Shown piece by piece: positions 1 through 53,698 of a stretch of 53,698 bases of DNA. The notes under the pieces are model-generated. The model was not told where the DNA came from. It was given only the letters and a program-made list of their open reading frames with translations, and did no database searches. The translations under genes and the position numbers were made by a program. Source of the DNA: Veillonellaceae bacterium. GTDB lineage: Bacteria; Bacillota; Negativicutes; Veillonellales; Negativicoccaceae. Every line of letters starts with the position of its first letter. The stretch's first letter is position 1. Where the stretch lies: contig JALELM010000017.1 in the NCBI GenBank assembly GCA_022771805.1, positions 1 to 53,698 of the forward strand. Direction: 5' to 3'.

Positions 1-25
1 GGGAGCGCAAGCGAACTCAAGGAAT

Positions 26-139
26 TCAGTGGCGATAGCTGCGAGGGTCCACCTGTACCCATGCCGAACACAGCAGTTAAGCTCGCAAACGCCGAACCTA
101 CTTGGTGGGAGACTGCCCGGGAACATAGGTAGCCGCTGA
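26..139 (+). rRNA. rrf: 5S ribosomal RNA
   Basis: The conserved 5S core is readable (CCATGCCGAACACAGCAGTTAAGC, given in two parts: CCATGCCGAACACAG and CAGTTAAGC). The ends TCAGTGGC (26-33) and GCCGCTGA (132-139) pair as the terminal stem with one G-U pair. Bases 1-25 would be the 23S-5S spacer, so this is the last gene of an rRNA operon that enters from the left. Confidence 0.95.
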
Positions 140-143
140 TTTG

Positions 144-173
144 AAAAGACCGTCTTCGGACGGTCTTTTTTTT
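144..173 (+). terminator. Intrinsic terminator of the rRNA operon
   Basis: An 11-bp stem (AAAAGACCGTC) with a TTCG tetraloop is followed by a run of eight T. It starts five bases after the 5S gene. Confidence 0.93.
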
Positions 174-631
174 ACCCGGAAAAAACGAAATGATCACAAT
201 GCCGTCTGCCGCTCAGAAAAGAGAGAAGAAAAGGCTGTATTTTCTTTGGGATTGGTAACAAGTTCGGAAAAGTAATGCTTTGGGTGTCACGGTGGCGGCA
301 AAGTAATCGCCCCGCTTCGGATACTTTCAATCGTTCAATCGTATGTGCTCACCGTAGTAAAAGAGAAGTTGCCGAAGCGGTCGGAAAACTGTTTCACTTA
401 TAGGAAAATAGAATAGGCCGGCAACAATACTCGGCTTGTCGCCGTGACACGAGCGGCAGGACGGGTGCGGCGGGGTGAGCGGAGCTGTATCGCTAAGCCC
501 GCCGCGCCGCGCACGGCAGGGAGGAAAGCGACTGCGCCCGGCATGGAGTGAAGCCGGATCCGGAGTAAGAAAAGATCCGAAGGGGGAATGAAGATGGATA
601 GAGCGAAATGACAACGTAGAAAGGAAAAAGA
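174..631. other. Non-coding region between 5S and the first gene
   Basis: No convincing gene is present. Open frames on the - strand have neither a Shine-Dalgarno site nor recognisable protein character. Two structures are visible: a 9-bp inverted repeat, CCGCTTCGG near 311 with CCGAAGCGG near 373, and a small hairpin at 415-438. Bases about 440-560 are very GC-rich. No riboswitch consensus was recognised. Confidence 0.6.
415..438. other. Small hairpin AGGCCG-loop-CGGCTTG, copy 1
   Basis: The arms AGGCCG and CGGCTTG enclose a loop containing ACAATACT. The same arms occur at 8711-8731, but that loop carries the reverse complement, AGTATTGT. Function unknown. Confidence 0.5.
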
Positions 632-659
632 TTGACAACAGCTAACAAGATGATATACT
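632..659 (+). promoter_or_regulatory. Sigma-70-type promoter of the receptor pseudogene operon
   Basis: TTGACA (632-637), a 16-base spacer and TATACT (654-659), with TG one base upstream of the -10 (extended -10). Transcription would start about 40 bases upstream of the ATG at 707. Confidence 0.85.
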
Positions 660-662
660 AAA

Positions 663-682
663 AAATAGTAATTATTTCATTA
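663..682. promoter_or_regulatory. Candidate Fur-like operator
   Basis: AAATAGT-A-ATTATTT is a 7-1-7 dyad with one mismatch, lying just after the -10 where a repressor would block transcription. It resembles the perfect dyad at 33171-33193 (AAATAG-AAT-ATTTC shared) and a site at 8436-8455. AT-rich DNA elsewhere in the window also matches loosely, so the assignment is tentative. Confidence 0.4.
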
Positions 683-706
683 AGGGAAATGCTGAGGAGG
701 AGTAGT

Positions 707-2826
707 ATGAAAGGGAAACGCAAATTGAGTCTTATGGTGCTCGCGGTGTGCATAGGGGGGTGATGCACGCTCCGGATGCATCCGCGACGGTCACGGATTC
801 TTACGGGGAAATGTTGGATCCGGTATTCGTAGAAGCTTTTCGTGAGCGCTCGACCTATCCGGGCGGCTATGTGGTAAGAGAAGTTGACGGAGGGCTCTTG
901 GGTCAGCAGGATTTTATGGAGACACCGTTGCGCGTGATGTCTCTTTCCGACGAGACCATACGTTTGGCTAAATATCCGGGCAATACATTCGGTAATGCGG
1001 TAACGATGATCCCGGGAGTTACCGTGCGCGGAACGAATACATATAATGACATAGGTATTCGCGGGTACTATATCAGCCCGCACGATTTCTACTTGGATGG
1101 CGTCGCGGGAATGCTGTCGCAGTCTTCGCTACCGATGAATTTTGTGGATCGCATCGAGGTCGTATCGGGACCTTCCGTATTGCTGAACGGGATGTCCATC
1201 GGCAACAGTGCGGCGGGGACGGTCAATTTGGTGCCGAAAATTGCCGACGGGAATTTTGTGGAAGTGATGGAAACTTTTTCCGGCAAAGGCAATTGGGAGC
1301 ATGCCCTGGATCTGTCGCAGCGTTTCGGTGAGACGCGGGACTGGGGCGTGCGGATGGTCATGGATTATGCCGACGGCGCCACGGATTTTGATTTCGAAAC
1401 GATGGAAAAAGGCAATATCTTTGTGAATGTGGATCATCAGGGGAAGAAAAGCAGCACGCGGGTTCTGTTCGGGTATCGCTATGTAGACCAAATGGCACCC
1501 AACTTCTCGTTGGATCTGGGAGATCAAATGGTGCCGACCCCTCCGCCCGCCGGCTCGAATTTCCAATTACCTTGGTCCCGGTATCGCTATAATAACCGCT
1601 TGGTAACGGTTTCGCATACGTTACAACTCAATGACAACTGGCAGTGGTTCCTCAAGGGCGGTTACCAGGACGAAGACTGGAACATGTGTATGGAATTCTA
1701 TTACCCTTGGCTGATTGATGACAAAGGGAACTTCGAGGCCAGGTTGGAAGACGTGCCGATCCGTTTCTGGCGCAAGAGTATCAGCACGGGAGTACGAGGC
1801 GACATCCGAACGGGACAATGGCAACATCAGATCGCATTTTCTTTCGATGCCCTGTGGCATTGGGGACGCGGTGCGGATTGGTTCCCGGAGGATATCTTCC
1901 ATGGCAATATCTATGATCGTTCGATCGGCAGCGCCGACAATAAAATGCCGGAAAAGCAGATGGGTGACTGGTACTACAGCGGAGCGCAGCGGGCATACGG
2001 ATTCGGTTTGGCGGATCGGATCAGCACGCAGGACGACCGCTGGAGCGTTTTGTTGGGGATACGTAACCAGCATGTATCGGCGCAATCCGAGCATGACGGC
2101 AAAAAGTATACGCAAAGCGACTCGCAGTCGGTCTGGTCACCGAATGTCGGCGTGATGTACAGAATCAATCCGGAGACGGCGATCTATGCGAACTACATGG
2201 AAGGCTTGAGCAAGGGTTTCTTTGTCCCCAAACACTACGGCTATAAAAACGCCGGAGAGTATCTGCGTCCGCGCAAGATGCGGCAAAAAGAGATCGGCAT
2301 GAAGTGGGACGGCGGTAACATCTCCACCTCGCTGAGTATTTTTGAAGTACGGCAGGAAAATGTAGGATTGACCGAGGATAAGGTATATACCTACTTGGGA
2401 CAGCAGAAAAACAGAGGCGTGGAATAGACGATTTTCGGTGAACCGTCGCCCCGCTGGAGTATTCTCGGCGGTCTGATGTACCTGGATGCCAAGCAGAACA
2501 ACGGCATGCGGCTGGGCGGAGAACCGAGATGGAGCGCCACCATGTCGGCGCAGTACCGTTGCAATGACCGTTTGTCCTTGAATCTGCGTTGGTGGTATGA
2601 AGGCGGTGCCTATGCCGATGCCGGCATGAAAAAGAAAGTGGCGGCTTGGCACCGGACGGATATCGGCATGACATATCGACCGAAGTGGCACGGAGATGAC
2701 GGCATGGAACTGGATGTACAGATCTACAACCTTTGGAATAAGAGCTACTGGATTGCGGGCGGATACAATACGGTGCAGCTGGCAGGCCCGCGCACGGCGG
2801 TGGTATCGCTGAGCTATAAGTGGTAA
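707..2826 (+). pseudogene. TonB-dependent receptor, broken by a frameshift and an amber stop
   Basis: A good Shine-Dalgarno (GAGGAGG) precedes ATG 707, which opens a signal peptide (MKGKRKLSLMVLAVCIGG). That frame hits TGA at 761, directly after a G6 run (755-760). One extra base there joins it to the long receptor frame, which runs 748-2427 and reads on as VMHAPDASA. A TAG at 2425-2427 then interrupts this frame, which continues unchanged to TAA 2826 and ends SLSYKW, a typical outer-membrane barrel end. Plug features (GIRGYYISPHDFYLDG, DRIEVVSGPSVLLNG) and barrel strands are otherwise intact. It belongs to the same receptor subfamily as the two at 33.3-37.7 kb (shared PGGY...LG segment, DRIEVVSGP). 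Two independent lesions argue for recent decay, but the G tract could also be a phase-variable switch. Confidence 0.85.
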
Positions 2827-2832
2827 GCTGTT

Positions 2833-3876
2833 GTGAACAGGTTTGCGCTGCGCCTGCCGGCCGTTGCCGCGCTCGTTCTCGGCTTGCTGCTGGCAGTATC
2901 GGGCTGCGCGCCGACAGGGGACGGGGCGGAAAGCACGGCGCGGGATGCGGAAGAGGGCATAGTCGTCGAAAACATCCGGGTGCGGGATTACCAAAACTTG
3001 GAACCGAATAGGCTGCGCTTTCGCAAACCGCCGCAACGCCTTGTCGTCTCCGGACCGGGTGAGATTGAGACGATATTGGCTCTCGGTTGCGGCGATCGCA
3101 TCGTCCTGGCGGAAAGCTACTACGATTTGCCTGCGTATGTGAAGCCGGAATATGTTGCGGCGGCGGAAAAGATACCCTTCACCTCGACGGGATACTTGAG
3201 CCTGGAAAGCGTGCTGCTGGCAAGGCCGGATTTGCTGATCGCGCAGCAGAGCACGTTCACCGCCAAGCATTTCGGCAGTACCGATTTCTGGAACGGCAGA
3301 GGGATTGCCACCTTTGTGCCGTGGAATACGAATCGTCCGGATCAGCATGCGCATGTGGAAACCATAGAGAACGAAGTGCGTTTCTTACGCGGGCTCGGAC
3401 AGATTTTGGCGGTGGAAGACCGGGCGGAACAGTTGATCTCGGAAATATACGAGGTCATTGCGGCGGTGGCTTCCTATCGGCAAGGCAAACCGTCACCGCG
3501 AGTGCTGGTAGTGGAAGATTTCGGGAAATATATCGTCTCCTACGACCGCACGCGGCTGACGGGGGATATGGTCGCGCGGCTGGGCGGCACGATTCCGGAG
3601 ACGGCGGCGGTCTTGGGCTGGGAAGGATTGATGGAGATCGATCCGGATGTCATCTTTGTCGTGGACAGCTATCAGGATGCGGAGCAGGCGCGCAGGGGCA
3701 TCACGAGACATCCGTTTGCCCGGAACTTGCAGGCGGTGGCGGCGGGGCGCGTGTATGTCGTGCCCTTGGAATGTGTCTACTCCAGCGAGGCGCGGACTGC
3801 GGACGGCTTGCGGCTGCTTGCGGACGGTATGTACCCCGGCTGGCGGGAGGAACGCACGACAAAAGAGGAACCTTGA
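2833..3876 (+). CDS. Periplasmic-binding lipoprotein for iron chelate or cobamide (BtuF/FepB family)
   Basis: 347 aa. The signal sequence ends in a lipobox, VSGC, so Cys25 would be lipidated. The body has the class III binding-protein layout: RLVVSGPGEIETILALGCGDRIV near the N-terminus, ESVLLARPDLLI, a long helix near 180-220, and RVLVVEDFGKYIVSYDRTRL. The start is GTG 2833, six bases after the receptor stop with only a weak Shine-Dalgarno, so translation probably couples to the receptor gene. Proteins of this family deliver siderophores, haem or corrinoids to BtuCD/FepDG-type permeases. No such permease or ATPase lies in the window, so they must be encoded elsewhere. The ligand cannot be told from sequence. 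Notably this gene is intact while its upstream receptor is broken. Confidence 0.85.
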   Translation: MNRFALRLPAVAALVLGLLLAVSGCAPTGDGAESTARDAEEGIVVENIRVRDYQNLEPNRLRFRKPPQRLVVSGPGEIETILALGCGDRIVLAESYYDLPAYVKPEYVAAAEKIPFTSTGYLSLESVLLARPDLLIAQQSTFTAKHFGSTDFWNGRGIATFVPWNTNRPDQHAHVETIENEVRFLRGLGQILAVEDRAEQLISEIYEVIAAVASYRQGKPSPRVLVVEDFGKYIVSYDRTRLTGDMVARLGGTIPETAAVLGWEGLMEIDPDVIFVVDSYQDAEQARRGITRHPFARNLQAVAAGRVYVVPLECVYSSEARTADGLRLLADGMYPGWREERTTKEEP

Positions 3877-3885
3877 GACGAAAAA

Positions 3886-3918
3886 AACGGTAACTTGCAA
3901 AAGCAAGTTGCCGTTTTT
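3886..3918 (+). terminator. Intrinsic terminator after the binding lipoprotein
   Basis: A 13-bp stem (AACGGTAACTTGC with GCAAGTTGCCGTT, one G-U pair) with an AAAA loop, then a T run. Confidence 0.9.
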
Positions 3919-4134
3919 GGTTGCCGAATATTGCGGCGGGTTCATTCTTGCACGGCCGGTATCCGATCCGAGAAGGAGCGTGCCGCAAAACGGCGATGTC
4001 TGTCGCAGCGGCGGGGCGAGGTGTCCGGTGTTTCTTTGCGAAGATGAAAAGGCGAAAGCCGAAAATCCCGCGATGGAGAAGATGAGAGGCGAAATTTCCT
4101 CGCAATAAAAAACGAGAATCGAGGTTCGCCCAAT

Positions 4135-4162
4135 AAAAAAGCGAGAGCCGGAGCTCCCGCTT
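4135..4162 (-). terminator. Intrinsic terminator of the - strand receptor
   Basis: On the - strand, AAGCGGGAGC-TCCG-GCTCTCGCTT is followed by T6. It lies eight bases past the stop codon of the receptor at 4170. It faces the + strand terminator at 3886-3918 across about 215 bases with no gene. Confidence 0.88.
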
Positions 4163-4169
4163 TACGGAT

Positions 4170-6332
4170 TTAGAAATTGTACTGCAACGAGACGCTGTAG
4201 TTTCGCTCGCGCGCCGCTTCGGTCGCATAGAACTGACGATCGAAGAGGTTGTATACGGCGCCTTGCAGAACGAGTCCGTCACGCAATTCATAGTTGACGG
4301 AGAGATTGGTGAGGAAGAACGCGTCTTCGGACTGGTATTCCCCGGTGTCGGTATCCGGAGACTGGCGCTCACTGACGTAGGTGTTGTCCACGAGAACTTG
4401 CCACGGTTTGGCATCGTAGCGAAGGCCGAAGTGGACGAGGTGACGGGGAATATAATAGTAACGCTTACCGTTGAGGTCGGCATCGGTGAAGGCGTAGTTG
4501 GCATATGCGGACCAGTTGTCCGTGAAGCGATACGAAGCACCGATTTCCGCGCCGCGACGAGCCATATCCCCGTCCGTGTTGTAATATGCCCGGACACCAT
4601 TGCGAGTTTGGAGACTGACCAAGTCTTTGGTTTTCGCATGGAACAGGGTAACATCCCAAGTGAGCTTGTTGTCGGCATGCTTGTAGCCGACTTCAAACGT
4701 ATTGGTAGTTTCCGGATTCAGATCCGGGTTTGCGTTGATCGTTGAGGATTTGCGATAGACTTGGTACAAGATCGGCGGATTGAAAGAATGTCCGTAGCTG
4801 GCGAAAACCGAATCGGTATCATTCAAGCGATGCTCGATGGCCAGCTTGGGGCTCACTTCGTGGTAGGTTCCCTCGCCGAAGCGATTGTCGGCGGTTACCA
4901 CGCCGTTTTTCAAGGAAATATTGTAACCGTCTTTTTTCGTGTACCGGTCATAGCGTATGCCCAGGTAGAGAGATGTGGCGTCATTCATCTCGTACTTGTC
5001 CTGTAAATAGAAGGCATGGAGGATGCCTTTACCGCCATTGTATTCATACGGCGAGCGGCCGGTGTCGATGTGGATATCCTGCCAGTGATCCAGATCGAAG
5101 CGAGTCTGGGCAAAGGATTCCCGCCGATAGTTGTACCCGGCAGTCAGCGTATGACGATTGAACTCCCATTTTTTATGCAGATCGAAATCGTATGATTTGC
5201 TCGGGTAGAAAGAATACCCTCCGGCGCCGTTCCAGGTATTCAGGCTGTCCGGAGTCGGATTTGCGGGCGAGGTATAGGGCGCGCTGTAGCCGTCTCTGTC
5301 GCGATTGGTATAGCCGAAATGGGCATAGATCTGGCGAGCCCGGTCGGCATACTGCAGCCGATGGATGAACATGCGATAGAAACCGTGGTAGCCGACGAAA
5401 TCACTCGGATCGACGGAAAGCACGGTCTTATCCGGCAGCTCCCAGACACCGCTGAAGACCGGATTGCCGTCCTTGTCATAGACAAGCGAAAACGGAGAAT
5501 GGTAGTCGTAGTTGTACTCGGTGCGCGTGAAGCGATAGTCCAAGCTGCGGTCGGCATCAAAATCATAACCGATACGCAAATTCCAAACTTCGGAATTATT
5601 GCGCTTCTCGCCGCGGCCACCGATGATATAGTAGTCCCGCGCGGATTGCGGCAGCGTGACTTGGTGTGTCGGTGTTAACGGTTTATTGGGATCTTGCTTC
5701 TTAAACCTTTTGTCGACATAGAAACCGCGGAAGCCGTCCGTGCTGCGTTTTTCGTAACCGATCCCGACACGCCAGCGGCCTTCATTGACATCCGTTTGCA
5801 GAGAAAAGCGTTTCGTGTTTTCGCTGCCGTAGGAAATCAGTGCCGTGCCGCTGAACGGTTCGGAGGATTTTTTAGTAATAATATTGATAACACCGCCGAC
5901 TGCGCGGCCGCCGTAGAGTGACGAGCCCGCGCCTTTTACCACTTCAATGCGCTCGATGCCGGTGGTCTGCAGTTCCGCCCAGTTCACCGTGCCGTTCCAG
6001 CCGGAGTTGAGCGGTTGACCGTCCATCATAACCAGAATTTCGGACGTGCCGAAGCCGCGCATTAAGAGGTCACTGCCTGCCCCATCGGCGATGGGAGAGC
6101 GATAGATGCCACTGGAATAGGCCAGCGTATCGGCCAGGTTTTGCACCGGTCGTTGGGACATCTCCTGCGCGGTGATCACTTCAACGGACGCCGGAACACG
6201 CTGCGTACTTTCTTCCAAGCGGGTCGCTGTAACGATCACTTCCCCCAAATCATACAGCGGCTCGGCTTGGACGATGCTGCCGATACCGGCGGTCGCTAAG
6301 ACAACCAGTGGAATTAGACGAGAAATTTTCAT
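4170..6332 (-). CDS. TonB-dependent outer-membrane receptor (BtuB/CirA-like)
   Basis: 720 aa from ATG 6332, chosen over an upstream GTG because AGGGGTG sits at the right distance. The signal peptide ends at about residue 23 (SIVQA). A TonB box follows (GEVIVTATR, about 30-38), then the plug domain with DLLMRGFGTSEILVMMDGQPL and ERIEVVKGAGSSLYGGRAVGGVINIITKK, and a barrel ending in LQYNF. It imports a scarce nutrient (iron chelate, haem or corrinoid) across the outer membrane using TonB-ExbBD energy; those genes are not in the window. Monocistronic with its own promoter (6377-6405) and terminator. The short type and plug motifs resemble BtuB/CirA more than the FpvA-like receptors at 33-38 kb. 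Confidence 0.92.
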   Translation of the reverse strand: MKISRLIPLVVLATAGIGSIVQAEPLYDLGEVIVTATRLEESTQRVPASVEVITAQEMSQRPVQNLADTLAYSSGIYRSPIADGAGSDLLMRGFGTSEILVMMDGQPLNSGWNGTVNWAELQTTGIERIEVVKGAGSSLYGGRAVGGVINIITKKSSEPFSGTALISYGSENTKRFSLQTDVNEGRWRVGIGYEKRSTDGFRGFYVDKRFKKQDPNKPLTPTHQVTLPQSARDYYIIGGRGEKRNNSEVWNLRIGYDFDADRSLDYRFTRTEYNYDYHSPFSLVYDKDGNPVFSGVWELPDKTVLSVDPSDFVGYHGFYRMFIHRLQYADRARQIYAHFGYTNRDRDGYSAPYTSPANPTPDSLNTWNGAGGYSFYPSKSYDFDLHKKWEFNRHTLTAGYNYRRESFAQTRFDLDHWQDIHIDTGRSPYEYNGGKGILHAFYLQDKYEMNDATSLYLGIRYDRYTKKDGYNISLKNGVVTADNRFGEGTYHEVSPKLAIEHRLNDTDSVFASYGHSFNPPILYQVYRKSSTINANPDLNPETTNTFEVGYKHADNKLTWDVTLFHAKTKDLVSLQTRNGVRAYYNTDGDMARRGAEIGASYRFTDNWSAYANYAFTDADLNGKRYYYIPRHLVHFGLRYDAKPWQVLVDNTYVSERQSPDTDTGEYQSEDAFFLTNLSVNYELRDGLVLQGAVYNLFDRQFYATEAARERNYSVSLQYNF

Positions 6333-6356
6333 GAAAACACCCCTCACATTATAAAA

Positions 6357-6373
6357 AGATAGATATAATTGAC
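6357..6373. promoter_or_regulatory. Possible Fur-like operator, weak
   Basis: AGATAGATATAATTGAC matches the core of the 33171 dyad at about 11 of 15 positions. It lies at the expected transcription start of the receptor ending at 4170. The match is weak and AT-rich. Confidence 0.25.
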
Positions 6374-6376
6374 TTA

Positions 6377-6405
6377 AGTATAACCGAAGGTGAACAATCG
6401 GTCAA
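6377..6405 (-). promoter_or_regulatory. Promoter of the receptor at 4170-6332
   Basis: On the - strand: TTGACC, a 17-base spacer, TATACT. An imperfect dyad TGAAC-AATC-GGTCA overlaps the -35 and could be a further operator. Confidence 0.8.
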
Positions 6406-6410
6406 ATGAA

Positions 6411-6432
6411 AAAAAGCCCCGAAGGGCTTTTT
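6411..6432 (-). terminator. Intrinsic terminator, usable in both directions
   Basis: AAAAAGCCC-CGAA-GGGCTTTTT lies between the promoter of one receptor and the end of the other (6446). The - strand reading ends the gene at 6446-8401; the symmetric A and T runs allow either direction. Confidence 0.88.
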
Positions 6433-6445
6433 ATTAAAACTCGTG

Positions 6446-8401
6446 TTAAAACTCGTATTGATAGGAAAGCAGGTAGTTGAACGGCGTGGCGCGGTAGAAC
6501 GTACCGGAATGGCTCAGGTTGTCGTTGCGATCGAGGACATTGTCGATGCGCAGCGCAATCGTGCTGTTGTCGTTCAGCCGATACTGCGTATTCCAGGTGG
6601 TCAGCAGGTACGGGCGCACATACGAAGAATGCGCACTGGAGGGAGAACCGACGCGATCGGCCAGGTAGCTCAGGGTGAAGTTGCTTATCCACGGGCCGTT
6701 TTGGTAGGTAGCGCCGCCGGTTACCTGCCAGCGACCGTATTGACGATCCCAATACGGCTTTTTGGCAATATCCCCGGTATCGCGGTTCCAGGGGTCGTTG
6801 TACGAGATGCCGAACCGATACGACCAATGATTATCGCCGCGATAGGACATCTCGGCTTCAATACCTTTATTCTTGAAGTCGGAATTGCCGTACTGGTAGT
6901 CCTTGATGTTTCCGAACTCATCGCGATTGACGTTGACCTTGATATTGTCGCTGATGTTCATCTTGTACACGGCAATTTTGTAGGCATGCTTGTCATGGAC
7001 TTTTTTATAACCGATTTCGTAGTTGATTCCGTGCTGCGGTTTCAAGCCCGGGTTCGGTTCGGAAAGACCGCCGCTACCGAACATTTGTGAAAATGTCGGC
7101 ATAATGAACGATTGGGAAATATTCAGGTACAGATTTTCCTGCGGATTGAGTTCATGGAGCCATTGGCCGGCGGCGGAGAAATTATGATAGTTCAAGCCGC
7201 CCGGCGCACCGCCCGTCCAAGTCTTCCGGCCGGAGAGGATGAGCGTATCTCTGTCGCTTGCTTTCGTATCCGCCTGCGCGTAGAGTGCGTAGATATTGCG
7301 TTCAAAAACATCATTCGGTGTATATACGGACTTATCAAAGGCTTCCCGCTGATACGTCAGGCCGTAGATCAAGGTCAATCTATCACTGACGATTTGTGTG
7401 CGTTGGATATCCAAACCGTAGTTTGTATTGATTTCATCCGAATCGTACGGTTTATTTGTGGGAACATAGCCCACGCCTTTTTGGGTTTTGAATACATCCC
7501 AACCGTGATTGCTGATATGGACACGATTGTAATAGGCTCGGGCAGTCCAGTCATCGTCGGCATAATTCAGCTGGTACATGCTTTGCCGTGTGCCGTAGCG
7601 CCGGTGTTGCTGTTCGTCGCCGTACTCGGCTATACCGGTGAGTTCCGGCGGCACTTGCTTAAACCAGTACAGGTAATCGCTTTCGGAGATGCGCCAGTCG
7701 TATTCAAAGCGCAGGTTGTCGCTGAGCTTGTAGCCGATATGAGCGGATTCTTTCAGTGTTCGCGGCGCATCGGCGCGGCGGTATTTGTCCATATCCTTCA
7801 GGTGAGCGACCATGCCCCATCTTTCACGATGGACGGCAACTTGGAGGCGATCCGTGCCCGCTTCGACATCATATAATTGTTGGCCGAAATTCCCGAAGCC
7901 GAGCCGGATGCTGTTGGAGGCACTGTCTTTCGTGATGATATTAATTACGCCGGCCATGGCTTCCGAGCCGTAGAGAACCGACCCCCCCCCTTTAATTACC
8001 TCGATCCGCTCGATGCGCTCGGCGGGGATCGAGTCGAGGAAGTACTTGCCGCGGGCGGAAACGGGATTCCCGTTTATCAGTACGAGGGTGCCGTTGCCGA
8101 TACCTCGCATGGCGATCTCGGTGCTCATGGTGCCCATGTGCCCGCCGCCGGGTCCAAACTGCTTAAAAGGAACGCCGGCAAGCGTAGACAGCGCCAGCTG
8201 CGCATTCGTCGCGCCGGATTCCTTCAGGTCTTCGGTGCTGATGGTGTCGGTCGACATCGGGATATCCACCTGCTCTTTGGCGGAACGGGTCGCCGTGACG
8301 ACAATCTCGTTCAGCAGGTACATATCGGCCGCCTGAACAAGATAGCCGCTGCCGCACAACGCAGCGGCAATACAAAGAGTTACATGCGAACGTTTCAACA
8401 T
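6446..8401 (-). CDS. TonB-dependent outer-membrane receptor with a G9 tract in its plug
   Basis: 651 aa. The Shine-Dalgarno AGGAGGG precedes ATG 8401. The signal peptide ends at about residue 24 (YLVQA), followed by a TonB box NEIVVTATR (about 31-39) and a plug domain with IAMRGIGNGTLVLINGNPVS and RIERIEVIKGGGSVLYGSEAMAGVINIITK. The barrel ends in YQYEF. The three glycines at residues 138-140 are encoded by nine consecutive G, a length prone to slippage. The frame is open as sequenced. Of the vitamin B12/catecholate receptor type; ligand unknown. It has its own promoter at 8452-8481, and the receptor at 4170 follows downstream as a separate unit. Confidence 0.92.
   Translation of the reverse strand: MLKRSHVTLCIAAALCGSGYLVQAADMYLLNEIVVTATRSAKEQVDIPMSTDTISTEDLKESGATNAQLALSTLAGVPFKQFGPGGGHMGTMSTEIAMRGIGNGTLVLINGNPVSARGKYFLDSIPAERIERIEVIKGGGSVLYGSEAMAGVINIITKDSASNSIRLGFGNFGQQLYDVEAGTDRLQVAVHRERWGMVAHLKDMDKYRRADAPRTLKESAHIGYKLSDNLRFEYDWRISESDYLYWFKQVPPELTGIAEYGDEQQHRRYGTRQSMYQLNYADDDWTARAYYNRVHISNHGWDVFKTQKGVGYVPTNKPYDSDEINTNYGLDIQRTQIVSDRLTLIYGLTYQREAFDKSVYTPNDVFERNIYALYAQADTKASDRDTLILSGRKTWTGGAPGGLNYHNFSAAGQWLHELNPQENLYLNISQSFIMPTFSQMFGSGGLSEPNPGLKPQHGINYEIGYKKVHDKHAYKIAVYKMNISDNIKVNVNRDEFGNIKDYQYGNSDFKNKGIEAEMSYRGDNHWSYRFGISYNDPWNRDTGDIAKKPYWDRQYGRWQVTGGATYQNGPWISNFTLSYLADRVGSPSSAHSSYVRPYLLTTWNTQYRLNDNSTIALRIDNVLDRNDNLSHSGTFYRATPFNYLLSYQYEF
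7982..7990 (-). repeat. Mononucleotide tract (G9 on the coding strand) inside a receptor gene
   Basis: Nine C on the + strand encode Gly-Gly-Gly in the receptor at 6446-8401. Gain or loss of one base would stop translation early in the plug domain. Confidence 0.9.
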
Positions 8402-8435
8402 AATCCCTCCTAGACATAAGGAATTCCCTGATGGG

Positions 8436-8455
8436 ATATAGTAATTAATTTATTA
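8436..8455. promoter_or_regulatory. Candidate Fur-like operator overlapping the receptor -10
   Basis: The site matches the one at 663-682 at 17 of 20 positions (core ATAGTAATTA) and overlaps the -10 of the receptor promoter at 8452-8481. An AT-rich stretch in the argS operon promoter (about 32850-32868) matches almost as well, so specificity is uncertain. Confidence 0.35.
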
Positions 8456-8481
8456 TAGGACTAATTGCAAAGAAAAGTCAA
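8452..8481 (-). promoter_or_regulatory. Promoter of the receptor at 6446-8401
   Basis: On the - strand: TTGACT, an 18-base spacer and a perfect TATAAT. Bases 8482-8668, between this and the divergent promoter at 8669, hold no recognisable gene or site. Confidence 0.85.
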
Positions 8482-8668
8482 TCCAAGGGGGAATATTATT
8501 GGTAACAGGTATTAAAACGAATAAAAACAAAGTTCCTGATTTGCCGCTGCCGTAGAGCAAGCCGATTCGCCGTCGAAAAGAACTTGCTCCGGCCGCCGGA
8601 TCCGCTTGGGGTGGGGGTAGGAGAGCGTAAGATTCGATTTAGAAAGCGGTGTTTTAGCGGTAAGGCAG

Positions 8669-8697
8669 TTGACAAATTTACAAAATAAGAATAGAAT
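8669..8697 (+). promoter_or_regulatory. Promoter of the universal stress protein pair
   Basis: TTGACA, a 17-base spacer and TAGAAT. The leader downstream contains a small hairpin (8711-8731). Confidence 0.85.
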
Positions 8698-8710
8698 TAA
8701 ATTAGAAAAG

Positions 8711-8731
8711 AGGCCGAGTATTGTTCGGCTT
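8711..8731. other. Small hairpin AGGCCG-loop-CGGCTTG, copy 2 with inverted loop
   Basis: Stem GCCGA/TCGGC in the leader of the stress-protein genes. The arms are the same as at 415-438, while the loop (AGTATTGT) is the reverse complement of the loop there. Confidence 0.5.
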
Positions 8732-8766
8732 GAGAAAGAGTATTCTACAGGTAAGGAGGGATTGAC

Positions 8767-9234
8767 ATGGTAGAGTATCGGACTATCTTGGTGGCGTTGG
8801 ACGGGTCGGAAAACTCGGAGCGGGCTTTTGAGACTGCGGTGACCTTGGCGAAAAAATTCGGCAGCAAGCTGGTGTTGGCCCATGTCATGGATATGCAGTA
8901 TTTCATGATGGCGCGCTTTGAGCCGGCATACGATGTCCGACAGACGGAGGACGGGAAGAGTGAAGTGGTGCCGCAGCGACCGGAATATCACCGGGAATAC
9001 GGCCGCCGGGTGTTGGCCTTGGCGAAGGATCGTGTTCCTGCGGACATGGAAACGGAAATCGCCTATGTGGTCGGCTCGCCGCGTTCGGATCTGCTGACGA
9101 TGATTGAGGAGCGGCACGCGGATCTCGTAGTCATGGGGACGCGCGGACACAGCGGCCTGATGCGTATGTTGATGGGTTCGGTATCGGAGTATATCGTTCA
9201 GCATTCGCCCGTACCGGTTGTCGTGGTGAAGTAA
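8767..9234 (+). CDS. Universal stress protein, UspA family
   Basis: 155 aa, a single Usp domain of typical length. It starts EYRTILVALDGSENSERAFETAV and carries the ATP-binding pattern G-2x-G-9x-G-S from residue 124 (GTRGHSG...MGSVSEYIV), so it is of the nucleotide-binding type. Shine-Dalgarno AAGGAGGG precedes ATG 8767. First of two Usp genes in one transcript, followed after 27 bases by a paralogue; a third Usp gene is at 10117. Soluble cytoplasmic stress or energy-state protein; exact role unknown. Confidence 0.93.
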   Translation: MVEYRTILVALDGSENSERAFETAVTLAKKFGSKLVLAHVMDMQYFMMARFEPAYDVRQTEDGKSEVVPQRPEYHREYGRRVLALAKDRVPADMETEIAYVVGSPRSDLLTMIEERHADLVVMGTRGHSGLMRMLMGSVSEYIVQHSPVPVVVVK

Positions 9235-9261
9235 CGAGTTGTGAAATAGGAGGTGGGGAGG

Positions 9262-9765
9262 ATGCAAGATTTACAAAAGATCCTTGTGCCCATTGACGGT
9301 TCGCCTTATGCGTATCAGGCGCTGGACCATGCGATTACCTGGGCTCGGGCGTTCGATGCGACACTGGTTTTGTTGCATGTGTTGGAAGATCAAATGTTCA
9401 TCGGCAGTCTGCTGGATCCGGACGAAATCGCGGAGGGTTTGCCGATCCGCCGGCGGCTGGAGCAGGTGGAAACGCAAGTCGCGGGGGAAGGTGAGGATGC
9501 CCGGGATATGGTGCAGCGGCAGCTTTCTGTGGCGCGGAATGTATTGCGCTCCGCCGCGCGGGATATTCCCGCCGAGATCGGACGGGAGATGTATGTGATC
9601 ATCGGCAATCCGCGCGAATGTATCGTGCAGGCGACGAGTGAATTGCAGCCGGATCTGATCGTGATGGGGCCGCGCGGTTTGAGCGGGCTGAAGGGCTTGC
9701 TGATCGGATCGGCTTCGAAGTATGTATTGCATCATGCGGACGCGCCGGTGCTGTTGGCAAGATAA
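9262..9765 (+). CDS. Universal stress protein, UspA family
   Basis: 167 aa from ATG 9262. This start is chosen over GTG 9253 because AGGAGGTG lies 6 bases upstream. N-terminus DLQKILVPIDGSPYAYQAL. The ATP-binding pattern begins at residue 136 (GPRGLSG...IGSASKYVL). The middle insert (about 45-90) is longer than in the neighbours and rich in charged residues. Co-transcribed with the preceding Usp gene and ended by the terminator at 9799-9827. Confidence 0.92.
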   Translation: MQDLQKILVPIDGSPYAYQALDHAITWARAFDATLVLLHVLEDQMFIGSLLDPDEIAEGLPIRRRLEQVETQVAGEGEDARDMVQRQLSVARNVLRSAARDIPAEIGREMYVIIGNPRECIVQATSELQPDLIVMGPRGLSGLKGLLIGSASKYVLHHADAPVLLAR

Positions 9766-9798
9766 GCACAGCGGTATAGCGGTATGCCGCCGCGGGAA

Positions 9799-9827
9799 AG
9801 ACGGGTTGCCGGGCAACCCGTCTTTTT
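9799..9827 (+). terminator. Intrinsic terminator after the Usp pair
   Basis: AGACGGGTT pairs with AACCCGTCT around GCCGGGC, followed by T5. From here to 9983 nothing recognisable is present. Confidence 0.9.
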
Positions 9828-9983
9828 GTGTCTGCGGCGCGAGTCGGGAGGCTGGGCGCAGAAGGAATTTGGCGGCAGCGGGCAGGTAATGCAGGGCGAG
9901 GATGCCGCGGCGGATATATGGCGGCTGAAATGCCGGGGATTGTGCGCCGTTGTTAAAACGGGCTGGTGAAAAGCAAGGATTTT

Positions 9984-9992
9984 TGTTATACT
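9984..9992 (+). promoter_or_regulatory. Extended -10 promoter of the third Usp gene
   Basis: TGT-TATACT forms an extended -10. The -35 region 17 bases upstream (TGGTGA) is poor. The leader to the ATG at 10117 would be about 115 bases. Confidence 0.55.
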
Positions 9993-10116
9993 TAAGAAAA
10001 CATAGCATAGTAGCGAAGCCTTTACAGCAGAGCTTCAGCGGTGTTGCGTAGAACGGGCGACAGGGAAGCAGCCGATCGGTTGTGCCGCCTGCGTTGTCGA
10101 CGGGAGGAGTGCAAAG

Positions 10117-10563
10117 ATGATTCATTTCAAACATGTGATGTTACCGGCTGACGGCTCGGAAAACGGGATTCGGGCATTGCATCATGCCATCGAGCTGGTA
10201 CGTTTGTCCAAGGGGACGCTGACCATTTGCCACGTCGCCAACGTTGTGTCCGTGATTTCCGGTTTTGATCAGATTCCGAACGGAACCGGGTATGTAAGCG
10301 AGCAGATCGCGGAAGATATGGAGGCGAAAGGGAAGGAGATCCTTGCCCGTCTGGTGGAAATGGTGCCGGAGGATATTCCCGTTGAGACGATTTTTGAAGT
10401 CGGCTCGCCGGGACCGACTTTGACGGCGATCGCGGAAAACAGCGATATCGACCTGATCGTGATGGGCAGTCGCGGCTTGGGGCCGATCAAGGGGATTTTT
10501 ATGGGCTCGGTATCCAGCTACATCGTCAGCCACGCAAAATGTCCCGTGCTGATAGTGAAGTAA
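10117..10563 (+). CDS. Universal stress protein, UspA family
   Basis: 148 aa, a single Usp domain. N-terminus FKHVMLPADGSENGIRALHHAI. The ATP-binding pattern starts at residue 117 (GSRGLGP...MGSVSSYIV). Shine-Dalgarno GGGAGGAG precedes ATG 10117. It has its own promoter and terminator, so it can be expressed separately from the pair upstream. Confidence 0.93.
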   Translation: MIHFKHVMLPADGSENGIRALHHAIELVRLSKGTLTICHVANVVSVISGFDQIPNGTGYVSEQIAEDMEAKGKEILARLVEMVPEDIPVETIFEVGSPGPTLTAIAENSDIDLIVMGSRGLGPIKGIFMGSVSSYIVSHAKCPVLIVK

Positions 10564-10569
10564 ACGGAA

Positions 10570-10596
10570 ACGGACGGCGCGGGCCGTCCGTTTTTT
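10570..10596 (+). terminator. Intrinsic terminator after the third Usp gene
   Basis: ACGGACGG-CGCGGG-CCGTCCGT followed by T6. The next gene starts only 25 bases on with no clear promoter between, so some read-through may feed the following operon. Confidence 0.9.
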
Positions 10597-10620
10597 GTTA
10601 AGAAATATGGAGGAACGAGT

Positions 10621-12165
10621 ATGGATAATCATCTGCGTTGGTTGGAGCGCGAGTTGCCCGGCTGGGTGACGGCGGGCTATATTACGCAGGCGGGAGCGGA
10701 GGCGTTGCAAGCCAAGTACGGGGTGGAGGCGAAGCAGCGCGGTTGGGGAAGCATCGTCTGGACCGTGTTGGCGGCGGCGTTGATCGCGTTCGGTTTCCTG
10801 TTGCTGCTTTCGGAGCAATGGTATTCACTGCTGCGGGATACGCGGTTTTACAGTGTTTTGGGATTGGTCGTCATCGTGCAGGCGGCGGCCGCCGCGGTGG
10901 GGTATTTGCAGCCGCAGCGGTCGCTATGGCGCGAGGCGGTCGGGATGCTGTACGGCATCATCTTGCCCGGGGCATTGTACCTGGTCGGAGATATGTACCG
11001 CCTGGACGATTTCGTCGGTTGGAAATGGGTGCTGTGGTCCGCATTCTTCCTGTTGCCGGCGGCGTATTGGCTGCGCTCGGTATGTTTGGCATCGATGTAT
11101 GCCCTGCTGGCCGCTTGCTTCGTCGCTGCGGACGGTAACGAGAATGCCTGGTTCGGAACGCAGCTGGTCTGGTTTTTGTTGGCGGCGATCGCTCCGTATT
11201 TTTATGTGTTGTATCGTGAACATCTGCCGGAAAAATCATTGTTACTGTTCGGCTGGTGCTACGGTTTGGCCTTGTATTTCTCTTTGTTCATCGGGCTGCA
11301 GGGGATTCATGCCTTGCCGCTGACGTTTACCGCCATTCTTTCCGTTTTCACGTTCCTGCTCGGGTACACTTTGACGAGGGGGAAGGTCTGGGGGATTCCG
11401 TTCCGCTGGATCGGCGCCTTCGGGCTGGTCGGGACATTGCTTGCGGGAACGGATCGCAGCATCTGGGCGGCGATGCGGGCGGATACGTTGCAATTGCTGC
11501 CGGTGGTCGTGCTCGTGCTGCTGCTGTTCATTGTCGGCGGCGTGACGTGGCGGCTGTGGCTGCGGCGTGAATATGTGGCGACGGCGGTCGCGGTGTTGCC
11601 CTTTGCGTTTGCCGTTGCGACGCTGCTTGCCTGTTTCGGCATCGGCTACACGTTCCATGCGCTGTTTTTCATGGCGGTGTATCTTGCGGGAACGGGCTAT
11701 GTCTTGCATCGCGGGATTCGTTTGCGGTCGCTTTGGTGGACGGATACGGGTCTCCTGATGGCGGCTGCGTTCATCATCGTGCGCCTGTTGGATACGGCGT
11801 TTTCGCCGTGGGAGCGCGGGCTGGCGTTCCTCGTTTTGGGGATTGCGATTGTGGCCGTTGATTGGTCGGTGCGGTTCCGGGCGAAGCCGGCGCGGCGCCG
11901 CGGCGTACAACGGCGGCGTGCGGTAGAGCGGGAAGCCGAGAACCGGGAGAAAGGAATTTCCCCCGGCGTGGTGGAGCGTCCGCAGGCCTATGCGGCGACA
12001 CCGACTTCGCGGCGAGCGGCGGAAAAGAATGTGGCAACGCCCGGCGCGGAAACTGCGGGACGGGAGCGGCCGACATTGCCGCAAGCCCCGCCGCCGCCCG
12101 TTTGGCGGCAGCCGGGGACAGAACGGGATTCGGCGGGAAAGGGGGCGGAAGGTCATGACTCGTAA
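10621..12165 (+). CDS. DUF2157-type polytopic membrane protein
   Basis: 514 aa. An N-terminal amphipathic segment of about 45 residues (HLRWLERELPGWVTAGYITQAGAEAL) is followed by about a dozen hydrophobic segments up to about residue 420, then a hydrophilic Arg/Pro-rich tail. The N-terminal pattern and length fit DUF2157 membrane proteins. Members often sit next to a GDYXXLXY protein, as here (the next gene overlaps by 11 bases). Shine-Dalgarno TGGAGG precedes ATG 10621. First gene of a six-gene overlapping series reaching 15153. Function unknown; the pair is inner-membrane and periplasm facing. Confidence 0.82.
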   Translation: MDNHLRWLERELPGWVTAGYITQAGAEALQAKYGVEAKQRGWGSIVWTVLAAALIAFGFLLLLSEQWYSLLRDTRFYSVLGLVVIVQAAAAAVGYLQPQRSLWREAVGMLYGIILPGALYLVGDMYRLDDFVGWKWVLWSAFFLLPAAYWLRSVCLASMYALLAACFVAADGNENAWFGTQLVWFLLAAIAPYFYVLYREHLPEKSLLLFGWCYGLALYFSLFIGLQGIHALPLTFTAILSVFTFLLGYTLTRGKVWGIPFRWIGAFGLVGTLLAGTDRSIWAAMRADTLQLLPVVVLVLLLFIVGGVTWRLWLRREYVATAVAVLPFAFAVATLLACFGIGYTFHALFFMAVYLAGTGYVLHRGIRLRSLWWTDTGLLMAAAFIIVRLLDTAFSPWERGLAFLVLGIAIVAVDWSVRFRAKPARRRGVQRRRAVEREAENREKGISPGVVERPQAYAATPTSRRAAEKNVATPGAETAGRERPTLPQAPPPPVWRQPGTERDSAGKGAEGHDS

Positions 12166-12886
12166 GCGGCCATATCTGTTGGCGTTCGTCATCTTCGCCG
12201 CACTGCAATTGGCGGTTCTTTGGGGGATACGCAGCGATTATCGGGAAGTCGTGGCGGAAGGCGTCGCCTACCGCATCCCAATAGCGATCAGCCGGCATTA
12301 TTACGGCGGGGCGGACTATGATGCGCCGGATTATGTCACGGTGGAATGGCGGCCGAATGAAAAAGAGCCGTACATTACGTTTGCCCAAGCGCGTTGGCTG
12401 GGCGGGCCGGATGTGCCGAAAGCGGGCGAAACCGTGTATGTCGCGGTGGCCAGGACGGCGGACGGCAAGATGGAGGTTAAGGGCGCGGATTTCCGGCCGC
12501 CGGCGCAGGGCGATTATATTCGTACCGTATCGCGCTCGATGCCGGACAGTATTCAGAAGAACGGCGTGATCGATTTTGCCCTGCCGTTCCGGCGCTACTA
12601 TGCGGACAAACGGGAATTGGAACAGATTCCCTGGGAGGAATACACGGCGACCGATACGGAGGAATTGCCGCCGGTCGATGCGAGCGGCGATGTAGTTCCG
12701 GGAGCGCGGCCGGAAAAAACAGAAGTCCCGCGGTATCGTTTGGAAGCGGAGATCCGCCTTTTGAACGGCGCGGGGGCGGTTACGGGGGTTTTTGTGGACG
12801 GACAGCCGATCCACAGTATGTACAGAACGGCGGCGGACGGCACGGCGGTACGGGTGACGCCCGTTGCGGAGGAAAGCGGGAAATGA
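12155..12886 (+). CDS. GDYXXLXY-like membrane-anchored protein
   Basis: 243 aa from ATG 12155, overlapping the DUF2157 gene by 11 bases. One N-terminal hydrophobic anchor (YLLAFVIFAALQLAVLWGI), then an extracytoplasmic domain. A GDYIRTVSR segment at about residues 118-126 recalls the GDYXXLXY family motif, with a diverged second half. Near the C-terminus are LEAEIRLLNGAGAVTGVFVDGQPI strands. Partner of the DUF2157 protein by position. The stop overlaps the next start (ATGA). Confidence 0.72.
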   Translation: MTRKRPYLLAFVIFAALQLAVLWGIRSDYREVVAEGVAYRIPIAISRHYYGGADYDAPDYVTVEWRPNEKEPYITFAQARWLGGPDVPKAGETVYVAVARTADGKMEVKGADFRPPAQGDYIRTVSRSMPDSIQKNGVIDFALPFRRYYADKRELEQIPWEEYTATDTEELPPVDASGDVVPGARPEKTEVPRYRLEAEIRLLNGAGAVTGVFVDGQPIHSMYRTAADGTAVRVTPVAEESGK

Positions 12887-13248
12887 CGGATTCACATACG
12901 GAGTATTGTGCACCGCCGGCGGAGAATGATTCTCCGCTGGCGATGCTGGCGGACGGCGATGAAGGGGAGCGTAATCTGCATCGCCTGGCGGCGATTTTCA
13001 AAGTGCTCGGCGAGCCGACGCGATTGCGGATCGTCCGGGTGCTGATGCAGGGCGAACATTGCGTTTGCGACTTGGCGGAGGCCATCGGGATGGAACAGTC
13101 GGCGACGAGTCACCAGTTGCGAATTTTGCGGCAGGCGCAGGTGGTAAGTTTCCGGAAGGAGGGCAAGATTGCGCGGTACTACCTCATGGACGAGCACGTG
13201 CTTCGGATTTTGGAGCAGGGTCTCGCCCATGTCGCGCATACATACTGA
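12883..13248 (+). CDS. ArsR/SmtB-family metal-responsive repressor
   Basis: 121 aa winged-helix protein (core LGEPTRLRIVRVLMQG; recognition helix EQSATSHQLRILRQAQ; wing RKEGKIARYYL). Two known metal sites can be read. The alpha-3 motif is EHCVCDL with Cys60 and Cys62, plus Cys9 in the N-terminal arm, as in CadC-type sensors. The C-terminal helix has D103-x-H105-x10-H116-xx-H119, the alpha-5 ligand set of SmtB/CzrA. Such proteins leave DNA on binding Zn, Cd, Pb, Co or Ni. It starts by ATGA overlap within an operon and has no own promoter visible. No TGAA-type SmtB operator was recognised upstream of the operon, so its target is unknown; the cation transporter at 52311 is one candidate only by function. 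Confidence 0.9.
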   Translation: MTDSHTEYCAPPAENDSPLAMLADGDEGERNLHRLAAIFKVLGEPTRLRIVRVLMQGEHCVCDLAEAIGMEQSATSHQLRILRQAQVVSFRKEGKIARYYLMDEHVLRILEQGLAHVAHTY

Positions 13249-13736
13249 TGCGGTTATATTTGATGCGGCACGGCTTGGCGACGAAAGCGGCGCGTCCGGC
13301 GGATGATTTTCAGCGCTACCTGACACCGCGCGGTACGGAGGAAGTGACGGCGATGGCGGCCGCTTTGGCGCGACGTTGGGGCGATCGGCCGCTCGCCGTT
13401 TACTACAGCCCGGCGCTGCGGACGCGGCAGACGGCGGACTTGGTGCGGGAGGCCGTCCGCAACGTGCAGGGGCAGGTACCGGCGGGCGGTGCGTTGTACG
13501 CGCTGAGCCGGCCGGACTGGGCGCCGTTGGCGGAACACCTGCGCGAGTTGGCGGCGGCCGGCAAGGTGGCGGACGTGGTGTTCGTCAGTCACCAGCCGTT
13601 TTTGGAACGGTGGCTGGCGGATTTGGCGAAGGTGCAGCTGACATTTCGTCAGAGCGCCGTGGCGGTACTGGATTACCATGAGGATGCGGTGCGGTTGGCG
13701 GCGTATCTTACGCCGGCATGGCAGGGGGATGTATGA
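13248..13736 (+). CDS. sixA: SixA-like phosphohistidine phosphatase
   Basis: 162 aa from ATG 13248, sharing one base with the ArsR stop. Histidine-phosphatase fold: the RHG motif with catalytic His8 (LYLMRHGLAT), YYSPALRTRQTADLV for the phosphate pocket, and the second histidine in VFVSHQPFLER. The short, helix-poor length is that of SixA, which removes phosphate from histidine phosphotransfer domains such as ArcB or NPr. No histidine kinase or phosphocarrier is nearby, so the substrate here is unproven. Confidence 0.85.
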   Translation: MRLYLMRHGLATKAARPADDFQRYLTPRGTEEVTAMAAALARRWGDRPLAVYYSPALRTRQTADLVREAVRNVQGQVPAGGALYALSRPDWAPLAEHLRELAAAGKVADVVFVSHQPFLERWLADLAKVQLTFRQSAVAVLDYHEDAVRLAAYLTPAWQGDV

Positions 13737-14332
13737 AACGGAGCCATTTTTTTGCGTACCTTGCGCGGATGAAATTCATTCGGCGTTGGGGTCTGATGCG
13801 GAATGTCGTTACGGAGAATATCCAGGAGCACAGTTTGCAGGTGGCGATGATCGCGCATGCCTTGGCGATACTGCGTAATACGCGCCACGGCGGCGATGCG
13901 GATGCGGAGCATGCGGCGACACTGGCACTGTACCATGAGGTAAGCGAAGTGTTTACGGGGGATATGCCGACGCCGGTGAAGTATTTTAATACGGATATTC
14001 GGGCGAATTATAAAGAGATCGAGATCGCAGCGTTGCAGAAGTTGCAGGCGACGTTGCCGGAGGATCTGGCGCCCGTGTATGCGCCGTATATCCTGGCGCC
14101 GGAGGAGGACCCGCTTTGGCCGTTGGTCAAGGCGGCGGATACCCTGGCCGCATACTTGAAGTGCGCGGAGGAAATTTCGGCGGGCAATTCGGAATTCGAC
14201 GAGGCGTATGCGACATTGGAGCGGAAATTGCGGGAAAGCGATGTGCCGGAGGTGCGGGATTTCATCGAGATCTTCGTGCCGAGTTTCTCGCTGACGCTGG
14301 ATGAGTTGAATCGGAGCGGGACGGACGCATGA
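13733..14332 (+). CDS. yfbR: 5'-deoxynucleotidase YfbR-like HD protein
   Basis: 199 aa from ATG 13733 (ATGA overlap with sixA). It matches the YfbR layout closely: FFAYLARMKFIRRWGLM, TENIQEHSLQVA with His33, YHEVSEVFTGDMPTPVKY with His68, and KAADTLAAYLKC with Asp136. Numbering corresponds almost exactly to E. coli YfbR. The metal-binding HD pair reads His68-Glu69 here, an Asp-to-Glu change. YfbR hydrolyses deoxyribonucleoside 5'-monophosphates; the change may alter metal use or rate. Part of the six-gene operon. Confidence 0.88.
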   Translation: MKRSHFFAYLARMKFIRRWGLMRNVVTENIQEHSLQVAMIAHALAILRNTRHGGDADAEHAATLALYHEVSEVFTGDMPTPVKYFNTDIRANYKEIEIAALQKLQATLPEDLAPVYAPYILAPEEDPLWPLVKAADTLAAYLKCAEEISAGNSEFDEAYATLERKLRESDVPEVRDFIEIFVPSFSLTLDELNRSGTDA

Positions 14333-15153
14333 AGCGGATTGTGCTGATCAATGATTTCATCGAACACGGTGCGGGTACGACGAATATCCTGCAGCCCCTT
14401 TTCACGGCGTACGGGCATCGGGTGTCTGCGTTGCTGACGGCGGTGATGAGTCACAGCTTCTCTTACGGGGAGTATGCGTACCGGCCGCAGACGGAGGAAA
14501 TGGAGCGCGTGCTGGACTTGTGGCGCCGGCACGGCTTCGCTTTTGATATTGCGATGACGGGGTTCATCGACAGTATCGGCGATTTGCGGCAGTTCGACCT
14601 CGTGCGGGCGTGGCTGACGGAGTTGCGAGCGTCGGGGACGCTGATCGTCGCGGATCCCGTGATGGGCGACGGCGGGGCGTTGTACCCGACCTTGCCGCCG
14701 GAGTTGGTGCGGGAGATGCGTTCGCTGGTGCCGCTGGCGGATATCCTCACGCCGAATGTGACGGAGGCCGCGCTGCTGCTCGGGCGAAAATGGCCGGGCG
14801 ATCCGGCGGAAACGATCGGCTGGGCGGAGGAGCTGAGTGCACTCGGGCCGCGCCTCGTCTATATCACCGATGTCCGGTTGCCGCAGTCGCGCGAGGGGAT
14901 GATCGTCTGCCACGAACGGGGACAGGGTACGACGACCGTTCCGTTTCGGCAGGAAGTGGCGGATTTCGGCGGCAGCGGCGATTATTTCAACGGCATTGCG
15001 CTGGCACAATATTTTGCGGGAACACCGATTCCGACGGCGCTGCGGGTAGCGGCGGAGTGGATAGAAACCCGGTTGCGGAATTTGCCGGCGGATTGGGATA
15101 TGCAGCAAGGCCTGCCGTGGCGCGTATTGCCGGCGTTGCCCGGCGAAGTCTGA
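14329..15153 (+). CDS. Pyridoxal/pyridoxamine kinase, PdxY-like
   Basis: 274 aa ribokinase-fold kinase, overlapping yfbR by ATGA. Motifs: ADPVMGDGGALY, ILTPNVTEAALLLG, and the anion-hole/catalytic loop FGGSGDYFNGI with the catalytic Asp. The GSGD loop is typical of pyridoxal kinases of the PdxK/PdxY group, as is the long N-terminal segment ending in SHSFSYG. It phosphorylates B6 vitamers to give pyridoxal phosphate for enzymes such as the aminotransferase at 26810. Last gene of the operon, followed by the terminator at 15164-15194. Substrate preference within the family is not certain. Confidence 0.82.
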   Translation: MKRIVLINDFIEHGAGTTNILQPLFTAYGHRVSALLTAVMSHSFSYGEYAYRPQTEEMERVLDLWRRHGFAFDIAMTGFIDSIGDLRQFDLVRAWLTELRASGTLIVADPVMGDGGALYPTLPPELVREMRSLVPLADILTPNVTEAALLLGRKWPGDPAETIGWAEELSALGPRLVYITDVRLPQSREGMIVCHERGQGTTTVPFRQEVADFGGSGDYFNGIALAQYFAGTPIPTALRVAAEWIETRLRNLPADWDMQQGLPWRVLPALPGEV

Positions 15154-15163
15154 AGGAGCACAT

Positions 15164-15194
15164 AAAAAGAGACCGTAAGCACGGTCTCTTTTTT
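15164..15194. terminator. Bidirectional intrinsic terminator
   Basis: AAAAAGAGACCGT-AAGC-ACGGTCTCTTTTTT is symmetrical, with A and T runs on both sides. It lies between convergent genes ending at 15153 and 15230. Confidence 0.92.
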
Positions 15195-15229
15195 GTTGGG
15201 GAGATCACAGCGCAAGCGGCGCTCCGGGG

Positions 15230-16408
15230 TTATTCGCCCGTGCGGCCGAGCAGGGTGATTCGGCCGGAGCTGCCGGACTTCGTTTCGTCTTTCTCGGATT
15301 TCGCAGCCGGTGTTGCCGGTGCGGGCGTTTCTTCTTTCTTTTCCGTCTTCGCAGTCGCTTTTTGGGCTACGGCGGCATTGAGTGCGGTCACCATCGCAGT
15401 GCCGTCCTCACCTGCGGCGACCGTATATAGTGGAACGTTCTGCATGTATACGGCATTGCCTTGCAGCGTGGCCTGTCCGAGCCGATCCGCTGCGGCCAGC
15501 CGCGCCAATTTACCGGCGACATAGCAGGCTCGCGTGAAGCCGTCCAGTTTGCCGGCTTCGCGGGCGGTTACGACGGGCAGGTCGTTCAGCAGTACGGTGC
15601 TCTCCTGCACGCGAACTTTGCCGTTGCTGTACTTCGTGAGACGGTCGAGACCGGCCGTGACACGATCCGCCGTGCGGGGATGCGAGTTCGGCGCGACAAT
15701 GCGCTCGATCCCGTCGCGGTAGTGGTCGCCGCTGTATTCGCGCAGGACATGCATAGCGGCGGCAGCGGCACCGAGATTGTACGAGGAGCGGGAGAGGATT
15801 TCGAAGCCGAGTTCATCCGCGCGGCGCTCCTGGCTCATGGTGAACACTTCGTTGTTGACGTAATTCACGGCGACTTGGGCGGCAATGGCGGTCATTCCGC
15901 CGCTGTCACCGGCAACGGCGCCGGCCGCGGCGGCCAGAGCGGTCGATTTGGTGACACCGTTAACGACATCGCGATGCTCGCCGTGGCTGAGCTCATGCGC
16001 CAGCACAAAGGCGATCTGGTCGTCGTCCAGCGTGTCGAGCGTGCCTTTATTGATCGAGAGCACACCGGCCAATGTACAAAAGGCATTGATGTTTTCGTCG
16101 GGATTCACAAAAATGACGTAATTACGCTGCGGAACTCCGGTCGCAAGCAAATCGTCCAAGATGCGTTTGGCTCGAGCCTGGTACACCGGATTATCGTAAT
16201 ATCCGACTTGTTTTATGGTGTTCTCAAGAACTTCTTCCTGACCATTGTTGTCGATGTCCGAAATCGCCTGGCGCGTGCCGACTACGCCGATGGCTCCCTG
16301 TAAGATGGAGCCGAGGGAAATCGCTTCAACGGGGACGGTTGCAACCGGCGCGAACAGAAGGCCCGTCGCGAGAAGTGCGATGCAGGATGAGCGCAGGTAT
16401 TTGTACAT
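15230..16408 (-). CDS. Secreted M48-family zinc metalloprotease (BepA/LoiP type)
   Basis: 392 aa. Signal peptide MYKYLRSSCIALLATGLLFA. Zinc site His138-Glu139-xx-His142 (HELSHGEH), with Glu194 of ERRAD as probable third ligand. The conserved INAFCTLAGVLSINKG strand precedes it. After about residue 320 comes a low-complexity Lys/Glu/Pro/Ala tail. Shine-Dalgarno AGGAGAGG precedes ATG 16408. Such periplasmic proteases (YggG/LoiP, BepA) degrade misassembled outer-membrane proteins, which fits an organism with many barrel receptors. Monocistronic by position; its promoter was not clear. Confidence 0.9.
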   Translation of the reverse strand: MYKYLRSSCIALLATGLLFAPVATVPVEAISLGSILQGAIGVVGTRQAISDIDNNGQEEVLENTIKQVGYYDNPVYQARAKRILDDLLATGVPQRNYVIFVNPDENINAFCTLAGVLSINKGTLDTLDDDQIAFVLAHELSHGEHRDVVNGVTKSTALAAAAGAVAGDSGGMTAIAAQVAVNYVNNEVFTMSQERRADELGFEILSRSSYNLGAAAAAMHVLREYSGDHYRDGIERIVAPNSHPRTADRVTAGLDRLTKYSNGKVRVQESTVLLNDLPVVTAREAGKLDGFTRACYVAGKLARLAAADRLGQATLQGNAVYMQNVPLYTVAAGEDGTAMVTALNAAVAQKATAKTEKKEETPAPATPAAKSEKDETKSGSSGRITLLGRTGE

Positions 16409-16507
16409 AAGTTACCTCTCCTTTCCGTGAGAAACTCACAAGTAAGCATACAATCATGCAAAATATCTATATAAATATTGTATACCGAAACGGGCGTCGG
16501 GGTAAAG

Positions 16508-18094
16508 TCAATCCGGTTTCGCCGGCCGGATATGCAGCTCCGTCAAACCGAAATAGCGCATCAGACCGCCGCGGGAGACGGGATTGTCCCAGTCGACATA
16601 GAAAATATGCCGCAGCATGCGTTGGGAAACGGGCACGGCATCGACGACCGCCACCGTCTCACCCGCCGCGCGCACGGCCAGGATGTGCTCGAGTCGCGCC
16701 GCATCGATCCGGTTCAGCGCATGGGAATAATACGCGGTGAGCAGGAGAAAGGGGACGGTCACCGCCAGTGCCGGGATAAGCAGCGCCCGCCGCTGCCGGG
16801 CGAAATGAGCCCGCAGAGCCGGGTCGTTGGCGAGCGCCAGCATGCCCGTCAACAGCAGGAGCACGGCGAAGAAGGTCGCGCGAGCCGGGAAGGTCGGCGC
16901 ACCGATCATGGCAAGGTTATTCACCGCCGCTCCGGCCAGGCACAGGCAGGCAAAGCGACGGTCGGGGAAGGTCGGCGCGGGCAAATCGTTTTGCGCCGTG
17001 CCGAGCAGGCGGCGCACCGTGATGTAAAGGAGGCCGATCAGGAGCAGGTAGAACAACATTTCTTCCAGACCGCTTGCCGTGTTCATGACACGGGCGAGCA
17101 CTTTCGGCCGCGTCACATCGAGCGGCAGGAGGACGTAGCGGATGATCGCTTCGCCGAACATCCGTCCGATACGGCCGTCCGTCGCATAGGAATATGCCAA
17201 GATCAGCGCCGCCGGGCCTGCAAGGTAAGGATAGAACGAGCGACCTGTCGGGACGGTGCGCTTGCGATACAGGCGGTAGAAGATACCGAACAGCAGCAAC
17301 AGCGGCAGTACGTAGAGCAGCATTTCGCCCGTGCCGGAGAACTGGTTGCCGAGGCGGCGTGCGATCCCCGCACTGACTTCTGCCGAACGGACGAAATTTC
17401 CCGGCGCCGCTGCCAGCGCGACAAAGCCGAGGAGCGCGCCGGCGAGACCGCTGTACTGCCAAGGGCGAGCCAGTCCTTTGCGGTACAGGCGCCAAGTGGC
17501 GAACGCAGCCAGGAAAATCGTCGCCACGGCGGCATTTTCCACGCTCCAACCGGCGAGCAGACCCGCCAGGAAAAGAAGCGGCACGGTGACGGCACTCCGG
17601 CCGGGCAGCGTACCGGTGCGTGTCAGCCGATAGGGCAGCAGAAATGTGCCCATCAGGCAGGCGGTCCAGAGGTACACCGTCGAGCCGCACATCCAAACGA
17701 CGACCTCGCCGTAATGCGGGACACAGTACCAAAGACCGAGTGCGGCGGCCGCGACACGCCACCACTCGGGCGCGCCCGATCGGCAGCGGCTGTGCAGGCA
17801 GAGCAGCAGGACGAGCCAGGTGTACGCCAAGGCATTGGCAATGTTGAACAGGGCTTTATCGACAAGCAGAAACGAGTCCAGAATGAAAAAGGAAACCATC
17901 CGTCCGCCATGCTGCAGGTAGTGCCGGGCGAGCGAGTGAAAGACATCGCCCAGCGAATGCAGATGCTGCGTCGTATTCCAGATCAGCGCGTATTCGTAAT
18001 CGTCGCGATGCAGCGGTGTCCAGGTATTCAGCAGCCACATATAGGCAAAGACGGTGGCGAGTAGGAGCCAACCGCCGTGACGTTTAAGCGACAT
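16508..18094 (-). CDS. Polytopic membrane protein, DUF6056-like
   Basis: 528 aa with about 11-12 hydrophobic segments. The first external loop is acidic and His/Arg rich (TPLHRDDYEYALIWNTTQHLHS, quoted in part), followed by a Gly-Gly-Arg segment (LQHGGRMVSFFILDSF). This layout resembles DUF6056 and related glucosyltransferase-like GT-C membrane proteins, where acidic residues in the first loop are catalytic. The C-terminal domain (about 430-528) is soluble. A long open frame on the opposite strand is a GC-driven shadow. It overlaps a small upstream frame (18084-18329) by 11 bases. Function unknown. Confidence 0.72.
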   Translation of the reverse strand: MSLKRHGGWLLLATVFAYMWLLNTWTPLHRDDYEYALIWNTTQHLHSLGDVFHSLARHYLQHGGRMVSFFILDSFLLVDKALFNIANALAYTWLVLLLCLHSRCRSGAPEWWRVAAAALGLWYCVPHYGEVVVWMCGSTVYLWTACLMGTFLLPYRLTRTGTLPGRSAVTVPLLFLAGLLAGWSVENAAVATIFLAAFATWRLYRKGLARPWQYSGLAGALLGFVALAAAPGNFVRSAEVSAGIARRLGNQFSGTGEMLLYVLPLLLLFGIFYRLYRKRTVPTGRSFYPYLAGPAALILAYSYATDGRIGRMFGEAIIRYVLLPLDVTRPKVLARVMNTASGLEEMLFYLLLIGLLYITVRRLLGTAQNDLPAPTFPDRRFACLCLAGAAVNNLAMIGAPTFPARATFFAVLLLLTGMLALANDPALRAHFARQRRALLIPALAVTVPFLLLTAYYSHALNRIDAARLEHILAVRAAGETVAVVDAVPVSQRMLRHIFYVDWDNPVSRGGLMRYFGLTELHIRPAKPD

Positions 18095-18329
18095 AGTCGA
18101 TCACCCCGGCGAACGGGGAGAGGAATCCCCGCAGACGATCCTTTCGCGCCGCGTACAGCGACCGCGCACCGGCATGTACGGCGGTGAAATTTGCACCGAA
18201 ATCCGCCCGAGCAAGGCTCATTGCCGGAACGGAAGAAGAAATACTGTCGCCGGCAAGCGCACGACAAACGATAACGATTAACGGGCAGCCCGGTGCGCTC
18301 GCTACCGGCCGCCGCGGTTTCCAATTCAT
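18084..18329 (-). CDS. Small hypothetical protein, 81 aa
   Basis: The frame begins ATG 18329, about 23 bases after the start expected from an extended -10 promoter (18364-18372), and overlaps the next gene by 11 bases, as a translationally coupled leader gene would. AAAGGG lies upstream but about 11 bases away. The product is Ala/Ser-rich and basic with one mildly hydrophobic stretch (CPLIVIVCRALA); no family recognised. It may be a real small gene or a transcribed leader only. Confidence 0.35.
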   Translation of the reverse strand: MNWKPRRPVASAPGCPLIVIVCRALAGDSISSSVPAMSLARADFGANFTAVHAGARSLYAARKDRLRGFLSPFAGVIDYVA

Positions 18330-18363
18330 GAATAACAACCCTTTCTGAATGCACATTGTAATT

Positions 18364-18372
18364 ATTATAGCA
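18364..18372 (-). promoter_or_regulatory. Extended -10 promoter for the 18084-18329 / 16508-18094 unit
   Basis: On the - strand TGC-TATAAT, without a good -35. The same string GTGCTATAATAAT occurs upstream of the symporter gene at 21038. Confidence 0.55.
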
Positions 18373-18413
18373 CGCACCGCGGTTTGCCGCCGCAACGGCG
18401 ATGCGAACAGGGC

Positions 18414-18442
18414 TTGCCAACTCGCGGGATATCGGGTACGCT
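18414..18442 (+). promoter_or_regulatory. Promoter of the hypothetical gene at 18484
   Basis: TTGCCA, 17-base spacer, TACGCT; divergent from the promoter at 18364-18372. Confidence 0.55.
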
Positions 18443-18483
18443 GGATGTATCGACAGGGAAATTTTCGCAAAGGAGCGAGGACG

Positions 18484-18819
18484 ATGAAAGCATTCTTGAC
18501 GAAGGAAGACAGGGCGTTTATTGCTCGGGCGTTGCCGCATATTGCACAGACGGAAAGTGACGAACGGACGGCGCGGCAGTTCGATTGGGAGACTTGCGAC
18601 ATGGCGGCGTTGCTGCCGGATACTGCAGTGGAGAACAGCTGCTACTACTTCGGGAAAACGGCTGCGGAATGGGCGGCTGCGGATTGGGAGAACTTGGACG
18701 GCTGCCGGCGCGAGGAACTGGCGGCGGACGGCATCACCAATGCGGCCGACTATGCGGAGGAATTGCAGGCGACAGGCCGGCTGATGCAAGGGGAATTCGG
18801 TGTATTTGAAGTGGTGTAG
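18484..18819 (+). CDS. Hypothetical protein, 111 aa
   Basis: Starts at ATG 18484 after AAAGGAG. Acidic soluble protein with no signal or membrane segment: helical N-terminus (MKAFLTKEDRAFIARALPHI), middle with Trp-rich AAEWAAADWENLDG, then ELAADGITNAADYAEELQATGRLM. No family recognised. Own promoter and terminator. Confidence 0.7.
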   Translation: MKAFLTKEDRAFIARALPHIAQTESDERTARQFDWETCDMAALLPDTAVENSCYYFGKTAAEWAAADWENLDGCRREELAADGITNAADYAEELQATGRLMQGEFGVFEVV

Positions 18820-18842
18820 GAGGGGCGAACGCCCCTTTTTTT
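18820..18842 (+). terminator. Intrinsic terminator after the hypothetical gene
   Basis: AGGGGC-GAAC-GCCCCT then a run of eight T. Confidence 0.9.
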
Positions 18843-18912
18843 ATTGCAATAAAAAAATCCGCATTCGGATTGAAAACGGATCATTTGCAACAATATATTG
18901 TCAAGTTTGCAG

Positions 18913-18987
18913 TGGAGCGGGTGAAGGGAGTCGAACCCTCTACATTCAGCTTGGGAAGCTGACGTTCTACCGGTGAACTACACCCGC
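18913..18987 (-). tRNA. tRNA-Gly (anticodon CCC)
   Basis: Read on the - strand: acceptor GCGGGTG/CACCCGC, discriminator T and encoded CCA. The anticodon stem TCAGC/GCTGA holds loop TTCCCAA, giving anticodon CCC. The T arm has GGTTCGA. All four arms fold. It reads GGG codons. Confidence 0.95.
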
Positions 18988-19036
18988 ATCGGATAACGAA
19001 GTAATTATAACACAGTTCCGCCGGCTTGCCAACCGC

Positions 19037-19618
19037 TTACAGCGGCTGTCCGGCTGCTCGGATATAGCGTGCCAGACGGCGAACGATCGGCAGAGAAAGC
19101 GCCGAGACGAGCCCGCCTTTTACCAGGTTGAACGGGATAATGACGGCGAGGAGAAAATCCCATATCGTGTAGACATTGCGCCCGGCCTGGCGGGTCAGCG
19201 CCAGCAACTGCTCCGTGGAGATTCCGAAAGCATACTGATAAGCAGGCAGCAGCACGGTGAAATTCAAGACACAGGCAACCAAAGCGACACTTACGGTAGC
19301 AAGCGCATACGCAAACAGCCCCGGGCGGCGGAAGAGTTGCAGCACGGTGATGAAAGTGAGGGATAAGATCCCGTTGGCAATTTCGCCGATGCCGAACGAG
19401 GAGGAGGCGAACAGGTGCAGTAGGCCTTTCACCACGGCGATCGCCGCGCCGGCGGCCCAACCGAACAGGCGGGCGCCGATAACGACCGGCACATCGCTCA
19501 CATCAAGCGTGAGGAAGACCGGCATGAAAGGCACCGGAAACTGCCAAAACATCAGAACCGTAGCGAACGCGGACAAGAGACCGACATAGGTAATAAAGCG
19601 AACGGCGCGCGACATCAT
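19037..19618 (-). CDS. ECF transporter S component, RibU-like (riboflavin)
   Basis: 193 aa, about six membrane segments. The early segment FPVPFMPVFLTLDVSDVPVVIGARLFG matches the RibU pattern (P...LK-D-SD-P...G) that lines the flavin site. It works with an ECF module (EcfA/A'/T), which could be the general one encoded elsewhere; the module at 23.8-26.7 kb looks dedicated. Its ATG directly abuts the stop of the symporter gene upstream, so they form an operon. No FMN riboswitch was found in front of it. Riboflavin is the likely but unproven substrate. Confidence 0.75.
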   Translation of the reverse strand: MMSRAVRFITYVGLLSAFATVLMFWQFPVPFMPVFLTLDVSDVPVVIGARLFGWAAGAAIAVVKGLLHLFASSSFGIGEIANGILSLTFITVLQLFRRPGLFAYALATVSVALVACVLNFTVLLPAYQYAFGISTEQLLALTRQAGRNVYTIWDFLLAVIIPFNLVKGGLVSALSLPIVRRLARYIRAAGQPL

Positions 19619-20992
19619 TCACATCCTTCGGCGGAGCCAATCTCCCAAGAGCCACAATACCGAGCAGCCCATACCGACATAGAGCGGATTGACGGGCAAG
19701 GGCAATCGACCGATCGAGGCAATGGCGATACCGGTCGCCAGATAAATGCCGGCAGCGATGCTGCGATCGGAGAAATTACCGCACTGATACATGGCACAGA
19801 GGAAGGGGAAAAAGATTCCCGCTCCGCGCAACGAAAACGATAAAAAATTCCAATATAATACTTGCGAATCGTAGTGGTAGAATGCGGCGCTGAAGGCGGC
19901 CGCCACGACCAGGACGAGACTGCCTTGCAAAATATAGAACAGATGCGTCGGATTGTTGATGCCGAGACCGTGCTCCGCCACATCCACGGTCAGCGAAGTC
20001 GCGGCACCGAGCGAGAGCCCCGCCAGCGAGCCGATAATCGAAAGCAGGACGGCGCCGATGCCGAGTCCGCCGAGCAGGTCGGGGAGATGCATTTGCATGA
20101 ACAAAGGCAGCGCCGTAACCGCATCGAGATTCGGCACGGTTTGTTGCATGTAGATCCCGATCAGCACCAAAGGGATACCGACGGGCAGACAGATCAGCGC
20201 AGCGAGAAACGTTCCTTTTTTCGCCGTGTCCGTGTCTGTGGCACTGTAAATCGCCTGGGCATAGGATTGCGTGACGACCACGCCGATAATCACCGAGAGA
20301 CAATTCGTTGCAAAGCTTTTTCCGGCCGACCACGTCGCCGCGCCGGTCAGACTGCTCCAAGACAGCAGATCCCCACCGTTCGGCAGCGCAGCGATGCCGT
20401 GCCGGGCAATGATCCCGCCGCTGCAAAGCACACCGAAAAGTAAACCGGTCTTGATGATACCGGATACGGCCGTTCCCTTGATTCCGCCGAGCAGGACATA
20501 CAGCACGACGAGCACGAGCAACAGCAGCGCCGCCGCCCATTCCGAGGCGGCGAAAAGCAGTTGCAGGAAGTGCATTCCCGCAATGCCGCTGGCGATCAGA
20601 GAGAAGAAAATTCCCAATACGGAAACCAGCGAGGTGGCAATGGCGGCACCCTTGCCGTAATGCACGAGCATGTACTCGGCGATCGTTTTGAGACCGCTGC
20701 GGCGCAACGGCCCGGCGTAGACGGCGCCGAGAATGAGAAAGCCGAGCGCGGCGCCCACGGTGAACCACAGAGCGGAAAAACCGCTGCTGACCGCACTCTG
20801 CGTGGTGCCGATGGTGGCGGCGCCGCCGATAATCGTGCCGACGAGGGCGCCGGCGACCAGGTAGGCATTCGCCGCCCGGCCGCTGACACTGAAGCCGTCG
20901 ACCGATTTTTGGTGTGTCGTGCGTAACACGGCGCCGAACACCGAAGCAAAAGCAAGCAAAATTCCGCCGATGTGCCAGACGCTGAGCGCCAT
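19619..20992 (-). CDS. Sodium:solute symporter family permease
   Basis: 457 aa, about 12-13 membrane segments. SSS-family features: GRAANAYLVAGALVGTIIGGAATIGT, GLKTIAEYMLVHYGKG, YVLLGGIKGTAVSGIIKTGLL and the RATDTDTAKKG-like loop YSATDTDTAKKGTF. AAGGGGTGAG lies 5 bases before ATG 20992. First gene of a two-gene operon with the RibU-like S component. Substrate not predictable. Confidence 0.85.
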   Translation of the reverse strand: MALSVWHIGGILLAFASVFGAVLRTTHQKSVDGFSVSGRAANAYLVAGALVGTIIGGAATIGTTQSAVSSGFSALWFTVGAALGFLILGAVYAGPLRRSGLKTIAEYMLVHYGKGAAIATSLVSVLGIFFSLIASGIAGMHFLQLLFAASEWAAALLLLVLVVLYVLLGGIKGTAVSGIIKTGLLFGVLCSGGIIARHGIAALPNGGDLLSWSSLTGAATWSAGKSFATNCLSVIIGVVVTQSYAQAIYSATDTDTAKKGTFLAALICLPVGIPLVLIGIYMQQTVPNLDAVTALPLFMQMHLPDLLGGLGIGAVLLSIIGSLAGLSLGAATSLTVDVAEHGLGINNPTHLFYILQGSLVLVVAAAFSAAFYHYDSQVLYWNFLSFSLRGAGIFFPFLCAMYQCGNFSDRSIAAGIYLATGIAIASIGRLPLPVNPLYVGMGCSVLWLLGDWLRRRM

Positions 20993-21011
20993 GCATACTC
21001 ACCCCTTCCGC

Positions 21012-21029
21012 CGCGGTATGGATACCGCG
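21012..21029. other. Leader hairpin, terminator-like on the + strand
   Basis: CGCGGTAT-GG-ATACCGCG followed by TTTTT on the + strand. It lies in the 5' leader of the - strand symporter gene, just before its Shine-Dalgarno. It could block antisense transcription or structure the leader. Confidence 0.45.
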
Positions 21030-21037
21030 TTTTTATT

Positions 21038-21046
21038 ATTATAGCA
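21038..21046 (-). promoter_or_regulatory. Extended -10 promoter of the symporter operon
   Basis: On the - strand TGC-TATAAT; no clear -35. Same 13-base string as at 18361-18373. Confidence 0.55.
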
Positions 21047-21229
21047 CTTCCGAGCTTTTTCTTGCGTGATGAAACACTTTATTCGCGTATGGGGCGAAAA
21101 GAGTGCGAAAGGCAAGAAAAAGAACAAATCCTGCAGTGAAAACACTGGCAAAGGATGCAGGCATGTGGTATGCTTAAATGCTTCGGAGGATGCCGAAGTA
21201 TATGGTCGAAGGCGGGGAGGTATGCAGAA

Positions 21230-22321
21230 ATGATGGACATAGAGAGCAAGAAACAACGGTATTGGCGTGAAGATGCGGAACGGGGATCGATACTGGCGAT
21301 GCTGTGTCTGGCGGAGTCGTACATGGGGCGGCCGTGGGAAAAGGTCGGCGATTTGGAAAAGGTATATTACTGGTATGAGCAGGCGGCTCGTCACGGAAGC
21401 GGCGAAGGGATGTATGAGCTCGGACGTTTGGCGGAACGGGTCGGCGCAACGGACGAAGCATGGAAACGGTATAAGCAAGCAGCCGTGATGGGATGGCCGG
21501 AGGCCTGGACGAAAGTGGGAGAATATTGCAAAAGTCGGGGGAATAAAAAGCAGGCGCGGCGCTGGTTTGAGTTAGCGGCAGACTACGGCGAGTCCTTAGC
21601 GCGCCGCATATTGGATTTGCCGAGTATAGGAGAGGAAGATGCCGTTTGGGCACAAAAGGCATCCGCACTGGCGGTTCGCTATGAAAAGCGCGGTAAGCGG
21701 GAGCGTGCCGACCGCTATCGAGTGAAAGCAAGAATATACGGTGACAAATCGCGGCGCGGGGACGATACGGAGGAGCAGCATGCGATCCAGGATGCGCTGT
21801 CCGCACAATGGCGGCAGACTTTGCAGGCGCGCGGCGTGCCGTCATTGGAAGCCAAGGGGTTGGGCAGCCTCATTGCCTTGTGGGAAGGTGATGAAGCGGA
21901 AGCGTTTCGCTGGTATCATCGGCAATTGTCCTGTTTAGGAAGATGGGATTTCTGGGAGGAAGCCTCAGGACTTTGGATAGATTTGTTTTTGAATGACCGA
22001 CAAGATTACATTTGCAACGAGCAGGCGGCGATAGCGGGAAACGAAGATGCATTTGGCTATGCGCTTCTAACCGGTATCAGCGATGAAGGACGGGATGAAC
22101 AGTACTGGGTTGCGCGGCAAATTGATTTCGATTATTGGAGCGGGTACGCACATCTGCGGTATTGGGATGAAGATGAGGATGAGGCGCCCAAACGGTACAA
22201 AAAGAGTGTGCCCTACGAATTGACGGGTGAGGACAGATTGTCGGACGGTAACGAATACCCGGCCGAGCCGATCGGGATACAAGGAGCAATCAGCTGGTTG
22301 TGGGAAGAAATCTATTATTGA
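21230..22321 (+). CDS. SEL1-like repeat protein
   Basis: 363 aa from ATG 21230 (GGGGAGG upstream). The first 150 residues hold SEL1-type helical repeats (AERGSILAMLCLAESYMG, QAARHGSGEGMYELGRLAE, AVMGWPEAWTKVGEYC, ADYGESLARRIL). The C-terminal half is acidic, Trp-rich and unlike known repeats. No signal peptide, so probably cytoplasmic. SEL1 proteins are protein-binding scaffolds. The adjacent gene encodes a second SEL1 protein; the pair may work together. Confidence 0.75.
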   Translation: MMDIESKKQRYWREDAERGSILAMLCLAESYMGRPWEKVGDLEKVYYWYEQAARHGSGEGMYELGRLAERVGATDEAWKRYKQAAVMGWPEAWTKVGEYCKSRGNKKQARRWFELAADYGESLARRILDLPSIGEEDAVWAQKASALAVRYEKRGKRERADRYRVKARIYGDKSRRGDDTEEQHAIQDALSAQWRQTLQARGVPSLEAKGLGSLIALWEGDEAEAFRWYHRQLSCLGRWDFWEEASGLWIDLFLNDRQDYICNEQAAIAGNEDAFGYALLTGISDEGRDEQYWVARQIDFDYWSGYAHLRYWDEDEDEAPKRYKKSVPYELTGEDRLSDGNEYPAEPIGIQGAISWLWEEIYY

Positions 22322-22331
22322 GGAGGCAGCT

Positions 22332-23381
22332 ATGACGAAATCGGAAATGCAGCAGGCATCCGCAGAAGAAATACAAGCGCGCCTGGCTTTGTACGGCGAA
22401 CGCATGTATGAGTTGGCGCGTTACAGCGGGGTTCCGACGTTTTACTATGAAGCGGCCAAGGTCGGTCATGCGGCCGCGCAAGCGGAGATGGCCGGACATA
22501 ATCAGAGGTATGCCTACTGGCCTTCGCTCGTGAAGAATGAGGAAGAACGGCGGATGTGGCTGCGTAAAGCTGCGGCGAACGGCGATGCGTGGGCACAATG
22601 GATTATGGCCGCTGCCTGCCGGAACAGCGGTGACGATACCCAAGCCCGCTGTTGGCTGGAGCAGTCTGCCGCCGGCGGCTGGCCTAAGGCGCAGTACCGG
22701 CTGGGCAGATTGCTGCAGGAGGAAGGGGATGTGGCAGGGGCTCGCGACTGGTTCATCCGAGCCGGGACGAAGCGAGGAGAAGCGGGCTTCTATCCCTTGC
22801 GTGATTTGTATGTGAATACCGGCGACGTGGCGGCTCTGCAGAAATGGTTTGCACAAGAGGAACAAGCGGGGAACAAAAAGGTTTTATACTGCTTGGCCTG
22901 TGACATGGCGCGAGCGGGAGATGCGGCGGCGGCACGGGAATACATCGAACGGGCGGCGGCGAACGGAAACAAGAAGGCCGTTGCGGCGATATTGCGGGGG
23001 TTTCGCGAGGAGGGCAAGTCGGCCGAAGCGGTCAATTGGTACCGCGGCATCATGGCGGACAGCGTTGCGGCACATGCCGAGTTGGCGGGCTTGCTGATTG
23101 AGGACGGCCGCGAGGAGGAAGCACTGGAAGTGTTGGCTCCGTGGGCGGACGGCAACCTGCTGCAAGAGACACCCGCCCGCTGGGGAATACCCGTGGCGCT
23201 GACGGAGGAAGAAGGCAGCACGGAACGCATTCGGGAAGAGAGTGATACGGACGAAGAGGAAGCGGCGGTGCCGTATCTCGCCGGGAATTGTGATCTGCCG
23301 CGTTGGGGGATACCGTGGCAACCGGACGGCGGAAAGCAACGCTCCGGCAAGCGCAAGAGAAGGGCGGGTGCGAGGCGGTAA
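22332..23381 (+). CDS. SEL1-like repeat protein
   Basis: 349 aa from ATG 22332, ten bases after the previous stop with AGGAGGC as Shine-Dalgarno. SEL1/TPR-like repeats cover most of the protein (AAKVGHAAAQAEMAGHNQ, AAANGDAWAQWIMAAACR, SAAGGWPKAQYRLGRLL, AAANGNKKAVAAILRGF). The C-terminus is acidic then strongly basic (KRKRRAGARR). No export signal. Paralogue of the upstream gene, with clearer repeats and without its Trp-rich C-terminal domain. Confidence 0.78.
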   Translation: MTKSEMQQASAEEIQARLALYGERMYELARYSGVPTFYYEAAKVGHAAAQAEMAGHNQRYAYWPSLVKNEEERRMWLRKAAANGDAWAQWIMAAACRNSGDDTQARCWLEQSAAGGWPKAQYRLGRLLQEEGDVAGARDWFIRAGTKRGEAGFYPLRDLYVNTGDVAALQKWFAQEEQAGNKKVLYCLACDMARAGDAAAAREYIERAAANGNKKAVAAILRGFREEGKSAEAVNWYRGIMADSVAAHAELAGLLIEDGREEEALEVLAPWADGNLLQETPARWGIPVALTEEEGSTERIREESDTDEEEAAVPYLAGNCDLPRWGIPWQPDGGKQRSGKRKRRAGARR

Positions 23382-23427
23382 CCGCTCGGAGCACGGCGGC
23401 GCGTAGCGTGCGCGCCGGTGCCCGGGT

Positions 23428-23456
23428 TTGACAGCGGGGTTTCTTTGTGGTATTAT
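23428..23456 (+). promoter_or_regulatory. Promoter of the T-box-controlled ECF operon
   Basis: TTGACA, 17-base spacer, TATTAT. A GC-rich hairpin (GGCGCG...CGCGCC, about 23397-23416) lies just upstream. Confidence 0.88.
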
Positions 23457-23461
23457 GCATG

Positions 23462-23755
23462 CAATCAAGCAGAAATCGATGAACGGGAAGAGTAGTTTCG
23501 CAGCGAGCACTGCAGCGAGCCGATGACAGTGGGAGATCGGCGTGGGAGCGCGGAGTGAATGGACCCGGGAGATGCGACCCGAGCCGCCCAGCGGGGTAGG
23601 CGTCGACGGCAACTTCGGCCGATATCCCGAAGCGCGTATCGCCGCAAGGCCGTACGTCGGAGCGGATTGAATATTTCAATCAAGCGGGGTGGCACCGCGG
23701 AAGGTAACCTTTCGTCCCCATACTGTTGTGGTATGGACGGGACGAGAGGTTTTTT
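23462..23755 (+). promoter_or_regulatory. Tryptophan T-box riboswitch with terminator
   Basis: The T-box signature AGCGGGGTGGCACCGCGG is at 23683-23700. Stem I contains GCAGCGAGCC and GTGGGAG type motifs. The specifier region reads GAA-TGG-ACC, placing a UGG (Trp) codon at 23560-23562. The antiterminator TGGC is complementary to GCCA, as expected for a tRNA-Trp with G73. The terminator stem is 23708-23749 (CCTTTCGTCC... with ...GGACGAGAGG-like arm) plus T6. Uncharged tRNA-Trp would allow read-through into the transporter genes. Confidence 0.93.
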
Positions 23756-23779
23756 GTTTCCGTCCGGAAAGGAGAACGT

Positions 23780-25246
23780 ATGCATCGCTTGGTCTATCAA
23801 ACGCAGCGCGGAGGGAAGTTTCGTTGGCTGACGGTTTCTACACTGATGCTGGCAATCGGCTCGATTTTACACCTGGTGTCGCCGTCGGTTGCGGGGTTTA
23901 CGCCGAACTGGATGATTGCGACGTATTGCGTGGCGATTCTGCTGACGCGGCCGACCTATCGTCAATGTCTGGGCATCGGCCTTGTGGCGGCGCTCATCAA
24001 TGTGCTGACTTCGAAATCCGGCTTTCCGTACGGGAATTTGGTGAGCGAGCCGGTCGGCGCTTTGGTGGCGGCGGTGATGGCGCATCGGGCGATGCACTTC
24101 ACCGGGGCGGGAAAGGTCGTGCCGGCATTGTGCGGTTTCCTGGCGACGGCGGCCAGCGGGTTTTGCTTCGTCAGCATACTGGTGTTTGTCCTGGATCTGC
24201 CGCTCGCCGTGTACCTGAATGTCATGTTGCCCGCGGTGGCACTGGTCGGTTTGGGTAATGCGGTGGTGACGCCGGTCTTGTACCTGCCGGCACAGCGGCT
24301 GTTCGCTTCGCGGGGACTGTTGCCGCAACGCACGGCGACGGAAGACAGCGATCATTCGTCGTTGGAATTGCGGCCGGACGGCGACGGCGTGTTGGCGGCG
24401 GTCCGAGTGAGCTATTACTACCCGGATCAGGAACTGCCGGCGCTGACGGATGTCGATCTCCAAGTGAATGCGGGAGATTTCCTGGTCGTTACGGGACCAT
24501 CCGGCTCGGGCAAGACGACCTTGGCGATGGCTTTCATCGGGGCGGTTCCGCATTACTACGGCGGCCGTCTGGAGGGCATGGTCTATGTCGGCAAGCGAGC
24601 CGTGACGCAGCACAGCATTGCGGAATTGGCGAAAGATGTCGGGACGATTTTGGCGGATTACGATGCACAACTCGTGACGATGACGGTCGGGGAAGAAATG
24701 GCCTTCAGTCTGGAAAATCGCGGCTATTCGGCGGCCGCTATCCGGGAGCGAACGGCGACCGCGTTGGCAAAAGTCGGGCTCGCCGGATTGGAGCGGCGCT
24801 CGGTGTCGGATTTGTCCGGCGGTCAGCGGCAGCGGCTGGTTATTGCCTCCGTGCTGGCGACCGAGCCGCAGGTTTTGGTCGTAGATGAGCCGACCAGCGC
24901 GTTGGATCCCGAGGGCACGGCCGAGTTTTACGAGTTGCTCGGAGAATTGAATCGGGACGGGCTGACCGTCGTCGTCGTGGAGCATAATTTGGCGGCGGTG
25001 CTGCCATATGCGACGCGGGTGCTGCTGCTGGATGCGGGACGGGTGCGCTGTGGCGGGCGGCCGGAGACCGTGCTCGGCTACATGGCCGAGCACGGCATCC
25101 ATACGGCGGCGATACCGGAAGTGTATGCGGCGCGGTTGGCACTGGCGGCGGCAGGCGGTTCCGCGGTGACGACATATCGCGCCGCGGTAAAGGAATTGAG
25201 TGATTTCGCCAGGAGTTTGCGCGGGAAGGAGGGAGCCGGATGTTAG
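23780..25246 (+). CDS. Fused ECF S component (TrpP-like) and ATPase
   Basis: 488 aa from ATG 23780 (AAAGGAGA). Residues about 15-175 are a five- to six-helix S component (GFTPNWMIATYCVAILL, SGFPYGNLVSEPVGALVAAVM). After a linker (176-205) comes an ABC ATPase: Walker A 239-247 (GPSGSGKTT), signature 345-349 (LSGGQ), Walker B 365-370 (VLVVDE), switch His in VVEHN. The Q-loop glutamine appears replaced by Ala292 (LADYDAQ where FQDPDNQ is usual). The Trp T-box upstream points to tryptophan as substrate. S components are normally separate proteins; this fusion is unusual. It overlaps the next ATPase by 7 bases. Operon: fusion, EcfA, EcfT. Confidence 0.85.
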   Translation: MHRLVYQTQRGGKFRWLTVSTLMLAIGSILHLVSPSVAGFTPNWMIATYCVAILLTRPTYRQCLGIGLVAALINVLTSKSGFPYGNLVSEPVGALVAAVMAHRAMHFTGAGKVVPALCGFLATAASGFCFVSILVFVLDLPLAVYLNVMLPAVALVGLGNAVVTPVLYLPAQRLFASRGLLPQRTATEDSDHSSLELRPDGDGVLAAVRVSYYYPDQELPALTDVDLQVNAGDFLVVTGPSGSGKTTLAMAFIGAVPHYYGGRLEGMVYVGKRAVTQHSIAELAKDVGTILADYDAQLVTMTVGEEMAFSLENRGYSAAAIRERTATALAKVGLAGLERRSVSDLSGGQRQRLVIASVLATEPQVLVVDEPTSALDPEGTAEFYELLGELNRDGLTVVVVEHNLAAVLPYATRVLLLDAGRVRCGGRPETVLGYMAEHGIHTAAIPEVYAARLALAAAGGSAVTTYRAAVKELSDFARSLRGKEGAGC

Positions 25247-26046
25247 CCTTGGAGCATGTTTCATTCCGTTATCCGCAGCACACGGTGCTGACGGATGTGT
25301 CCTTCGTTTTGCAACCGGGGGAGTTCGTCGCTTTCGGCGGGCGCAACGGCAGCGGCAAGACGACGGTGACCCGGCTTCTGATGGGTTTGGAAACACCGGC
25401 AAGCGGGCGCGTGCTGTTCGGCGGGAAGGATGTGACGAATGTCCCGGCGGGACGGCGCAGCCACTACTTGGGCTATGTATTCCAGCAGCCGGAGCGGCAA
25501 ATGTTTCGGCCGACCGTGTACGAGGAAGTGGCGTTCGGCCCAGAACGGCAGGGGATCGGCGGCAGCCTGCTGCGCGAACGGGTGGAGGCAGCGCTCGCGG
25601 CGTGTCGGCTCACCCATCTGCGCGACCAGTATCCGCAAGCGTTGGCGCGCAACGAAAAGCAGCGGGTGGCGATTGCCTCCGCCATTGCCATGGAAACGCA
25701 CTATCTCATTCTCGACGAGCCGACCAGCGGTCAGGACGGCGGCGATCGGGATATGCTGATCGCGATTTTGGAAGAATTGCGGACGAAGGGAATCGGCATC
25801 CTGTTCGTCACGCATGATATGGATATTATCGCGGCGCATTGCCAACGGGCGATCGTTCTCGGCGGCGGGCAGATCGTATTCGACGGAACGCCGGAGCGAC
25901 TGTTTACGGCGGAGCCGGAGTTGGAGGACTGGGGGCTGGCGCGCCCCTTGTCGGTAGAGCTCGGCCTGCAGTTGCCCGGTCGGCCGTATTGCCCGCAGAT
26001 GCGGGATTTTACCAAATATATGTTGGAAGGAGTGCAGACCGAATGA
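25240..26046 (+). CDS. ECF transporter ATPase (EcfA)
   Basis: 268 aa. Walker A 34-42 (GRNGSGKTT), Q-loop Gln82 (YVFQQPERQ), Walker B with Asp159-Glu160 (LILDEP), switch His in VTHD. The signature, normally LSGGE, reads LARNE (135-139), so the two glycines that contact ATP in the partner are lost. The upstream fused ATPase has the opposite defect, giving one canonical and one degenerate ATP site in the heterodimer. Starts by a 7-base overlap with the fusion gene. Confidence 0.9.
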   Translation: MLALEHVSFRYPQHTVLTDVSFVLQPGEFVAFGGRNGSGKTTVTRLLMGLETPASGRVLFGGKDVTNVPAGRRSHYLGYVFQQPERQMFRPTVYEEVAFGPERQGIGGSLLRERVEAALAACRLTHLRDQYPQALARNEKQRVAIASAIAMETHYLILDEPTSGQDGGDRDMLIAILEELRTKGIGILFVTHDMDIIAAHCQRAIVLGGGQIVFDGTPERLFTAEPELEDWGLARPLSVELGLQLPGRPYCPQMRDFTKYMLEGVQTE

Positions 26047-26723
26047 AATGGGTTCCCTTGACGAAGATTTTTGTCACGGCGGCGCTGTCGTCGGCGGCGG
26101 TGATTTTGCAGACGACGGGCGCCTTGGCGGTGCTGGTCGCCGCGGAATTGATCCCGATCCTTTTTTCCGCACAGCGGCGGATCCAACTGAAAGCCGTCGG
26201 GATGCTCTTCCTTTTTGCGATCCTGTTGGGAGTGGTGCAGTATCTCGGCGGCGGCACGCTCGAGTCGGCGTATGTGACGGGACTGCGGATGCTGGTGATG
26301 ACGATCGCCTTCGTCCTGCTGCTGACGACGACGGCATTGCAGGATCTCACCGCATCGTTGGTGACGCAGTTGCGCCTGCCGCAGGAATATGCGTTTATGT
26401 TCACGGCGGCGTTGCGTTTTGTGCCGGATTTTCTGGCGGAAAACAAAGCCGTGCTGGAAGCACAGGCCTGCCGCGGCGTTTCGCTGGAAGGAAATGCCCT
26501 GCGCCGTCTGCGGATGTACATGGCGGTCGTACAACCGATGGTGCTGAAGTCGCTGGCCCGCTCGGAAACGATGGCGCTTTCGTTGGAACTGCGCGGTTTC
26601 GGCGGCGGAAATCGCCGGTATACGGCAGCCGTCGCGCCGCACGCCGCGGACTATGCGGTGATGGCGCTGGCCGGGCTTTTGGTCGCGGCGGTGATTTATT
26701 TACGCTTGCAATACGGCTATTGA
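26043..26723 (+). CDS. ECF transporter transmembrane component (EcfT)
   Basis: 226 aa from ATG 26043 (ATGA overlap). About five membrane segments and the two Arg-Gly coupling motifs of EcfT, CRG at 143-145 and LRG at 183-185, which dock into the ATPase grooves. It completes a dedicated ECF importer with the fusion protein and EcfA. Inner membrane; predicted tryptophan uptake. Confidence 0.9.
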   Translation: MKWVPLTKIFVTAALSSAAVILQTTGALAVLVAAELIPILFSAQRRIQLKAVGMLFLFAILLGVVQYLGGGTLESAYVTGLRMLVMTIAFVLLLTTTALQDLTASLVTQLRLPQEYAFMFTAALRFVPDFLAENKAVLEAQACRGVSLEGNALRRLRMYMAVVQPMVLKSLARSETMALSLELRGFGGGNRRYTAAVAPHAADYAVMALAGLLVAAVIYLRLQYGY

Positions 26724-26724
26724 T

Positions 26725-26753
26725 TTGTCAGACGGGTTGATTTCTTGTATAAT
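26725..26753 (+). promoter_or_regulatory. Promoter of the aminotransferase-ykvI operon
   Basis: TTGTCA, 17-base spacer, perfect TATAAT. It begins one base after the ecfT stop. Confidence 0.87.
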
Positions 26754-26767
26754 GTAACGAATTACAT
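26752..26767. promoter_or_regulatory. Candidate operator over the -10 and start site
   Basis: Perfect inverted repeat ATGTAA-CGAA-TTACAT starting inside the -10. A further ATGTAA half-site follows at 26774-26779. Position suits a repressor; the protein is unknown. Confidence 0.55.
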
Positions 26768-26809
26768 CACGATATGTAAGGACATTGCAGAGCGGTAGGA
26801 GGGAATAGT

Positions 26810-27919
26810 ATGAAGTATCGTTTGCGCCCGTTGTGGCGTGAGTATGAAGTGCAGTCTTATGTACATGCGGACGAGCAGATTCCGGCGGATGCCATCGACT
26901 GTTCGCTCGGGATCAACCCGTTCGGCTATACGCCGACACTGACGGAGGCTGCCTATGCAGAGACATTTACCGGCATTTCGGGCTATCCGAGTTATCCGTA
27001 CCCGCAACTGCGGGCGGCAATTTGCGAGTATCTGGCGCCGGTGGCGGCGATTGCGCCGGAGCAACTGGCGATTCATACGGGATCCATGGGCATGCTCATC
27101 GATCTCCATCGTCTCCTGCTCGGTGAAGGCTCGCGCGTGCTTTGCGGTGAGCCGACGTTTTCCTCGGCGACGAGCGATATGCGTGCGCGGGGCGCGGTGA
27201 CGGATGTCGTACCGTTGCGGGAAGAAAATAAATTCACCTTTTCCGCGGCGGCATTCAAGGAAGCGTTGCGTCCGGAGCATGTGCTGATCTATATTGACAA
27301 TCCGAACAATCCGACCGGCCAAATCATTCCGTTGGCGGAGCTGCGCGAATTGGCGCAGCAGGCGTTGGCGCAGGATACGGTGCTGCTTGTCGATGAAGCG
27401 TACGGCGATTTTATGGGGTTGGAAAATTCAGCGGTCACGTTGGTGAACGAGTTTCCGAATGTGTTCGTGGTCAAAACGCTTTCCAAGGGCTTCGGTCTGG
27501 CGGGGCTGCGTACCGGCTATGCCGTCTTGCCGCGGGAATTTCTGCCCTGGATGCGAAAACTTCCCGGGGAAATGGCCATTACCGAGACGGCGGCTCGCCT
27601 GACTCCGCTGGCGTTGCGGGATACGGAGCATATCCGCAAGTCCAAAGCGGCGATCGCCGAGAATAAAGCGCGCGTGCTGCAGTCCTTGCGGGTACTGCGG
27701 GCATCGGCAACGGGGGCGACGGTTCCCATCGTCCTCCTCTATACGGAAAAAGATGTGAATTTGTACAGCGTTTTGTTGCGGCACGGCATCATCGCCGAGC
27801 GCGGGGAAGATTTTGACGGTATCGGCGCGCGTCACGTACGTCTGCGTGTACCGCGCGATGTGGATGCGCTGCTGCCGCGGTTGGCTGCGGCGGAAGCGGA
27901 AGTGGAGGCGACGGTATGA
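26810..27919 (+). CDS. Class I/II PLP aminotransferase, HisC-like
   Basis: 369 aa fold-type I enzyme. Motifs: LGINPFGY near 33-40, YIDNPNNPTG at 161-170, VDEAYGDF at 194-201, and the PLP lysine Lys226 in KTLSKGFGLAGLRTGY. Similar to histidinol-phosphate aminotransferases and to threonine-phosphate decarboxylase CobD. No other his or cob genes are nearby, so the exact reaction is open. TAGGAGGG precedes ATG 26810. Overlaps the YkvI transporter gene by ATGA, suggesting amino-acid metabolism linked to transport. Confidence 0.82.
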   Translation: MKYRLRPLWREYEVQSYVHADEQIPADAIDCSLGINPFGYTPTLTEAAYAETFTGISGYPSYPYPQLRAAICEYLAPVAAIAPEQLAIHTGSMGMLIDLHRLLLGEGSRVLCGEPTFSSATSDMRARGAVTDVVPLREENKFTFSAAAFKEALRPEHVLIYIDNPNNPTGQIIPLAELRELAQQALAQDTVLLVDEAYGDFMGLENSAVTLVNEFPNVFVVKTLSKGFGLAGLRTGYAVLPREFLPWMRKLPGEMAITETAARLTPLALRDTEHIRKSKAAIAENKARVLQSLRVLRASATGATVPIVLLYTEKDVNLYSVLLRHGIIAERGEDFDGIGARHVRLRVPRDVDALLPRLAAAEAEVEATV

Positions 27920-29037
27920 AACAGGTATCCGTACTGAATGTAATCAAGTTGGCCGGTGCATACATTGCATTCACCATCGGTTCCGGCTTTGCTACCGGGC
28001 AGGAAGTCCTGCAGTTTTTCACCGCGTACGGCGTGAACGGCCTCATCGGCGCGCTGGTGGCCATGGCCTTGTTCGCGGCGCTCGGCGCGGCGCTCATGAT
28101 GAAGGGGCACGAATTGCAACTGCAGGTGCAGACGGAGATTTTCCGTTACTACTGCGGCAAATACATCGGCTATCTGTTGGAAGCGTTTACGATCGTGTGT
28201 TTGTTTTGTGTCGTTTCGATCATGATAGCGGGCTCCGGTGCTGTTGCGGGCGAATATTTCGGGATCGATCCGGTTATCGGGAAGACCGCGATGGCGGTGC
28301 TTTGTGTCGCGACGGTGCTGCTCGGCCTGAACAAGCTGGTCGATATCATCGGCTCGATCGGTCCGGTAATTACGGTGTTTACGATTGCAATCGGGCTGGT
28401 CACGCTGGCGACGAGCGATTATCTCGGTAATCAACTGACGGCGGCACAGGCGCAGGCGCTTTTTGATCTGCGGGCGACGGCCGGTTGGTGGTTCGGCAAG
28501 TACGCCGCGTTGGATACGGCGTGGTTCAGTGGCGTGCTGTATGCGGCCTGCATGGTGCTCGGCGGGATTCCGTTCCTAGCCGGCCTCGGCACACGGGCGC
28601 AAAGCCGTACCGAGGCGATGTGGGGCGGGATTGTCGGCGGTGTGTTCCTGATGCTCTCCGTGCTCGTCATCGTGGTGGCGATGCTTTGCTATCCGGACAT
28701 TGTCGTCAAGCTGGAAGTACCGAACCTGTTCTTGGCGGAGCAACACTTGCCGCTCCTGGCGATGATCTTTTCCGTGGTGCTCCTGCTGGGGATTTACTCC
28801 ACGGCGGCGCCCATGTTTTGGCTGGTGCTCAATCGCATTCAGGGCTTCGGCATCAGTCGGACGGTAATGATCGGGATCACGCTTGTGTTGGGCGTTGTCG
28901 CGTACTTCGGCGCGCAGATCGGTTTCGGCCAGCTGATCGGGATTCTGTATCCGTTCATGGGACAGGTCGGTTTGGTGATGATTCCGGTCATCTTCGCACG
29001 CGCGGGGAAACGGGAGAAGGTATCGCTTTCCGAATAA
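27916..29037 (+). CDS. YkvI-type membrane transporter
   Basis: 373 aa, about 10-11 membrane segments. The N-terminus NVIKLAGAYIAFTIGSGFATGQEVLQFF is the hallmark of the YkvI family, related to amino-acid/cation symporters, with the unwound-helix Gly-Ser-Gly motif. Co-transcribed with the HisC-like enzyme. Substrate unknown; an amino acid or related ion is plausible. Confidence 0.85.
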   Translation: MKQVSVLNVIKLAGAYIAFTIGSGFATGQEVLQFFTAYGVNGLIGALVAMALFAALGAALMMKGHELQLQVQTEIFRYYCGKYIGYLLEAFTIVCLFCVVSIMIAGSGAVAGEYFGIDPVIGKTAMAVLCVATVLLGLNKLVDIIGSIGPVITVFTIAIGLVTLATSDYLGNQLTAAQAQALFDLRATAGWWFGKYAALDTAWFSGVLYAACMVLGGIPFLAGLGTRAQSRTEAMWGGIVGGVFLMLSVLVIVVAMLCYPDIVVKLEVPNLFLAEQHLPLLAMIFSVVLLLGIYSTAAPMFWLVLNRIQGFGISRTVMIGITLVLGVVAYFGAQIGFGQLIGILYPFMGQVGLVMIPVIFARAGKREKVSLSE

Positions 29038-29040
29038 ATT

Positions 29041-29067
29041 AAAAAGAGTCGGCTGCAAAGCCGACTC
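29041..29067 (-). terminator. Terminator for the - strand pyrG operon
   Basis: GAGTCGGCT/AGCCGACTC stem. The T run exists only when read on the - strand (CTTTTTAA). It lies beyond the + strand terminator hairpin (29083-29116), so the two convergent terminators are crossed. Confidence 0.82.
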
Positions 29068-29082
29068 CCGGTATGAGTATGC

Positions 29083-29116
29083 CAAGCCTCGTGCAGATGC
29101 ACGAGGCTTGTTTTAT
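29083..29116 (+). terminator. Terminator for the + strand aminotransferase-ykvI operon
   Basis: CAAGCCTCGTGCA/TGCACGAGGCTTG stem followed by TTTTATT on the + strand only. Placed closer to the opposite operon than to its own. Confidence 0.85.
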
Positions 29117-29132
29117 TGCTTATTTTAGTGCG

Positions 29133-32408
<3,276 letters not shown>

Positions 32409-32409
<1 letters not shown>

Positions 32410-32837
32410 CAGTTTCTTCCGTCCTCTCGTGAGCTGATCGTCAGCTCGTTATAATGACTGCGCACACCGTCAATCAACACATCGTAGCCCAGTGAAATCG
32501 TACCGTTACCGTCCGCCAAATCATGAGATAAATGATGGGTGTACATACCGAGCGCCAGGTTACCGAAGGGCGTGCGATACAAAGACCGGTGCGTTTTCCC
32601 CGGTCGAAACTCCTGCTGCTGCATTACCGTGCCGGTACGCGTCAACACCAATACATCCGGCTGCACCTCGATGGCCGTTGTCGTGCCCTCCATATTCGTC
32701 AGCCGGGACTCGGCGTAGCGCAACACCTGTACGTCGTCGCGTTGTTCGTACGTACCCGGCGTGGTCAATTCGATTGTCTCCTCGTGCCCCTCCGGGTCAC
32801 GTTGCAAAGTACGCACTGTGATAATAACCGACTTCAT
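32409..32837 (-). CDS. DUF1934 (YwiB-like) beta-barrel protein
   Basis: 142 aa from ATG 32837, chosen over TTG 32843 because GGAGGT is correctly spaced. Beta-rich small protein: SVIITVRTLQRDPEGHEE, TTAIEVQPDVLVLTRTG, TPFGNLALGMYTHHL, GTISLGYDVLIDG. This is the calycin-like DUF1934 pattern, which in Firmicutes commonly lies just before argS. Function unknown. Confidence 0.88.
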
Positions 32838-32862
32838 CTGCAACCTCCATAATAACTAATTT

Positions 32863-32892
32863 ATTCTACCATTTACCCGATAATAAGTCCAA
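32863..32892 (-). promoter_or_regulatory. Promoter of the DUF1934-argS-pyrG operon
   Basis: On the - strand TTGGAC, 18-base spacer, TAGAAT. Bases 32893-33068 upstream hold nothing recognisable. Confidence 0.7.
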
Positions 32893-33068
32893 CGGAGATA
32901 CCGAAATCGCTCGCAATGCGTAAGAAAATGCCGAGCAAAAAATGGAAACGGATCCGAAGTGAGAAACAAATCATTTTCTACCGGCGCAGCGAAATAAATT
33001 AGAAAAACGTTTTATAAATCCGGACGGCGCAAGGCCTATCGTTTGGTACGCAAACAAAGCTTATCGTA

Positions 33069-33098
33069 CCTGACAAGCGCGGCCCTGACAAGCGCGGC
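33069..33098. repeat. 15-base perfect tandem duplication
   Basis: CCTGACAAGCGCGGC occurs twice in direct succession, 25 bases upstream of the receptor promoter. Confidence 0.9.
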
Positions 33099-33121
33099 TG
33101 AAAATTCATGTCGTGATAAAG

Positions 33122-33150
33122 TTGACTTAACGGATAAAATTTATTATTCT
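33122..33150 (+). promoter_or_regulatory. Promoter of the twin-receptor operon
   Basis: TTGACT, 17-base spacer, TATTCT. The 5' leader to ATG 33324 is about 165 bases, unusually long for this window. Confidence 0.85.
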
Positions 33151-33160
33151 AGAGCTGACT

Positions 33161-33323
33161 GCGAAGATGTTAAATAGAAATGATTTCTATTTATAAACCC
33201 TTGATTACTTGCCATTTGCATTGATAATTTAAGAAGGGATGCCACCGACAGTGGAAACACGGACACACTGACGGCATCTTCGCAAGCAGGGAAATATTTT
33301 TTCAGCACAAAGGAGGAAGATGC
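33161..33323 (+). promoter_or_regulatory. Structured leader with competing pairings at the ribosome-binding site
   Basis: The strand GCATCTTC (33274-33281) can pair with three partners. CATCTTCGC (33275-33283) pairs with GCGAAGATG (33161-33169), 9 bp. GGCATC (33273-33278) pairs with GATGCC (33238-33243), closing an inner hairpin CAGTG...CACTG. GCATCTTC itself pairs with GAAGATGC (33316-33323), 8 bp directly against the AUG and touching the Shine-Dalgarno AAAGGAGG. These helices exclude one another, the arrangement expected of a translational switch. No known riboswitch consensus was recognised. Confidence 0.5.
33171..33193. promoter_or_regulatory. Perfect 23-bp dyad, probable Fur-type operator
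   Basis: TAAATAGAAAT and its exact reverse complement flank a central G (11-1-11). It lies about 20 bases after the -10, so a bound repressor would block elongation or initiation. It partly overlaps the leader pairing strand at 33161-33169. Related imperfect sites occur at 663 and 8436 near other receptor promoters. Confidence 0.72.
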
Positions 33324-35519
33324 ATGAAAAAAATGTTGGTGTATGCGGTACTGGCCTGGTGTGCCATGCCGGCGGTGTATGCGATGCAGGGAGACGTGGT
33401 CACGCTGGATCCCGTATTCGTATCGGCGACGCGGGATGTACGAGCCGGCGGCTATGTGCATACCACATCGCGGGTCGGGGTATTGGGAACGGCGGATGTG
33501 ATGAATGTCCCGTTTACGCAGGTCAGCGTGACGGAAAAAGCGATCACGGATTTCGGAACGCCGGCGCTGCCGTTGCAACAGGTATTGGTGAATAACCCGG
33601 CAGTACGGCAGTCGAGCTCGTCGCCGATGTATTCCGATTTTTCGTTGCGGGGCATCAATATGAACGGTACGCATATGTACTTCAACGGCGTGCCGAGCCT
33701 GTTCTCGCAATTCCGCACGGCGCCGAACCACATGGTGAAACGACTGGACCTTTCGGTGGGAGCGGCGACCGTATTGAACGGTACGCAGGCCTCCTCGAAC
33801 GGAACTAATAGCGGCAGGACTGCGGCGCCCGGGATGATCAACGCCATTTCCAAACGCGCGACGGACACTCCGATTCGCTCCCTTACGCTGAACTACACAA
33901 CGGACAAGAATATCGGTACATATATCGATATCGGTGAGCGTATGGGTGATGAGAATGAGTGGGGCGTCCGCCTGACCGCCGGCTGGTTGGACGGGAAACT
34001 GGCCTTGCAGCATTCCGGCAAGACGGAAAAAACGATCGGCATAAACATTGATCATCGCGGCGATACAAATCGGACGAACTTCTTTGCGGGTCATATTGAT
34101 TTGCGGGTAGACGGTTCACAGCGGTGGTTTACATTTGATGGGAAAGTTATGCCGAAAGTACCTAACCATAAAATGGCCTACGATTTTCCGGAAGAAACCA
34201 AGTGGGCACATTGGTGGGTGACAACGCTTAATCACGAGCAGGATATCACGCCGGCGTGGACTGCATTTGTCAATGCGGGCGCGGCTACTTGGAGCGGCTA
34301 CAAGTACAATAACAATGCAAACCTGAAATTTGATGAGGACGGAAAATTTGTTGCCAGCAACATGGTCAACCTGATGAATGAAAAAGCCGTCAATAACTAT
34401 GTACAGGCAGGCGTTCGCGGGGAGTTCCAAACGGGCGAGATCGAGCATAAGGTAGTCATTGCATACGATAAATCATACATGGCATACTGGACATCCAGCT
34501 TTAATTTCAAAAACGACGCCTCGCATAATCACGGGATAGGATTTATCGGCGGTGATCTCTACAACGGTATTCAGTTCTTGGAAGGCTACTATCCGTTGCC
34601 GACCGGATCAACACGTGCGTTGAGCTATAAAGAATACAACGACTCGCTTGTCATCAACGACATGATGAGAATCGGAGATTTTGATGTTTTGCTCGGTTGG
34701 TCGCATCGCAAAGCGGACTATCGTGCGGCGACGGCAAAGGGCGAGCATTTCAAGACAACGGACAATTTACCCGCATATGGTCTTGTCTATCATCCGAATG
34801 AACGGACATCGCTCTATGCGAGCTATGCGAAAAATATCTCCCGCGGCCGTCAGGTGACGGACACAAAATATGACAACTTCGGTGAAGTATTACCTCCGGT
34901 AAAACAAGCCATCAAAGAAGTCGGCGTTAAATATGACGGCGGGAACTGGCTGGCGACCTTGGCGTACTTCAGCGTAAACGACGGCAATACGGTGGATGTC
35001 TATACGCGTACGGTACAAGAGAACAAAAACGGCGAACTGATCAACGTGAAAAAGTACAGTCAGAAACAAGACGGTGAAAATGAATTCAAAGGGTTCGAGT
35101 TCACCATCAATGGTAAGGTCAACGATCGTTTGACAGCTACCGGCGGTTTCCTCAAAATGGATGCGGAACGCAAACGCACCAAAGACGGTGCGCGTGACGG
35201 TTGGTATGTACATGGTGTAGCGGATTTCTCGGCAGTACTCGGACTGACCTACAAAGCAACAGACAATATGGATCTTATCGGTCGAGTAATGTACAACAGC
35301 AGCGCGAAGGTAAATGACAATGGAGCGACCTTGCCCGGCTACACGACCTTTGATTTCGGGGCGAACTGGCATACTCAATTCGGAGAACATCCGGTAGAGT
35401 TGCACGCCATGGTTTACAACGTATTCGATAAAAGCTACTGGCAAGGGCGCGGCGGTTCTACCACATTCGGACTTTCGTGGCCGCGTACATTTGTGGTGTC
35501 GGCAAAAATCAATTTCTAA
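33324..35519 (+). CDS. TonB-dependent receptor, siderophore/metallophore type (FpvA-like)
   Basis: 731 aa; AAAGGAGG precedes ATG 33324. Signal peptide of about 20 residues (ends PAVYA). TonB-box-like VTLDPVFVSATR. The plug has SDFSLRGINMNGTHMYFNGVPSLFSQF and KRLDLSVGAATVLNGTQ; the barrel ends AKINF. The PGMINAISKRA segment and N-terminal YVHTTSRVGVLGTADVMNVPFTQ are shared with the next receptor and with the pseudogene at 707, defining one subfamily. First gene of the twin-receptor operon, under the promoter, dyad and leader described above. Transports a metal chelate or similar ligand across the outer membrane with TonB; ligand unknown. Confidence 0.93.
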   Translation: MKKMLVYAVLAWCAMPAVYAMQGDVVTLDPVFVSATRDVRAGGYVHTTSRVGVLGTADVMNVPFTQVSVTEKAITDFGTPALPLQQVLVNNPAVRQSSSSPMYSDFSLRGINMNGTHMYFNGVPSLFSQFRTAPNHMVKRLDLSVGAATVLNGTQASSNGTNSGRTAAPGMINAISKRATDTPIRSLTLNYTTDKNIGTYIDIGERMGDENEWGVRLTAGWLDGKLALQHSGKTEKTIGINIDHRGDTNRTNFFAGHIDLRVDGSQRWFTFDGKVMPKVPNHKMAYDFPEETKWAHWWVTTLNHEQDITPAWTAFVNAGAATWSGYKYNNNANLKFDEDGKFVASNMVNLMNEKAVNNYVQAGVRGEFQTGEIEHKVVIAYDKSYMAYWTSSFNFKNDASHNHGIGFIGGDLYNGIQFLEGYYPLPTGSTRALSYKEYNDSLVINDMMRIGDFDVLLGWSHRKADYRAATAKGEHFKTTDNLPAYGLVYHPNERTSLYASYAKNISRGRQVTDTKYDNFGEVLPPVKQAIKEVGVKYDGGNWLATLAYFSVNDGNTVDVYTRTVQENKNGELINVKKYSQKQDGENEFKGFEFTINGKVNDRLTATGGFLKMDAERKRTKDGARDGWYVHGVADFSAVLGLTYKATDNMDLIGRVMYNSSAKVNDNGATLPGYTTFDFGANWHTQFGEHPVELHAMVYNVFDKSYWQGRGGSTTFGLSWPRTFVVSAKINF

Positions 35520-35538
35520 GGGAACAGGAGTATAGACT

Positions 35539-37728
35539 ATGAAGAAACAATTATTACTGGCTGCACTGGCAGTAGCCTGCGGCATGCAGACCAACTGGGC
35601 CGCTATGCAAGCGGAACCGATGTACAGCTTGGAAGGCGTCATAGTAACCGATGTGCGGGATGTGGGGATTTTGCCCGGCGGTTATGCGGACTTAAACAGC
35701 ACGGTCGGTATCTTGGGCGACACCAATGTTATGAAAGTGCCGTTTTCGCAGATGAACTATACATCAAAGTTGATGGAAACATTTGGTGCATCGGGTCAGC
35801 CGATTGATACGGTATTGCGGACCAATCCCTCCATTCGTTCGTCCGGCTCGGTTTGGCACAGCGATTTCACCATTCGCGGAATTCGATCCAACGGTACATC
35901 GATGTTTTTGAACGGAATTCCGGGGATGTTCACGCAATTCCAGCTGCCGACACACTTTACGGATCGGGTGGAAGTAACATCGGGTCCGGCAGGCGGGTTT
36001 ATGGCAACGGGGACACAATATGAATCGAACGCCGGCGGCGGAATCGTGAACTTTGTTTCGAAGCGTGCTCCCGGTGAAGATGTTCGCCGCCTGACCGTTC
36101 AACACATCGGTCGCGGGCACTGGGCAAATTATCTTGATTTGTCGCATCGTTTCGGCGAGGATCAAGAGTGGGGCGTGCGAATCAATACGGAATGGGTCAA
36201 CGGCGAGATGTCGGTAAAAAATGAAAACTACAAGGCATCCAGCATCTATGTCAATGTGGACCGGCAGACGGAGAATTCAACGACGAATTTCCTGGCCGGC
36301 TATCGCGACATGAAGCTTACAAACGGGCATCGGTGGTTTAAGCTCAGCAAAGATTATGAAGCACAGTTCCCGGCCGGACAGACACCCACTTTGTTGAAAC
36401 CTCCGGCGGGCGACAGTGATCTGAGTTTCCCGGGAAATGAGAAATGGACATTAGGGTATATCTTTGCCTTAAATCATGACCAGAAGCTGAATGATAAAGT
36501 GACGGTATTTTTGAATGCCGGAACAAATCACAATAACTTGTCTCGAAACGTTTCCGGCTGGGCCAGCGCATTTGAAATTGATGACACGGCAGGAAACTAT
36601 AAAATCCGAATTATGGACGGGTTGAACCGCATGGATTCCTCGTATCTCGGCGTTGGCGTACGAGCCGATGTTAAAACGGGAGCGGTTAAACATAATCTCG
36701 TATTCCTGCATGACCATAGTTGGCGAAATCGTGGCGGCACATGGCCGGGATCTACCCCGTATACGAAAGACACACCTCCGGTAGGACAAGGGAACATCTA
36801 TAATGGGATCATCAGCTTTAATCCTTTGGAGTCCAATCCGAAGGAAATGAAAACGGCCACACAGCGGATGTGGGGCTTCTCTCTTGTCGATCGGATGGAA
36901 ATTGGTCAATGGCAAGTCATGTTGGGGGGGCACTACCATAAGGCGACGACGACGAGCATATCGAAAGGGAAATACACACAAAGTGTAACAACAGACGGTT
37001 GGAGTCCTACGTTTGGTTTGGTGTACAGCCTGAATGATAACTCCTCTGTTTACGGGAGTTATTCGGAGTACTTTAATGAAGGTGAAATCGTCGGCTCGTC
37101 TTATCAAAATGCCGGCCAAGTATTTGCTCCGATTAAAACCAAACAGATTGAGTTTGGCGGAAAGTACTATAAGGACGGTTTGCTGCTCACCGCAGCGTAT
37201 TTTGACATCAAGATGCCGGAGAAACGCTTTGAACGGTTGGTGGGCGATTCGGCAAATACGCAGTTTATGGACGGCGAGCAACGCATGAAGGGTGTGGAAT
37301 TTGGTGTACAGGGGAAACTGACGGACAAGCTGAGCGCGTTTGGCGGCGTGACCTACATGGATGCCAAGTTCACCAAAAATACAGCGAAGGAACTAAACGG
37401 AAAGCGGCTGTTTGCGCAGCCGTACTGGTCCGGATCCATGGGGCTGTCCTACCAGCCGAGCGATCGTACCAACGCGTTCATTCGCGCCAATTATACAGGA
37501 GACAGCATTATTCGCACACAGGGGGCAAAGCGAGAAATTATCGTTCCGTCCTACTGGGTGTGGGATATCGGCGTACGTCACTCGTTGTTTATTGGCGGCC
37601 AAAAGGCGACACTGGGAGTGACCGTGTACAATTTGTTCGACAAGGATTACTGGATGGCTTCTCGTGGTGATCAGGTATATGCTTCGTTGCCGCGCACGTT
37701 GATGTTGTCTGCACAATGGGATTTCTGA
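35539..37728 (+). CDS. TonB-dependent receptor, siderophore/metallophore type, paralogue
   Basis: 729 aa, 19 bases after the previous receptor with AGGAG upstream of ATG 35539. Signal peptide MKKQLLLAALAVACGMQ.... N-terminal GGYADLNSTVGILGDTNVMKVPFSQ, plug SDFTIRGIRSNGTSMFLNGIPG and DRVEVTSGPAGGFMATG; barrel ends SAQWDF. Clear paralogue of the first receptor by layout and shared motifs but diverged in the barrel, so ligands may differ. A G7 tract (36924-36930) lies in the barrel coding sequence. Ended by a weak terminator that may let transcription reach the ABC genes. Confidence 0.93.
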   Translation: MKKQLLLAALAVACGMQTNWAAMQAEPMYSLEGVIVTDVRDVGILPGGYADLNSTVGILGDTNVMKVPFSQMNYTSKLMETFGASGQPIDTVLRTNPSIRSSGSVWHSDFTIRGIRSNGTSMFLNGIPGMFTQFQLPTHFTDRVEVTSGPAGGFMATGTQYESNAGGGIVNFVSKRAPGEDVRRLTVQHIGRGHWANYLDLSHRFGEDQEWGVRINTEWVNGEMSVKNENYKASSIYVNVDRQTENSTTNFLAGYRDMKLTNGHRWFKLSKDYEAQFPAGQTPTLLKPPAGDSDLSFPGNEKWTLGYIFALNHDQKLNDKVTVFLNAGTNHNNLSRNVSGWASAFEIDDTAGNYKIRIMDGLNRMDSSYLGVGVRADVKTGAVKHNLVFLHDHSWRNRGGTWPGSTPYTKDTPPVGQGNIYNGIISFNPLESNPKEMKTATQRMWGFSLVDRMEIGQWQVMLGGHYHKATTTSISKGKYTQSVTTDGWSPTFGLVYSLNDNSSVYGSYSEYFNEGEIVGSSYQNAGQVFAPIKTKQIEFGGKYYKDGLLLTAAYFDIKMPEKRFERLVGDSANTQFMDGEQRMKGVEFGVQGKLTDKLSAFGGVTYMDAKFTKNTAKELNGKRLFAQPYWSGSMGLSYQPSDRTNAFIRANYTGDSIIRTQGAKREIIVPSYWVWDIGVRHSLFIGGQKATLGVTVYNLFDKDYWMASRGDQVYASLPRTLMLSAQWDF
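36924..36930 (+). repeat. G7 mononucleotide tract inside a receptor gene
   Basis: Seven G encode part of Leu-Gly-Gly in the second receptor. Shorter than the G9 at 7982 but still a possible slippage site. Confidence 0.85.
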
Positions 37729-37737
37729 TTTTCAAAA

Positions 37738-37770
37738 CAAATAGCCGTGCAGTTTAGCACGGCTATTTGT
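37738..37770 (+). terminator. Weak intrinsic terminator or attenuator between receptors and ABC genes
   Basis: AATAGCCGTGC-AGTTTA-GCACGGCTATT forms an 11-bp stem but only TTTG follows. No separate promoter is visible before 37788, so partial read-through is likely and would set a lower level for the ABC genes. Confidence 0.7.
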
Positions 37771-37787
37771 ACTATGAAAGGAAGTAC

Positions 37788-39362
37788 ATGATGAAGTATC
37801 GAATTTCGCAATGGCTGCTGCGCTTGGTGCTTGTTTGCTTTGCGCTGGTCGGCTGTATCGGCTTGGCGGGCTGCGGCGGTCCGGCTACCGGCGGCGACAA
37901 TGAAATCGTTCTTGCGGCGGCGCGGGACTTGGCGCCGGGGAAGAAAGACCCGTATTTTACAAGCTCAATTCTGCAGGTATGGGAGCCTCTGATCGCGCTG
38001 GCGGATGACGGCCGCCCGACGGAGGCGTTGGCCGTTTCGTGGGAAGCATCCGAAGATGCTCGTGTATGGACCTTTTCTTTGCGGCAGAATGTAACATTTC
38101 ATGACGGCGAGCCGTTTAATGCGGCTGCGGTGGTGGCGAATTTCAATCGTTGGAAGGTGATGGGCTATCGCACGTCTCCGTTTTATGGTACGTCATTGGA
38201 AAAAATGTATCCCTCGCTTCTGAAATGGGAAGCAGTGGACGAATACACCTTGCGCCTGACGTTTGCAGATTCTATGCCGACATTGCCCTACTTGATGGCT
38301 TCCTGGAATTCCGCGATGTTCAGCCCGAAGTGTCTGGATGCGGTGACGGGAGATTTCATCGGCTTTGCACAGGGGACGGGGCCGTTTCGCGTTGTGGAAG
38401 CGGTGCCGCAGCAGTATACCGTGCTGGAACGTTTTGATGAGTATTGGGGCGACAAGGCAAAAGCAAAACGCATCCGCGTACGGGTGATACCGACGCCGGA
38501 GACGCGTTTTTCCGCTTTGAAGTCCGGTGAAATAATGGGCGTGGTGGATCTGGGCGCGCTGACGCCGGCGTTGGCGAAGGAGTTGACGAAGGATCCGCAA
38601 TTCGCGCTGATTTCGAATAAGATGACGATTTCGCATTATTTGACCGTGCGCGGCGATGCGGGCGTTTTCTCTGATGAGCGGATGAAACGGGCACTGTCGC
38701 TCGTTATCGATCGGGATGCTTTGGCACAGCAGTATTTCTACGGCTATGCCGTGCCGACGGAAAACATCATCAATAGTGTGAGCCCGTTCGGTCGGCTGGT
38801 GAAGCCGAAGTATGATCCGGCGGAAGCGGCTCGCTTGGCAAAGGAAGTACTGGGAGACAAGCGGGTACAGGTGAAGTTCGTGATTCCGCAGTACGGCACG
38901 GATCGCTATCCGTACAAAGAAGTGTCCGAATGGATTCAGGCGGAGCTGGCGAGCATCGGTGTGGATGCACAGCTGTTGATACTCGATGGAGCCGCTTTGA
39001 AAAAAGCGCAGCGTGACGGCGAGTATGATATCAGCATTCATACTCGAGGTCTGGGAACGATGGATCCGGCGCGGTTGCTGACGGAATGGATGTCCGCCGA
39101 TGAGCGAGGGACGATCAATATAGAAAACCATATCGGTTTTGCAAATGCGGAGGCGCAGAGCCTGCTGGATGCTATCCCGGCGGCGACAACGGAAGAAGCG
39201 CGGCGAGCGATTTACACGCGCTTGCAGGATATTGCGCTGGAACATCCGGTGGTCATCCCTCTGTTTGAAGACAGCAATTTGCTCGTGCACAACAAGAAGA
39301 TTCGCGGCTTTTTGCCGACGATTTACGGTGTAACGCTCGCCGAAACGGAATGGGCGGAGTAA
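37788..39362 (+). CDS. Peptide/nickel-type ABC substrate-binding lipoprotein 1
   Basis: 524 aa; AAAGGA precedes two adjacent ATG (37788, 37791). The signal peptide ends in lipobox LAGC. SBP family 5 features: EIVLAAARDLAPG, WEASEDARVWTFSLRQNVTFHDGEPFNA, GTGPFRVVEA, DEYWGDKAKAKRIRVRVIPTPETRFSALKSGEI, and late PVVIPLFEDSNLLVHNKKI. Homologues include NikA, CntA, DppA and OppA. Paired with a paralogue immediately downstream. The receptors upstream suggest a metal complex, but peptide binding cannot be excluded. Confidence 0.92.
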   Translation: MMKYRISQWLLRLVLVCFALVGCIGLAGCGGPATGGDNEIVLAAARDLAPGKKDPYFTSSILQVWEPLIALADDGRPTEALAVSWEASEDARVWTFSLRQNVTFHDGEPFNAAAVVANFNRWKVMGYRTSPFYGTSLEKMYPSLLKWEAVDEYTLRLTFADSMPTLPYLMASWNSAMFSPKCLDAVTGDFIGFAQGTGPFRVVEAVPQQYTVLERFDEYWGDKAKAKRIRVRVIPTPETRFSALKSGEIMGVVDLGALTPALAKELTKDPQFALISNKMTISHYLTVRGDAGVFSDERMKRALSLVIDRDALAQQYFYGYAVPTENIINSVSPFGRLVKPKYDPAEAARLAKEVLGDKRVQVKFVIPQYGTDRYPYKEVSEWIQAELASIGVDAQLLILDGAALKKAQRDGEYDISIHTRGLGTMDPARLLTEWMSADERGTINIENHIGFANAEAQSLLDAIPAATTEEARRAIYTRLQDIALEHPVVIPLFEDSNLLVHNKKIRGFLPTIYGVTLAETEWAE

Positions 39363-39368
39363 ACGAAG

Positions 39369-40919
39369 ATGCGGATGAAAACGTGGCGGATCTGGGGACT
39401 GCTCCTTTGTCTGCTCGTCATGTTGGCGGGATGTGCAGATGTGGCGCGACCGTCCGGAGATGATGAGATCGTTTTGGCGGCGGCACGTGATTTGGCACCG
39501 GGGCCGCACGATGCGTTTTATTGCAGTTCCGTTTTGGAGGTCTGGGAGCCTTTGGTCGACGCGGATGCAGACGGGCAGCCGAAGCCGGTATTGGCTACAA
39601 GTTGGGAAATGAGCGATGATGCCCGCGTCTGGATTTTTCATTTGCGCGAAGGAGTGCGTTTTCATGACGGTACACCGTTTAATGCACAGAGCGTAATGAA
39701 GAATTTTGAGCGTATTGCACAGGGATTTCGTACATCGCAGTTTTATTACATGTCCTTGGATCTTATGTATCCGGGGCTGCTCACTTGGCAGGCATTGGAT
39801 GAGTATACGGTGCAGTTGACTTTTGACAGGGCGATGCCTCAGCTGCCGTACCTGATGGCGGGCTGGAACAGTGCGCAGTTCAGTCCGCAGAGTTTTGATG
39901 CGCAGGGACAATTTGTCACAATCGCTATCGGTACGGGCCCGTTTCGTTTGCAAGAGGTTCGGTTGGGATCGCACGTCTTGCTGGCTAATAATGAAGATTA
40001 TTGGGGAACTCGCGCCAAGGCATCACGGATTCGCGTGCGAGTAATCCCGACGGCAGAAACCCGTTTTTCGGCGCTGAAGGCGGAAGAGATTATGGGCGTG
40101 CTCGACCTCGGTGGATTGACGCCGGCGCTGGCGACAGAGCTGGTAAAGGATAGTCGTTTTGAACTGGAAGCGCATAAGATGACGATCAGCCATTATCTTT
40201 TTTTACAAGGTGAGAACGGTGTGTTTTCCGATTGGCGATTGCGACAAGCAGTGAGCTTGGGAGTAGATCGCAAGGCTTTAGCTCGACAGTATTTTTATGG
40301 GTATGCGGTGCCGACCGGGAATCTGATTAACAGCACGAGTCCGTTCGGCCGTGTACAAGAACCGATACATGATCCGGAGAAAGCTGAAAAGTTGGCGCAC
40401 GATGCTCTGGGAGAAAGGCGTGTGTCGGTACGCTTTTTGCTTTCGCAGCAAGGGACGGAGCGATATCCGTACAAGGAGATGGCGGAATGGATCCAAGCTG
40501 AGCTGCAACCTCTCGGTCTGGACTTGGACATTATTATTCTGGATAGTGCGGCAGCTACGCAGGAAATTCGTCGCGGTAATTATGATATGACGCTGGGAAT
40601 TCGAGGACTTTCCAGTATGGATCCGGAGGATTTGTTTTGGGAGTGGCTCAGTTCGGGTGAGCGCGGCACGGCGAATCATGGGCGGCATTTCGGATATAGC
40701 TCTGCGAAGGCGGATGCCTTGTTGTCGGAATTGGCTACGAGCTCAAGCGAGACGGAACGACAAGCTGTTTATGACGAACTGCAGGTTTTGGCGCAGGAAT
40801 ATGCGGCGGTCATTCCGTTGTTTGAGGACACAAATATTTTGGTGCATAATAAAAAAATTCGCGGGTATCGACCGCGGATTTATGGAGTGACGCTGTCGGA
40901 AACGGAATGGGTGCGATGA
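39369..40919 (+). CDS. Peptide/nickel-type ABC substrate-binding lipoprotein 2
   Basis: 516 aa, seven bases after the previous stop with a weak Shine-Dalgarno. Lipobox LAGC (LLCLLVMLAGCAD). Paralogue of the first: same DDEIVLAAARDLAPG start, LREGVRFHDGTPFNAQSV, VRVIPTAETRFSALKAEEIMG and HNKKIRGYRPRIYGVTLSETEW end. Two tandem binding proteins feeding one permease suggest two related ligands, matching the two receptors. The stop overlaps the permease start. Confidence 0.92.
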   Translation: MRMKTWRIWGLLLCLLVMLAGCADVARPSGDDEIVLAAARDLAPGPHDAFYCSSVLEVWEPLVDADADGQPKPVLATSWEMSDDARVWIFHLREGVRFHDGTPFNAQSVMKNFERIAQGFRTSQFYYMSLDLMYPGLLTWQALDEYTVQLTFDRAMPQLPYLMAGWNSAQFSPQSFDAQGQFVTIAIGTGPFRLQEVRLGSHVLLANNEDYWGTRAKASRIRVRVIPTAETRFSALKAEEIMGVLDLGGLTPALATELVKDSRFELEAHKMTISHYLFLQGENGVFSDWRLRQAVSLGVDRKALARQYFYGYAVPTGNLINSTSPFGRVQEPIHDPEKAEKLAHDALGERRVSVRFLLSQQGTERYPYKEMAEWIQAELQPLGLDLDIIILDSAAATQEIRRGNYDMTLGIRGLSSMDPEDLFWEWLSSGERGTANHGRHFGYSSAKADALLSELATSSSETERQAVYDELQVLAQEYAAVIPLFEDTNILVHNKKIRGYRPRIYGVTLSETEWVR

Positions 40920-41863
40920 AATTTTTGCATTTTCTGGGAGAACGTGTATTGCTGGCCGTACCGATCCTGTTCGGGGTCTCGTTATTGGCGTTCTTATTGG
41001 GCGTGATTGCGCCGAGCGACCCTGCCTTGGTGCTGCTGACTTTGGACGGCACCGGTGAGCCGAGTGCGGCGGAACTGGCGGCGATGCGGATCCGGCTGGG
41101 GCTGGATAAGCCGTATATCGTGCAGTTTATTGTTTGGCTGAAGCAGGTGTTGCAAGGCGATCTCGGTGCGTCCTACATTACGGGCGTGCCGGTTGTGCAA
41201 TTATTGGCGACTCGCCTGCCCGTTACGTTTTCGGTTTCCGTTTTGAGTCTGGTCTGGGTGCTGGCATTGGCCTTGCCAGCGGGGATTTATGCGGCGGTTC
41301 GGGCGGATCGGTGGCAGGATCGGCTGTTGCGCGGTGTGGCGATGCTGGTTTCGGCGGCGCCCGGGTTTTGGCTGGCGATTATGCTGATTCACCTGTTTGC
41401 GGAGCGCTGGCGGTTGTTGCCGACGAGCGGGTACGGTACTTGGCAGCAGCTGGTTTTGCCGAGTTTTGTTTTGGCGGTAGGGACGATGGCTGCGATGCTG
41501 CGTTTGCAGCGCTCATCCTTGCTGGAAGCATTTCAAGAGCATTTTGTTTTTTCCGCGCGTTCGCAGGGCTTGCCGGTTCGGCGTATTTTGTGGCGGCATG
41601 CGGTGCCGAACTCATGGCTTCCGGTCGTGACATTCATCGGGACCTATGCGGTCGGTATTCTCGGCGGCTCGGTAGTGGTAGAATCCATTTTTTCTCTGCC
41701 CGGGCTCGGATCGCTCGTGTTGTCGGCTATTCGCGGGCGTGATTATCCGGTTATCCAAGGGTATGTATTGGCGGTGGGTATGATGGTGGTCTGGATCAAC
41801 TTGTTGGTCGACATCAGTTATTTCTTCCTGAATCCGCGCTTGCGAGGAGGGGATAAATCGTGA
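40916..41863 (+). CDS. ABC permease, NikB/DppB type
   Basis: 315 aa from ATG 40916 (ATGA overlap). About six membrane segments. N-terminal ERVLLAVPILFGVSLLAFLLG, RLGLDKPYIVQFIVWLKQVLQGDLGAS, and the coupling motif region RSQGLPVRRILWRHAVPN (EAA loop). Standard first permease of Opp/Nik-type importers, partner of the next gene. Confidence 0.95.
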   Translation: MKFLHFLGERVLLAVPILFGVSLLAFLLGVIAPSDPALVLLTLDGTGEPSAAELAAMRIRLGLDKPYIVQFIVWLKQVLQGDLGASYITGVPVVQLLATRLPVTFSVSVLSLVWVLALALPAGIYAAVRADRWQDRLLRGVAMLVSAAPGFWLAIMLIHLFAERWRLLPTSGYGTWQQLVLPSFVLAVGTMAAMLRLQRSSLLEAFQEHFVFSARSQGLPVRRILWRHAVPNSWLPVVTFIGTYAVGILGGSVVVESIFSLPGLGSLVLSAIRGRDYPVIQGYVLAVGMMVVWINLLVDISYFFLNPRLRGGDKS

Positions 41864-42696
41864 GATCCGGACAAGTGACACCACTGTTTATCGGGACCGG
41901 TGTGATGCTGGCGGTGTTTCTGGCGGTGGCGATTTTTGCTCCGCAGCTGGCACCGCATCCGCCGGATCTTGTCCAGCGGCAGGCGATCTTGGCGCCGATG
42001 TCTGCGGAGCATTGGCTGGGGACGGACGCTCTCGGGCGTGATGTGTGGAGCCGGTTGCTTTATGGTGCGCGCGTATCCGTCTTTTTCGCTATAGCGGGCG
42101 CGGCGAGTACGATGCTGTTGGGCGCACTGCTCGGAATCCTGGGCGGTTATTTCGGCGGCATTACGGATCGTGCGGTGCAGATTGCGGTGCACGTCTTCCA
42201 AGGCCTGCCGGGGATGAGCCTGATGATCGCCATTGCCGGCGTCCTCGGGCCGGGAACATTCAGTATTCTGTTGGCGGTTACGTTGACCTCCTGGACCGGG
42301 TTTTCGCGCCTGGTGCGGGCGGAAGTATTGCGTGTGCGCTATGCGGATTATGTGGCTTCGGCGCGGGCGTTGGGCGGAAGTCATTTGTATATTTTGCGTA
42401 AGTACATCATTCCCAATATTTTGCCGACACTCGTGGTGCTTTGGACGGTGCGTATCGGGACGGTATTGCTCTCTGTCGCGTCGCTCAGCTTTCTCGGGCT
42501 CGGCGTGCAGCCGCCGCAGGCGGATTGGGGCGTGATGGTTTTCGACGCGATGACTTATTTTCGGTCGTATCCCTGGCTTTTATTGGCACCGGGGGTCTGT
42601 ATTGCATTGTTTTCGATTTGCATTCAGTTGTGGGGAGATGAGTTGCGGCATCTTGTCACCACGGAGCGCCAAGCGGCCGGAGAGGACGGAAGATGA
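41860..42696 (+). CDS. ABC permease, NikC/DppC type
   Basis: 278 aa starting at GTG 41860, with GAGGAGGGG upstream and overlap with the preceding stop. FAPQLAPHPPDLVQRQAILAPM, HWLGTDALGRDVWSRLLYGARVS and EAA loop YVASARALGGSHLYILRKYIIPN are typical of the second permease of the family. Confidence 0.95.
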   Translation: MRSGQVTPLFIGTGVMLAVFLAVAIFAPQLAPHPPDLVQRQAILAPMSAEHWLGTDALGRDVWSRLLYGARVSVFFAIAGAASTMLLGALLGILGGYFGGITDRAVQIAVHVFQGLPGMSLMIAIAGVLGPGTFSILLAVTLTSWTGFSRLVRAEVLRVRYADYVASARALGGSHLYILRKYIIPNILPTLVVLWTVRIGTVLLSVASLSFLGLGVQPPQADWGVMVFDAMTYFRSYPWLLLAPGVCIALFSICIQLWGDELRHLVTTERQAAGEDGR

Positions 42697-43508
42697 CGGA
42701 CGGAATTGAAGTAGTCGATGTGAGCGTAACGTTTCAGCTGCCGCAGGAAGATATCGTTGCCGTGGACGGGGCTCGGCTCTTGTGCCGCGAGGGAGAAATT
42801 ACCGGCCTGATCGGTGAAAGCGGCAGCGGTAAGTCCGTGCTCGGACAGGCGATGCTGGGGCTTTTACCGGATAATGCGACGGTCTCGGGACATATTTTTT
42901 ATGGCGGCCGTAATCTCGCGGCGTTGAGCGAAGAAGAACAGCAGCGGTTGCGCGGGAAAGAAATCGGCTTCATTCCGCAGAACCCGGAGGCCGCATTCGA
43001 CCCGTTGCTTACCGTGGGTAAGCAGATCGGTGAAGCGTTGCGGGTGGAAGGATATTCGGCGGAGGAAGCACGCAGGGCGGTAGTATTGCGCTTGGCGGAA
43101 TTGGGCTTTGCCGAGCCGGAACGGATCGCGGACAGTTACTCGTTTGAGCTCTCAGGCGGGATGTGCCAACGTGCTCTTTGCGTTTGGGGGACGATTCGCT
43201 CGCCGCGCTGGTTGATTGCGGATGAACCGACCAAAGGATTGGATGCCTTGATCCGGTTGGATGCGTTGCGCATTTTTCGCCGTTTGCATCAGGAAGGCAC
43301 GAGTATTCTTCTGATCACGCATGATTTGCAGCTGGCCAAGCATCTCTGCACGCGTGTTGCGGTCATGCGTAACGGGCGTATCGTGGAGGAAGGAACGACG
43401 GCCGCGATATTCGATGACCCGCAGGAAGAATACACGAAGACCTTGCTGGCGGCACGACCGCAGGAGATTTTGCGCCGGAAAAAGGAGGCTTTCGAATGGA
43501 ACGATTAG
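42693..43508 (+). CDS. ABC ATPase, NikD/DppD type
   Basis: 271 aa. Walker A GESGSGKS, Q-loop FIPQNPEAAFDP, signature LSGGM, Walker B LIADEPTKGLD, switch His in LITHD. Pairs with the following ATPase. Unlike many OppD/DppD proteins it stops soon after the nucleotide-binding domain, without the long Cys-rich C-terminal extension. Confidence 0.95.
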   Translation: MTDGIEVVDVSVTFQLPQEDIVAVDGARLLCREGEITGLIGESGSGKSVLGQAMLGLLPDNATVSGHIFYGGRNLAALSEEEQQRLRGKEIGFIPQNPEAAFDPLLTVGKQIGEALRVEGYSAEEARRAVVLRLAELGFAEPERIADSYSFELSGGMCQRALCVWGTIRSPRWLIADEPTKGLDALIRLDALRIFRRLHQEGTSILLITHDLQLAKHLCTRVAVMRNGRIVEEGTTAAIFDDPQEEYTKTLLAARPQEILRRKKEAFEWND

Positions 43509-44272
43509 TCGTGGAAGCTGTAAATAAATCGTTTTCGGCGGGCTTCTTCCGAAGTGATCGGCGCACGGTGCTCCGGGATATCTCCTTTTCGCTGGCGCCG
43601 GGGAAAACACTCGGGCTGGTCGGCATGAGCGGCTCCGGCAAGTCGACACTTGCGAGAATGCTCACGGGGCTCATTCGGCCGGATAGCGGGCGGATCCTCT
43701 TCGAAGGAAATGAGTTGACAGGACTGAAGCGGCAGGAGCGGCGAAAGTATGCGCGAGACTTGCAAATGCTGTTCCAGCATCCCACTTCGGCACTGAATCC
43801 GCGCTTTACCCTGCAAGAGTGTATGTACGAGCCGCTGCATTTGCATCCCGGCGTTGTACAGCGGGAGCAGTGGGAGGCGGAAATTCGAAAGCAGTTGGAT
43901 TTTGTCGCGTTGGCACCGAGCTTGCTCGTTCGCTATCCGCATGAACTGAGCGGCGGCCAACTGCAACGATTTTGTCTCGCCCGTTTGTTGCTGCTGCGTC
44001 CCAAACTCATCGTGTTGGATGAGCCGACGTCCATGCTGGATGTTTCCGTGCAGGCGGTGGTCATGGATGAGCTGATGAAGGCGCAACGTGAATGGGGAAT
44101 TTCGTATATTTTCATTTCGCACGATTTGGATCTCGTGCGGGCGTACAGTGACGAGATCGCCGTGATGCATGAAGGACAGCTTTTGGAAAGGCAAACGACG
44201 GAAGATCTGTACCGCCAACCGCAACAGGATTATACACGCCGTCTGATTGCGGCTTTTTCCGAATTGGAGTAA
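43496..44272 (+). CDS. ABC ATPase, NikE/DppF type
   Basis: 258 aa, overlapping the previous gene by 13 bases. Walker A GMSGSGKS, Q-loop MLFQHPTSALNPRF, signature LSGGQ, Walker B LIVLDEPTSMLDVSVQ, switch His in FISHD. Completes the importer. Followed by the terminator at 44331-44358. Confidence 0.95.
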   Translation: MERLVVEAVNKSFSAGFFRSDRRTVLRDISFSLAPGKTLGLVGMSGSGKSTLARMLTGLIRPDSGRILFEGNELTGLKRQERRKYARDLQMLFQHPTSALNPRFTLQECMYEPLHLHPGVVQREQWEAEIRKQLDFVALAPSLLVRYPHELSGGQLQRFCLARLLLLRPKLIVLDEPTSMLDVSVQAVVMDELMKAQREWGISYIFISHDLDLVRAYSDEIAVMHEGQLLERQTTEDLYRQPQQDYTRRLIAAFSELE

Positions 44273-44330
44273 ATCGTATCCGGCGTTTTCGAGGGTTATT
44301 TGCGAAAGACGATGCTTGAGGAGACGGGAT

Positions 44331-44358
44331 AAAAAGATGCCGAAAGGCATCTTTTTTT
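44331..44358 (+). terminator. Intrinsic terminator after the ABC importer
   Basis: AAAAAGATGCC-GAAA-GGCATCTTTTT followed by further T. Confidence 0.93.
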
Positions 44359-44410
44359 GTTGGAAAAATAGAAATAAAGCATAAAGTAAAGAAAAGGTTA
44401 ATAATAGATA

Positions 44411-44439
44411 TTGACAGTGAAAAGGTCAGATAATACACT
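44411..44439 (+). promoter_or_regulatory. Promoter of the pilus/secretion operon
   Basis: TTGACA, 17-base spacer, TACACT; an alternative -10 (TAATAC) lies 3 bases earlier. An AT-rich stretch precedes it. Confidence 0.7.
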
Positions 44440-44484
44440 GAGGTTGTCGGCGGGAATTGTAAATGTGCAGATGGAGGCGATGGC

Positions 44485-45621
44485 GTGACGGAGCTGAATT
44501 TACCGGTAGCGGGTTCTACGGCGGCCTGGGTGGATGAGATGTTATCCCGGGCGGTGGCGGCAGGGGCCAGCGATGTGCACTGGGAGCCGCAAGCGGACGG
44601 TTTGCGTGTGCGTTGGCGCGTGCACGGCCGATTGCGGGAAGTATTGCGGGCGAACTCGACACGTGCGGCGGCCGTCGTGGGAAGGATCAAAGCGATGGCG
44701 CAAATGGATATCGCGGAAAAGCGGCTGCCGGCTGACGGCAGTTGTCACATTACCGTCGGCGAGAATTCGTACGATGTGCGGATTTCCACTTTGCCGACAC
44801 TATACGGTGAAAAGGTTGTCATGCGTATTTTGGGGAATCCCATTCGGCATCCTTCCTTGGCGGAACTTGGCTTGACGGCGGAGCAGGAGAGACTGTTGCG
44901 CCGGGAGATCGGTCATGCGTACGGTTTGGTCGCGGTCGGCGGAGCGACGGGCACGGGGAAAAGCACGACGCTGTACGCCACCATACGGGAGCTGCACACC
45001 GATGAGCGGAACCTGGTCACGATTGAGGATCCGGTCGAGTATCGTCTGGACGGGGTCAGTCAGGTGCAGGTAAATGAAAAGGCGGGGCTCGACTTCAGTA
45101 CCGGCTTGCGTGCGGTGCTGCGGCAAGATCCGGATGTGATCATGGTCGGTGAGATCCGTGATGAGGAGACGGCGGAGATTGCGGTGCGGGCGGCTTTGTC
45201 GGGGCATCTGGTGTTGACGACCGTTCATGCGAACGAGGCGGCGGAAATACCGTTGCGCTTCCTGGAAATGGGTGTCCCGTCCTACTTATTGGCGGCCTCG
45301 TTGCGACTCTGCATTTCGCAGCGACTGGTGCGACTCCTGTGTCCGAACTGTGCGGCAAGGCGGGAATCGCCCGAGGGAGAGGAGCGGCGTACGGCGGTAG
45401 GTTGTGAGGTCTGTGACGGAGCGGGATACAGCGGGCGGACGGCGATTTTTTCCTTTTTGCCCGTGTCCGAGCGAATTCGCCACAGTTTGGCGGATAACGA
45501 TCGGGCGGCGTTGCGGCGATATTGTCGCGAGGAGACGCAGGGCTGTCTGGACGCGCAGACGGAAGCATTGGCCAAGTGCGGACGAATTGACTGGCGTGAG
45601 CTGGCGGAGGTCGACGGATGA
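44485..45621 (+). CDS. pilB: PilB/GspE-type assembly ATPase
   Basis: 378 aa from GTG 44485 (TGGAGG upstream). Walker A 153-161 (GATGTGKST), Asp box TIEDPVEYRLDG, Walker B VIMVGEIRDEETA, His box HLVLTTVHAN, and a zinc-binding CPNC...CEVC pair near the C-terminus as in GspE/PilB. Shorter than most PilB because the N-terminal domain (MshEN) is absent, as in ComGA-like ATPases. Powers pilus or pseudopilus extension. First gene of an 11-gene operon with tight overlaps. Confidence 0.93.
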   Translation: MTELNLPVAGSTAAWVDEMLSRAVAAGASDVHWEPQADGLRVRWRVHGRLREVLRANSTRAAAVVGRIKAMAQMDIAEKRLPADGSCHITVGENSYDVRISTLPTLYGEKVVMRILGNPIRHPSLAELGLTAEQERLLRREIGHAYGLVAVGGATGTGKSTTLYATIRELHTDERNLVTIEDPVEYRLDGVSQVQVNEKAGLDFSTGLRAVLRQDPDVIMVGEIRDEETAEIAVRAALSGHLVLTTVHANEAAEIPLRFLEMGVPSYLLAASLRLCISQRLVRLLCPNCAARRESPEGEERRTAVGCEVCDGAGYSGRTAIFSFLPVSERIRHSLADNDRAALRRYCREETQGCLDAQTEALAKCGRIDWRELAEVDG

Positions 45622-46625
45622 AGAATGTCTTGATTGCCGCACGAAATTGCGGCGCCAGCGATGTGCACGTGACACCGGGGGAGACCGTTCGGTTGCGCCG
45701 GGCGGGCAGACTGACAGATACGGAGAGCCATGTTTCGGCAGGTATGTGGGAGAACTGGTGGCGTTTGCACGCACCGGCGGACGCGGTTGCGAGGTTGGAA
45801 GCGACCGGGAATGCGGAGTTTGTCGTGCAGGATGAAAGCGGCAGGGTACGCGTGAGCTTGTACCGGGTAGGAGGGAAAATACTCGGTGCGTTACGGTTGT
45901 TGCCTGCGCCGGAGACGTTGCCGCCGGAGCCGGAACCCGAATTCATCGCCTCCGTCGCCGCTTTGCGAGACGGATTGGTGCTGATCGGCGGCACGACCGG
46001 CAGCGGCAAGACGACGACATTGTTGCGAATTCTGCAATACATGAACGAGCATACGGCGCGGCATATCATCACGCTGGAGGATCCGCCGGAAATGCTGCTG
46101 CATTCGTGTCGGTCCTGTATTCGTCAGCGAACCGTCGGCTCGGATACGCCGAGTTTTCAGGCGGGGCTGTTGGCGGCGCTGCGGGAGGATCCGGATGTGA
46201 TCGTCCTTGGCGAGTTGCGTACCGCGGAAACGCTGGCAAGTGCGCTGCTGGCCGCGGAAACGGGGCATCTCGTATTGGCGACGGTGCACGGAAATACACT
46301 GACGGGTTTGATCGGTCGTATCGTTCACGCCTTTCCCGAAGCCGCACAGGAAGAGGTGCGGTACCAGTTGGCGCAGGTGGTGCGCCTGCTGGCGGTTCAG
46401 CGCTGGGTGGAAACGGAGCGGGAACGGGTGCTGCTGCGCTCCTATGTGCGGTGGAGTCCGGCGTTTGCTACCTTGGTGCGTGACGGGAAAGAAATCCAAC
46501 TGCGTTCGTATCTGCAAACGGCGGGAGACGGTGCGCGCAGCTTTGCAAAAGCGGCGCAGCTGGCGGCAGCACGGACGACGGATACTGAATTGGTGCGAGC
46601 CTTGCGGGCGGTGACGGACGAATGA
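45618..46625 (+). CDS. PilT-like retraction ATPase
   Basis: 335 aa, ATGA overlap with pilB. Starts with the GASDVHVTPGETVRLRRAGRL segment of the PilT N-domain. Walker A 124-133 (GGTTGSGKTT), Asp box ITLEDPPEML, Walker B VIVLGELRTAET (usual GEMRDLET), His box HLVLATVHGNT. Likely disassembles the pilus. The Walker B/arginine region departs slightly from classical PilT, so it could be a PilT-like variant such as PilU or a dedicated paralogue. Confidence 0.85.
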   Translation: MKNVLIAARNCGASDVHVTPGETVRLRRAGRLTDTESHVSAGMWENWWRLHAPADAVARLEATGNAEFVVQDESGRVRVSLYRVGGKILGALRLLPAPETLPPEPEPEFIASVAALRDGLVLIGGTTGSGKTTTLLRILQYMNEHTARHIITLEDPPEMLLHSCRSCIRQRTVGSDTPSFQAGLLAALREDPDVIVLGELRTAETLASALLAAETGHLVLATVHGNTLTGLIGRIVHAFPEAAQEEVRYQLAQVVRLLAVQRWVETERERVLLRSYVRWSPAFATLVRDGKEIQLRSYLQTAGDGARSFAKAAQLAAARTTDTELVRALRAVTDE

Positions 46626-47809
46626 AACATTTCCGGTATCGCGTGTTTGTAACGGCGACAGGCAGGAAAGAAGAAGGAACGCTTGCGGCGGATACCATGG
46701 CGGCCGCGGCAGCGGCCTTGCGGGAGCGCGGTTGCTATATTATCCGACTGACTTCGGCGCGGGAGCCGAGCGGTTGGATGATCCGCCGGCGCTCGCTTGC
46801 CCGGGAAGAGGAGTGGGCGCTGCTGGCAAAGCAGTTGGCGGCGCTGTTGCATGCCGGCATTGATGTGGTAACGGCGCTGCATCTGTTGGCACACGGGCGC
46901 CGCGAACGTCTGGGCAAGGCGCTGCGAACCGCCGCAACGGAAGTGGCGGGCGGCTCGTCGCTGGCAGCGGCATTGGCGGTGCAAGATGTACCGCCGCTGT
47001 TGGTGCAGTTGGTAGCGGCAGGAGAAGCCGGCGGTGTATTGGCGGAGAATCTTGTGTACGCGGACACCTACTATCGCATGCGCGCAAAGTTGCGGCGCAC
47101 TTGGCAAGAAGCTTTGGCATATCCGGCGTTGGTAATGCTGTTGGCCGCTGCTGTCGGGCTGCTTTCCGTATATGTGATTCTGCCCGTTTTTGCCGATATG
47201 TTTGCCAATCTCGGCACGACTCCGACCGGCTTGACGGCAATCGTTTTGGCTGCGGCGGCATTTGCCGGTGAGGCGTTGCCGTGGCTGCTCGGGCTGGTTA
47301 TCTGCCTGATTTTGGGCGGCGGATATGCGCTCCGAACAGCGCGCGGCGGCAAGTATCTTGCCAAGCAGGGGCTGCGGTTGCGACTGTATCGCTACTTGCT
47401 TTGCGCCCGCTTGGCGCGGGTGCAGTCATTGCTTTTGCGCAGCGGACTGGACTTTACGGAATCGTTGCGCTTGTCTGCGGCTACGGCGGACAGCTACACA
47501 CAAGAACGGTTCGCTCAGGCGCAGGCGCTGATCCTGGGCGGCAGAGATCCCGCGGAGGCGTTTCGGCAAACCGGTTGGCGTGAGGAAGTCTGGCTGCATA
47601 TGCTGAAAATCGGCACGGAAAGCGGGAACCTTGCGGAATTGTTGCAGGATACCGCTTTGTATTACGAAGCGGAGAATGCCCGCCTGATCCGGCGGTATCG
47701 GACTTGGCTCGGGCCGCTTGTGTTGCTGTTTGTCGGACTGTGGGTCGGCGTTTTGTTATACAGTCTGGTGTTGCCGATTATGGATGCAATACTGTCGTTG
47801 GAAGGATAG
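46622..47809 (+). CDS. pilC: PilC/GspF inner-membrane platform protein
   Basis: 395 aa with three membrane segments and two GspF domains. The N-terminal short domain (RYRVFVTATGRKEEGTLAADTMAAA) is typical, followed by LAKQLAALLHAGIDVVTALHLL and, in the second repeat, RVQSLLLRSGLDFTESLRLS. C-terminal hydrophobic LGPLVLLFVGLWVGVLLYSLVLP. Rotor-like platform between the ATPases and pilins. Confidence 0.93.
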   Translation: MKHFRYRVFVTATGRKEEGTLAADTMAAAAAALRERGCYIIRLTSAREPSGWMIRRRSLAREEEWALLAKQLAALLHAGIDVVTALHLLAHGRRERLGKALRTAATEVAGGSSLAAALAVQDVPPLLVQLVAAGEAGGVLAENLVYADTYYRMRAKLRRTWQEALAYPALVMLLAAAVGLLSVYVILPVFADMFANLGTTPTGLTAIVLAAAAFAGEALPWLLGLVICLILGGGYALRTARGGKYLAKQGLRLRLYRYLLCARLARVQSLLLRSGLDFTESLRLSAATADSYTQERFAQAQALILGGRDPAEAFRQTGWREEVWLHMLKIGTESGNLAELLQDTALYYEAENARLIRRYRTWLGPLVLLFVGLWVGVLLYSLVLPIMDAILSLEG

Positions 47810-47819
47810 GAGTGTAAAT

Positions 47820-48200
47820 ATGAAACGGTTTCGCAAGAAAAATGCGGGTTTTACTCTGGTGGAATTACTGATCGTTATTGCGATTGTCGGTGTTTTGGCA
47901 ACGGTGGCCGTGCCTCGTTTGAGCGGTACGGCGGAACGGGCGCGGGTGGCGAAGATTCAGGCGGATTTGCACACATTGGCGGTAGCGACGACGATGTATG
48001 AAGCGGATTACGGGAAGCTGCCGACTTCGCTGAACGATCTGGTCAAAACGAACGATCCGGAACACAGCTATTTGCAAGCGATACCGGAGGCTCCGGAGGG
48101 CACTGGCTATGATGTGAGCAAGCTGGCAACGACAGGAGAGATTACTTGTACGTATAAGGGAGAAACATATTCTTCCTTCGGCGGCAAGCGTAAACCGTAA
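47820..48200 (+). CDS. Major type IV pilin / GspG-like pseudopilin
   Basis: 126 aa from ATG 47820 (AGGAG upstream). Class III signal with cleavage after Gly10 (KKNAG-FTLVELLIVIAIVG), Glu at +5. Then AKIQADLHTLAVATTMYEADYGKLPTSLNDL and a C-terminal YKGETYSSFGGKRKP resembling GspG/PulG rather than thick-pilus PilA. Probable main subunit. Confidence 0.92.
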   Translation: MKRFRKKNAGFTLVELLIVIAIVGVLATVAVPRLSGTAERARVAKIQADLHTLAVATTMYEADYGKLPTSLNDLVKTNDPEHSYLQAIPEAPEGTGYDVSKLATTGEITCTYKGETYSSFGGKRKP

Positions 48201-48809
48201 ATGGAGATATTGCTCGGTGCGGCGTACGGCTGGGGATTGCTGCAAATCGCTTACCGGTTGGCATATCACTATCGGCAGGCTCATGCGGAATGGTGGGAAG
48301 AAACTTGTCCGGAGCCGCCGGAAGCACCTGTATGGGTGCAGGCGGTGAGTTTGGCGGGAGGTGCTGTAGCGGGAGCTTGGAGCGGCAGTGCGGAAGAAGC
48401 GTTTCTGGTGCTCTTGTGGCTCGGCGCGTTGCTGACTGCGGCGGTGGCAGATGCCTGCTGGTTCGTGTTGCCGCGGCGCTACAGCCTGATCATTGCCTTG
48501 CTCGGTGCCGTTCGTGCCGGCAGCTTGGGAATCTGGTGGGAGGTATTGCCGGCGGCGGTAGTTATGGGTCTGCTTGCGTGGGGGCTGTACGGTCTTGCGC
48601 GCGGCGGTATGGGGGCCGGTGATATTTGGTTTGTCGCGGCTCTGGCGATGTGGACGGGGCTCGACGGTGCCTTGTCGGCCTGTTGGCTGGCGACGCTGGC
48701 GGCGTTGGCGTACTGGCTGATTTGTCGCCGGCGAGGTCGCTTCGTGCGGGCGATTCCCTTCGGTCCGTTTCTGGCGGCAGGGTTTTACTGTATGTATTGG
48801 TATGGCTAG
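48201..48809 (+). CDS. Prepilin peptidase (A24 family), short form
   Basis: 202 aa, starting directly after the pilin stop. Six to seven hydrophobic segments. The two catalytic aspartates are Asp84 (AVADACWFVLPRRYS) and Asp141 (GGMGAGD). The N-terminal methyltransferase domain with its four cysteines is missing, so it may only cleave, like archaeal or TapD-short types. Processes the pilins of this operon. Confidence 0.88.
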   Translation: MEILLGAAYGWGLLQIAYRLAYHYRQAHAEWWEETCPEPPEAPVWVQAVSLAGGAVAGAWSGSAEEAFLVLLWLGALLTAAVADACWFVLPRRYSLIIALLGAVRAGSLGIWWEVLPAAVVMGLLAWGLYGLARGGMGAGDIWFVAALAMWTGLDGALSACWLATLAALAYWLICRRRGRFVRAIPFGPFLAAGFYCMYWYG

Positions 48810-48824
48810 AGAAAGGTACGGTCT

Positions 48825-49283
48825 ATGCGGAGACGAGCGGGGTTCTTGCTTTGGGAGATGCTGATACTTTGCGTGATGATCGGTGTTTTGTGTACGCTCG
48901 GAGCCGTTCGCTGGCAGGCTTGGCAGACGGAACGCAGGCTGACGTTTGCCGCCTATGAAGTGGCGGAGACGTTGCGCTACGCACAACGCCTGGCACAGGA
49001 CACTTCCGGCGGCGGCGTACCGGAGTTTTCTTTCGGCGCGGTGAATCTGGGCGGCGAGAATTATTACTACGTGAGTCGTAACCGCGCCTCGCCGGCACGA
49101 AAACATTACCTTGCGGAAGGGATTTCCTTTGCCGTTCCGGGAAATCAATTGATTGCTTTTCGGCGAGACGGGCGGCCGGGGTTTTCGGCGACCGGCGGCT
49201 ATCGCATTGTCCTGGTGGCGAAGAACGGTGCCCGGCGTGCGGTGATCATCAGTGCACAGACGGGGCGGGTGAGAACGGAATGA
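48825..49283 (+). CDS. Minor pseudopilin, GspH/FimU-like
   Basis: 152 aa from ATG 48825. Class III signal with cleavage after Gly6 (MRRRAG-FLLWEMLILCVMIG), Glu at +5. Central helix WQTERRLTFAAYEVAETLRYAQRLAQD is the GspH-type pattern. C-terminal beta strands follow. Overlaps the next gene by 4 bases. Confidence 0.82.
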   Translation: MRRRAGFLLWEMLILCVMIGVLCTLGAVRWQAWQTERRLTFAAYEVAETLRYAQRLAQDTSGGGVPEFSFGAVNLGGENYYYVSRNRASPARKHYLAEGISFAVPGNQLIAFRRDGRPGFSATGGYRIVLVAKNGARRAVIISAQTGRVRTE

Positions 49284-49645
49284 GGAAGAAAGCGGGCTTT
49301 CTCTTGCCGACAGTCCTGGTGGCATTGCTGGCTTGGGTGAGTTTAGCCGCTGCCGGCACTTTGGGAATACGGCTCTTGGCTCATTTGCACATGTCGGCGC
49401 GCTTGGCACTGGGGCGGCAGGCTTTGTTGGAGGAGACAGCGGAACGGATAAAAAGCGAATCGGCCGTCATGCTGCCGCCGGCGCGGGAAGAAGAATGCGA
49501 ACGGGACGGGCACTTGTATCGGCTGAGGGCGGCTCGGCTGTATCGGTCGCAAGAAGCTCCCGTTTGGGCATATCGAATCGAGGTGGACGATGGTCGGAAA
49601 AGCAATGCCGTCACGCTCTGGCTACCCGCACAAGCCCGAAACTGA
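49280..49645 (+). CDS. Minor pseudopilin-like protein
   Basis: 121 aa. N-terminus MRKKAG-FLLPTVLVALLAWVS has a prepilin-type cleavage site but Thr instead of Glu at +5, as in tip pseudopilins. Short basic and acidic C-terminal half, ending AVTLWLPAQARN. PilV/GspI-like by order, but not assignable by sequence. Confidence 0.7.
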   Translation: MRKKAGFLLPTVLVALLAWVSLAAAGTLGIRLLAHLHMSARLALGRQALLEETAERIKSESAVMLPPAREEECERDGHLYRLRAARLYRSQEAPVWAYRIEVDDGRKSNAVTLWLPAQARN

Positions 49646-50129
49646 ACTGCGTACAGGTTGGATATTGGCGGAATTTCTTATTTCCTTGGGAATTGTGGTC
49701 TTGCTGAGTATGGTGTTTGCCGCTTGGATGCAAGCAGCCGTCGGTCGTATCGCGAAGGATGTGCAGGGGCTACGAGTGATTGCGGAGACGCGCTACATTC
49801 ACAGCACGATACAGGCATATTGGCGGCGCAGCACCGTGCTGTCTCCTCCGGGGCCGCAGAAGCGTTGCGATTTTCGTACGCCGGAAGGTTTGCGCCACGG
49901 CATTTCCGTTTCCTACGGAGCCTGGCTTTTTCTGGAAGGCGGCCAGCGCCAGCCGTTAAGCACAACGCAAGCGCGGTGGTCGAAAGAAAGCATGCTGACT
50001 GTGGAGGAGGGCGGGCTGTTGCAATACCGCTTCGGCTGGTATCAGGGGACACGGCATTGGAACATACAGTCCGCCGTTTGTCCTTATGAGCGCGTGTATC
50101 CGCAGGGGGTTCCGTATGCGTTCCGCTAA
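49590..50129 (+). CDS. Minor pseudopilin-like protein, GspJ/PilW-like
   Basis: 179 aa, overlapping the previous gene by 56 bases. ATG 49590 follows GAGGTGGA. A long hydrophilic leader (about 24 residues) precedes the cleavage site RTG-WILAEFLISLGIVVLLS with Glu at +5. The body contains VQGLRVIAETRYIHSTIQAYW and is otherwise unassigned. GspJ/PilW by position. Confidence 0.72.
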   Translation: MVGKAMPSRSGYPHKPETELRTGWILAEFLISLGIVVLLSMVFAAWMQAAVGRIAKDVQGLRVIAETRYIHSTIQAYWRRSTVLSPPGPQKRCDFRTPEGLRHGISVSYGAWLFLEGGQRQPLSTTQARWSKESMLTVEEGGLLQYRFGWYQGTRHWNIQSAVCPYERVYPQGVPYAFR

Positions 50130-50511
50130 TCGGGGGAGCATGGGGCTGTGGTGGCTGCTTGTCATGCTCGTGGTCTTGTTGCTGCTCGGCATGGCCTTGG
50201 CCATCGGCGAGCGGGAGTGTGAACAGGAGCGGGAGGCGTTTCGCGCTTTGGCGCGCCGTTACGCAGTGGAGAGCGGGCTGAACTGGGCCTTGTCCTATAC
50301 GCATGTGCACGGTTTGCCGACAAGCGTAGAGGAACATATTTTACAGATTGATGAGCAGCAGGTGCGCGTGCGCCGGCGGCCGTTGAGCGACTCCGAAGCG
50401 CGGCTGGAATCACGCGCGGAGACAAACGAGGTTTCGTTGCGATTAAAGGTAGCGGTGGAACGCCGGGACAACGGCGAGTATGAAGTGCGGATTACGGGTA
50501 CGACATGGTAA
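50116..50511 (+). CDS. PilX/GspK-like membrane-anchored protein
   Basis: 131 aa from ATG 50116 (AGGGGG six bases upstream), chosen over ATG 50086. N-terminal ANRGSMGLWWLLVMLVVLLLLGMALAIGE (quoted in part) lacks Glu at +5, as in PilX/GspK tip proteins. The helix AFRALARRYAVESGLNWALSY matches the PilX-type 'YxAESGL' pattern. Confidence 0.75.
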   Translation: MRSANRGSMGLWWLLVMLVVLLLLGMALAIGERECEQEREAFRALARRYAVESGLNWALSYTHVHGLPTSVEEHILQIDEQQVRVRRRPLSDSEARLESRAETNEVSLRLKVAVERRDNGEYEVRITGTTW

Positions 50512-51797
50512 ATTATCGGGAAATACATTGGCAATGGCCGTGGCAACGGAGAAGCGAGAACCCGCTGCCGTTTTGGGCGGAGCGGATCCGGGACGGGGTG
50601 TGGATATACCCGGCGGCCGACGGTTGGCACGGCAGACAGGGAAAGGCGGCTGAGGTGTTTGCCGCCGCGATGCGGCCGGCAGGCGAGCCGGTCGCAATGC
50701 TGCTGCCGGAGACGGAAGTGTTGCGTTGCGTCGAAGAATTGCCGGATGTTACGGAGGACGAACTGGCGGGAATCATTCGTTGGGAGCGGGACAGTTGGTT
50801 CCCCGATCTGGAAAAACCGCTGCTGCGGAAACAATGCCTGCACAGGGAAAACGGGCATTGTTTGTGGGAATTTGCCGCCGTGGAGTCGGAACGCTTGCCG
50901 CAGACCGTTTGGTTGCCCGAAACGACACCGCGGGTGTACGTGACGGAGCGCGATGCATTGGCCTATGCGCTGCCGGCGGGGACAGGCGCGGTGGTATGTG
51001 CGGATGCGGAACCGAGGCAATTGCACCGCTACGAAAACTATGTCTGCACGGGAAGCGAGGTGTTGCCGCAGGATTTGCCGCCGGCGAAGATCGCGGCGAT
51101 TTGCGGCGGAACAGGTTGGTATGTACACACTGGCTCTGAGGCAAAGCGAGAGGAATACCTGGCGGCAGGTGCGAGCCGCTTTCTGTGTACGGTGGCTTGG
51201 GAGCCGAGTGCGGACGGCATCGAGGCGTGGCAAGCCGCAGACTACCTGGCCGTGGCAGTCGGCTATGCCGCGGCAAGAGCCCCTCTGCGTTGGGAAACAG
51301 GGACGGGGCGGCGCGCGGCGTTTTGTTTGCAGGGGCGTGCCCTGCGTTCGGCGGCAGGTGTGGTGATGGGGATTTGCGTGTTGGCCGGGATGTATGCAGC
51401 CGGCGGCCGGCAGGAATATGCGACGGCGCGTGAGATGTATTCGGCGCAGGAAGAAGTGCGGATTCGCTTGACAAGCCTGCAGGCGGCCGAGCGGAAATAC
51501 CTGGCGACAGCGGCTACGGTGCGACGGCAGCCGGCACGCAGCACACTGCTGGTTATCTTGGCCGATTCGGCCCCGGCGGGGATCACTTTTCAGGAGTTAC
51601 AGGCGGAAGGCGGCCGAGCGGTACTGAAAGGAGCGTTTACCGATTTGGAGGAGCTGCAGCAGTGGCAGTCCTATTTGCGACAGCGCCTGCAGACGGAAGT
51701 GCGCCTGAAGTATGAACGCAACCAAGGTAACGGCGGTACTTTTTTGTTGAATTGGAGTGAGGTACGGGATGCGGAAGATCTCAATCCCGCCGAATAA
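50505..51797 (+). CDS. PilM-PilN fusion (GspL-like)
   Basis: 430 aa. The cytoplasmic N-terminal part (1-270) has PilM/actin-like features: VAMLLPETEVLRCVEELPDVTEDELAGIIRWE, GAVVCADAEPRQLHRYENYV and ADYLAVAVGYAAA. One membrane segment at about 283-300, then a periplasmic PilN-like part (AREMYSAQEEVRIRLTSLQAAERKYL; LLVILADSAPAGITFQEL; LEELQQWQSYLRQ). PilM and PilN are usually separate; the fused form has the layout of GspL. Pairs with the next, PilO-like protein to link the inner-membrane platform to an outer-membrane secretin. Confidence 0.85.
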   Translation: MVNYREIHWQWPWQRRSENPLPFWAERIRDGVWIYPAADGWHGRQGKAAEVFAAAMRPAGEPVAMLLPETEVLRCVEELPDVTEDELAGIIRWERDSWFPDLEKPLLRKQCLHRENGHCLWEFAAVESERLPQTVWLPETTPRVYVTERDALAYALPAGTGAVVCADAEPRQLHRYENYVCTGSEVLPQDLPPAKIAAICGGTGWYVHTGSEAKREEYLAAGASRFLCTVAWEPSADGIEAWQAADYLAVAVGYAAARAPLRWETGTGRRAAFCLQGRALRSAAGVVMGICVLAGMYAAGGRQEYATAREMYSAQEEVRIRLTSLQAAERKYLATAATVRRQPARSTLLVILADSAPAGITFQELQAEGGRAVLKGAFTDLEELQQWQSYLRQRLQTEVRLKYERNQGNGGTFLLNWSEVRDAEDLNPAE

Positions 51798-52233
51798 TCG
51801 GTTGCACTTACTTTGCCTGACAGTATTAGCGGCGGCAGGCATTGTCGGCGGCGCGTATACTTTGGGCGTGCATTGGCGCGAGGAAGCGGCGGCGCTGCAG
51901 GCAAGAGCGGAGCGGGAGCGAGCCGTCCTAGCTTTGTACGAGGAAAGAGCGGCGGCTCGTCGGCCGAGAAAGAGTCAAGACGTGATCGCACCGGAAGAAT
52001 TTCACGTGCAGTTGCTCGGCAGGGAAGACCTTGCGGAAGGGAAAGGCGGTAGCGAATACCTTTTGCTCGGCCGATATACGGATTTAGTGGAATTGCTGGC
52101 CGCATGGGAAGGCGGGCCGCCGCTGCGGCAAATCGAAATAGTCAGTTTGACGGGACAAAGCGGCGAGACCTGTTTGCTGCGAATGCGTGTGTCGGATTCT
52201 GCCGAGACTATGCCGCAGACAGAAGATGCATAA
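51769..52233 (+). CDS. PilO/GspM-like protein
   Basis: 154 aa from ATG 51769 (GAGGT upstream), overlapping the fusion gene by 29 bases. Short cytoplasmic tail, one membrane segment (LHLLCLTVLAAAGIVGGAYTL), coiled coil (REEAAALQARAERERAVLALYEE, quoted in part), then a ferredoxin-like domain (YLLLGRYTDLVELLAAWE; LRQIEIVSLTG). Last gene of the operon. No PilQ/GspD secretin gene follows. Confidence 0.8.
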   Translation: MRKISIPPNNRLHLLCLTVLAAAGIVGGAYTLGVHWREEAAALQARAERERAVLALYEERAAARRPRKSQDVIAPEEFHVQLLGREDLAEGKGGSEYLLLGRYTDLVELLAAWEGGPPLRQIEIVSLTGQSGETCLLRMRVSDSAETMPQTEDA

Positions 52234-52240
52234 TAAAGTA

Positions 52241-52249
52241 TGATATAAT
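52241..52249 (+). promoter_or_regulatory. Extended -10 promoter of the cation transporter
   Basis: TGA-TATAAT; no good -35. The transcript would start just before the hairpin at 52258-52278. Confidence 0.6.
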
Positions 52250-52257
52250 AAAAACAA

Positions 52258-52278
52258 GCACAAAGGGGGAATTTGTGC
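52258..52278 (+). other. 5'-end leader hairpin
   Basis: GCACAAA-GGGGGAA-TTTGTGC: a perfect 7-bp stem whose loop is purine-rich and resembles a Shine-Dalgarno. No T run, so not a terminator. Confidence 0.6.
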
Positions 52279-52288
52279 CGAGGGGTAA

Positions 52289-52324
52289 ATGATGAAAAGG
52301 ATGAGTGGGAATGGCCGGCGGTAG
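52289..52324 (+). CDS. Possible 11-residue leader peptide
   Basis: GAGGGG (52280-52285) precedes ATG 52289, encoding MMKRMSGNGRR then TAG 52322. It overlaps the start of the cation transporter gene (52311) in another frame, so ribosomes ending here could re-initiate there. Unproven. Confidence 0.3.
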   Translation: MMKRMSGNGRR

Positions 52325-53285
52325 CAACACACCGATGACATGGGATGAACGATTTGCGATTGAACAGCGTCTGCTGTGGCAATCGGCTTTTTTGATGGCA
52401 GTAATTGCGGTGGCGGCAACTTGGTTCGGTTTGCTTACCAATTCACATGCGATTTTGATTGACGGGATCTTTTCCTTCGTCGCCGTCGTTATTAAAATTT
52501 TGATGATTATGACCTCCCGCTTGACCACGCGCGAATCCAGCCGCAAATTTCAATTCGGGTATTGGCAGTTCGAGCCGCTCGTGTTGGCTGCGGAGGGAAG
52601 CTTTACGCTCATCATTATCGTGTACGCCTTCCTTAACGGTCTGATCAGCATCATCGGCGGCGGGAACCCGATGAACTTCGGCCTGGCCTCGCTGTATGCG
52701 TTCGTGTTTACGTTTTTGAACATGGGTTACTTTCTGTATGTGCGGCGCGTAAACAGAAGGCTGAAATCCAGCCTGGTGCATTTTGACAATATGAGCTGGC
52801 TTGTTGATGCGGCATTTGCGGCCAGCTTGTTTATCAGCTTTATTCTTGCGTGCGGATTGGAACAGACCCCGTACGGGCATTGGAGCGTCTATGTCGACCC
52901 GATAATTTTGCTGGTGCTTTCACTGACGATGTTCCCGGTCGCGATGAATATCCTGCTGCCGGCGGTGAAACAAATTCTCGGCATGGCACCGGAGGGCCTG
53001 CACGACGAAGTCCACCGTGTGATGGATGATTTTTCGGCGCGTTACGGGTTCAAAGATTATGTCAGCTCCGTGCAGCGCTACGGGAAAATTTCTTTTGTCG
53101 AAATAGATATTCTGATTCCCAAAGATTACCCGATTACCGGCGTAGCCGATCTCGATCGTATTCGCGATGAAATAGACAAAGCCCTCGGCGGACGTGCCGT
53201 GCAGAAATGGCTGACGATCACTTTCACCTCCACGCGCAAATGGATGGCGCAGGATTATGAACTGGAGGAAGAAGAGGAAGAATAA
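52311..53285 (+). CDS. Cation diffusion facilitator family protein
   Basis: 324 aa from ATG 52311; GTG 52305 is an alternative. Six membrane segments and a cytoplasmic C-terminal domain (PEGLHDEVHRVMDDFSARYG; SFVEIDILIPKD) with an acidic tail. FQFGYWQFEPLVLAAEG corresponds to the CDF segment before TM3. The usual metal-site HxxxD patterns are altered: TM2 keeps Asp51, but the HS..D positions read Phe54 and Ala58, and TM5 reads Ser162-xxx-Asp166. So this may be a divergent CDF subgroup with another ion or altered site. Divergence judged by eye. Confidence 0.83.
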   Translation: MAGGSNTPMTWDERFAIEQRLLWQSAFLMAVIAVAATWFGLLTNSHAILIDGIFSFVAVVIKILMIMTSRLTTRESSRKFQFGYWQFEPLVLAAEGSFTLIIIVYAFLNGLISIIGGGNPMNFGLASLYAFVFTFLNMGYFLYVRRVNRRLKSSLVHFDNMSWLVDAAFAASLFISFILACGLEQTPYGHWSVYVDPIILLVLSLTMFPVAMNILLPAVKQILGMAPEGLHDEVHRVMDDFSARYGFKDYVSSVQRYGKISFVEIDILIPKDYPITGVADLDRIRDEIDKALGGRAVQKWLTITFTSTRKWMAQDYELEEEEEE

Positions 53286-53312
53286 GTAGTTATAATTATA
53301 TAGAGAAGCATG

Positions 53313-53347
53313 AACAGATCGATGCATGTTGCGCCGATCTGTTTTTT
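53313..53347 (+). terminator. Intrinsic terminator after the cation transporter
   Basis: AACAGATCG/CGATCTGTT stem with a 13-base loop followed by a T run. Confidence 0.85.
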
Positions 53348-53348
53348 C

Positions 53349-53377
53349 TTGACAAGAGAGACATTACGTGATATCCT
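53349..53377 (+). promoter_or_regulatory. rRNA operon promoter P1
   Basis: TTGACA, 17-base spacer, TATCCT. Confidence 0.82.
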
Positions 53378-53416
53378 ACTAAAGTCGTTATAAAAAGTAG
53401 CAGACGAAATATCCGC

Positions 53417-53445
53417 TTGACAGCGAGAATGAAGTAGGCTATAAT
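53417..53445 (+). promoter_or_regulatory. rRNA operon promoter P2
   Basis: TTGACA, 17-base spacer, TATAAT: a perfect consensus promoter about 140 bases before 16S. Confidence 0.93.
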
Positions 53446-53470
53446 GACAAAGTCGCTATGAAGCGACAGC

Positions 53471-53490
53471 GGTTCTTTGAAAACTGAACA
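53471..53490 (+). promoter_or_regulatory. boxA-like antitermination site of the rRNA leader
   Basis: GGTTCTTTGAAAACTGAACA resembles the boxA region of rRNA leaders (core TTCTTTGAAAACT), where Nus factors bind. Confidence 0.65.
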
Positions 53491-53581
53491 ATGCAAGAAA
53501 AAGCCAATGTGCGGGTTCAAAGAAATGAACTCGAAAACAAAGCACCGAAAGGTGCAAAACGAATGAGCAAGACAAACTACT

Positions 53582-53698
<117 letters not shown>

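Follow-up and report, generated by a model that had tools for sequence, protein, structure and literature searches.

Introduction

In the NikABCDE importer of E. coli a binding protein, two permeases and two ATPases are encoded in this order, with NikR adjacent and no linked TonB receptor. The Cnt systems for staphylopine and pseudopaline use the Opp-type pump CntABCDF for metal-opine complexes together with the TonB receptor CntO, and the acinetobactin receptor BauA works with a Fec-type pump. Methanobactin, a metal-peptide chelate, is taken up by the TonB receptor MbnT and the OppA-related periplasmic binding protein MbnE (PMC7558416); there the inner-membrane step is open and the genes are part of chelator-making clusters. 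In cable bacteria a TonB receptor is located directly upstream of a Nik/Opp/Dpp operon, which was suggested to encode a nickel importer (PMC11247825), and in Veillonella parvula nine TonB systems have been noted, whose ligands were not identified (PMC5491611).

The locus described here is part of a stretch of 53,698 nucleotides (the window) and encodes two TonB-dependent receptors (TBDR1 and TBDR2), two solute-binding proteins (SBP1 and SBP2) and one Opp/Nik-type permease-ATPase set. It shares gene order and protein families with NikABCDE but differs in its linked receptors, the NikA-E cut-offs are not reached and the NikA pocket residues are mostly replaced. In joining a receptor to an OppA-related binding protein it resembles MbnT and MbnE, but no chelator-making genes were seen beside the import operon. 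BauA and the mycobactin receptor FemA are the closest solved relatives of both receptors, whereas the pump is of the Opp/Nik type and not of the Fec type used by BauA. The cable-bacteria operon, compared here by its layout, also has its receptor immediately before a binding protein and pump of the Nik/Opp/Dpp family, but a single receptor was reported and nickel suggested (PMC11247825). The original prediction knew of no described system in Negativicutes with exactly two receptors, two binding proteins, two permeases and two ATPases; this exact layout was indeed not found in the open-licence literature, but its core is known in cable bacteria (PMC11247825). In view of the cable-bacteria and methanobactin precedents we regard the layout as a variation on a known arrangement. 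New are its spread and conservation in Negativicutes, an ancient receptor pair, a family-specific second binding protein and a methyltransferase partner.

Organization of the Import Operon

Eight co-directional open reading frames were called at 33324-44272 (+), and all eight proteins passed the curated Pfam cut-offs with the expected domains (Table 1). The eight genes predicted originally were all recovered at their places as a tightly packed single unit, with coordinates deviating solely by alternative start codons of SBP1 and the first permease. The receptor genes are separated by 20 bp, TBDR2 and SBP1 by about 60 bp and the SBP genes by 6 bp, followed by overlapping genes, and the gaps all appear too small to suggest an internal promoter. 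SBP_bac_5, BPD_transp_1 and ABC_tran domains are arranged in the SBP-B-C-D-F order of the Opp/Dpp/Nik importer superfamily within one operon; in several relatives both ATPases are read as a single fused open reading frame. The unit is closed by a strong intrinsic terminator, and the gene that follows it at 44485 encodes a type II/IV secretion ATPase and is separate from the operon.

Table 1. Features of the import operon; positions refer to the window.
Feature	Position	Strand	Evidence and remarks
Promoter-like site TTGACT-17-TATTCT	33122..33150	+	Weak consensus match, 9/12; alone no evidence
Perfect 11-1-11 palindrome TAAATAGAAATGATTTCTATTTA, candidate operator	33171..33193	.	0/300 shuffles of the intergenic region
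TBDR1, TonB-dependent receptor, 731 aa, BauA/FemA-like	33324..35519	+	Pfam Plug and TonB barrel
TBDR2, TonB-dependent receptor, 729 aa, BauA/FemA-like	35539..37728	+	Pfam Plug and TonB barrel
SBP1, family-5 solute-binding lipoprotein, more conserved copy	37788 or 37791..39362	+	LAGC lipobox; SBP_bac_5 256 bits
SBP2, family-5 solute-binding lipoprotein, faster-evolving copy	39369..40919	+	LAGC lipobox; SBP_bac_5 252 bits
OppB/NikB-type permease, likely start 40916	40907..41863	+	BPD_transp_1; best NCBIfam Opp2B 332 bits, cut-off 350
OppC/NikC-type permease	41860..42696	+	BPD_transp_1; best NCBIfam Opp1C 253 bits, cut-off 350
OppD/NikD-type ATPase	42693..43508	+	ABC_tran; best NCBIfam NikD 210 bits, cut-off 319
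OppF/NikE-type ATPase	43496..44272	+	ABC_tran; best NCBIfam NikE 244 bits, cut-off 333
Intrinsic terminator GATGCC-GAAA-GGCATC-T7	44336..44358	+	-17.4 kcal/mol, z = -5.3, T run

The palindrome upstream of TBDR1 is probably an operator, and its AATnATT core would resemble boxes of the Fur superfamily. A genome scan for a shared operator yielded near matches at C6:702 and C12:90187, which are inside coding sequence and include the one next to another receptor, and at C12:80455, which is not beside a receptor, and for this reason we claim no regulon; the palindrome seems to be private to the import operon. A common operator upstream of the orthologous operons was looked for and none was found, and neither the palindrome scan nor the ortholog upstream regions revealed a metal-regulator site for the operon. 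In two relatives a MerR-type regulator gene, which is a candidate regulator, is divergent from operon and methyltransferase (L020 14460-15290, L021 14199-15023).

The source genome (G000; 1.44 Mb, 20 contigs, 95% complete) contains just SBP1 and SBP2 as SBP_bac_5 genes, and no further importer of the Opp/Dpp/Nik type that includes a binding protein was therefore detected besides the operon; this and the other gene absences reported here come from single family searches, and incomplete draft genomes may hide genes. In line with TonB-driven transport, both receptors carry plug and barrel domains and the genome encodes ExbD, the energy component searched for. It has 16 TonB-receptor plug domains, a high number for a 1.44 Mb genome. 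Two more TonB receptors are located side by side in the window at 4173-8401 (-), and a third receptor type, 31 kb off the operon at 748-2829 (+), is interrupted by one in-frame stop (2425-2427) and is followed by a Fec-type binding protein at 2833. Relatives of this third type adjoin the import operon in G001, G103 and G209. The window also contains a T-box leader above the Rfam gathering score (23470-23722, +).

Conservation in Negativicutes

We searched 300 genomes sampled throughout Negativicutes with a model of the SBPs (E below 1e-80) and found orthologs in 25, which represent 16 of 97 genera and eight families. A TonB receptor is encoded directly upstream and in the same direction in 21 of the 24 loci read; in L031 the methyltransferase discussed below is inserted between the co-directional upstream receptor and the pump genes, which brings the count to 22, the receptor of L030 is divergent and L037 has no receptor at the locus. 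Receptors and pump therefore belong together, and the conserved linkage is strong evidence that they form a functional unit. Three other Opp-type operons in the same genome set (L016, L017 and L018) have no receptor, which indicates that the link between receptor and pump is specific to this operon. Conserved co-occurrence had been suggested as a check; receptors and pump keep their order and orientation at 22 of 24 loci in eight families, and this class-wide synteny backs the proposal of one trans-envelope import operon in which several receptors share one inner-membrane pump. That receptors and Opp pump are two unrelated systems that are merely adjacent is highly improbable and, as far as synteny allows, refuted by the same conservation.

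The exact layout with two copies of each component occurs in two of the 300 genomes, G000 and G001, of which G001 is the closest genome to G000 that carries the same operon. The first permease gene of G010 is truncated near the contig start (L014 1-1462) beside a gene that by eye is transposase-like, and the operon may therefore be broken there. Matches of the SBP on Klebsiella plasmids (29% identity) had no annotated receptor adjacent in the stretch read.

Receptors and Binding Proteins Were Duplicated at Different Times

TBDR1 and TBDR2 are 31% identical. In the receptor tree the operon receptors form one distinct TonB-dependent clade (support 100/100), in which 11 rows from five families make up a TBDR1 clade (100/100) and 22 rows a TBDR2 clade (97/95). 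As these sister clades extend across Negativicutes families, the receptor pair is old; a single binding protein accompanies it in most genomes that encode both receptors. TBDR1 is apparently decayed or split in G082 (L022 5200-5568) and G188 (L021 10858-13034), as if this receptor were dispensable in some lineages, or as a result of assembly errors.

The history of the binding proteins is different. SBP1 and SBP2 share 58% identity, and the value for SBP1 and the corresponding protein of G001 is 75%. The SBP tree joins SBP1 with this protein (98/98), SBP2 with the neighbouring G001 protein (97/97) and all four with moderate support (81/85), and the branch of SBP2 is longer than that of SBP1 (0.56 vs. 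0.18). From the grouping of the four proteins it follows that the duplication most likely arose within the source family before the two genera split; among the 300 Negativicutes genomes the twin-SBP layout is confined to G000 and G001. A parallel duplication of receptors and binding proteins, as assumed originally, is thus contradicted by an ancient, class-wide receptor pair and a recent SBP pair of one family, and one receptor per binding protein is consequently not implied.

Ligand of the Importer

The best PDB matches of TBDR1 are BauA-type entries (5e-56 to 1e-55) and FemA (7e-49), and TBDR2 matches BauA with 1.5e-53. For the siderophore receptor model TIGR01783 (cut-off 223.5 bits) TBDR2 scored 250 and TBDR1 184 bits. 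The nearest solved relatives of both proteins, at distant similarity, are ferric-siderophore receptors, and a siderophore-type chelate would be the leading candidate for the ligand class. As a caveat, the cargo of family-5 binding proteins also includes peptides and heme, among others. Within this family SBP1 and SBP2 come closest to the nickel, opine, heme and dipeptide members with no equivalog cut-off reached, and the closest solved structures include NikA of Brucella and E. coli. With four sequences as input, AlphaFold gave an SBP1 model of poor quality (pLDDT 54, pTM 0.42).

In one alternative the TonB receptors and a Nik/Cnt-type pump would import a nickel or cobalt metallophore, as proposed originally, or a zinc metallophore. 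The best NCBIfam matches of the SBPs and pump subunits are indeed mostly nickel-type models, the NikA structures mentioned above are among the closest, the cable-bacteria operon with its upstream TonB receptor was proposed for nickel (PMC11247825), and G000 contains one protein of the LarA-type lactate racemase family, a nickel enzyme family. But no nickel or opine cut-off was reached: the scores for the NikA-E equivalogs, given with their cut-offs, were 191/393 for the SBP, 283/447 (B), 248/358 (C), 210/319 (D) and 244/333 bits (E), the cut-offs of CntA and CntC/D/F were likewise not reached, and the SBP scored 152 bits vs. 800 for CntA. Furthermore, NikA proteins are discriminated by a majority of Arg97, Arg137, Tyr402 and His416 (PMC2667541), and a NikA complex shows His416 as the axial ligand of nickel (PMC11091072). 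In an alignment of the 25 orthologs to E. coli NikA (K-12 gene), in which single columns may be off due to the low identity, position 97 is R or K in 24 of 25, position 137 is F, W or Y in all 25, Trp398 is replaced by G, Tyr402 is present in 4 of 25 and position 416 is never His. The discriminating residues are thus mostly lost, and no majority of them was found across the 25 orthologs (PMC2667541). Family searches of G000 and G001 detected no NiFe hydrogenase, G001 also gave no LarA-type protein, and a staphylopine/CntM-type opine dehydrogenase (PF10100) was above cut-off in none of the 25 operon genomes, which together with the missed cut-offs also separates the operon from Cnt. Taking missed cut-offs, lost pocket residues and absent enzymes together, nickel is possible but not favoured, and we consider this ligand rather unlikely. 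Of the original idea of metallophore or nickel uptake, a metal chelate is plausible from the BauA/FemA-like receptors, but nickel and an opine metallophore are disfavoured by cut-offs, pocket and enzymes.

An importer of heme or another tetrapyrrole with a Dpp/HbpA-like binding protein is quite improbable. HbpA and DppA are among the solved relatives of SBP2, and pairs of nitrogenase-component-1-like genes, which elsewhere cluster with CobN-size proteins, directly follow the operon in two genera (L020 109-2861, L035 1158-3871). But the receptors score like siderophore receptors and far under the TonB-hemin cut-off (TBDR2 45 bits, cut-off 317), the nitrogenase-like neighbourhood is limited to one family, and G000 has separate clusters of TonB receptor, Fec-type and CobN-size genes that resemble tetrapyrrole systems. 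In one such cluster (L040, G000:C6:38000-57900) genes for a TonB receptor, NifH-, NifD- and NifK-like proteins, a CobN-size protein (about 1250 aa) and a Fec-type permease and ATPase are arranged in one direction; similar clusters are present in many Negativicutes and possibly handle tetrapyrroles. Nitrogenase-like genes occur in 23 of 25 operon genomes and in 145 of the 275 others, a link that we set aside because these genes follow phylogeny and because their adjacency to the operon is limited to two genera, both from the same family.

A class I SAM-methyltransferase gene is located beside the operon in G001, G010, G146, G188 and G108, which represent four genera. A model seeded by these five members had matches in 7 of 300 genomes, each of which belongs to the 25 with the operon. 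Two of these matches are independent of the seed, namely the one in G189 and a remote copy in G000, and their restriction to operon carriers would have a chance of ~0.4% if random and with shared ancestry ignored. In G189 the gene is the last one after a TonB receptor, a Fec-type binding protein, a permease and an ATPase, a run assigned by similarity to other loci and by eye. As it thus ends a usual metal-chelate layout, it supports a chelate as ligand, and the enzyme probably acts on the imported compound.

This also bears on a non-metal cargo such as a modified peptide or another natural product. Peptides or similar molecules are the cargo of many family-5 SBPs and Opp-type pumps, and the aromatic residue at the position of NikA Arg137 in all 25 orthologs would fit a larger, partly hydrophobic ligand. 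However, the characterised TonB receptors closest to TBDR1 and TBDR2 transport metal chelates, and the methyltransferase is also the last gene of a Fec-type operon, which makes such a cargo improbable.

Proposed Function and Implications

We consider it probable, if by no means secure, that the operon serves to import metal chelates by means of two receptors, a duplicated SBP and an inner pump of the Opp/Nik type. The locus would then form one transcription unit for a complete trans-envelope importer. Both receptors would bind metal in chelated form, most likely as siderophore-type complexes (ferric or similar) from other microbes, and admit the chelates into the periplasm on TonB-ExbBD energy, where the lipid-anchored family-5 SBPs would catch them and the single permease-ATPase set would pump them to the cytoplasm. 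The SBP duplication in the source family probably created two periplasmic carriers with different affinity or ligand range and a common pump, and the SAM-dependent methyltransferase of several relatives probably acts on the imported compound in the cytoplasm. That the chelate is an undescribed metallophore, for which two receptors and, in the source family, two SBPs combine on one pump and the methyltransferase modifies the chelator in the cytoplasm and so releases the metal or retires the ligand, is a bolder and tentative version of this proposal, which we consider unlikely.

Negativicutes are diderm Firmicutes, and their metal uptake has been little studied. The operon joins both membrane steps of import, and the contrast between carriers with one and with two SBPs, together with the methyltransferase, makes the ligand and the division of labour testable.
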